Shown here: positions 1-35,125 of the stretch, one piece after another
Numbering within the stretch: the stretch's first letter is position 1
Layout of the letters: each line of letters starts with the position of its first letter
Assembly: GCA_016928395.1 (NCBI GenBank)
Contig: JAFGKV010000038.1
Span: forward strand, 1-35,125
Length of the DNA stretch: 35,125 nt
Direction: 5' to 3'
Source: Candidatus Fermentibacterota bacterium
GTDB lineage: Bacteria; JAFGKV01
Notes under the pieces: generated by a model
Database searches by the model: none
Seen by the model: only the letters and a program-made list of their open reading frames with translations
What the model was told of the DNA's origin: nothing
Made by a program: the position numbers and the translations under genes

Positions 1-2
1 CT

Positions 3-524
3 GAGGCGATTGACGCCTACTTTGCAGCAGTGCAGGCCAATGCCGAGTACACTGAGGCATATTTCGCCATGGGGACTGCTCAGAAGAAGCTCAACAAGAA
101 CGCCGAGGCCCTGGCAGCCTTCGACCGGACCGTACAGCTCAATCCGAAGATGCCGGAAGCCCATTACATGAAGGGATCAACCCTGCGCGCGCTGAACCGG
201 CTGAAGGATGCCGCTGAGGCTTATCAGGCGGCGCTGGCCGTCAGCCCCACCTATGCCCTTGCCCACTACTGGCTTGGCGAGACCCACAAAGAACTCGGGC
301 AGTATGACGCCGCCATAGCTGCGTATACCGCAGCCATCAAGTACGATGTGAGGAAGTATGCCAAGGCGTACTGCAAGATCGGCGATATCCTCGAACTCAA
401 GGGCGATCTCCAGGGCGCGCTGGAGCAGTACGGCAAGATGCCGGCCTATGACCGGCAGTGGCACACATATGCCCAGGACAAGATCAAGTATATCAATTCG
501 GTATTGAAGAAGCAATCGTCATAG
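3..524 (+). CDS. TPR-repeat protein, C-terminal part (5' end outside window)
   Basis: The reading frame is open to the left edge, so the protein starts upstream; a GTG at 30 lies inside it and need not be the real start. The visible part is a run of tetratricopeptide repeats of about 34 residues with the usual spacing of A, G, Y, A and P (for example AYFAMGTAQKKLNKNAEAL, then AHYMKGSTLRALNRLKDAA, then AHYWLGETHKELGQYDAAI). TPR arrays form helical scaffolds that bind other proteins. No catalytic domain, membrane segment or signal peptide is visible here. It ends in TAG, 76 bases before the next gene, and a GC-rich hairpin lies in that gap. Its partner cannot be told from the sequence. Confidence 0.85.
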   Translation, partial: EAIDAYFAAVQANAEYTEAYFAMGTAQKKLNKNAEALAAFDRTVQLNPKMPEAHYMKGSTLRALNRLKDAAEAYQAALAVSPTYALAHYWLGETHKELGQYDAAIAAYTAAIKYDVRKYAKAYCKIGDILELKGDLQGALEQYGKMPAYDRQWHTYAQDKIKYINSVLKKQSS

Positions 525-534
525 ACCGGCGGGG

Positions 535-563
535 GCGCGCGGTGGGGTTGTCCTCCCGCGCGC
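535..563 (+). terminator. GC-rich hairpin after the TPR gene (terminator-like, no U tract)
   Basis: Perfect 8-base arms (535-542 GCGCGCGG and 556-563 CCGCGCGC) enclose a 13-base loop that could extend the stem with mismatches. It lies 10 bases after the TPR stop codon. There is no run of T after it, so it may only slow RNA decay or be an imperfect terminator. Confidence 0.35.
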
Positions 564-600
564 AGTCGTCACTCCCTTCACCCTTCGGCCGGAGGGGCAT

Positions 601-1959
601 ATGAATCCTCAGATCTTCCGGGAGTATGATATTCGGGGCCTCGTCGACATCGACCTCTCCGAGGAGGTTTTCCACGCGATAGGCCAGGCATATGGCACCT
701 ATCTTCTCCAGCTTGGTCCCACGAGCACCGTGGTCGCCCGCGACAACAGGCTCAGTTCGCCCGCCTATGCGGGCGCACTCATCAAAGGGATCCTCTCCAC
801 CGGTGTTCACGTCTTCGACGCTGGCCAGGTTCCCACTCCGGTCATGTATTTCGCCGTTTCCCGCATGGGCCATGAAGCCGGTATCATGGTGACCGCCAGT
901 CACAATCCGGTGGAGTACAACGGGTGCAAGCTGCGCACGGCCGCGCAGATTCTCTACGGCCCGCACATTCAGAAGCTGCGGGCACTCATCGAAGCCGGCG
1001 CATTCGCCCGCGGATCGGGAACCCTGACATCTCTGGATGTGGCAGGACGGTACCTGGAAGAGGTGAGCGCTCTGGTGCATCTACGCCGGCCGATCCGGGT
1101 CGTACTGGATGCAGGTAACGGCACGACATCAGACCTGGCGCCTCAATTGCTGGCCATGGCCGGCGCCGAGGTAATACCGCTGTATTGCGAGTCAGACGGC
1201 AGTTTCCCCAATCATCTCCCGGACCCGACCGTCGAAGAGCATATGGCGGATCTGGCAGCCATGGTACGCGAAACCGGGGCCGATCTGGGCATCGGTCTTG
1301 ACGGTGACGGCGACCGGATCGGTGCCGTGGATGAGGCGGGGCGGATGGTCTGGGGTGATCGTCTCCTGGCCCTGTATGCACAGCGCATCCTCCCCGCTCG
1401 CCCTTCTCCGGTGGTATTCGATACCAAGTGCTCCCAAGCCCTCATCGATGAAGTCACTCGCCTGGGCGGTACCCCCGTGATCTGGAAGACCGGCTATCCG
1501 CACATCAAGAGCAAGATGGATGAGACCGGTGCCCTTCTGGCCGGCGAGATGAGCGGCCACATGTACTTTGCGGATACCTACTTCGGCTACGACGACGGCA
1601 TGTTCGCGGCCCTGCGCCTCTTGGAGGCCGTGGCCGATAGCGACGAGTCCTTCAGCGCCATCATGGCGAGGATTCCCGAGTATTACAGTACCCCGGAGTT
1701 GCGGCTGACCTGCACCGATGAAGACAAGTTCAGGATTGTGGATGAGATCGCCCGGCACTTCTCCAGCGGCTATTCCGTTATCGATGTTGATGGAGTGCGG
1801 GTTCAGTTTGAGGATGGGTGGGGCCTGGTGCGCGCATCCAACACTCAACCCGTTCTGGTGGTGAGGTTTGAAGCCAAGACCGCCCAACGGCTGGAGGAGA
1901 TCCGAGGGATGTTCCGCTCGCTTCTCGCCAAGTTCCCACAGGTGGAGGCATTGCCCTGA
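601..1959 (+). CDS. manB: phosphomannomutase/phosphoglucomutase
   Basis: Alpha-D-phosphohexomutase of 452 residues, the usual length for the bacterial PMM/PGM (AlgC/ManB) group. It interconverts the 1- and 6-phosphates of mannose or glucose and feeds GDP-mannose and polysaccharide synthesis in the cytoplasm. All four signature loops are visible: the phosphoserine loop TASHNPVEYNG (Ser100), the Mg-binding loop DGDGDR (234-239), the sugar-recognition loop GEMSGH (315-320) and the phosphate-binding loop RASNTQP (411-417). The GEMSGH form suits enzymes that accept both mannose and glucose phosphates. The ATG at 601 follows a GGAGG at 591-595. Function is clear from the motifs; the preferred sugar is inference. 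Confidence 0.95.
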   Translation: MNPQIFREYDIRGLVDIDLSEEVFHAIGQAYGTYLLQLGPTSTVVARDNRLSSPAYAGALIKGILSTGVHVFDAGQVPTPVMYFAVSRMGHEAGIMVTASHNPVEYNGCKLRTAAQILYGPHIQKLRALIEAGAFARGSGTLTSLDVAGRYLEEVSALVHLRRPIRVVLDAGNGTTSDLAPQLLAMAGAEVIPLYCESDGSFPNHLPDPTVEEHMADLAAMVRETGADLGIGLDGDGDRIGAVDEAGRMVWGDRLLALYAQRILPARPSPVVFDTKCSQALIDEVTRLGGTPVIWKTGYPHIKSKMDETGALLAGEMSGHMYFADTYFGYDDGMFAALRLLEAVADSDESFSAIMARIPEYYSTPELRLTCTDEDKFRIVDEIARHFSSGYSVIDVDGVRVQFEDGWGLVRASNTQPVLVVRFEAKTAQRLEEIRGMFRSLLAKFPQVEALP

Positions 1960-2019
1960 GCGCCGTTTCCTTACCATGAGTCGCCTTCTTCAGGCCTTGT
2001 TCTCGCCCTCCACGATGGC

Positions 2020-2895
2020 GTGGCGCCATGGGATTGGCCCTTGATGCGCCTGATGGGGCTGCGTCCACCACATAGAGTCGCATCGAGCTCGGGCTCCCTG
2101 GTGATCGTCGGCGGCGCAGAAGACCGCTCAGGCGACAGCGCCATTCTTGGGCGGCTGGTTTCGCTGTGCGGCATCAGCGATCCGGAGGTGGTGGTAGTAG
2201 ACGCCGCCTCCCGGACGCCGGCGCGGTTTGTCCGCCATTACCGGCAGACGTTCGAGGCACTCGGCGCCCGCGTCGTGCATGCACCCCGTCTCAATGGTCC
2301 CCAGGATGGGGACACTGCCGATTTCCTGTCCATCGTGGAGCGTGCCCACCTGGTCTACTTCGCCGGAGGAGATCAGGCTCGTCTGGTCCATGTGCTTCGC
2401 GGAACCCGGGCGCACGAGTGTTTGCTCGCCCGGCATTCTGGCGACGGCGTGGTGATCGGCGGCACCAGCGCGGGCGCCGCGGCGTTGAGTCGAACAATGA
2501 TCTCCCGGGGTGACTCGAATCTGTGGCCGCGCAAGGGGTCGGTGCGCATAACGGAAGGCCTGGGTTTCACCGATCTGATCATAGACCAGCACTTCTCCCA
2601 ACGGGGCAGGCTCGGCAGGCTCATGGAGGCGCTGGCCATGCCGGGCCACGACGCCCGTGGTGTGGGTGTCGATGAGAACACGGCCTTGGTGCTCTTCCCC
2701 GACGGCAGCGGCGAGGTCATAGGGGAGGGCGGTGTCGCCGTGGTGACGCTGACCGGCGACAAAGGGCCTTCGTGGTCGAGGACAGGGCCTCGAGATATCG
2801 TGTCGCTTTCGGTGGAATTGAGCGTGTTCCGAAGCGGCGATCGGATAGGGTATCTGGGCACCACGGAAACCGCCGCCGCCCAGGACCCAGCGTGA
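2020..2895 (+). CDS. cyanophycinase-like serine peptidase (family S51)
   Basis: Peptidase S51 family protein of about 291 residues. The N-terminal core SGSLVIVGGAED, the nucleophile elbow GGTSAGAAA (Ser150) and the segment IDQHFSQRGRLGRL (about 188-201) are hallmarks of cyanophycinase, which cleaves beta-aspartyl-arginine bonds in cyanophycin. No cyanophycin synthetase lies nearby, so it may instead act on other isoaspartyl dipeptides. The start is uncertain: GTG 2020 gives an extension before the conserved core, and ATG 2044 or 2053 are equally possible; none has a clear ribosome binding site. It follows the mutase gene by 60 bases on the same strand. No signal peptide is obvious, so a cytoplasmic enzyme is likely. 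Confidence 0.82.
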   Translation: MAPWDWPLMRLMGLRPPHRVASSSGSLVIVGGAEDRSGDSAILGRLVSLCGISDPEVVVVDAASRTPARFVRHYRQTFEALGARVVHAPRLNGPQDGDTADFLSIVERAHLVYFAGGDQARLVHVLRGTRAHECLLARHSGDGVVIGGTSAGAAALSRTMISRGDSNLWPRKGSVRITEGLGFTDLIIDQHFSQRGRLGRLMEALAMPGHDARGVGVDENTALVLFPDGSGEVIGEGGVAVVTLTGDKGPSWSRTGPRDIVSLSVELSVFRSGDRIGYLGTTETAAAQDPA

Positions 2896-3017
2896 GAGAT
2901 GCAGATGACAGTGAGATGCCATGCGTCGGCTTAGGCACGGTGCGGCATTGCCGCGCACAGGCACAGTGCCACCCCGCCATCCGCGGGCGTGAGGGGATCT
3001 CACGGAAGGATCTTTAC

Positions 3018-3338
3018 ATGGAAGCCATCGTTGTGTTCGTGACCGCTGCAAATTCGGACGAGGGTGAGCTGATTGCCCATCGGCTGCTGGATGCCGGGCT
3101 TGTTGCCTGCGCGTCTGTGGTCCGGGATGTATCCTCGCATTTCATCTGGCGCGGGACCAGGACCCAGGCCGATGAGTGCCTGCTGGTCATGAAGACGCTT
3201 CGTTCCCGGTTCGCCGATCTCTGCCGCGAAGTTCGCGACGCCCACAGCTACGAGGTACCGGAGATCATCGCGTTGCCCATACTTGAAGGCGACGAGGCCT
3301 ATCTCTCCTGGCTCAAGGAGGCGGTCGATGCGTCCTGA
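3018..3338 (+). CDS. cutA: divalent-cation tolerance protein CutA
   Basis: A 106-residue CutA1 family protein, the usual length. It opens with the typical beta strand IVVFVTAAN, followed by EGELIAHRLLDAGLVACASV, and contains the strand region FIWRG and the later HSYEVPEIIALPI and YLSWL segments. CutA forms very stable trimers with a ferredoxin-like fold; a role in copper tolerance is traditional but weakly supported. The frame is open further upstream, but ATG 3018 is chosen because GGAAGGA sits at 3004-3010 and the family core starts immediately. Its last 11 bases overlap the next gene, so the two are probably co-translated. Confidence 0.92.
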   Translation: MEAIVVFVTAANSDEGELIAHRLLDAGLVACASVVRDVSSHFIWRGTRTQADECLLVMKTLRSRFADLCREVRDAHSYEVPEIIALPILEGDEAYLSWLKEAVDAS

Positions 3339-4155
3339 GCCCGCCGCGCCGTCTTGCGTCGTACGGCAGGCTCCGCGTGAACCGACGCCAGGGTACGGGG
3401 GTGTGACCGTTCGATGGCTGGGGCATGCGACGGTGCTGCTGCGGTACGGGCATCAGGAGATCATGACTGATCCTTTGCTTCGGATGCGCCTGTTTCATCT
3501 GCGCAGGCATGCCGATGCGCCGTCTTTCGGCCCTGCCTACTCCGGGCGGCGGCTCACCGTACTGATCAGCCATTTGCACCAGGATCACCTGGATGTTCCT
3601 TCATTGCGGATGTTGCCCACCAGCGCAACGGTGGTGGTGCCTCCCGGTGCGGGATTCTACCTGGCGAAGCGTATCCCTCACACGGTGGTGGAACTAGGCG
3701 TAGGCCAGACTCTCCGCACTGGCGAGGTCGTGATCACGCCTGTCCCCGCCTTGCACGGGGGAAGGCGTCGCCCAGGCATCGGAGCCGTGGCTCAAGGCTA
3801 CATGGTCCGCGGCGACACCAGCGTCTACTTCGCGGGTGATACCGGTTTCTTCGATGGGTTCGCGGAGGTGGGCGCCACCCACCACCCTCACGTCGCACTC
3901 CTGCCGGTCTGGGGCTATGGACCCCGTTTGGGCAAACATCACCTGACACCTCACAGTGCAGCATGCGCTCTTTCCTTGTTGAGGGCCAGTGTTGCCATTC
4001 CCATCCATTGGGGCACACTGCGGCCCTTCGGGGTGCGCGCCGGCGGCTTTCTCACCGATCCCCCGTTGGATTTCGCGCGCCATGCAGCCGCTCTGGCACC
4101 CCGCTCCCATGTCAGGATTCTCAAGCCATGCGAGGAGATGCACGTCGCGGCCTGA
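3328..4155 (+). CDS. metallo-beta-lactamase-fold hydrolase (UlaG/NAPE-PLD-like)
   Basis: A 275-residue metallo-hydrolase. The start VTVRWLGHATVLL and metal motif SHLHQDHLD (His82, His84, Asp86, His87) are followed by candidate ligands His143, Asp171 (in YFAGDTGFF) and His227 (in IPIHWGT). The order and the GHAT and AGDTGFF motifs match the L-ascorbate-6-phosphate lactonase (UlaG) and N-acyl-phosphatidylethanolamine phospholipase D branch. Substrate is unknown. ATG 3328 is preferred because AAGGAG lies at 3315-3320; the frame also has an earlier start at 3283. It overlaps the cutA stop by 11 bases. No signal peptide is visible, so the enzyme is likely cytoplasmic. Confidence 0.88.
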   Translation: MRPEPAAPSCVVRQAPREPTPGYGGVTVRWLGHATVLLRYGHQEIMTDPLLRMRLFHLRRHADAPSFGPAYSGRRLTVLISHLHQDHLDVPSLRMLPTSATVVVPPGAGFYLAKRIPHTVVELGVGQTLRTGEVVITPVPALHGGRRRPGIGAVAQGYMVRGDTSVYFAGDTGFFDGFAEVGATHHPHVALLPVWGYGPRLGKHHLTPHSAACALSLLRASVAIPIHWGTLRPFGVRAGGFLTDPPLDFARHAAALAPRSHVRILKPCEEMHVAA

Positions 4156-4195
4156 AATTGCCACCCGGCGCTGCCGCTGATGTCGCCGTAGCGCC

Positions 4196-6205
4196 ATGAC
4201 CCGGCGTATCTTTGCCCGAGGCGTACAGGCTCTTCTGATACTGGGCGTTGAGACCCTGACCGTGCTCGCGCTCGTTCGCCAGCTCCCCGGGCTCGGGTTC
4301 GGTGATCGTGGCCATCCGGGGGCCGTGCTGGTGCCTGCCTTGGTGTTGGGTGTGGCCAATGCCGCCATCCGGCCGCTCATGATCGCGGCCACGGTCCCCA
4401 TGGGGATACTGGGGTTTGCCACCGTGACCACCGCGCTCAACTGCCTGCTCCTGCTTCTTTTCCGAGGGCTTGGGTATTTCCAGCTTCTTGGCGGGCACAC
4501 CTTGGTGCTGAGCGCGGCCGTGTTGGCGGGAGTCAATGCGGTGGTGAGCACTGTCTCCTACATCGACGAGGAGGACCGGTTCTACCGCCGGGTCATACGT
4601 CGCCTTCTGCGGACCACTGAGCCCTCGAAAGACCCCACGCCCGGCCTGCTCATCATTGAGATTGACGGCCTGGCCTACCCCTATGTGCAGCATGCCAGGG
4701 CGCGCCGGTGGATTCCCTCACTGGACGCGCGCATCCGAGACGGACGGCACGTTCTGGTGGAATGGAATTGCGGTGTTCCCTCGCAGACCTCGTCATCACA
4801 GGCCGGGATCATGTACGGCGACAATGACGACATCCCCGCCTTTCGTTGGTTTGAACGAGAGCGGGGCGTGGTGGTGGTCTCCGGCAATGCCCGGGACGCA
4901 GCAGCCATGGAGGAACGGCTCTCCCGAGGCCAAGGGCTGCTTCGGGGCGGGTCCAGCGTCAACAATCTGCTCTCCGGCGATGCGGACGCCGCTGCCCTTA
5001 CCTTGAGCCGGCTCGGGGGCGGGCTCCATCGATCCGGGGAGGTGTTGCAGTTCTTCACCGATCCCTACTGTCTTAGCCGTGCGCTCATTCTGGTGCTCTG
5101 GGAACTTATGGTCCAGGGTGTTCAGGCGGCCCGGGAGGTAGTGCGCCACCCCTTTCACCGGGGCCACGGGCCGCTCTACCCCCTGCAGCGGGCGCTTTCC
5201 ACGGTGGTGCTCCGCGATTTGAGCACATTCCTGGTGGTCAGGGATCTCATCCGAGGCATGCCTGCAATCTACGTATCCTACCTCGGGTATGACGTCGTTG
5301 CCCATCAGAGCGGCCCCGCCTCAGCGGATGCTTTGGGCGTGCTCTCCGCCATCGACCGGCAGGTGGGACGTCTGATGGATGTGGCATCCCGCTATGCATC
5401 ACGACCCTACTGCGTCGTGGTGCTGTCGGATCATGGACAATCCCCGGGCGAGAGTTTCGCCGACCGTCACGGAATAACCCTCACCCGGCTGGTGGAGGGG
5501 CTGGTGCAGGGGATACCCGTGGGTGAAGTCCGAGCCGACCCCCCGAGGTATCTGCACGCGCTGCTGGAGGAGGTGCGTGGGTTCGAAGACCTCCCGACGT
5601 TGGGGCCGACCCGCAAGCGGGCCATCCGTCGCGGCCGTCTCTATCTCGCCCGGCACATCGAGGGGCCGGTCGCCGAGCAGGAGGCGAAGGGACAGGTTGT
5701 CGTATGCTGTTCGGGAAACCTGGCTCATGTCTACCTGCCCCAGGGGGGTCACACCCTGAGCCTGGAGGAGATAGACACGGCACATCCGGGCCTGATTCCC
5801 GGGCTCTTAGGCCATCCCGGCGTGGGATTCCTGCTGGTGCGGTCGACCCGTCGCGGTCTGCTTATCCTCGGACGCAGCGGGCTCCGCGAGGCGTGCTCCG
5901 GCGTAGTGGAGGGTGATGATCCCCTTCGACACTTCGATGATCCGTGGCGAGCCTGCCGGCAACTGGCCCGGCTGGCGGGATTCTCTCACAGCGGCGACCT
6001 CGTGGTGAATAGTTCGGTGGAGGGTGAGATGGTGTTCTCTTTCGAAGACCAGCGCGGGTCGCATGGCGGCCTGGGAGGGCCTCAGAACCACCCCTTCCTC
6101 GTCTGCCCCGTGGCCTTGACGCCGGCCGGATCCGCAACGTCACCGGTGGAACTCTACCGGGTTCTGCGCCCCCTCAATCCTACGGCCAACGCAGCCACCG
6201 GTTGA
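4196..6205 (+). CDS. membrane protein: holin-4-like domain fused to type I phosphodiesterase/alkaline phosphatase-like domain
   Basis: The 669-residue protein has two parts. Residues 1-122 form about four hydrophobic helices with the motif GVANAAIRPLMIAATVPM, typical of the phage holin family 4 (DUF360-like) membrane domain. From about 150 onward is an alkaline-phosphatase-superfamily domain: IIEIDGLA (Asp157 metal ligand), PSQTSSSQAG (Thr198 or Ser199 nucleophile), YLGYDVVAHQSG, VLSDHGQSPG and a late HGG supply the expected two-metal site. Such enzymes hydrolyse phosphodiesters or nucleotide pyrophosphates. Here it would be anchored in the membrane; which side the catalytic domain faces cannot be told. 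It starts 40 bases after the hydrolase gene with no clear ribosome binding site and ends four bases from the convergent adk gene. Confidence 0.85.
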   Translation: MTRRIFARGVQALLILGVETLTVLALVRQLPGLGFGDRGHPGAVLVPALVLGVANAAIRPLMIAATVPMGILGFATVTTALNCLLLLLFRGLGYFQLLGGHTLVLSAAVLAGVNAVVSTVSYIDEEDRFYRRVIRRLLRTTEPSKDPTPGLLIIEIDGLAYPYVQHARARRWIPSLDARIRDGRHVLVEWNCGVPSQTSSSQAGIMYGDNDDIPAFRWFERERGVVVVSGNARDAAAMEERLSRGQGLLRGGSSVNNLLSGDADAAALTLSRLGGGLHRSGEVLQFFTDPYCLSRALILVLWELMVQGVQAAREVVRHPFHRGHGPLYPLQRALSTVVLRDLSTFLVVRDLIRGMPAIYVSYLGYDVVAHQSGPASADALGVLSAIDRQVGRLMDVASRYASRPYCVVVLSDHGQSPGESFADRHGITLTRLVEGLVQGIPVGEVRADPPRYLHALLEEVRGFEDLPTLGPTRKRAIRRGRLYLARHIEGPVAEQEAKGQVVVCCSGNLAHVYLPQGGHTLSLEEIDTAHPGLIPGLLGHPGVGFLLVRSTRRGLLILGRSGLREACSGVVEGDDPLRHFDDPWRACRQLARLAGFSHSGDLVVNSSVEGEMVFSFEDQRGSHGGLGGPQNHPFLVCPVALTPAGSATSPVELYRVLRPLNPTANAATG

Positions 6206-6209
6206 TGGC

Positions 6210-6764
6210 TCAGGCGCGGCCCAAACCCAGGGCGCGCAGAATCCGGCCGTGGACAGTCTTGACCGCTCCCCGGCCGTGTATCCGGCGGAGCAGACCCTTG
6301 GCGTCATAGTGATCGATGAGGGGCGCTGTTTCCCGCACATACACTGCAAGCCGCTTTTGGATGATGGCCGGATCATCGTCGGCCCGGGCCCTGCCGGTCA
6401 GCCGGCGCACAAGTTCCGCCTCGGGTACATCCAACAGCACCACCGCCTCAATGGCGTGTCGTGTTTCGGCGGCCATCCTTTCCAAATGAGCGGCCTGCTC
6501 CACGTTGCGGGGGAAGCCGTCCAGCAGGTAGGTTGCTGGCCCCGGCCTCAGTCGTTGTGCCACAAGAGCAGCCACCGTGTCATCGGGCACCAAACGCCCC
6601 TCGTCCAGATATGCCGCGGCTTCCCGCCCCACCGGGGTGCCGCGGAGGCGGGCTTCCCGGAGCAGTTCGCCGGTGGAGAGATGAATCATACCGCACCGAG
6701 CCGCCAAGAGCGCCGCCTGAGTGCCCTTCCCGGATCCCGGCGGCCCTACGAGTACGAGTATCAC
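6210..6764 (-). CDS. adk: adenylate kinase, short form without LID zinc domain
   Basis: A 184-residue nucleoside monophosphate kinase that makes 2 ADP from ATP and AMP. The P-loop GPPGSGKGTQ is at about 7-16, the AMP-binding segment is HLSTGELLRE, and LLDGFPRN and RRLTGRARADDDP follow. The LID, which in long bacterial enzymes is about 30 residues and often carries four cysteines, is reduced to a short loop, as in the short AK1-type forms. GTG 6764 is chosen because a strong AAGGAGG lies five bases upstream; a longer start at 6818 has no such support. The gene is convergent with the phosphodiesterase gene. It stands apart from the usual secY/ribosomal neighbourhood, so it may be an extra copy. 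Confidence 0.9.
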   Translation of the reverse strand: MILVLVGPPGSGKGTQAALLAARCGMIHLSTGELLREARLRGTPVGREAAAYLDEGRLVPDDTVAALVAQRLRPGPATYLLDGFPRNVEQAAHLERMAAETRHAIEAVVLLDVPEAELVRRLTGRARADDDPAIIQKRLAVYVRETAPLIDHYDAKGLLRRIHGRGAVKTVHGRILRALGLGRA

Positions 6765-6950
6765 AGGTTCCTCCTTGGGATTATCACCGCACGCTCCTGC
6801 ACGGTGATCAGACATCATTTCGGTGCCCGGCTCTGGGCCGGAGTCGGAGAGAGGGTTCAGGCCGTCACCCGCCCCCGCGCAGTTGGGCCTTTCGGGTCTC
6901 GCGGTTCGGCCTCTTGCTTCTCAATGATCCTGATGGGCAATCGGCCATGG
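6765..6950. other. intergenic, 186 bases upstream of adk
   Basis: This stretch lies between the end of the SGNH-protein gene and the adk start, both on the minus strand. Apart from the adk ribosome binding site at 6770-6776 I see no gene, convincing promoter or stable hairpin. Confidence 0.5.
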
Positions 6951-8069
6951 TCAGGACCGCGGTTCTTGCTCCAGAAGATGCCGCTGCAGAACAAGGCGAC
7001 ACAGCCCTTGTGCGGCTATGCGGTTTCCATCCTCCGTCCAGTGGCCTTCCCTGGGAAACAGGGGATCGGTTCCCGAAGCAGCCGCGGCACGAAAGTCATC
7101 GAGTAGATCCAGATACGGAAGTTCCATCGATTCCAGCAGTTCGGCCAGCCGTGAACGCGGCAAGGCCGGGTTCAGGTTCGCTCGCGCCAGCATCGGTTTG
7201 CGGCGGATGAGCCTGTCTACTTCGTCCGGGTAGATCGCCAGGCGGCCGGGCACCACGAGTATGCCCAGGTTCGCGTCGTGTTCGGTGACAATGCCGCGCA
7301 TCTCGATGAGTAGATCCTCCAGTTGCGCCCACATCCGGTTCTGGATTTCAGTGGGCGTGGCATGCCATACGTGGTACAAACCGCGGACCAGCGCCCGCTC
7401 GGCACGGGCGGAAGCGGGTCGAAGCAGCCGCGACAGAGGCGGCACATGCCGGGTGAGAGCGTGAAACACCGGGCTGACAGCCACGGCGTGACGGATGAAA
7501 TCCGGTGTCAACAAGGGAGCTGCCCGGTGGGGAGGAGGAGGCCATGGGGCGGCCGCCGGAGGCGGGGCGAGATTATCCAGCAGATCATTGTCGGGGAACA
7601 GGGCGAGCACCACGGCTGCGGGACGGTAGGTGAACGCCTCGTGCTGCAGGAAGGCAACCTGATTGCGCGTGCCCCACCCATTGCAGGCAGCCGCGGTGAC
7701 CTCCACCGGCCTGCCCACGGCCTGGGAGAGAAGCCGCTCGGTGATCTCCTGGCAACTGGCCTCCGGCGGCACCTGGAACGCGGCGATGAACGAGTCGCCC
7801 ACCAGCAGTACACCGTTGCCCTCTGACCACTGGTCTCTATCGTGCAGCCCCCGGCTGTTGATGGTAACGTATTGGCGAACCTCGCCTTTCACGTACCATC
7901 CCTCCGCACTCGGGATATTGAACACGCCATACAGAGGATGGGGGCCGACGAAACGGGTATCGGAATGGAGCCGAAGCAGGCGTATTCCGGCCTCGGTGAG
8001 CATCAGGGCGATACCCAGGCCGATGGTTACGGCGCCAAGCCTGAATGCAACGGTACGGAGGGTATGCAT
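6951..8069 (-). CDS. membrane-anchored SGNH/GDSL-fold hydrolase-like protein
   Basis: The 372-residue protein starts with one hydrophobic segment (about 8-28), a signal anchor or uncleaved signal peptide, so the rest is probably outside the cytoplasmic membrane. The SGNH blocks are visible: GDSF (Ser93), then CNGWGTRNQ (Asn130, Gly133) and near the C-terminus EGHWTEDGN (His343). The layout resembles AlgJ/AlgX-type acetyltransferases and related polysaccharide-modifying proteins, where Asp normally stands two residues before the catalytic His; here it is Glu341. A proline-rich linker lies at about 167-180. The substrate is unknown; acyl transfer or removal on a surface glycan is plausible. It is divergent from the thioredoxin gene. 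Confidence 0.7.
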   Translation of the reverse strand: MHTLRTVAFRLGAVTIGLGIALMLTEAGIRLLRLHSDTRFVGPHPLYGVFNIPSAEGWYVKGEVRQYVTINSRGLHDRDQWSEGNGVLLVGDSFIAAFQVPPEASCQEITERLLSQAVGRPVEVTAAACNGWGTRNQVAFLQHEAFTYRPAAVVLALFPDNDLLDNLAPPPAAAPWPPPPHRAAPLLTPDFIRHAVAVSPVFHALTRHVPPLSRLLRPASARAERALVRGLYHVWHATPTEIQNRMWAQLEDLLIEMRGIVTEHDANLGILVVPGRLAIYPDEVDRLIRRKPMLARANLNPALPRSRLAELLESMELPYLDLLDDFRAAAASGTDPLFPREGHWTEDGNRIAAQGLCRLVLQRHLLEQEPRS

Positions 8070-8235
8070 GGCGCACCATTATGCGGAACGTCTCCAGGAG
8101 TGCAAGCCTTCGTGCACCGGTATCTTGACCGCGAAGCTCGCCGTCGCGACACTTGCCCCGTCTGTCCCCTGATTGCTGCGAGTTTCGATGGCCCTCGGGG
8201 ATTCGTACGTCATGCCCCGAAGAGAGGAGGTGCCG
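8070..8235. promoter_or_regulatory. divergent intergenic region between SGNH protein and thioredoxin genes
   Basis: Promoters for both divergent genes should lie in these 166 bases. I see no convincing -35/-10 pair; a TTGACC at about 8126 has no good partner. The AGGAGG at 8225-8230 is the ribosome binding site of the thioredoxin gene and supports its GTG start. Confidence 0.4.
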
Positions 8236-8691
8236 GTGTCCGACATGATGGTGAGGTGTGCCCGATGCGGCACGGAGAACAGGGTTCCCCGCGAACGGCT
8301 GGGAGGCCGGGAGAGGCCCATCTGCGGCCGGTGCCGCGCACCGCTGGAAATCCATTCCGGGCCAAAGGAGTTGCACGATACGAGCTTCGTAGCCGCGCTG
8401 CAGGGTTCGGCGGTGCCCGTGCTTGTGGATTTCTGGGCGCCCTGGTGTGGCCCATGCCAGATGGTGGCGCCCGTACTGGAGCGCATCGCTACGGCCTTTG
8501 GGGACACATTGATGGTCGCGAAGCTGAATGTTGACGTGAACCACCGGACCGCCGCCCAGTACGGCGTCAGCAGCATCCCGGCCCTCCTCCTGTTCAGGCA
8601 GGGCCTTCTGGTGGATCGGCTTGCCGGCGCCCAATCCGAAGCCACAGTGGCCGACTGGCTCCACCACCACGGCATACGAGAGGGATCATGA
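8236..8691 (+). CDS. trxC: thioredoxin 2-type protein with N-terminal zinc ribbon
   Basis: A 151-residue thioredoxin with an N-terminal zinc-binding extension made by two CxxC pairs (Cys8/Cys11 and Cys30/Cys33), as in E. coli thioredoxin 2. The thioredoxin fold follows with active site WCGPC (Cys71, Cys74), the LNVDVN strand and the cis-proline region SSIPALLLF. It reduces protein disulfides in the cytoplasm. GTG 8236 is chosen because AGGAGG lies five bases upstream; ATG 8245 is too far from it and 8173 has no site. No thioredoxin reductase gene is next to it. A 200-base gap separates it from the DUF302 gene. Confidence 0.93.
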   Translation: MSDMMVRCARCGTENRVPRERLGGRERPICGRCRAPLEIHSGPKELHDTSFVAALQGSAVPVLVDFWAPWCGPCQMVAPVLERIATAFGDTLMVAKLNVDVNHRTAAQYGVSSIPALLLFRQGLLVDRLAGAQSEATVADWLHHHGIREGS

Positions 8692-8893
8692 CTTGCACCA
8701 CGCGGGAGGGAGGGGTGGATTGACTGCGTGCGAGGCAGGAGCCGGCCGGTTGAGGGAACCCTGGCCCGTACTACGGTGTGCGATAGTGTTGACCCTGTAG
8801 CCGCCCATGACGGATGGGCTCGCGGCCCGCACATCCACACCGCGACACGCACCACACGTCTACAATGCGGGCAGGATTCTGTTTGGAGGAGTC

Positions 8894-9280
8894 ATGACAT
8901 TCTACATCGCGAAGACCGTGTCCTTGTCTTTTGACCGCGCCTTGGAGAAGATCGTGGGGGAGTTGAAAAAGGAGGGGTTTAGCATCACCGCCGAGGTCGA
9001 TGTTGCCAAGACACTGAAAGAGGACTTCGAGGTGTCATTCCGCCGCTACCGGACCCTGAGCGCCTTCCACCCGCTGCTGGCTCACCGAGCCCTGGAGACC
9101 GAGGACAAAGCCGGGCTTCTCTTGCCCTGCAACGTAATCGTACAGGAGGTGAGTGCCAGCGCGACCGAGGTGATGGCCGCTGATCCCCGGGCCATGTTCA
9201 CCGCGACAGGGAGCCCCACGCTGGAGGAGCTGGCCAAGCAGCTGGGGAACAAGCTGGAGAGCATTATCGGTCACGTGTAG
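8894..9280 (+). CDS. DUF302 family protein
   Basis: A 128-residue protein matching the DUF302 family: an N-terminal strand followed by a helix (SFDRALEKIVGELKKEGFSI), then TAEVDVAKTLKEDF, the segment RTLSAFHPLLAHRALE, and LLLPCNVIVQEV with the conserved LPCN. The function of the family is unknown; a beta-alpha fold that may bind small ligands is described. ATG 8894 is chosen because GGAGGA precedes it at 8885-8890. It is five bases upstream of the radical SAM gene and is probably co-transcribed with it. No signal peptide is seen. Confidence 0.85.
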   Translation: MTFYIAKTVSLSFDRALEKIVGELKKEGFSITAEVDVAKTLKEDFEVSFRRYRTLSAFHPLLAHRALETEDKAGLLLPCNVIVQEVSASATEVMAADPRAMFTATGSPTLEELAKQLGNKLESIIGHV

Positions 9281-9285
9281 ACACC

Positions 9286-10368
9286 ATGGCGCCAGCCACC
9301 CCTGGCCCGGACGCTCCGGTTGCGTGCCGTGTGTGCGGCGGGCCGGCCCTCTCGCGCACCGTGGGCGTGTGCCGCGCATGCCTCATGGCCGATCCCGCAG
9401 CCTCCGGGCGTATCCATGCAGTTCGCCGGGCCTCTCGAGCCCGGTTCGGCCTTCCGGAGGCGCCACCCCGGACTGCGGACGGAATCCGTTGCGCCGAGTG
9501 CGCCAATCTCTGCAGTATTCCTGAGGGCGCTCGCGGCTTCTGCGGCCTGCGCACCGTGCGAGATGGCCGCCTCATTCATCTCGCCGGCACCCCATCTAGG
9601 GGCTTGCTGCGCTGGTATCGTGATCCTCTTCCCACCAATTGCGTGGCAGACTGGGTATGTCATGGAAGCCGGCAGCCGGGCCGCAGCAACCTGGCGGTGT
9701 TCTACGCCAGTTGCACCATGGACTGTATCTTCTGCCAGAACTGGCACTTCCGGTCGATGTCGCCGGAGGGTGCCACGGTATCCGCTCGGGAACTGGCCGA
9801 TGCCGTGACGCCGCAGACCTTCTGCGCGTGCTTTTTCGGCGGAGATCCGGCCTCGCAGATGGGGCATGCCCTGGCTGCGGGGAAGACGCTGGCCGGCCGA
9901 GGAATACGGGTATGCTGGGAGACCAACGGCACCATGCATCCCCGGCTTCTTGACGCGGCCATGAACCTCTCCCTGCATTCGGGCGGCTGCGTCAAGTTCG
10001 ACCTGAAGGCGTGGGATGATCGGCTGCATCACGCCCTCACCGGCGTCCCCAACCGTCGCCCGCTGGAGAACTTCGCCCGCATAGGGGCCCGGTTCTCCCA
10101 GCGGCTTGACCCACCGCTCCTGGTGGCTAGTACGCTGCTGGTGCCGGGCTATGTGATGCCTGAGGAGGTAGGCGCCATCGCCCGCTTCATCGCTTCCATC
10201 GACCCTCGCATTCCCTATACTCTCCTTGCCTTTGCGCCGATGTACTTGCTGAGCGACCTGCCCGCCACCTCATTCACTCACGCCCGTGAGGCCGAAGAGG
10301 CGGCCCTGGCCGCCGGATTGGAGAGGGTGCGCATCGGGAACCGGCATCTCCTCACCGACGGCGTGTGA
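9286..10368 (+). CDS. amrS: radical SAM protein of the AmmeMemoRadiSam type (AmrS-like)
   Basis: The 360-residue protein has the radical SAM motif CTMDCIFC (Cys143, Cys147, Cys150; CxxxCxxC), which binds a [4Fe-4S] cluster and S-adenosylmethionine. The layout resembles the pyruvate-formate-lyase-activase-related AmrS group: an upstream cysteine block CAECANLCSIPEGARGFC, the SRGLLRWYRDP segment, the GGDPA block and the TNGT motif. Before that is an extra zinc-ribbon-like segment (Cys14, Cys17, Cys29, Cys32). The usual partners, AMMECR1 and Memo-like proteins, are not in the window. The reaction of the family is not settled. It starts five bases after the DUF302 gene and probably relies on coupling, since no clear ribosome binding site is seen. 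Confidence 0.85.
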   Translation: MAPATPGPDAPVACRVCGGPALSRTVGVCRACLMADPAASGRIHAVRRASRARFGLPEAPPRTADGIRCAECANLCSIPEGARGFCGLRTVRDGRLIHLAGTPSRGLLRWYRDPLPTNCVADWVCHGSRQPGRSNLAVFYASCTMDCIFCQNWHFRSMSPEGATVSARELADAVTPQTFCACFFGGDPASQMGHALAAGKTLAGRGIRVCWETNGTMHPRLLDAAMNLSLHSGGCVKFDLKAWDDRLHHALTGVPNRRPLENFARIGARFSQRLDPPLLVASTLLVPGYVMPEEVGAIARFIASIDPRIPYTLLAFAPMYLLSDLPATSFTHAREAEEAALAAGLERVRIGNRHLLTDGV

Positions 10369-10761
10369 CAGCCATTCTGGCTGCATCCGGGGGTGGTCTC
10401 TCAGAAGGGCGTGGAATGCCCCGGTGGCGCCGCACACGACGGGAAGAGGTGATGCCGTCTCCTCATCTCTGCCGCGGTCGCCCTCAGCGATCTGCCCGGG
10501 CCGACTCTCGACCAGTCTCCACCACCCGAGAGCATCTCTGGAGTGTTCATTGGTGAACAAAGCCAGTCGAATGTGAACAGCATGGGGCCACCCCATCCCG
10601 GGCCGGCATGCCTAGCGGGACCGTCCGTCGACTCTGCCGTTACGGGGCTTCCTTGACCCTCACGGTGAGAGTGAGTTCGGTCCTTCGAATGGGCATGGTT
10701 CCTGCGAGACGTGGTGTTCTCAGCCCGCACCGGAACCGATCGCAACTCAATGGAGGATTCC
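10369..10761. other. intergenic, 393 bases before the large exported protein
   Basis: No convincing gene lies here on either strand. It holds the TGTTCA/TGAACA repeat group at 10544-10579, described separately, and the ribosome binding site GGAGG at 10752-10756. A GGGCATG-N4-CTGC sequence at 10691-10705 has sigma-54 spacing but a weak match and is not called. Confidence 0.5.
10544..10579. promoter_or_regulatory. operator-like repeats: TGTTCA-N4-TGAACA plus a further TGAACA
   Basis: A perfect inverted repeat occupies 10544-10559 (6-base arms, 4-base spacer). A third copy of the TGAACA half-site is at 10574-10579, exactly 20 bases after the second, so all would lie on one face of the helix. 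This arrangement is typical of a dimeric regulator site. It is about 200 bases upstream of the exported-protein gene. The cognate regulator is unknown. Confidence 0.35.
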
Positions 10762-13700
10762 GTGGTTCGCATGCTCATGCCCGTGGTGGTCTTGGTCATC
10801 TCGCTGGTTCCTCAGGTCTGTGCCGCGGTTGAGGCCCTCGTCATTGTCCCGCAGCACTACGGAGCCAACGCGTTCTTCTACCTGAACGACTTCCGGCTGT
10901 TCGGCTGGCACATCACCATCACCGGCACCGCCGATACCATCGCGGCGTGTGCCGGTTTCGCCGGTCCGCTGGGATGTCCCCCTTTGGGTGTTGACCTGAG
11001 ACTGGACGAAATCACGGACATCACCGCCTACGACGTGGTTGCCATCATGTCCTCTGCCCAGCCCGGCACCTCGCCCGCGCAAGACTTGCTGAACAGCCCC
11101 CATGCCCTGGATCTGATCCACACCGCCGTCGATTCGGGGTTGGCGGTGGCTGCCTGGTGTGCTTCGGTGAGAGTGCTGGCGGCAGCGGATGTTCTGGACG
11201 GCGTCAGCGTCACGGGTAGCCCCGCCTATCAGAGCGAGTATGAAGCAGCGGGGGCCACTTTTGTGGGCGGGAACCACTATCCGGTGGTCGATGAAAACAT
11301 CGTCACCTGTGCCCGGGGCCGCTACTTCCATCAGGAGAACGCCAATGCCGTGGCCCGGGCTCTGGAATGCAGCCGGCGTAGCCAGCGCCATTGGGGAGCG
11401 ACCCTCGCTCCCCCGGCCGATCAGACCCGGAACGCGCAGGCTCGCGAGGAACCGGTGTGGTCGACCACCCTGGGCGGCAGCGGCAGTGATCTCTTTGTGG
11501 CGAGCTGTCATGCTCCCGACGGTGGTGTTGCGGCACTGGGACTTACCCACTCCCAGGGTTCGGGCCTGTCGGATGTCCTTTTAGCCCTCTTTGCATCCGA
11601 CGGGAGCGTGCTGTGGAGCCGAACCTATGGCGGATCAGGGTGGGAGAGCGGCGAGGCGATCTGTCCGGCCCAGGGTGGAGGGTACCTCCTGGCGGGAAGC
11701 ACGACCTCATCAGGCGCTGGGGGGCGGGACATCCTGCTGCTGCGGGTGGATCAGGCGGGCAACGAGGTATGGTCGCGCACCTTCGGGGGCACCGAGATGG
11801 ACCGGGCGACATCGGTGGCGCAGGGCTCAGATGGCTCCATCGTGGTGGCAGGCTACACCGAATCCTACGGCGCAGGGGAGGACGACGTTTTCGTGGTGAA
11901 GACCGACGCGAACGGCGCCGAGATCTGGACCAGGACCATGGGCAGCAGCAGCTCCGAGCGGTCGGGCGCCATCTCGCCTACTGCCGACGGCGGGTATGTC
12001 ATGACCGGCTCCACCGGAGGGTTCGGCGCCGCCAATCGTGATGTCTGGCTCGTGAAGCTTCGTGAGGACGGCTCCGAAGAGTGGTTTCGCATCTACGACG
12101 GAGTCAGCGGCGCGCCCGAAGCGGCTATGGACGAAGGCCACGCCGTGGTACAGATGGCAGACGGCGGCTATGCGGTGGCCGGCGTCAGCGACCGGCCCAT
12201 TCCCACCTCAGCCGGCGATCTCCTCTGCGCGTTTCTGATCCGTACGGATCACATGGGCACGGAGCTGTGGCGCCGAAGGTATGGGGAGAACTCTCTTCAG
12301 GATCACGCCAGGTCACTGGTGATGACCGATGACGCCCTGATCATGGCTGGTGCTACCACCGACGCTACCACCGCACGCACGGCTGCCTTGGTGATAGCCA
12401 CCGATCTCGAGGGAAACGAACTCTGGCGCTGCCTCGTGGACGACGAACACCATCAATGGGGCAACGCCGTCTCCCACTCACCCACTACCGTATGCATTGC
12501 GGGATACGCGGAGTCATACGCTGGTGACATGGATGCCTGGGTGGCTGGTCTCTCCACGTTGCGTGCGCGGTTTGGGGCGACGCCTCGATCGGGACACGCT
12601 CCCTTGCCCGTGCAGTTCTTGGACCAGTCATTGGGCGAGGCACTCTCATGGTCGTGGGATCTAGACGGCGACGGTATGGCCGACTCAGACGGGCCCGACC
12701 CCCTCTGGACCTATGCCGGCCCCGGCGTCTACCCGGTGACGCTCACCGTGGGTGACGGAGCGCAGACCTCCATCGCCTTTGAGGAAGACTTCATTCGCGT
12801 GTTCGACGGGGAGTCAGCGTTGGAGTTCAACGGTCAGAGCGGTTCGGCGATCTGCGCGGCATCCCCCTCGTTGAGCGTTGTGGATGCCGTCACCGCAGAG
12901 GCCCTTATCAAGCCCTGCGGCTGGGGAGAGGCGACAGCAACAGGGTATGGGAGGATCGTGGAGAAGACGAGCTTCGGGCTGTACCTTCACGGCCAGGGGC
13001 CGACATACAATGATCAGAGTCTGCTCTTTATGGTGAAGAATGAAAGCGGTCCGCCGAGGATCTGTGCCTCGCCGGCCAATTCCCTCATGCTGGACAGGTG
13101 GCAACACGTCGCTGTCGTGTATGATGCCGTGGCAGGAGTAGCCCTCTTCATCGACGGCGAATCGCAGGAGGTCACGTACTCGACCGTGCCCTCAGGCCCT
13201 CTCAGGGACAATGCCGGCATGGATCTGATTATCGGCAATACTGCCGCAGACAGCTACACCTTTGACGGCATCATCGACGAGGTCAGAGTGTGGCGGGTGG
13301 CCCGGTCAGCCGACGAGATCCAGGACGCCCGCACCCGGTATCTGAATGGTGACGAAGACGGCCTGGCAGGGTACTGGAGGATGAATGAAGGGTCGGGAGA
13401 TTGGCTGGGCGACCTCTCGCCCAATGGAAACACTGCGGCCATCGCCATCGCGAGATGGGCGCAGGGCGGGCTCCCGGCCGGTGTGGCTGACCACGGCGGA
13501 TCAGGCGGGAACACCCCCTCAGCTTTGACGCTCCTCTCCATAGCCCCCAATCCTTTCACCGACCGCACCGCGGTGGCGTTGCAGGTGAGGGTTCCCTTGA
13601 GAATCGAAGCCGCCGTGTTCGACGTTGCCGGGCGCAGGGTGCGCCGCATCATGCGCGGCGAGTTGCCTGCCGGCAGGCATGTTCTGGCCTGGAACGGGCG

Positions 13701-13797
13701 GGATGACCGTGATGTGGCCGTCGCGCCAGGCCCGTATGTGTGGGTTGTACGTGGCGGCGACGGATCGTTCAGCACTCCAGTGGTGATGAATCGGTAG
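10762..13797 (+). CDS. large exported multidomain protein: DJ-1/PfpI-like, propeller, PKD, LamG, FlgD-like C-terminus
   Basis: With GTG 10762 (GGAGG five bases upstream) the protein has 1011 residues and a clear signal peptide (about 1-22, ending VCA). Residues 24-205 resemble the DJ-1/PfpI class-I glutaminase fold: a core strand ALVIVPQ, a nucleophile elbow VAAWCASVRVLAAADVL (Cys133) and VVDENIVT. Residues 230-600 carry seven repeats of about 52-62 residues, each starting with a W-[ST]-R-T-x-G-G-like motif (Trp at 233, 285, 337, 389, 441, 503, 555), as in a seven-bladed propeller. A PKD domain (about 600-682, WSWDLDGDG) and a LamG/concanavalin-like domain (about 685-905) follow. The C-terminus (about 925-1011) is FlgD-like with IAPNPF and FDVAGRRVR, resembling type IX or related sorting domains. 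Surface display is likely; the biochemical role is unknown. Confidence 0.85.
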   Translation: MVRMLMPVVVLVISLVPQVCAAVEALVIVPQHYGANAFFYLNDFRLFGWHITITGTADTIAACAGFAGPLGCPPLGVDLRLDEITDITAYDVVAIMSSAQPGTSPAQDLLNSPHALDLIHTAVDSGLAVAAWCASVRVLAAADVLDGVSVTGSPAYQSEYEAAGATFVGGNHYPVVDENIVTCARGRYFHQENANAVARALECSRRSQRHWGATLAPPADQTRNAQAREEPVWSTTLGGSGSDLFVASCHAPDGGVAALGLTHSQGSGLSDVLLALFASDGSVLWSRTYGGSGWESGEAICPAQGGGYLLAGSTTSSGAGGRDILLLRVDQAGNEVWSRTFGGTEMDRATSVAQGSDGSIVVAGYTESYGAGEDDVFVVKTDANGAEIWTRTMGSSSSERSGAISPTADGGYVMTGSTGGFGAANRDVWLVKLREDGSEEWFRIYDGVSGAPEAAMDEGHAVVQMADGGYAVAGVSDRPIPTSAGDLLCAFLIRTDHMGTELWRRRYGENSLQDHARSLVMTDDALIMAGATTDATTARTAALVIATDLEGNELWRCLVDDEHHQWGNAVSHSPTTVCIAGYAESYAGDMDAWVAGLSTLRARFGATPRSGHAPLPVQFLDQSLGEALSWSWDLDGDGMADSDGPDPLWTYAGPGVYPVTLTVGDGAQTSIAFEEDFIRVFDGESALEFNGQSGSAICAASPSLSVVDAVTAEALIKPCGWGEATATGYGRIVEKTSFGLYLHGQGPTYNDQSLLFMVKNESGPPRICASPANSLMLDRWQHVAVVYDAVAGVALFIDGESQEVTYSTVPSGPLRDNAGMDLIIGNTAADSYTFDGIIDEVRVWRVARSADEIQDARTRYLNGDEDGLAGYWRMNEGSGDWLGDLSPNGNTAAIAIARWAQGGLPAGVADHGGSGGNTPSALTLLSIAPNPFTDRTAVALQVRVPLRIEAAVFDVAGRRVRRIMRGELPAGRHVLAWNGRDDRDVAVAPGPYVWVVRGGDGSFSTPVVMNR

Positions 13798-14415
13798 GAG
13801 CTTCGCCAGTCCCGCGCCGTCGCCAACGCGCGAGAGCAATCGAATCCGGCCTCCGCCTGTGGCCTTGTGGCGTGGAGCCCAGCCTTCGTCTGGTTTTGGG
13901 GGACTATTCTACTATTAGAATAGCCTTTCGAGCGCTCCTTGGCCACCCCGAGTACTCAGCTTTGGATACCCTGCCGGCAGGAATTCGGGCGTCGGAACGT
14001 GCCACCCGCCCATCGCGAGAAGCACGACTCACATCGTGATTGACTTCGGCGACGAGGCTGCGAGTTTACTGGGTGCGTCATGTGACGCGAGTATCGTCAT
14101 CACACGACATCCTGCCACCCTGCACCTGAAGGCGTGGCCGCAGGGCAGCGCCGCAGATGCGGATCGCGCACTGGGGGCGGGAGAATGGGCCGTTCGTGTT
14201 TGCCGCGAAGGAATTCTTACGGATGAGCAACCAGACCTCGGCATCGGTGTACAGCGCGCGGGCTACGAAGATCTTCGGAGTCCTGGGCATGCCCTCCGCG
14301 TTCCCAGGGAACGGGCGCCCGTGCCTGTCGACTTCCGATCACCTCAGTCCCGCCAGGGTCGGCCAGATTCCGCATCCGCCGTATTCGGCGCGTTGCGCAT
14401 CGTGAGGGAGGCACT
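13798..14415. other. intergenic, 618 bases between exported protein and cytochrome genes
   Basis: No reliable gene is seen. It contains the AT-rich inverted repeat at 13904-13923 (separate entry), the ribosome binding site GGGAGG at 14406-14411 for the cytochrome, and a 70-codon open frame on the minus strand (14078-14290) whose translation looks somewhat protein-like but matches nothing I recognise. Confidence 0.5.
13904..13923. promoter_or_regulatory. AT-rich perfect inverted repeat CTATTCTA-N4-TAGAATAG
   Basis: Perfect 8-base arms with a 4-base spacer stand out against GC-rich surroundings, 107 bases after the exported-protein stop and about 490 bases before the cytochrome gene. It could be an operator for a dimeric regulator or a weak transcription terminator; a short CCTTTCG follows. 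Confidence 0.35.
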
Positions 14416-16605
14416 ATGAAGACCGGATTGGTGTGCATCGGCGCTCTGTTGCTTCTCAGTCCTCTGTTCTGGGGCAACGACAGTTGCATGGCCACGGAAG
14501 ACTTCGCGGCGCGCACGGGCAAGGCCTGTGCGTTCTGCCACGAGACACCCAACGGCGGACCGCTGCACCATGTCGGCATCGCCTATATCCGAAACAGCTA
14601 CCGTTACCCCATTCCTGAGAGGGTTCTTGCCAAGTCGGCGCGCCTGGGAGAGCCGAAGTCGAGGACGATCAGGCTGATCTTCGGCTATCTGCATTTGGTC
14701 GCCGCATGCCTTCTGGTCGGCACCATGTTCTACGTCCACGCGTTCGTGAAACCCTGTTCTCTGAAGGGAGGCATACCGAGGGGAGAACGAATTCTAGGGC
14801 TCATCTGTCTCGCGCTGCTCTTGGCGACGGGGATCCACCTCACCTGGTATCGTCTTGATTCCTTCGCGGCATTCTTCCAGAGCACCTTCGGTACATTGCT
14901 CTTCGTCAAACTGGTCTTGTTTGCGTGCATGCTCGTGTCGGCCCTGATCGCCGTCACCGTCGTACACCGCCGGATGCGCCGGGAGGCGTCCGCTCCTCCT
15001 TCCTCGCATACAGGATTCGCCAGGGGCGACCTGCCCTCGTACGACGGGCAGGATGGCAGGCCAGCGTATGTCCTTTTCCGGGATGTCGTGTACGATGTGA
15101 CGAACAGCCCGAAGTGGAAAGATGGCGGCCATTTCCGGAAGCATGGAGCCGGCCGCGACTTGACCAAGGCCATAGAAGGCGCCCCCCACGGCGACGAGGT
15201 ATTTGCCGGCATGCCGGTGATTGCGAGAGGGGTAGCCGAAGCCCACCCCCCGCACGAGGACGAGGCGATGAGTCGCGTCAGGAAGGTATTTGTCGGGATG
15301 GCATACGGGAACTCGGCCGCGGCGTTTTTCATCCTTCTCTGCGTTGCCTCCTGGCGTTGGGGATTCCCGATTCGCGTAGCGCCGACGGACCACACTCGCA
15401 GGGCCGCGGTCGCGCATAGTTGTGTGGAGTGTCATCAGAAAGAGAAACCCGGCATCTATGCCGACTGGCGTGGCAGCATGCATGCGGCCGTGGGGGTCGA
15501 CTGCGTCGACTGCCACGGGCTGCGCGACGCGACCGATCCCGTGGTGAGTGCCGCGCATCTGAAGAATTCCGCCACGCCAGTGTCCGCCCTGGTCACGCCC
15601 AGGCGGTGCGCGCAGTGCCATCAGGATGAGGTCGAGCAATATGGCAGAAGCAAACATGCCCACACGCTGGAGATCATAGGAACCATCGACAAGTGGATCA
15701 TCCACGGGATGAATAACGAGATTGAGCGCACCACCGGATGCTATGCCTGTCATGGGACTGTCGTGCAGTTCGCCGGGGGAACGGCGGCGGAGGGATCGTG
15801 GCCGAACGTCGGTGTGGGAAGGGCCAATCCCGACGGTTCGCTGGGCAGCTGTACCAGTTGCCACACGCGGCATCGCTTTTCCATCATCGAGGCGCGAAAA
15901 CCCGAAGCGTGCGGCCAATGTCACCTGGGCCCCGACCATCCCCAGATCGAAATCTACACCGAGTCAAAGCACGGCGCGATCTATCATGCCGAAGGCGACG
16001 GGTGGAACTGGAGGCCTGACGATGCGCAGTGGCGCGCCGGCCGCGACTACCGCGCGCCGACCTGCGCCGGGTGCCACATGTCCGAGGCCCCAACGGTCAG
16101 CACGAGTCATGACGTGACGGAACGCCTGGCCTGGGAGTTGCAGGCGCCCTTGACGGTCAGGCCTTCCGAGTTCGCAGCGTTCCCCGCGAAGACCTCGTGG
16201 GAGGCCGAACGAGAGAAGATGCGGCAGGTGTGCCTGCAGTGCCATTCCGAGGGATGGACCTCGGGCCACTTCCGGAATCTTGACCGGCTCATCGAGCACT
16301 ACAATACCGACTACTATGAACCGGTCCATAGGGAGCTGACCAGGCTGTACGCCTCGGGCCTGCTCTCCGAGGAGTCATACTTCGACGAAGACCTGGAATG
16401 GGAGTTCTACGAGTTCTGGCACCATGAGGGCAGACGGGCTCGGATGGGAGCGGCGATGATGGCGCCGGACTATGCGTGGTGGCACGGGTTCTATGAGACG
16501 AAACACCGGTATCTCACCTTCATGGAAGAAGCGGCGCGCCTGAGAACGCACGCTTCGCCGGCCCACCGGCATCTCGATTTCCCCGGGAGGCACCCGGCAA
16601 AGTAG
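14416..16605 (+). CDS. membrane multihaem cytochrome: CopD-like membrane part, cytochrome b5-like domain and HAO-type octahaem module
   Basis: The 729-residue protein starts with a signal peptide. One CxxCH (38-42) is followed by three hydrophobic helices (about 88-110, 126-145, 160-184) resembling CopD-type or cytochrome-b-like membrane proteins. A soluble domain at 204-272 matches the prokaryotic cytochrome b5 family (GRPAYVLFRDVVYDVT, then HFRKHGAGRDLT with His239 and His243). A fourth helix lies at 296-314. The C-terminal half has eight CxxCH sites (336, 363, 398, 442, 479, 499, 550, 606) in the hydroxylamine oxidoreductase order, including ESKHGAIY and APTCAGCHMS. Total predicted c haems: nine. 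HAO relatives oxidise hydroxylamine or reduce nitrite or other N compounds. The membrane part suggests electron exchange with the quinone pool; direction and substrate are inference. Confidence 0.88.
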   Translation: MKTGLVCIGALLLLSPLFWGNDSCMATEDFAARTGKACAFCHETPNGGPLHHVGIAYIRNSYRYPIPERVLAKSARLGEPKSRTIRLIFGYLHLVAACLLVGTMFYVHAFVKPCSLKGGIPRGERILGLICLALLLATGIHLTWYRLDSFAAFFQSTFGTLLFVKLVLFACMLVSALIAVTVVHRRMRREASAPPSSHTGFARGDLPSYDGQDGRPAYVLFRDVVYDVTNSPKWKDGGHFRKHGAGRDLTKAIEGAPHGDEVFAGMPVIARGVAEAHPPHEDEAMSRVRKVFVGMAYGNSAAAFFILLCVASWRWGFPIRVAPTDHTRRAAVAHSCVECHQKEKPGIYADWRGSMHAAVGVDCVDCHGLRDATDPVVSAAHLKNSATPVSALVTPRRCAQCHQDEVEQYGRSKHAHTLEIIGTIDKWIIHGMNNEIERTTGCYACHGTVVQFAGGTAAEGSWPNVGVGRANPDGSLGSCTSCHTRHRFSIIEARKPEACGQCHLGPDHPQIEIYTESKHGAIYHAEGDGWNWRPDDAQWRAGRDYRAPTCAGCHMSEAPTVSTSHDVTERLAWELQAPLTVRPSEFAAFPAKTSWEAEREKMRQVCLQCHSEGWTSGHFRNLDRLIEHYNTDYYEPVHRELTRLYASGLLSEESYFDEDLEWEFYEFWHHEGRRARMGAAMMAPDYAWWHGFYETKHRYLTFMEEAARLRTHASPAHRHLDFPGRHPAK

Positions 16606-17223
16606 CCTGATCGCGTGAGGGGATTCGTGGGTGTGGGTTTCCGGATCGGGACGCGCGTCGATGTGGTCTGGCCAGGAGGCGGGATGGGCGCCCCTCGCCT
16701 GCGACACGAAGGAGGAGGAAGGGCAGGGGCGTGAGAAGAGGCGGTTCTCGGCCGGGGGTCCCTTCGTTGACCGGGTGCCGAACGGTCCCCGACTTCGCTG
16801 TCGCCCCGTGACAAGGCGTCACGGTTCGCCGATGTTCTGCAGGGGCTCGCCGGGTAGGCATACGAGACAGCGGCCCGGCCCACCGAATCAGGGACGCGGA
16901 CACATGCTGCCGGATTTGTGAATCGGAGTAGTTCAGGCAGCCTGGTACTATGAGTATCGGTTTCAGCTGTCTTTTCTTTCGTTCACGCCTTTGACCTGCA
17001 GACCCAGCGGGTAGTCGAGGGGGTGAGCGTGATGCGCTCTGCCCGCGCCGACTACTCCTGTGGGGTGTGGCATTCCTCAACAGCACGCCAGCCCGCAGTA
17101 GAGAGAAATCCACCACCACCGTCGCCAAGGGTCATTCAGCAGGCCGGGGAACAGCTCCGTGACGGCGGGCAATGGCAAGGGATTCGAGACTTCCACCCGG
17201 ACACAATGACGCCTTCCGTCGAG
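16606..17223. other. intergenic, about 620 bases between cytochrome and sigma-54-driven gene
   Basis: No credible gene is seen on either strand. A 7-base inverted repeat GTAGTCG / CGACTAC (17011-17017 and 17049-17055) lies 170-215 bases upstream of the sigma-54 promoter, a plausible distance for an activator site, but the 31-base spacing is unusual, so it is only noted. The region is the expected place for enhancer sites of the promoter at 17224. Confidence 0.45.
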
Positions 17224-17239
17224 TGGCATAGGGGTTGCC
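17224..17239 (+). promoter_or_regulatory. sigma-54 (RpoN) promoter
   Basis: TGGCATA-N4-TTGCC matches the -24/-12 consensus (TGGCAC/T-R-N4-TTGCW) with GG and GC exactly ten bases apart. Only the final base departs from consensus. The predicted transcript would start near 17250, leaving a short leader with AAAGGAGG at 17262-17269 before the ATG at 17275. An NtrC-family activator with an intact GAFTGA motif is encoded 2 kb away. Confidence 0.8.
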
Positions 17240-17274
17240 TATAGACGCAGCGGGGCGATGCAAAGGAGGACGTC

Positions 17275-19092
17275 ATGAACACCATGAAAGCTCATTCGAC
17301 GGAGATGTTCGGAAAGAAGATAGGGAGCAGCTGCGTATGGCGCGCATCCGGTGTGGTGTCCGCGCAGATGTGCGAGTCATCCCCGGATAGCTGCGAGGGG
17401 TGCCCGATCTATACGCGCCTTGGCAAGGCGGCATCTCATAGGCAGACTCAGTTTTTCGGCCGCGACTACTTTGATTCGTGCTCGGTCAATGCCTGCGCCG
17501 TCCCAGGCCAGTCGTGCCCGTTCGCGGGACCGTGCATGGCGAATTGGTCGCGGACCAACACTCCGGCGCTGCGGATGCTGACGATGATCGGGATCGGGGC
17601 TCTGTCCATTGGCGAGAACGCATCACTGATCCAGCAGACAACCCGTCGCACCGGTTTGCACGCGGATCTGGTGAGCAGGGTGTTCCAGTTGAGGAACCTG
17701 GTCATGCTGGGGCCTGAGTCGGGGCTGTCTCCCTCTGATCTCGCCCTGTTTACCGCAGAGGAACAGTTCGCCATGGTTGCCGCCGCGTCGTTTCTCGACT
17801 GCCTCGATTCCCTGGATGTGGCCGCGTTTGCCGAAGCCATGATGGAACGCGTACTCCAGCACGGAAACGGATCGCCTTCGCTTTCCGTGAAGCACGATCC
17901 TCCCGACCTGCGGGAGACTCTTCTCGCCCTGCAGGGTTTGGCCGTCTTGGATGTGCTCCCCGCGTTCGACATCGAGATTCTCGGCGAAATCCATGCCGGC
18001 ATGGCTGCCCTGCCGTACCCCTCTATGGCGTTGGCCCAGATGGCCCTCGCCCTTCAGAGGGCCATACAACCCGCGACCTTCAAATCGCCCGCCCTCGAAC
18101 AGAGAACCGTGGAACGCGCCGCCACTCTCGTCACGTTCGCCGATTGGCTGATGGGCAGCGTCTATGACGGTCAGCCGGTCACCTTCCCCGAATTGGCATC
18201 GGCCGTCATCGTGACCCGAACCTTGGGGGCGGTTCCCGACGATGGGGCGATCCCCGCCGGTCGTCTGCTGAAGGCCGAGCTGCTCCGAATGGTCGGAAAT
18301 GAGCGACTGGATATGAGCGGGGCGCACTCGCTGCTGGCAGGGATCGTGGCCTCCGGCGTAAAGCTCGACCCCGACGAGCGCACCGCATTTTCCCGGGCGG
18401 TGGTGCTCTCGTTCCAGGCCCATTTCACGAAACTCGGAGACATGCGGGCCGATCCGGTGTCGCTGATCGCCTACCTGGGGGCCGACAACCTAGTTCGTGA
18501 CCGCAGCCAGTTCGCGGCCATCGCGTCCATGGAGGCGCCCGAGGTCGAGGCCGATCCTGCATTGCTGGGATGCGAGCTTCCGGTCGATCGTTTCTACACC
18601 CGCGGGCATACCTGGATGCACCCGAGTCGAGACGGCGCCCTGCGGGTGGGACTTGACGATCTGGCGGGCCACTTGATCGGTCAGGTCGACGCAATCGAGA
18701 TGCCCGAGCCGGGGAGCCAGTTGCGCCGAGGGAAGCCGGCGCTGCGTTTGATCCGAGGCGGCGAGTCCGTCGACGTATGTGCGCCGATGGACGGCGAAGT
18801 GGTCCTCGTCAACCAGGCGATCATCGACGCCCCCGGCATTCTGCCGGATCAGCCCTACGACGGCGGGTGGCTGTTGTCCATTCGTCCCAAGGTGTCTGGA
18901 GGCAGTCTTTCAGGCCTGCTCTTCGGGGAGAATGCCCGAGAATGGCAGACGACGGAGGCGCGGCGGCTCCAAGAGATGTTCCAGGGCGACATGGCCACTG
19001 CCGCCGACGGCGCAACGCTGGCTCGCGACGCGCTGGCCACCATTCCCGGTGTTCGGTGGTCCAAGGTACTCCGCGCGTTCCTTACGCCGTAA
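17275..19092 (+). CDS. cysteine-rich protein with C-terminal GcvH-like domain lacking the lipoyl lysine
   Basis: A 605-residue protein, apparently cytoplasmic, of unknown function. The N-terminus has eight cysteines: Cys20, 33, 40, 43 in the pattern C-x12-C-x6-C-x2-C, then Cys69, 74, 81, 87. These could bind one or two Fe-S clusters or zinc. A long helical middle (about 100-425) shows no family I recognise. Residues 438-537 match the glycine-cleavage H protein (FYTRGHTW, VGLDDLAGHLIG, MDGEVVLVN, GGWLLSI). Aligned without gaps to the E. coli GcvH lipoyl loop, the lysine is Gly496, so it should not be lipoylated. The same cysteine motif and the same change occur in the NuoG-like protein of the facing operon, which suggests a shared partner. 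Its sigma-54 promoter and strong ribosome binding site suggest tight, strong induction. It overlaps amzA convergently by 11 bases. Confidence 0.85.
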   Translation: MNTMKAHSTEMFGKKIGSSCVWRASGVVSAQMCESSPDSCEGCPIYTRLGKAASHRQTQFFGRDYFDSCSVNACAVPGQSCPFAGPCMANWSRTNTPALRMLTMIGIGALSIGENASLIQQTTRRTGLHADLVSRVFQLRNLVMLGPESGLSPSDLALFTAEEQFAMVAAASFLDCLDSLDVAAFAEAMMERVLQHGNGSPSLSVKHDPPDLRETLLALQGLAVLDVLPAFDIEILGEIHAGMAALPYPSMALAQMALALQRAIQPATFKSPALEQRTVERAATLVTFADWLMGSVYDGQPVTFPELASAVIVTRTLGAVPDDGAIPAGRLLKAELLRMVGNERLDMSGAHSLLAGIVASGVKLDPDERTAFSRAVVLSFQAHFTKLGDMRADPVSLIAYLGADNLVRDRSQFAAIASMEAPEVEADPALLGCELPVDRFYTRGHTWMHPSRDGALRVGLDDLAGHLIGQVDAIEMPEPGSQLRRGKPALRLIRGGESVDVCAPMDGEVVLVNQAIIDAPGILPDQPYDGGWLLSIRPKVSGGSLSGLLFGENAREWQTTEARRLQEMFQGDMATAADGATLARDALATIPGVRWSKVLRAFLTP

Positions 19093-19624
19093 GGAAGTCG
19101 TCGAGCAGTATCCGGCAGTACCGGCACAACTGAGTGGACTTGGCGTCGATGCGCGCCATTTCCCGGGATGCGGTCATCACACAGGAGGGATCCGCGCAGT
19201 GGGTAAGGCCGAAGGTGTGGCCAAGCTCGTGGATCCCTTCCTTGATGACCCGGCTGATGAACAGGGGACGATCACACGGGGGTTGGGTTCCCCGCGACAG
19301 GTTGCCGAGGCGGTGTGTGGACACAATGGCGGCCTTTCCCGGGAGCATGGCCTCTCCGAAGATGTAGCGCAGGATGGGCGTGAAGAGGTCGGCAGTCGTA
19401 ATGCCCAGCAGCCGGACGGCATCGCGGTCTGACGAGGCGAGGTGCTCCAGGATGCGCGTGGCCTGATACTGTCCCCTGTGCATGTCCAGCGCGGAGACCG
19501 GCAGCTTCTCGGCGGCGCCGATGCGGCACTGGAAGGGATACGTCGTGGGAACCTCGGCACACAGGGATGAGAGAAGCTCCTGGTCCGTGATGTCCAGGGC
19601 GACAAGCTCAATGACGGAACTCAT
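19082..19624 (-). CDS. amzA: archaemetzincin-type zinc metalloprotease
   Basis: A 180-residue protein of the archaemetzincin family. The motif HELGHTFGLTHC (His132, Glu133, His136, His142, Cys143) followed by Cys148, Met150 and the pair Cys167/Cys170 matches the family signature HExxHxxGxxHCx4CxM...CxxC, in which three His bind the catalytic zinc and four Cys a second zinc. Family members are aminopeptidase-like metalloproteases, most common in archaea and scattered in bacteria. No signal peptide is present, so it is cytoplasmic. It overlaps the response-regulator gene by four bases (ATGA), so it is translationally coupled to it. Its 3' end overlaps the GcvH-like gene by 11 bases. Its target is unknown. 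Confidence 0.92.
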   Translation of the reverse strand: MSSVIELVALDITDQELLSSLCAEVPTTYPFQCRIGAAEKLPVSALDMHRGQYQATRILEHLASSDRDAVRLLGITTADLFTPILRYIFGEAMLPGKAAIVSTHRLGNLSRGTQPPCDRPLFISRVIKEGIHELGHTFGLTHCADPSCVMTASREMARIDAKSTQLCRYCRILLDDFLTA

Positions 19625-20967
19625 CGCTCACGGGAGAGCTCGTACTTCTTGATCTTGGCGTACAGCGTCCCCCTGTCGATCTTCAATGCCTCGGCGGTAC
19701 GACTGATATTCCAGTCGTACTGCTCGAGCTTTCTGGCGATGAAGTCCCGCTCCCAGGAGTCGAGAGACTCATCCGCCGGCACGGCGATGTCGCTCTGCAG
19801 TGCGATGGGCAGGTCGTCGGGCATGATCCGCTTCTGTTTGCCCACCACCAGCGCACGCTCGATGGCGTTCTCCAGTTCCCGAACATTGCCGGGCCACGCA
19901 TGATTCAGTAAGAGCTGCATGGCTTCAGGAGAGATTGAGCCAACCCTCCTGTTCAAGCGTATGCACAGCTTCTCCAGGAAATGCTCGACCAAAGCCGGGA
20001 TGTCCTCCCTGCGCTCACGCAGGGGCGGTATGTGAATCTGAATGACGTTCAGACGGTAGTAGAGGTCGTGACGGAAGAGCCCTTCCTTCGCGGCCTGCTC
20101 CAAGTCGCGGTTGGTGGCGGCGAGGACCCGGAAATCAGTCTTCACATCCTTGACGCCTCCCACTCGCCGGAAGACCCGCTCCTGGAGCACTCGAAGAAGA
20201 TCGATCTGCATCTTCGGGCTGGCATCACCGATTTCGTCCAGGAAGAGCGTACCCCCCGCGGCAATCTCCAGTAGCCCTTGTTTGGATCTATCGGCCCCGG
20301 TGAAGGCGCCTCTTTCGTAGCCGAAGACCTCACTCTCCAGGAGCGATTCGGTGAAGGCGCCGAAGTTGACGCCGACGAAGAGCCCGTCGGAACGGGAACT
20401 CTTTTCGTGAATCGTGCGCGCCAGCACCTCCTTGCCCGTGCCGCTCTCTCCGGATAGCAGCACCACCGAGTCGGTGGCTGAAACATCCTCCACCAGCTCA
20501 AACACCTTCACCATGGCGGGTGATCGCCCGATCATCGGGCCATAGCTTCCGCACCTTCTTACCTCTTGTTTGAGCATCATGTGCTCTCGCCGGATGACCT
20601 GCTCATCAAGGATCCGCTCGATGAGCAGCCCGATCTCCATGGGATCGAATGGTTTCACCACATAGTCAACAGCACCCAGCTTCATGGCGCGCACCGCGGA
20701 GTCAATGGATCCGTATGCGGTCATCATGAGCACGGGAGTGTCGGGGTCTTCCTCTTTCACCCGCTCCAGCATCTCTATCCCGCTCATTCCGGGCATCTTG
20801 ATATCGACAATCAGCAGATCGAATGACTCTGTCCTGAGCATCTCCAGGCCCGGTTCCGCGGCCTCGGCTACCTCCATCTGGTAGCCGTCTCGTCGGAGCA
20901 GATCCCCCAGAGAGATGCGAATGGAGAGCTCATCATCCACCACGAGTATCTTTGTCTTCCTTCGCAT
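19621..20967 (-). CDS. NtrC-family sigma-54-dependent response regulator
   Basis: The 448-residue regulator has three domains in order. The receiver (about 5-120) has the acidic pair Asp11/Asp12, phosphoacceptor Asp55 and Lys105. The AAA+ domain (about 143-375) has Walker A GESGTGKE (173-180), the sigma-54-contact loop GAFTGA (220-225) and Walker B LFLDEIGD. The C-terminal Fis-type helix-turn-helix (about 408-446, ISRTAEALKIDRGTLYAKI) binds DNA. The phosphorylated form should activate sigma-54 promoters; the good candidate in this window is at 17224. GGAGGAG precedes the ATG by nine bases. The sensor kinase gene lies 47 bases upstream and the pair is clearly a two-component system. Confidence 0.96.
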   Translation of the reverse strand: MRRKTKILVVDDELSIRISLGDLLRRDGYQMEVAEAAEPGLEMLRTESFDLLIVDIKMPGMSGIEMLERVKEEDPDTPVLMMTAYGSIDSAVRAMKLGAVDYVVKPFDPMEIGLLIERILDEQVIRREHMMLKQEVRRCGSYGPMIGRSPAMVKVFELVEDVSATDSVVLLSGESGTGKEVLARTIHEKSSRSDGLFVGVNFGAFTESLLESEVFGYERGAFTGADRSKQGLLEIAAGGTLFLDEIGDASPKMQIDLLRVLQERVFRRVGGVKDVKTDFRVLAATNRDLEQAAKEGLFRHDLYYRLNVIQIHIPPLRERREDIPALVEHFLEKLCIRLNRRVGSISPEAMQLLLNHAWPGNVRELENAIERALVVGKQKRIMPDDLPIALQSDIAVPADESLDSWERDFIARKLEQYDWNISRTAEALKIDRGTLYAKIKKYELSRER

Positions 20968-21014
20968 GGTCTAGATCTCCTCCGCCGGTGGCGCCGCGGG
21001 GGATGAAGCGACTG

Positions 21015-22937
21015 TCAATCAGACGCCACGGGCAGCGTGAACGTGAACGTGGATCCGTGTCCCTCGCGGCTCGTCACCTTCATGGTTCCGCCATGTTGGC
21101 GGATGATACCGTAGCTCACACTCAATCCCAGGCCGGTTCCCTGCCCCACCGGCTTGGTGGTGAAGAATGGATCAAAGATCATCGAAAGATGCGCTTCCTT
21201 GATGCCGCAGCCCGTATCCGTGATCGAGACCACCACCTCATCGTCTTCCTCCCTTGAGGAAATAGTCAGCGTGCCTCCCTCGGGCATGGCCTCACAGGCA
21301 TTGAGTGAGAGATTCACCAGTACCTGCTGGATCTGATTGGCGTCGGCCTGCACCGCCCGAAGACCCGGCGTGAGCCGCTCTTCTATGGCGAGCTTGTGAC
21401 ATTCCCGCTGATTGCGCAAGAGCAGCAGCCATCTGTGGATGACCTCGTTCACATCAAGCCGAGTCATCTCGCCGGGCGACTCCCGGGCAAAATCCAAGAG
21501 CCCCCGAACGATCTCTCGAATCCGGGAGGTCTCCTTGTGCATGATCTCGAGGTACTCCCGGCCCTTCGGGGTGATTCCCGCTTCGCTCTTCAACAGGTGC
21601 ACGAAGGTGAGCAACCCGGTGAGGGGGTTGTTGATTTCGTGGGCGATGCCCGCCGCCATCCGCCCGACCGAGGCCAGTTTCTCGCTCTGCCCGATCTGTC
21701 TGAGGGCTCTCTGTTCAAGAGCCTCCTCTCTCTCCGCCACGGCGTCGGCCATTTGATTGATCGCCCGACAGAGAAGACCCATCTCCCCCGGAGGATTCAT
21801 CCTCACCCGGGCCGAAAGATCTCCCTTTGCCACCCGGTCGGACATCTCGACTATCCGGCCGATGGGCCGAAGCACCGATCTGCTGGCCAGAGTCAGCAAA
21901 AGCAGGCTCAGCACCGTGGTCGCCGCGACCACCACGAGAAACGACCCGATGGCCACCCTGCGCGTGTGGACGAACGGCGTCTCCAGCATGCCGACCCCAA
22001 GGGCGCCAATGACTTGGCCTTCAGCATCCACGATGGGCTCATACGCGGTGATGTACCACTCATCCACCACCAGCGCCCGATCCGCCCAATTCTGCTCTCT
22101 CTCCAGCACTCTTCTGTTGACTTCCGGGCTCAGACGCGTGCCGATGGCCCGTGAGCCGTCTTCGTTCTTCATGCTGGTGGTAATTCTGAGGCCCCCCTGG
22201 AACACGGTTGCGGCTCCGGCCGCGACGCCCCGGTAGGTGTCGTCCTGGAACAGGTCCCCCTTGATCTCGTCGACGATCTCGTAACTCTGATTTAGAAGTC
22301 TGGCTCCGTAGAGGAAGCCGACGCATTCCCCTCCCCGTTCCAGGTCCACCAACGTGACAGCCGCCCCGATGACCATGCCATCGCGGTATGCCTCTTCTTC
22401 GCCGGCGGGGGTGATCGAATCGCCGGCTGCTTTCAGGGACGTCTGCCGCGAGAGGCTCTCTCCTTCTCTCACCAGGTTCTCCCACGGGATGATCGCGGTG
22501 CCCCTGACGCACTTCTTCTCCCGCAGAGCTCGGGAGACTATGGGATTGTATGAGGCGTCATCCCCTGCCTCAGCCGGGTTGTTCTCGCGGTAGATAACGC
22601 GGCCGCTTGTGTCCAGCAGGGAGAGCATATCCAGCTTTCCCTCCTGACGGATATGCTGCAACAGCCTCTGCAGCTCGGCGCGGTCCCAGCTCGCCAGCGG
22701 GGTGGGGAGCGAGCGTCGCGCAGCCGTTGCCCGCAGGAGCAGACAGATGTCAGTGACATTCCGGTCGTAGAGTTTCCTGGCCGAGTTGAGGCCCACGCGC
22801 ACCCTGGTCTGAACCTCCTCGGTGAGCATGCCACTTACGCGAAGCAAGATCACCAGTGACAGGGCGGCATTGGTAAGCAGGATGATGGCGATCGAACCAA
22901 CAGTCAGTCGAAACCAGACAGACTTCTTCCAACTCAT
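21015..22937 (-). CDS. sensor histidine kinase with periplasmic Cache-type sensor, HAMP and HisKA domains
   Basis: The 640-residue membrane kinase has a helix at about 10-33 and a second at 329-352. Between them is a periplasmic sensor of about 290 residues that looks like a Cache domain (LLDTSGRVIYRENN, and a second part with WYITAYEPIVDAEGQVIGALGVGM). HAMP follows (about 350-405, SVLRPIGRIVEMSDRVAKGDLSARV), then HisKA with His433 in GIAHEINNPL, and a HATPase domain with NACEAM, DTGCGI and GTGLGLS. Family knowledge says such Cache sensors bind small organic ligands such as carboxylates or amino acids; the ligand here is unknown. It is the partner of the downstream sigma-54 regulator and lies 63 bases after the NuoF-like gene. 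Confidence 0.94.
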   Translation of the reverse strand: MSWKKSVWFRLTVGSIAIILLTNAALSLVILLRVSGMLTEEVQTRVRVGLNSARKLYDRNVTDICLLLRATAARRSLPTPLASWDRAELQRLLQHIRQEGKLDMLSLLDTSGRVIYRENNPAEAGDDASYNPIVSRALREKKCVRGTAIIPWENLVREGESLSRQTSLKAAGDSITPAGEEEAYRDGMVIGAAVTLVDLERGGECVGFLYGARLLNQSYEIVDEIKGDLFQDDTYRGVAAGAATVFQGGLRITTSMKNEDGSRAIGTRLSPEVNRRVLEREQNWADRALVVDEWYITAYEPIVDAEGQVIGALGVGMLETPFVHTRRVAIGSFLVVVAATTVLSLLLLTLASRSVLRPIGRIVEMSDRVAKGDLSARVRMNPPGEMGLLCRAINQMADAVAEREEALEQRALRQIGQSEKLASVGRMAAGIAHEINNPLTGLLTFVHLLKSEAGITPKGREYLEIMHKETSRIREIVRGLLDFARESPGEMTRLDVNEVIHRWLLLLRNQRECHKLAIEERLTPGLRAVQADANQIQQVLVNLSLNACEAMPEGGTLTISSREEDDEVVVSITDTGCGIKEAHLSMIFDPFFTTKPVGQGTGLGLSVSYGIIRQHGGTMKVTSREGHGSTFTFTLPVASD

Positions 22938-23000
22938 TCGCCAGGGCCCCCAGAGCCGTGTCTTTCGAGAGGTGTGCTCAGTTTGACTATTCGATTCGCC

Positions 23001-24872
23001 TCAGTGTACGATTACCGCGTCGTGAGGGCACACGTCGCGGCAGATGCCGCATTTGATGCACAGATCGACGGCGATGCTGTGGGGTTTCTTGTTCTCGCCG
23101 GAGATGGCGTCCTGGGGGCAGTTCCTCGCGCACAGGGTGCAGCCGGTGCACCTGGCTGGATCGATGGAGTACGTGATCAACGCCTTGCACACTCCAGCGG
23201 GGCATCGCTTCTCGCGCACGTGGGCTTCGTACTCGTCCCGGAAGTACCGGAGGGTGCTCAAGACGGGATTGGGAGCCGAACCACCCAGGGCGCAGAGCGA
23301 GCATTCCTTCACCGTGTTGGACAGTTCCTCCAGCAGCGTGATCGTGTGTTCATCGGCCTCGCCATTGCAGATATCGTTGAGCAAGGTGCTGATCTGGGTA
23401 AGGCCCTCGCGGCAGGGCAGACACTTGCCGCACGACTCCCCAATGAGGAAATCGATGAAGTATCGGGCGATGTCAACCATGCAATCGGTCTCATCCATCA
23501 CGATCATGCCGCCTGATCCCATCATCGAGCCGACCCTCGTGAGTTGATCGAAGTCAACCGGCAAGTCGAGCAGTTCTTCCGGGATCACTCCCCCTGAGGG
23601 GCCCCCCGTCTGTACGGCCTTGAACTTCTTCCCTTTGGGGATTCCGCCCCCGATGTCGAACACGATCTCCCGCAAGGTGATCCCCATGGGGACTTCCACG
23701 AGCCCAGTGTTGTGGACCTTGCCCACCAGGGAAAAGACCTTGGTTCCCTTGCTGCCGCCCCAGGGGTTCTCGGAGACGTCACCCGTGCCGATGGAGGTGA
23801 ACCATTGGGCGCCTCGGAGGATGATCGGGGGTACGTTGGCGTAGGTTTCCACGTTGTTCAAATTGGTGGGGCGATCCCATAGTCCATGTTCGACCGTATG
23901 GATGTACTTGGCGCGCGGTTCACCGGGGCGCCCTTCCATGGAGGCCATCAGTGCGCTGGACTCGCCGCATACGAATGCTCCCGCCCCCCGGTGGATGCTG
24001 ACTTCAAAATCGAAGCCTCGGTCGAAGATGTTCTCTCCCAAGAGGCCGTATTCCCGCGCGTCGGCAATGGCCTTTTCCAGGCACTCTCGAGCCAGGGGAT
24101 ACTCATTGCGGATATACACATACCCCTTGCGGGCGCCGATGGCGTAGCCAGCGATGGCCATTCCCTCAAGCACCGCGTGCGGATCACACTCGATGATTGT
24201 GCGGTCCATGTATGCGCCCGGATCACCTTCGTCGGCATTGCAGACGATGTACTTGGGATGCCCGGGGGCCTCTCGGCAGGTCTTCCACTTGATGCCGGTC
24301 GGGAACCCACCGCCACCGCGCCCACGAAGTCCCGAGGCGATCAACTCCTGGATGACCTCTTCCGGCGTCATCGTGCTCAGCGCTGTGGACAATGCCCGGT
24401 AGCCATCTCGGACGATGTAGTCGTCGATAACCTCCGGATCAATGATGCCCCGATTGCGCAAAACCAGCAGACGCTGCTTGCCGAAAAAGCCAATCTCGCT
24501 GATCAACGGCACAGTGCCGGTCTGGGGTGGGAGTGTATGCACACGCTCTTGCAGCGGTCGTCCCTGGAGGACGTGCTCCTGGACGAGGCGCGGTACATCA
24601 TGCTCCGAAAGACCCTGATACACAATCTCCCCCGGGTTCACCACCATGACCGGGCCCTGACCGCAGTGCCCGCGGCAGCCACTCATGCCGATAGCGACCT
24701 CGTGGGACAAACCATGGCGGGTGATTTCCCGCTCGAGTGCCTCCTTGACTCTGTAGGAGCCTCGCCCCGCGCAATCGGTTCCAGCACACAGCATCATGTG
24801 TATGCGATAGCCGCCGGGTATTGCGTCTCCGGTAGTATCACGTCCCACGGTATCGTGTGGTGTCGCGCTCAT
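23001..24872 (-). CDS. nuoF: NuoF/HndC-like NAD(P)H-binding flavoprotein
   Basis: This 623-residue protein has three parts: a thioredoxin-like [2Fe-2S] domain (Cys29, 34, 66, 70); the flavoprotein core with loop GRGGGGFPTG (184-193) for FMN and NAD(P)H and NADEGDPGAY, plus [4Fe-4S] ligands in ESCGKCLPC (Cys481, 484, 487) with the fourth in CSLCALG; and a C-terminal two-cluster ferredoxin (Cys575-585 and Cys605-615). This is the layout of HndC/HydB and other soluble NADH-dependent oxidoreductases, not of the membrane complex I subunit, which lacks both ends. It would exchange electrons between NAD(P)H and the HdrA flavoproteins of the operon. It overlaps the HndB-like gene by four bases (ATGA). 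Confidence 0.95.
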   Translation of the reverse strand: MSATPHDTVGRDTTGDAIPGGYRIHMMLCAGTDCAGRGSYRVKEALEREITRHGLSHEVAIGMSGCRGHCGQGPVMVVNPGEIVYQGLSEHDVPRLVQEHVLQGRPLQERVHTLPPQTGTVPLISEIGFFGKQRLLVLRNRGIIDPEVIDDYIVRDGYRALSTALSTMTPEEVIQELIASGLRGRGGGGFPTGIKWKTCREAPGHPKYIVCNADEGDPGAYMDRTIIECDPHAVLEGMAIAGYAIGARKGYVYIRNEYPLARECLEKAIADAREYGLLGENIFDRGFDFEVSIHRGAGAFVCGESSALMASMEGRPGEPRAKYIHTVEHGLWDRPTNLNNVETYANVPPIILRGAQWFTSIGTGDVSENPWGGSKGTKVFSLVGKVHNTGLVEVPMGITLREIVFDIGGGIPKGKKFKAVQTGGPSGGVIPEELLDLPVDFDQLTRVGSMMGSGGMIVMDETDCMVDIARYFIDFLIGESCGKCLPCREGLTQISTLLNDICNGEADEHTITLLEELSNTVKECSLCALGGSAPNPVLSTLRYFRDEYEAHVREKRCPAGVCKALITYSIDPARCTGCTLCARNCPQDAISGENKKPHSIAVDLCIKCGICRDVCPHDAVIVH

Positions 24873-25252
24873 GCCGTATGCTCGCTTCCGATGCCCAGAG
24901 CGTATTCCTCGACGATAGAGCCTTCCAGAACATGACGGTCGAAGATCAGCCCCGCCTTCTTCTCATCGAGATCAACATACTTCACGGGGGCCTGGCCCAT
25001 GACCTGAACGGTGATCATCGGCTCTCGGCTGCAGTAGCCCGCACAGCCGGTGGAGGTAACGGTGACGTCACTGATGCCGGCGTCTTGCACGAGACGCATC
25101 ACCTCAGCCTTGATTCTCTGTGCGCCGGCGGAAATCCCGCAGGTGCCCAGGTGTACGGTGATTTTGACCCTGCCCGCGCCTTGCCCAACGGTCATGGCCT
25201 TCGTTCGCCTCGCCGCGATTGTCTCGAGATCTTCGATCTTCAGTTTGGGCAT
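24869..25252 (-). CDS. HndB-like thioredoxin-fold [2Fe-2S] ferredoxin
   Basis: A 127-residue protein resembling HndB and the small ferredoxin subunit of NADH-dependent bifurcating enzymes. The fold is thioredoxin-like, with GTCGISAGAQ (Cys38) and TGCAGYCSREP (Cys70, Cys74). Only three cysteines are seen; a classical CxxxxC first pair is absent, so the fourth ligand is uncertain. The N-terminal stretch MPKLKIEDLETIAAR is a typical helical lead-in of this family. It sits between NuoE- and NuoF-like genes, as hndB does in hnd operons. GGAGG lies six bases before the ATG. Confidence 0.88.
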   Translation of the reverse strand: MPKLKIEDLETIAARRTKAMTVGQGAGRVKITVHLGTCGISAGAQRIKAEVMRLVQDAGISDVTVTSTGCAGYCSREPMITVQVMGQAPVKYVDLDEKKAGLIFDRHVLEGSIVEEYALGIGSEHTA

Positions 25253-25273
25253 TGATTGCCTCCGAAAAGGACC

Positions 25274-25771
25274 TCACGAGGACTGCGCATGCTTCCTCAG
25301 TTCTTCGACGATCTTGAGTGTCTTCACCGTCGAGGTATCGCCATGGACTTCGCCCGCCACGGTCACCACAGGTGCCAAGCCGCAGCATCCCAGGCAGCGC
25401 ACCGATTCCACGCTGAAAAGAAGATCCTGAGTCGCCTGGCCTTCGCGTTCCACCCCCAACTCGCGCATGACATTCTCCAGAATGCGCGACCCTCCCTTGA
25501 CATGGCAGGCAGTGCCGGTACACACGGCAATGGGATACTTTCCTCGAGGCTCCAGCGTGAATCCCTTGTAGAAGGTGGCGATGTGGAACACTCGATTCAA
25601 CGGTACATCCAATTCCTCGGAGAGTCGTCGAGCTGCCTCTTCAGGAATATGGCGATAGTGTTCCTGCACGTCTTGGAGCATCTCGATCAAGTAGCTGCTG
25701 TCGCGCTTCCAGCGATCCATGATTTCATCGAGCGGTGTATCGTACACCTGATTCGCCAACGGTTGTTTCAT
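25274..25771 (-). CDS. nuoE: NuoE/HndA-like [2Fe-2S] subunit
   Basis: A 165-residue protein of the NuoE (24 kDa subunit) family, the usual length. The N-terminal helical bundle (about 15-60) includes LIEMLQDVQEHYRHIPEEA, followed by the segment VFHIATFYKGF. The thioredoxin-like C-terminus binds [2Fe-2S] through CTGTAC (Cys84, Cys89) and CLGCC (Cys126, Cys130). In HndA, HydC and related enzymes this subunit supports the NAD(P)H-oxidising flavoprotein. It overlaps the NuoG-like gene by four bases (ATGA), so the two are coupled. Confidence 0.95.
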   Translation of the reverse strand: MKQPLANQVYDTPLDEIMDRWKRDSSYLIEMLQDVQEHYRHIPEEAARRLSEELDVPLNRVFHIATFYKGFTLEPRGKYPIAVCTGTACHVKGGSRILENVMRELGVEREGQATQDLLFSVESVRCLGCCGLAPVVTVAGEVHGDTSTVKTLKIVEELRKHAQSS

Positions 25772-27057
25772 GGTGATGTAGCCTCGGATTCGAAGTGCTC
25801 CTTGCTCAATTCGACAAAGTCCGCATGGCTGATTCGGTGGGCAAATCCCGGGGTCAGCTCAGAATGGCCCATCGCTTCGAGTGCATGGGCGAGCCTCTGC
25901 CACTGCTCGTCGATCCAGGCCTTGACCTGCTCCCGGCCCACTAAGCGGCGACTCTGAAGGTAGAAGTCATCAGGCTGGATCGTGAAGAGCCAGCCACGGC
26001 CATAGCAGTCTTCGTCAAGCAAAGCAGGATCGTCCACCACTGCCCCGTTGACATGGGTGACCGTACCTGAGACCGGCGCCCGCAGGGTCAGGCTGTGCCC
26101 ATCGCTGGTCACCGTAGCCGCCGCGTCCCCGGCGCGTATTGTGTGACCGGGCATAGCGTGCATAATGACTTTTCCGATGGGGCCGACCAGCTGCCGGGCG
26201 AAATCATCCATACCCACGCGGGCATGATCGCCGGTCATCGTGGCCCAGGCATGACCTCGTGAATAGAACCGGTCTTCCACCACGTCAAAGGGGCCGACCT
26301 TGATCGGCGTCTGACGCAATCCCGGGGCGATGGCGAGAATCGGATGGGTGCCGAACTCCTCGAAGATGCGTTGGTCGACCTCGCACTCCGCGCAGCGGAA
26401 GTCATTGGGGCAGATCTTGTATGATATCAAACCCATCCGCGCATAGCGGCACATACGTTTGTCGGAACCGAGCTCCCGGCGCCAGCGTTCGGTGGTCTTC
26501 TCCTCCATGTGCATCGCGCCGGTCGGGCATACATAGACGCATGCCCCGCAGGCAATGCAGGACTCGGGATCTACCGACCATGGGGTCCCCACGATCCGTA
26601 CATTGCCGCGGCCGACAAAGCTGAGTGCCGACGCGCCCACGATTTCATCGCATACGCGCACGCACAGACCGCACATCACGCAATCACTGGCGGCCATGGT
26701 GTGGAATCGAGAGGTGGTCACGCCCACCGATGCGGCCAATTCGCGAACCTTGGGCACGTCGGGACAGCGGGCGAGCATGAGTTCGGCCAGGATCCTGCGG
26801 TGTTGACGGATGCGCTCCGTGTCCGTGAATACCTCAAGGCCTTGCTCCACCGGGAAGTTGCACGAGGTGACCAAACGGGTGCGTCTGCCCCGCTTCACCT
26901 CGACGATGCACATGCGGCAGACGCCATAGGGCTCCAGCCCGTCCATGTGGCAGAGGGTCGGCACGTCGATGCCGAGGCCGCGGATCGCATCCAAAAGGGG
27001 TGATCGGTGAGGGGCCGTTGTTTCCCGACCGTCGATCGTGAGGCGCACCTCGGTCAT
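25768..27057 (-). CDS. NuoG-like Fe-S protein fused to a Cys4 motif and a GcvH-like domain
   Basis: The 429-residue protein starts as a NuoG/HydG-type protein: plant-type [2Fe-2S] (Cys36, 47, 50, 66), a region with ARCPDVPKV, then two [4Fe-4S] clusters (Cys126, 129, 132, 136 and Cys167, 170, 173, 177). The molybdopterin-type domain of true NuoG is missing. In its place are a four-cysteine motif (Cys203, 216, 222, 225; C-x12-C-x5-C-x2-C) and a GcvH-like domain (about 262-361: FYSRGHAW, VGMDDFARQLVG, RAPVSGTVTHVNG, GWLFTI). Gap-free alignment to GcvH puts Gly320 at the lipoyl lysine. The Fe-S part likely wires the NuoEF module to the Hdr part. What the GcvH-like domain binds is unknown. It overlaps hdrB by four bases (ATGA). 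Confidence 0.9.
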   Translation of the reverse strand: MTEVRLTIDGRETTAPHRSPLLDAIRGLGIDVPTLCHMDGLEPYGVCRMCIVEVKRGRRTRLVTSCNFPVEQGLEVFTDTERIRQHRRILAELMLARCPDVPKVRELAASVGVTTSRFHTMAASDCVMCGLCVRVCDEIVGASALSFVGRGNVRIVGTPWSVDPESCIACGACVYVCPTGAMHMEEKTTERWRRELGSDKRMCRYARMGLISYKICPNDFRCAECEVDQRIFEEFGTHPILAIAPGLRQTPIKVGPFDVVEDRFYSRGHAWATMTGDHARVGMDDFARQLVGPIGKVIMHAMPGHTIRAGDAAATVTSDGHSLTLRAPVSGTVTHVNGAVVDDPALLDEDCYGRGWLFTIQPDDFYLQSRRLVGREQVKAWIDEQWQRLAHALEAMGHSELTPGFAHRISHADFVELSKEHFESEATSP

Positions 27058-28070
27058 GGTGCGCCACGCTTTCCGGCGGTCCTCGCTCGTATACCCTTCT
27101 CTTCCGGTTCGCAGAATGCCTCCACCAAGAAGCGGGAGATGTCGTCAATCATCAGGTCGCCATGGGCGGCCTGCTGGAGAGTGGCCAGGCAGATGGGGCA
27201 CATGGTGGCCACACCTTTGCCCTCGGCATTCTTCAGTTGCTCGACCCGCTTCTTCCCAATCTCGTGGGCCTTCGAGGGGAACAGCGATTCCACCGGGCCT
27301 CCACAGCAGAATGTCAGTTTCCGGCAGTCCTCAGGCTCCCTGACTCCAAACCCCGCCCTCTGCAGCAACTGACGCGGCTCCTCGATGACATTTTCGTACC
27401 GGGCGTAGACGCATGAATCGTGGATCGTGATGTCGTTCTCGACCTGTCTGAGAGGCCGGAGGGTATCGGTAGCAGCCAGAACTTCAAGGTAGCTCTTGAC
27501 CTCGATATCGAAGCCATCGATGACCGTCGGATACACTGAGCGCAGCATGTTGGTGGTGTGCGGATCGATGGTAATAAGCGTGCGAACGCCATGACTCTTG
27601 AGCACGGCGTAGACCTTTCGGGCGTGGGCGGCAAAAACCCTGTCCGCCCCCATATCGAATGCCAGGGCCCCGGCGTAGAGATCATCTTTATAGAGGTAGC
27701 CGAATTGCACCCCCGCCTGAAGAAGAAGGCGGGCAATATCGCGGATGGTGCGCGCGAATCGTTTCTGATCCGACGGTTTGGGCATGAACATGATGGATGA
27801 CACGTTGACTATCCGGTTGAAAAAGCGGCCCAGCCCGACGAATCGCCCCAAGAATGAATTCTCCATCATTCCCATGACGTTCACTGCTGCGATCATATAG
27901 GGAAGCAGTTGGTACATCGAGCCGGTGTACAGAACTGTCTCGCCGCCGGCAGGAATCCCCAGTGAGTCGGCCCATTTGACGGCTTGTCTCCCCGAGATCG
28001 GGAAGACCGACTTCCTCTTCTCGAGATTATCCATCATGATGCCGATCACGGGCCCGGTGGGAAGCGGCAT
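27054..28070 (-). CDS. hdrB: HdrB/HdrD-like protein with only one intact CCG domain
   Basis: The 338-residue protein belongs to the CCG (DUF224) family of heterodisulfide reductase HdrB, HdrD and GlpC. The C-terminal CCG domain is complete: HDSC (Cys220), CRKLTFCCGGP (Cys249, 255, 256) and MCPICLATL (Cys291, 294). The first CCG domain is recognisable (VLYTGSMYQLLPY in place of the usual Tyr-x-Gly-Cys start) but holds no cysteine at all before residue 220. In HdrB both CCG domains bind noncubane [4Fe-4S] clusters and split heterodisulfide; with one site the chemistry may differ. RBS AAAGGAG is seven bases before the ATG. It is 15 bases after hdrC, as in hdrCB pairs. Confidence 0.88.
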   Translation of the reverse strand: MPLPTGPVIGIMMDNLEKRKSVFPISGRQAVKWADSLGIPAGGETVLYTGSMYQLLPYMIAAVNVMGMMENSFLGRFVGLGRFFNRIVNVSSIMFMPKPSDQKRFARTIRDIARLLLQAGVQFGYLYKDDLYAGALAFDMGADRVFAAHARKVYAVLKSHGVRTLITIDPHTTNMLRSVYPTVIDGFDIEVKSYLEVLAATDTLRPLRQVENDITIHDSCVYARYENVIEEPRQLLQRAGFGVREPEDCRKLTFCCGGPVESLFPSKAHEIGKKRVEQLKNAEGKGVATMCPICLATLQQAAHGDLMIDDISRFLVEAFCEPEEKGIRARTAGKRGAP

Positions 28071-28085
28071 GAGGGTGCTCCTTTG

Positions 28086-28388
28086 CTACAGCTTGAAGAC
28101 TTCCTTGCCGATATAGGTGCGCAGGAACCGTACGTTCTCTGCGATGTGCACGTTGGCCGTGCAGTTGGCCTCACACATCTTGCATAGCAAACACTGGTAA
28201 ATCGACTCGGTGTGCTCCAGCACCTTCTCTTCAAGTCCCAAGAGGACACAGTGAAAGAGCTTTCGGGGCAGCAGGTCTATTTCCATGGGGCACACGGCGG
28301 TGCAGACACCGCAGTCCATGCACTCCGTGGCGTTGAACTCCTTTGATGTTATCACTTTGCTGAGAAATGCCGCGTTCACCTGCGCCAT
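28086..28388 (-). CDS. hdrC: HdrC-like two-cluster ferredoxin subunit
   Basis: A 100-residue protein with two [4Fe-4S] motifs: CMDCGVCTAVCP (Cys23, 26, 29, 33) and CLLCKMCEANC (Cys66, 69, 72, 76). The second lacks the usual proline after its last cysteine. This is the compact form of HdrC, which passes electrons from HdrA to HdrB. No membrane segment is seen, so it is a soluble subunit. A good ribosome binding site (GAGGAGAGG) precedes the ATG. It lies between the small winged-helix gene and hdrB. Confidence 0.93.
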   Translation of the reverse strand: MAQVNAAFLSKVITSKEFNATECMDCGVCTAVCPMEIDLLPRKLFHCVLLGLEEKVLEHTESIYQCLLCKMCEANCTANVHIAENVRFLRTYIGKEVFKL

Positions 28389-28399
28389 TGCCCTCTCCT

Positions 28400-28639
28400 C
28401 TACTCGCTCTTCACCAATTCATACTGGAAGTAGTCATCGTCGGGGTCTTTGACCTCTGCGATGAGGCCATACTTCCTGGCGGCCATCACCCAGTACATCA
28501 CCTCGTGGACCGGAAAGCCCAAAGACTCGGCGATCTCCGGGACGGTCAGGGGCCCATTCTCCAGCGCGGCCAGCACCTTGTCGCGCATCACCATCTCGTC
28601 TCGTATGACCTCGCGCGGGTCCCGAAGTCGCCTATCCAC
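28400..28639 (-). CDS. small winged-helix protein inside the hdr operon
   Basis: A 79-residue protein starting at GTG 28639, with GGAGG six bases upstream. Residues 20-62 form a helix-turn-helix-like pattern (VLAALENGPLTVPEIAESLGFPVHEVMYWVMAARKYGLI) like that of MarR or ArsR winged helices, followed by a charged tail. It overlaps the end of hdrA by eight bases. It may bind DNA as a regulator of its own operon or, as some small winged-helix domains do, bind protein. Its place in the middle of an electron-transfer operon is unusual. Function is not known. Confidence 0.75.
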   Translation of the reverse strand: MDRRLRDPREVIRDEMVMRDKVLAALENGPLTVPEIAESLGFPVHEVMYWVMAARKYGLIAEVKDPDDDYFQYELVKSE

Positions 28640-30368
28640 GGGAGGCCTCCACCATATCGATCATCATGGCGTCAATCATCGCGCGGATCTGCCCGTCGGT
28701 GTAGCCCTTCACCCCCAGCGCCCCCTGCGGGCACGCCGGCACGCAGGCGCCACACCCCTTGCACAATGACGTGTTGACTTCGGCGATCTCCTTGTCCCCA
28801 AAGGAGATCTTCTCGATAGCGGAGTAGGGACAGCTCCCGACACATTCGCCGCACCATGTACAGGTTTCCGGATCCACCACAGCTATCAAGGGCTCCAACT
28901 CGACATAGCCCTTCTTCAGGAGGGCTGCCGTCTTTGCCACGGCGGCCAATGACGATGCGACGCTTTCGGCCGAGTTGCGGGGCGCCTGGGCCGTACCGGC
29001 GATGAAGACGCCGTCGATGACGGTCTCCACTGGCCGCAGCTTGGGGTGGATCTCCTTGAAGAAACCATCCAAGCCCACGGGAACTTTGAGGACGTCATTC
29101 AAGGCCTGGTTCGGTCGAGGCTCCATGCCGGTCGCCAACACCACCAGATCGGTCTCGATATCCAGCTCCTCACCGGCCATCAGCATGTCCTTGACCTGGA
29201 TTCGGAAGCGCCCGTTGGATTTCTCCACCTGAGGCGGATCCTCGCCATCAAACCTGATGAAGACGGCACCCTTCTGACGCGCGTCCTGGTAGAGAAGCTC
29301 ATACTTTCCGTACGTACGGATATCTCGGAAGAGATGAAACTGGTGCACTGCGGGGGATAGCTCGTGCGCCAAAGAGGATGCATGCATGGCCGCATTGCAG
29401 CAGTAACGCGAGCAATACATGTTTGGTGTGTCTTTCTGGGAGCTTCCTCGCGAACCAACGCAGTAAATGTAGGTCACCGTGTCAACCGGCCTGCCTCGAT
29501 ACGTGAGCCCGCCCTCGCTCCCATCGAGCAGGCGTTTGAACTCGGTCAGTGTCAGGACGCCGTCGGTACCATACGAATATTCACCGCTGGCGGGTTCGTA
29601 CGGGACGAACCCCGTGGTGGTGATGATCGAACCAACACTGAGAGTCACCGGCTCACCCTTTACATCGAGTCTGACCGTGAAGTCTCCTACGCTCCCCGAC
29701 TTCTCCCGGAGCTCGGCGTGGGTGTAGATGTGCACGTTCTCCCGTAGTCCGGCTTCTCGAACAAGGTCAGCGATCAGATCCTGTCCTCGACGATCATGGG
29801 GATACATCCGACCAAACTCTGCGACCCAGCCGCCAACCTTGTCACTCTTCTCGGCCACAAACACGCTGAGGCCAAGATCGGACAGCGCCAATGCAGCCCG
29901 GAGCCCGGAGATCCCGGCACCAATCACCAGGGCACGCGGAACGGTCTCGATCCGAGTCTTGATCAGAGGCTCCGTGAGGCGTGCCTTGGCAATGCCGGCC
30001 TTGACGAGATTGATGGCTTTCTCGGTAGCCTGGTCAGGCACATCGGTGTGCGCCCAGGAGCACTGCTCCCGCAGGTTCACCTGGATATACAGATAGGGAT
30101 TCAAGCCTGCCCGTTCGGCGACACCCCGGAAGGTGAACAGGTGGAGGGTCGGGGAGCACGAGGCAACTACCAAGGCGTCGAGCCCTTGCTGCTGGATGTC
30201 GTCTATCATCTCTTGCTGGGCCGCGTCGGAGCAGGCAAACATGGTAGTCTTGGCGACCTTGACTTCCTCTTCGCCGGCGATCGCATCACGGACCGATTCG
30301 CAGTTCACATAGTCGGAGATGTTTCCACCGCAGTAACAGATATAGACGCCGATCTTCCTGGTGCTCAT
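28632..30368 (-). CDS. hdrA: HdrA-like flavoprotein (first type, without the inserted FeS segment)
   Basis: The 578-residue protein has the HdrA N-terminus (IGVYICYCGGNISDYV, then NLREQCSWAH), the FAD motif GAGISG (150-155), the CC-containing segment YCSRYCCNAA (about 318-326) and two C-terminal [4Fe-4S] motifs (Cys503-513 and Cys536-546). HdrA flavin is the site of electron bifurcation in methanogens. The segment after the FAD site, where HdrA normally carries TLDCxxC and a further ferredoxin, is replaced by GRMYPHDRRGQDL, so those clusters are missing. They are present in the neighbouring HdrA, which makes the two look like complementary halves. It starts by a four-base overlap with that gene. 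Confidence 0.94.
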   Translation of the reverse strand: MSTRKIGVYICYCGGNISDYVNCESVRDAIAGEEEVKVAKTTMFACSDAAQQEMIDDIQQQGLDALVVASCSPTLHLFTFRGVAERAGLNPYLYIQVNLREQCSWAHTDVPDQATEKAINLVKAGIAKARLTEPLIKTRIETVPRALVIGAGISGLRAALALSDLGLSVFVAEKSDKVGGWVAEFGRMYPHDRRGQDLIADLVREAGLRENVHIYTHAELREKSGSVGDFTVRLDVKGEPVTLSVGSIITTTGFVPYEPASGEYSYGTDGVLTLTEFKRLLDGSEGGLTYRGRPVDTVTYIYCVGSRGSSQKDTPNMYCSRYCCNAAMHASSLAHELSPAVHQFHLFRDIRTYGKYELLYQDARQKGAVFIRFDGEDPPQVEKSNGRFRIQVKDMLMAGEELDIETDLVVLATGMEPRPNQALNDVLKVPVGLDGFFKEIHPKLRPVETVIDGVFIAGTAQAPRNSAESVASSLAAVAKTAALLKKGYVELEPLIAVVDPETCTWCGECVGSCPYSAIEKISFGDKEIAEVNTSLCKGCGACVPACPQGALGVKGYTDGQIRAMIDAMMIDMVEASRG

Positions 30369-33073
30369 CGCTTCACTCTCTCAACGTATGCCGCACTCAA
30401 GGCAGCAGCCGCCCCGGAATGCAGGATGGTATCCGGGATATCCATAGCCGCCGATGCCGAGCCGGCCACATACACCCCCTCGATGCTGGTCTGGCCCGGG
30501 CTGAGATCCTCGTCAGTCTCCTTCACATAGTGATGGGCGTCAGGAGCCAAAGCGCCACCAGAGAAGAGCGACAGGGCCTCGCGATTTGGCAGCAACCCCA
30601 CCGAGAGGATCACGAGATCATGCTCGGTTCGCACCACCTTGCCTTCGCCGCTGATGTCCTCATACTGCAGTATCAGGTTGCCATCGTCACCCTGTTCGAC
30701 CTTGGCCACCTTGCCCTTCACGAAGTTGACTCCCATGGCCTTGGATTGCTCGTAGAATTCCTCGAATCCTTTGCCGAACGCCCGCACGTCGATGAAGTAG
30801 ATCGTCACGTCCGCCAGCGGCAGAGCCCCCATAACGAGCTGCGCCTGCTTGATCGTGTACATGCAGCACACCCGCGAGCACAGCTGATTGTCCGACTGGA
30901 AGTCGCGGGAGCCCGTGCAGAGAATGTAGGCGATGTTGTCAGGGATCTTCCCGTCTGACGGGCGAAGCACGGTGTTGTACGGCCGCGTGGGGGAAAGCAA
31001 CCGATCCATCTGCATGGCAGTGATCACATTGGGGAACCGGCCGTACCCCATCTGAACCTTGCCGACGGGGTCGAAAAGGTCGAACCCAGTGGAGACCACC
31101 ACCGAGCCCACTTCAAGGATCTGCTCCTGATCGCGCATGCCGAAGTCAATGGCATCGGCAGGACACGCGCTGATGCATTGGTGGCACTCACAGCAGCCGC
31201 CGCAATCGATGCACCGTGCCGCGCTCTGGCGGGCCGCAGCCTCCTCAACCCCCAACTCCACCTCGTCAAAGTCGGTCCGGCGTTGTGCCGCGGGGCGGAG
31301 ATCGCGGCTCGCTCGAGGCAGCGTGGTGTAGTGGTCTTGGCGCGTGAGGGTACGACTCTTTTCGACCGCAATGAGGTCTGCGTCGACGTCATCGCGGATC
31401 CGCGGCTGGCCTCGCAAGAAGCGGTCAATACACCGAGCGGCACGACTGCCAAGACCGATGGCCTCAACCACCGAGCTCGGTCCCGAAACCACGTCTCCTC
31501 CGGCAAATACACCGGGAATAGCGGTCTCCATGGTACGAGGATCAATAACGATCGTGTGCGATGGCGTGGTGTGAAGCCCTGATGTGCCGCCTGCGGAGCC
31601 AACATCCTGCCCCACGGCGAGGATCATTCGGTCAACCTCCATGGATTCGGTGCCCGGCCCGACGGAGCCAGGCAGGACTCGTCCCGTCACATCTCGCCCG
31701 CCTACTCGTATCTCCGCGCTCTCCACCCGCACCAGTTGCCCATCCACTCCCACCAGTTTCGCGGGGGCCCTCAAGAATTGGATGGTCACTCCTTCCTCAA
31801 GGGCGTCTTCAATGGCCCACTCCACGCTGGAAAGCTCTTCCCTGCTGCGGCGGAACTGCACCACCACGCGCGTAGCCCCCAACCGGGACGCGGTACGGGC
31901 GCAATCCAGCGCGATGCCGTACCTGCCCCCCCCGGCCACCAACACGGTCTTGCCGCGCACATTGGGCGGGTTGCCGGCGGCAACCTGTGTGAGAAACTGA
32001 ACCGCTCCCATCACCCCTTCCAGGTCAACGCCGTCAATGGCGGGAATAGAGTCTTTCCATGTGCCCGTGGCCACGAATACGGCATCGAAGCCCTGCCGCG
32101 CGAGCCGTGACGGATCATCAACCGCCTGACCGGTGCGGATCTCGACTCCCAATGCCGTGACATTGGCTATGTCGCGTTCAAGCACTTCCGTGGGCAGGCG
32201 GAAAGGCGGGATGAGACGAAGCATGCCCCCCGGCTTTTCCTGGGCCTCAAATACAGTGACTGGGTAGCCGAGCCGTGCCAGGTGATACGCGGCCGTCAGC
32301 CCGGCCGGCCCGGCGCCAACCACGGCCACCCGCTCGTTGTGCCGATCCTCGGGAGGGCCGTACTCAGGCTGCGGATGCAACTGGTAATAGCGGTCAGCGG
32401 CATACCGCTTGAGTGTGCGGATAGGGACGGAGCCTTCCAGTTCATTGCGCGTGCAGGCCCGCTCGCAGGGCGCATAGCATGTCCTCCCGAGCGTACCCAC
32501 GAAGGGGACTGCCTCCAGGATCAGTTTCATCGCCTCGTCATGCAGGCCGCTGCGGATCAGGGAGACATACCCGTGAGCCTTGATGCCCGCTGGGCATGCC
32601 TGGGTGCATGGCGATGTCCCGTACCGTTCGAGTACGGCCTTCTTGGGTACTGCCTGCGCAAACGGAATATACGCCGCCCTTCGAGCCACCATGCCGAAAT
32701 TGAACTGATCAGGTATGGCCACGGTGCATGCCAGCTCACACTTCTGGCACCCCGTGCACTTGTCGAAATCGACATAGGTGGCCTTCCGTTCAAGCTTCGC
32801 CTCGAAAGTACCGCGAGGCGTCTTGGCTATGCCCCCGATCGTAGTATAGGTCAAGGTCGTGACCTGCGGGTGATGAAAGGTGGAGGCCATCTTCGGTGTG
32901 GCGATGCAACTGGCGCAGTCCAGCGTGGGGAAGACCTTGCTCAGCAGGATCATCTTGCCACCGATGGTGGGTTCCTTTTCCACCAGTGCCACGGAGTAGC
33001 CCATGTCGCCCAGTGTGAGTGCGGATTCCATACCCGCGGTTCCCCCCCCCACCACGAGGACGTCATAGTCCAT
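30365..33073 (-). CDS. hdrA: HdrA-like flavoprotein with inserted GltD/NfnB-type NAD(P)H domain
   Basis: A 902-residue protein made of an HdrA/QmoA-like core split by a large insertion. The N-terminus has FAD motif VVGGGTAGMES, then PTLDCASC and a ferredoxin motif CTGCQKCELAC. An insertion of about 480 residues follows that matches the glutamate synthase small subunit and NfnB: CTQACP, TCYAPCERAC, a second FAD motif VVGAGPAGLTAAYHL and an NADPH-type motif VAGGGRYGIALDCAR with FRRSREE. The HdrA core resumes after CIDCGGCCECHQC. The GltD part could let this subunit use NAD(P)H on its own. ATG at 33073 is preferred, one base after the upstream stop. An in-frame start at 33100 is possible. Confidence 0.93.
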   Translation of the reverse strand: MDYDVLVVGGGTAGMESALTLGDMGYSVALVEKEPTIGGKMILLSKVFPTLDCASCIATPKMASTFHHPQVTTLTYTTIGGIAKTPRGTFEAKLERKATYVDFDKCTGCQKCELACTVAIPDQFNFGMVARRAAYIPFAQAVPKKAVLERYGTSPCTQACPAGIKAHGYVSLIRSGLHDEAMKLILEAVPFVGTLGRTCYAPCERACTRNELEGSVPIRTLKRYAADRYYQLHPQPEYGPPEDRHNERVAVVGAGPAGLTAAYHLARLGYPVTVFEAQEKPGGMLRLIPPFRLPTEVLERDIANVTALGVEIRTGQAVDDPSRLARQGFDAVFVATGTWKDSIPAIDGVDLEGVMGAVQFLTQVAAGNPPNVRGKTVLVAGGGRYGIALDCARTASRLGATRVVVQFRRSREELSSVEWAIEDALEEGVTIQFLRAPAKLVGVDGQLVRVESAEIRVGGRDVTGRVLPGSVGPGTESMEVDRMILAVGQDVGSAGGTSGLHTTPSHTIVIDPRTMETAIPGVFAGGDVVSGPSSVVEAIGLGSRAARCIDRFLRGQPRIRDDVDADLIAVEKSRTLTRQDHYTTLPRASRDLRPAAQRRTDFDEVELGVEEAAARQSAARCIDCGGCCECHQCISACPADAIDFGMRDQEQILEVGSVVVSTGFDLFDPVGKVQMGYGRFPNVITAMQMDRLLSPTRPYNTVLRPSDGKIPDNIAYILCTGSRDFQSDNQLCSRVCCMYTIKQAQLVMGALPLADVTIYFIDVRAFGKGFEEFYEQSKAMGVNFVKGKVAKVEQGDDGNLILQYEDISGEGKVVRTEHDLVILSVGLLPNREALSLFSGGALAPDAHHYVKETDEDLSPGQTSIEGVYVAGSASAAMDIPDTILHSGAAAALSAAYVERVKR

Positions 33074-33074
33074 C

Positions 33075-33509
33075 TCAGCCTGCCTTCCCTGGAGATCCAA
33101 GCTTCTTGAGGTCAGTGAAGAAGTTCTTCATGTGCCGTTGGAAGGCCTCTGCGCATACGGAGCAGATGGCAGCCATCTTCAGCCGCTCCGGCTTCAGACC
33201 GTGTTCTCTGAGAAGGTTCTGCGCCCGTTCCATCACCTTGGCGGTCCTGTCCGTGCAGTCAGGGAGGAACGGGCAGTCCGTTCCGTCGGCGGCAACGAAC
33301 ACGCCGTCAAACCCGTGGGTGAGCGCGTAGAGAACCCACTCCGGCCTGATGCCGCTGGAGCAGGGAAGCGGAATAGAGATGGCGGTGGGAGGATAGTGCA
33401 TGTGGGAACTGCCGGCCATATCAATGCCGATGTCGGAAATGGTTACCGTCGAGAACACGAGAATCCGTGGCCGGAAGTCGTCTCCCGCCATCCCACCGCC
33501 ATGCTCCAT
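33075..33509 (-). CDS. mvhD: MvhD/FlpD-like hydrogenase iron-sulfur subunit homologue
   Basis: A 144-residue protein of the MvhD family, the [2Fe-2S] adaptor that hands electrons from hydrogenase or formate dehydrogenase to HdrA. The conserved core is visible: PCSSGIRPEWVLYALTHGFDGVFV, then GTDCP and a long helix MERAQNLLREHGLKPERLKMAA. The N-terminal cysteine pair that opens the usual family (FxCNWCxYxGAD) is absent; VFSTVTISDIGIDMAG stands there. Remaining cysteines are 50, 79, 85, 116 and 119. So cluster binding is altered or lost. No hydrogenase is encoded nearby; its electron donor is likely the NuoEF module. ATG 33509 or the later ATG 33491 are both possible. Confidence 0.85.
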   Translation of the reverse strand: MEHGGGMAGDDFRPRILVFSTVTISDIGIDMAGSSHMHYPPTAISIPLPCSSGIRPEWVLYALTHGFDGVFVAADGTDCPFLPDCTDRTAKVMERAQNLLREHGLKPERLKMAAICSVCAEAFQRHMKNFFTDLKKLGSPGKAG

Positions 33510-33511
33510 GG

Positions 33512-33769
33512 CTACTTGCCTCGTCTGACGAAGATGCGCCAGAATCCGGCATCCTCTACCGTGCCGAGATATTCATGGCCCTTCTTCTCTGCCCATCGTG
33601 GCACGTCCTTGTTGGTGCTCGCGTCCGAGGAGAGCAGTTCCATGACCTGTCCCACCTGCACGGTAGTGATGCCCTTCTTGACTTCCAGCAGCGGTCCGGG
33701 ACAGGCAGTCCCTCGTGCATCAACCAGCTTGTCAGCCTTGATCGCCTTCAGTTCCTCCAGTGTTGCCAT
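33512..33769 (-). CDS. tusA: TusA-family sulfur carrier protein
   Basis: An 85-residue TusA/SirA-like protein with the signature ARGTACPGPLLEVKKG; Cys23 in CPGP is the residue that carries persulfide sulfur. The fold is a two-layer alpha/beta sandwich. TusA relays sulfur to DsrEFH, to tRNA thiolation or, in sulfur oxidisers, to sHdr and DsrAB. Its place right behind a DsrE-like gene and before HdrA genes supports sulfur relay into the Hdr system. AAGGGG precedes the ATG. The gap to the MvhD-like gene is two bases. Confidence 0.95.
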   Translation of the reverse strand: MATLEELKAIKADKLVDARGTACPGPLLEVKKGITTVQVGQVMELLSSDASTNKDVPRWAEKKGHEYLGTVEDAGFWRIFVRRGK

Positions 33770-33784
33770 GGTCTTACCCCTTCT

Positions 33785-34144
33785 TTAGCAGAATGTCAGT
33801 ACGATGTCGGCATCTTCCGCTTCGTCTACGAATGTCGCCACGCCTCCGCACTCGACGCCCTCAATGAGGTCCTCTTCCTTGCAGCCTACGATGGGAAACG
33901 CCGCCGAGCAGGCAATGAGCTTGGCATTTGCTTCACGGGCGATGTCGATGAATTGCGGCAATGACTTGGGCGCGCCTTCGAGCTTGATCTTCTCGGCGCC
34001 GCCCTTGCGGATAATGTTCAACCCCTCCATGGTGAAGAAGAGCACAAGCTCCATGTCCATGGCAATGGCGCCACTCCCTAGCATGAATGGGGGAAACGCC
34101 TTCTGAGGCTTATCGGATCCGCAGAATACCACCATCTTGGCCAT
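33785..34144 (-). CDS. DsrE-family protein (DsrE2/DsrE3-like)
   Basis: The 119-residue protein has the DsrE/peroxiredoxin-like alpha/beta fold: MAKMVVFCGS, MELVLFFTMEGLNIIRKGGA, AKLIACSAAFPIVGC, and EDLIEGVECGGVATFVDEA. Cysteines are 8, 79, 88, 99 and 119; Cys79 (in LIACS) is at the conserved sulfur-binding position. The protein ends with Cys as its very last residue. Such proteins take and pass persulfide, usually with TusA, which is the next gene downstream. The N-terminal membrane segment of some DsrE2 proteins is absent, so it is soluble. The ribosome binding site GGAGG is five bases before the ATG. Confidence 0.9.
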   Translation of the reverse strand: MAKMVVFCGSDKPQKAFPPFMLGSGAIAMDMELVLFFTMEGLNIIRKGGAEKIKLEGAPKSLPQFIDIAREANAKLIACSAAFPIVGCKEEDLIEGVECGGVATFVDEAEDADIVLTFC

Positions 34145-34306
34145 GAATTCCTCCGTGCGCAGAAAACAGATTCAACTGCAGCAGCCCCGCCCTTTTCTTC
34201 CAGCGTGGCGTGATCTAACGGCTCAAACGTCTCGAGGTCTTCGGAATGAAACCTCCTTGTTGTGTGGTGTCTTCGTGACGTGACGCAGAAAACGTGGATG
34301 CCACGG
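34145..34306. other. intergenic, 162 bases between arsR and dsrE-like genes
   Basis: This is the largest gap inside the apparent minus-strand operon. It holds the ribosome binding site of the DsrE-like gene (34150-34154). I found no promoter, hairpin terminator or small gene in it. Confidence 0.4.
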
Positions 34307-34633
34307 CTACGTGCCCGTTCCGATCTCTATGTCCTGATAGGTCCGGAGCTTGTCTATCTGTTCCAGCAAGCCTTGGCGAATCAGCCTCGAAGCCTCCAGG
34401 AATCGCGGGTTGGATACCCGGTAGAGGACCTCGCGTCCATCCTTGCGGAAATCGACTACCCCCTTGTAGCGCATTACTCTCAGATGCTGAGATGCGATCT
34501 GCATCGTCACACCGAGGCTCTCGGCGATCTCGCCCACCGACCGCTCCTCGTCTCCCAAAAACCACATAATGCGCAGACGCTTCGCATCCGAGAAGACGGC
34601 ACACAAATCGGCGTGTAGTTCGAAAATATCCAT
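34307..34633 (-). CDS. ArsR-family winged-helix regulator
   Basis: A 108-residue ArsR/SmtB regulator: ADLCAVFSDAKRLRIMWFL, recognition region VGEIAESLGVTMQIASQHLRVMRYKGVV, and the wing DGREVLYRV. It should act as a homodimeric repressor. The ELCVCDL metal site is absent and the only cysteine is Cys11, so it is not a classical arsenic or metal sensor. The two-cysteine layout of the sulfur-responsive ArsR regulators (SqrR, sHdrR) is also absent. Its position at the head of the tusA-hdr-nuo genes suggests it controls them, by analogy with sHdrR. No strong ribosome binding site is seen before the ATG. Confidence 0.92.
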   Translation of the reverse strand: MDIFELHADLCAVFSDAKRLRIMWFLGDEERSVGEIAESLGVTMQIASQHLRVMRYKGVVDFRKDGREVLYRVSNPRFLEASRLIRQGLLEQIDKLRTYQDIEIGTGT

Positions 34634-34660
34634 TCATCACCGTGGTGCTTTGATCATAAC

Positions 34661-34693
34661 CTTCCCTACCCCATCCAGGGCAGGGGTGGGAAG
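34661..34693. repeat. imperfect inverted repeat upstream of arsR
   Basis: Arms CTTCCCTACCCC (34661-34672) and GGGGTGGGAAG (34683-34693) pair with one bulged base around a 10-base loop. They lie 28-60 bases before the arsR start, inside the predicted leader. This could be an autoregulatory operator or a leader hairpin. Confidence 0.4.
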
Positions 34694-34744
34694 TGTGTGA
34701 GTGTCGCTAGTGCACAATTGCGTACTTGGCCAATAGTGGGCCGT

Positions 34745-34771
34745 ATTATCACCCTCCAAAGCCCCTGTCAA
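34745..34771 (-). promoter_or_regulatory. sigma-70-type promoter for the arsR-dsrE-tusA-hdr-nuo operon
   Basis: On the minus strand a perfect TTGACA (34766-34771) is followed after 15 bases by GATAAT (34745-34750). The spacer is two bases short of ideal. Transcription would start near 34738, about 105 bases before the arsR ATG. An ATTG...CAAT partial palindrome at 34718-34735, near the start point, could be an operator. No other promoter is evident for this gene set. Confidence 0.5.
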
Positions 34772-34779
34772 GTGAGCAA

Positions 34780-35125
34780 TGAGTATCCTCGTGGGCATGG
34801 ATCGCAGCGATGGCCCCCCGCCCGGATCACGGAGCACCAGGCCATAGGTGAGCGCCACATCCCCACCTGGTAATGCGAAGCCTTGGTACTCGGGTTCACC
34901 CGTGCGATCACGCACCCAGAGCCGCGAGGTACGCGTGGCGGTATGCCGTGAGGAAGGCGGGTATCCGCCGCGAAATCTCACCGACCCGTGGGGGTGAAGC
35001 ACAGGGTAGACCCACCTGAGGGGTGAAGCGACGCGAAGCCCCATAGCCCGGATATTTCATGAGGGGTTGGGATCGGGGGTAAAAGAGGGGTGGAGCCTGG
35101 CCAGACGAGACCGAGCCGCGATCGC
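34780..35125. other. gene-free, hairpin-rich terminal region
   Basis: No recognised gene. Several short perfect stems cluster here: CGGG-TTCA-CCCG (34891-34902), GTGCG-ATCA-CGCAC (34902-34915), GGCGG-GTAT-CCGCC (34956-34969), GGGT-AG-ACCC (35004-35013), plus GTGGG/CCCAC (34988-34992 and 35011-35015) and a direct repeat GGGGTGAAGC (34991 and 35020). The minus strand is open from 35044 to 34637, but the product matches no family I know. A structured RNA, intron fragment or dispersed repeat is possible. Confidence 0.4.

Follow-up and report, generated by a model that had tools for sequence, protein, structure and literature searches.

Two lysine-less GcvH-like domains at an Hdr-Nuo locus and the bacterial domain family to which they belong

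Organization of the locus

Two proteins with a four-cysteine (Cys4) motif and a C-terminal GcvH-like domain are encoded in the window, by which we mean the whole stretch of 35,125 nucleotides that was analysed. The genes and domains are the following:

17275..19092, plus strand: 605-aa open reading frame, characterized by domain, motif and orthologue comparison
18574..18960, plus strand: lysine-less GcvH domain, residues 434-562 of the 605-aa protein, with Gly496 in the lipoyl-lysine position
19082..19624, minus strand: archaemetzincin (Peptidase_M54, 3.6e-24), complete HELGHTFGLTHC-x4-C-x-M...CRYC signature in translation
19621..20967, minus strand: NtrC-type sigma-54 response regulator (family search)
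21015..22937, minus strand: histidine kinase with Cache-type sensor region, HAMP, HisKA and HATPase (family search)
23001..24872, minus strand: NuoF-like subunit, N-terminal 2Fe-2S and C-terminal 4Fe-4S domains
24869..25252, minus strand: small 2Fe-2S thioredoxin-like protein (weak family match)
25274..25771, minus strand: NuoE-like subunit (family search)
25768..27057, minus strand: NuoG-like Fe-S subunit, 429 aa: Fe-S region (1-192), Cys4 (203-225), lysine-less GcvH domain (257-391), tail
25885..26289, minus strand: lysine-less GcvH domain, residues 257-391 of the NuoG-like protein, with Gly320 in the lipoyl-lysine position
27054..28070, minus strand: HdrB-like protein, single recognisable CCG domain
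28086..28388, minus strand: HdrC-like 4Fe-4S protein (family search)
28632..30368, minus strand: HdrA-like protein, 578 aa (family search)
30365..33100, minus strand: HdrA-like protein, 911 aa, inserted GltD-like NAD(P)H oxidoreductase unit
33075..33509, minus strand: FlpD/MvhD-like protein (6.8e-28)
33512..33769, minus strand: putative TusA-like sulfur carrier, named from its translation, 88% to its L014 counterpart
33785..34144, minus strand: DsrE-like protein (family search)
34307..34633, minus strand: ArsR-family regulator (family search)

The archaemetzincin fits HEXXHXXGXXHCX4CXMX17CXXC, the consensus M54 signature given in PMC3427221. Scanned for the sigma-54 promoter consensus, the window had no site at 10/12; weaker sites are possible. 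Misbinning of the contig is unlikely: a genome of the same genus (G001) has the flanking genes at 84% and 63% identity.

The 605-aa protein begins with a Cys4 motif (C20-x12-C33-x6-C40-x2-C43), followed by a second cysteine set (C69-x4-C74-x6-C81-x5-C87), a helical middle (residues ~95-430), the GcvH domain (434-562) and a conserved tail to residue 605. The first motif had been reported by an earlier, sequence-only reading, and none of 5000 shuffled versions of the protein contained it; the second set had been overlooked and is kept in two orthologues. Orthologues share 68% (L055/L085) and 52% (L087) identity, one of them has Asp at the lipoyl-lysine position, and in the L014 genome the orthologue is located away from the Hdr locus. 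Fold matches of the helical middle (Z 8 and below) were discarded because the mean pLDDT there, 58, was too low, and the structure models of both proteins left the Cys4 regions unresolved.

The NuoG-like protein has the N-terminal 2Fe-2S and 4Fe-4S region of complex I NuoG, followed by its own Cys4 motif (C203-x12-C216-x5-C222-x2-C225; 6 of 5000 shuffles). Its gene lies on the minus strand, which had gone unmentioned. A Pfam search at E 1 found no molybdopterin oxidoreductase-like domain in it. The statement that the GcvH-like domain replaces the molybdopterin domain is right as anatomy, but other short NuoG-like subunits also lack that domain, for instance 9mqx_A with 247 aa.

The GcvH fold and the missing lysine

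Both C-terminal domains matched Pfam GCV_H over its curated cut-off, at residues 440-554 of the 605-aa protein (E 2.2e-17) and 264-383 of the NuoG-like protein (E 2.6e-18), and both contain the expected FY-x-RGH-x-W (FYTRGHTW and FYSRGHAW, respectively). They are 36% identical to each other. Compared with solved H-proteins, their structure models give Z 19.4 over 131 aligned residues and Z 18.5 over 126, each at rmsd 1.4, so that a GcvH-like fold, which the models might have contradicted, is upheld. NCBIfam scores were below cut-off, at 57 and 60 bits for TIGR00527 (cut-off 115.85), 70 and 72 for NF002270 (117), and 25 and 39 for NF045810, the GcvH-related protein of sulfate reducers (150). 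In the libraries searched, this part of the proteins matched GcvH models alone; automatic annotation therefore likely reads glycine cleavage H-protein, wrongly.

Alignment verified that Gly496 and Gly320 occupy the lysine column. Both lipoyl hairpins are free of lysine, and lysine occurs just twice in each domain (487 and 539; 296 and 379). Judged by sequence, neither domain can work as a swinging lipoyl arm in the normal position. No lysine-bearing GcvH was found within the window; the source genome has a single ordinary GcvH elsewhere, with IESVKSVSD intact.

The Hdr, TusA and DsrE genes close by recall the sHdr pathway, in which the domains might act as LbpA-like sulfur carriers with lipoate on another lysine. 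All 95 LbpA proteins of PMC6067878, however, have the strictly conserved lysine; that paper also mentions two strictly conserved cysteines of LbpA. Given this lysine, the lysine-free hairpins here, the two lysines per domain and the lack of any lipoate ligase recognised among the window ORFs read by eye, we regard such a carrier as highly improbable.

The comparison set comprised 147 GcvH-type domains, 39 ordinary and 108 of an RVG[LM]DD[FL]A kind. Lysine stood at the lipoyl column in 37 of the 39 ordinary domains and was absent from 105 of the 108 others; the homologues are thus without lysine like the window domains, and a sequencing error or single recent loss, refuted by this family-wide absence in many genomes, has a negligible chance of being the explanation. 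Hairpin E, S and K are 92-100% conserved in ordinary GcvH, whereas the top residue at these positions in the family does not exceed 35%, so nothing is conserved in their place. Besides Gly, the family has D, E, A, N, S, Q, H, R or T at the lysine site; glycine was rejected as a functional residue because the site is free to vary. The three members with lysine at the column (L064, L122, L136) differ in hairpin context. L122 and L079 (QSRKW / ESGKW) look intermediate and, on sequence, may be lipoylated.

With its active site gone, the domain could be a functionless, degenerate remnant of GcvH. This is very unlikely, since the H, W, G, P, N, W core, an Asp that substitutes for a Thr of GcvH (91%) and a C-terminal tail after the domain, another feature that the sequence-only reading had missed, are conserved across distant groups, and many genomes have several matches each to the family model. 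The lysine-less domain is a known fold in a new variant, its lipoyl hairpin lost, its core and family-specific tail kept. Within this family the two window domains are paralogous to each other: they have RVG[LM]DD[FL]A, no lysine at the lipoyl site and the tail, and score higher with the family model, whose building set included both of them, than with the ordinary GcvH model (139 vs 59 and 137 vs 66 bits).

A genome scan placed the family at 29 loci, and about 30 of 118 genomes sampled from a deltaproteobacterial phylum have it; in a three-genome survey of the window's own phylum, the other two genomes showed ordinary GcvH only. Among the plasmid matches listed, none spanned most of the Cys4-GcvH query; they were ordinary GcvH or unannotated. 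The openly accessible papers searched yielded no description of a lysine-less GcvH family or of its archaemetzincin and two-component link. We conclude that this is a large family across several bacterial groups, apparently so far undescribed.

Gene context and proposed role

Gene neighbourhoods were compared at 20 lysine-less and 16 ordinary GcvH loci from one phylum sample. Two-component genes lay near 18 of the 20 lysine-less loci and 3 of the 16 ordinary loci (p 2e-5), archaemetzincin near 13 and none (p 5e-5), and HdrA near 6 and 1, a difference that is not significant (p 0.10). The usual neighbours of the family are histidine kinase, NtrC-type regulator and archaemetzincin genes, and TusA and DsrE are missing near most of its loci. 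The sequence-only reading had tied the fold to a sulfur-oxidising Hdr-TusA-DsrE set; a specificity for sulfur oxidation is rejected on these absences. Gene neighbourhood is evidence of co-selection, not of contact.

The domain is fused to NuoG-like proteins at L014, L015 and in the window, and to HdrA-FlpD at L128 and L136; the L014 locus is syntenic with the window from DsrE through archaemetzincin. Receiver-domain fusions occur in roughly 18 of the 108 members (by sequence pattern, with Pfam on one). These last, together with the two-component neighbours, the conserved core and the family-specific Asp, fit a two-component sensor whose small ligand, for instance a persulfide, a nucleotide or a compound with a lipoyl or octanoyl group, needs no covalent attachment to lysine. 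We think this unlikely, as the hairpin offers no conserved polar residue and the domain is also found on NuoG- and HdrA-type subunits.

The Cys4 motif was present in 42 of the 108 family proteins, compared with 35 of 3252 other ORFs, and two kinds of Cys4 unit recur in relatives with a double Cys4 and a GcvH-like domain (L016-L018, L020, L022). Both observations favour a Cys4 that is itself the working part, a Zn, Fe-S or thiol/persulfide site that passes electrons or sulfur to and from HdrB or TusA/DsrE, and that the GcvH domain merely positions. Against this, 66 of the 108 proteins have the domain without the motif, so that it has a function apart from Cys4, and the scarcity of TusA/DsrE also counts; we judge a working Cys4 rather unlikely.

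The reading we prefer, tentatively and at somewhat less than an even chance, is a non-lipoylated, non-catalytic docking or regulatory module that links an Hdr-FlpD-NuoEFG-type complex to the kinase/NtrC/archaemetzincin unit. In its favour are the GcvH fold, the family-wide loss of lysine with core and tail retained, the two-component and archaemetzincin neighbours, the fusions to receiver domains and to Hdr-complex-type subunits, and the L014 synteny; against it stand the non-significant HdrA difference, the position of the L014 orthologue away from the Hdr locus, and the chance that a ligand is bound non-covalently at another place on the domain. The GcvH domain of the NuoG-like subunit would sit on the soluble Hdr-FlpD-NuoEFG electron-transfer complex, and the free 605-aa protein, with its GcvH domain, helical region and two cysteine sets (possible metal, Fe-S or thiol sites), would work with the kinase, NtrC regulator and archaemetzincin encoded next to it. 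Between them, the two proteins would make transcription responsive to the complex's redox or sulfur state, a scheme in which we infer the docking, the sensing and the direction of the signal. What stands of the sequence-only reading is thus a GcvH fold without lipoate at its usual site and a plausible docking module, and what falls is the sulfur-oxidising, LbpA-like set. A wider generalization is possible, if doubtful: the lysine-less pseudo-lipoyl family may be a general signalling module of anaerobic bacteria that, with Cys4, senses Hdr/Nuo-type or respiratory complexes and informs kinase, NtrC and archaemetzincin, one of the window copies being built into the complex.

Recognising the family would end a recurrent mis-annotation and provide a conserved bacterial gene context for archaemetzincin, the biological role of which is little known. 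It would also allow direct tests of how Hdr-type electron-transfer complexes are coupled to transcription. If signalling has indeed taken over a lipoyl-domain fold without its cofactor, this would be of interest to enzymologists and microbial physiologists alike.

Comparison with known systems

The window domains have in common with GcvH (PF01597, TIGR00527) the fold over its whole length and the H, W, G, P, N, W core; they differ from the H-protein in lacking the lipoyl lysine and ESVK hairpin, in having an extra C-terminal tail and in being fused to other domains, and no gcv genes of a glycine cleavage system were seen in the window. The LbpA proteins of sHdr sulfur oxidisers are likewise GcvH-like and encoded near Hdr genes, but they keep the lysine and are lipoylated (PMC6067878), and the usual partners of the lysine-less family are instead two-component and archaemetzincin genes. 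The window shares the HdrA, HdrB, HdrC, FlpD, NuoE and NuoF set with the soluble HdrABC-MvhD(FlpD)-NuoEF-type complexes of anaerobes, to which it adds TusA, DsrE and the GcvH-fused NuoG-like subunit. In electron-bifurcating enzymes, the short NuoG-like subunits (HoxU, the HydA N-terminus and 9mqx_A from a tungsten aldehyde oxidoreductase) have the same N-terminal 2Fe-2S and 4Fe-4S region, with 33% identity and Z 13.8 to 9mqx_A over residues 1-129 of the window protein, but no counterpart of its Cys4-GcvH C-terminus. The double-Cys4 proteins of Deltaproteobacteria agree with the window in family, Cys4 kinds, tail and kinase-regulator-archaemetzincin neighbours; they carry both units in one free protein, whereas in the window these are split over the 605-aa protein and the NuoG-like subunit.

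Two GcvH-like domains that lack the lipoyl lysine

The Lys-less GcvH domain is real, reproducible, and more widespread than the sequence-only reading supposed. Both window proteins are real open reading frames at the positions first proposed, but on opposite strands:

17275-19092, + strand, 605-aa protein
25768-27057, - strand, NuoG-like protein, 429 aa

The Pfam GCV_H profile matched residues 440-554 of the former (2.2e-17) and 264-383 of the latter (2.6e-18), far over its cut-off; both proteins scored far under the NCBI cut-offs for functional GcvH. The cysteine motif noted earlier was borne out as C20-x12-C33-x6-C40-x2-C43 in the 605-aa protein (0 of 5000 shuffles) and C203-x12-C216-x5-C222-x2-C225 in the NuoG-like protein (6 of 5000), as was glycine at the lipoyl lysine (Gly496 and Gly320, respectively). 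One ordinary GcvH with an intact ESVK hairpin is present in the same genome.

AlphaFold modeled the GcvH domain confidently in the NuoG-like protein (block pLDDT mostly 82-95) and its core confidently in the 605-aa protein (84-94), confirming the proposed fold; the models did not resolve the Cys4 regions or, in the 605-aa protein, the helical middle. The domains align full-length to solved H-proteins (1htp, Z 19.4, 131 residues, rmsd 1.4; 3a8k, Z 18.5, 126 residues, rmsd 1.4), and Foldseek matched the NuoG-like protein to 1onl with a target-normalized TM of 0.93.

Loss of the lysine across the family

Scanning one genome per species for the motifs FY[ST]RGH[AT]W and RVG[ML]DD[FL]A[RG] gave 41 loci, 12 of them ordinary GcvH with ESVK and 29 of the RVG[LM]DD[FL]A kind, none of which (0/29) carried ESVK; since the motifs favor the latter kind, these counts and those of the enlarged set below describe the sample and not nature. 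After enlargement with further genomes to 147 distinct domains, the lysine was present in 37 of 39 ordinary domains and absent from 105 of 108 of the RVG[LM]DD[FL]A kind, where G, D, S, E, N, A, R, Q, H, T or P stood instead (Asp in one 605-aa orthologue). The loss is thus family-wide and not peculiar to the window. The hairpin is conserved in the ordinary set (E 100%, S 92%, K 95%), whereas in the Lys-less set the most frequent residue at each of these positions reaches 35% at most. The core H, W, G, P, G, N, W is nonetheless 96-100% conserved there, Asp (91%) replaces a Thr, and most members carry a tail after the domain, typically ADGG...W...FL. In a FastTree tree the Lys-bearing domains grouped together with two exceptions, at a split support of only 0.56.

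Several other proteins depart from both patterns:

L091, a locus from another genome, 5320-6276, - strand: two tandem GcvH domains, Glu at both lipoyl sites, scoring between the families
L079, 1489-1935, - strand, and L122, 1110-1592, - strand: short, intermediate GcvH-like proteins (hairpin ESGKW/QSRKW), possibly lipoylated
L157, 8963-9499, + strand: GcvH of ordinary look, hairpin ESSES in place of ESVK

Architectures and gene neighborhood

Lys-less domains occurred in six architectures:

(i) two Cys4 units and GcvH (Deltaproteobacteria)
(ii) receiver domain and GcvH after an N-terminal hydrophobic segment
(iii) GcvH with a hydrophobic segment
(iv) NuoG-like, Cys4 and GcvH (L014, L015, window)
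(v) the 605-aa type, with helical middle
(vi) HdrA-Fer4-FlpD-molybdopterin-binding-GcvH, 977/988 aa (L128, 9107-12037, - strand, by Pfam; L136, 7136-10099, + strand)

The molybdopterin part of type (vi), a further fusion of the Lys-less domain to an Hdr-type subunit, is molybdopterin-dinucleotide-binding. In type (i), the first Cys4 unit (CxWxxxGVVSYKLCDNNYDCPTC) is similar to the one in the 605-aa protein, and the second (CRYMLTGEVxRKICPNAYECGNC) to the one in the NuoG-like protein; the window pair thus appears to be two members of one family, with the Cys4 units divided over two partners.

Full-length Lys-less matches were found in about 30 of 118 sampled genomes, often in several copies. 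From this sample, 20 Lys-less and 16 ordinary GcvH loci were picked by domain, not by neighbors. Two-component genes lay near 18/20 versus 3/16 (p 2e-5), archaemetzincin near 13/20 versus 0/16 (p 5e-5), and HdrA near 6/20 versus 1/16 (p 0.10), p values that are indicative because related genomes were kept unthinned. Locus L124 encodes a kinase, regulator, archaemetzincin and double-Cys4-GcvH, along with an HdrA-type protein, a FlpD/MvhD-like match, methylenetetrahydrofolate reductase, a MinD/CooC-like ATPase, NuoE and NuoF; L043 and L034 have multihaem cytochromes and exported-looking 4Fe-4S proteins in place of such genes.

In the window, the genes from DsrE to archaemetzincin overlap or are tightly packed, with a single 243-base gap. 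They include two HdrA types, HdrB, HdrC, FlpD, NuoE, NuoF, NuoG-like, TusA and DsrE, a content that we take to fit a predicted soluble complex for flavin-based electron transfer, together with a sulfur-relay pair. Individual features of the window are as follows:

14416-16605, + strand: 729-aa protein with CopD-like membrane part, cytochrome b5-like domain and multihaem cytochrome region
27054-28070, - strand: HdrB-like protein, one recognizable CCG domain only, first Cys motif seemingly degenerate
28389-28631: the gap, between the 578-aa HdrA and HdrC; similar in size in L014
30365-33100, - strand: HdrA-like protein with inserted GltD-like NAD(P)H oxidoreductase unit

The whole block recurs, order kept, in L014 (Deltaproteobacteria MAG CSMAG_2928): DsrE, TusA, FlpD, HdrA, HdrA, HdrC, HdrB, NuoG-GcvH, NuoE, 2Fe-2S, NuoF, kinase, regulator, archaemetzincin. 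L015 shares the part of the block that starts with NuoG-GcvH, and also has another GcvH-like protein and, past archaemetzincin, the 605-aa orthologue; in the L014 genome that orthologue is on a different contig from the Hdr block. The genes on either side of the block are native, at 84% and 63% identity to a same-genus genome. Two other genomes of the phylum yielded no Lys-less GcvH, although the same-genus genome is only ~82% complete. The block (~19082-34144) was therefore probably acquired, or lost in relatives; taken with its 62-88% identity to L014, this points to a possible horizontal acquisition.

Putative role

With the lipoyl arm lost and no conserved substitute in the hairpin, a covalent carrier role there is unlikely. 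The fusions to receiver domains and Hdr-complex-type subunits, and the regular presence of kinase, NtrC regulator and archaemetzincin genes nearby, suggest instead a module for protein-protein contact that would link electron-transfer complexes to regulation. Docking or regulation is our best guess, held with moderate confidence. A search of the available literature found nothing on a Lys-less GcvH family. The sulfur-oxidation setting suggested earlier, by analogy with the sulfur carrier LbpA, was unsupported. LbpA is reported to have a strictly conserved lysine (PMC6067878), which the domains of the Lys-less family mostly lack.
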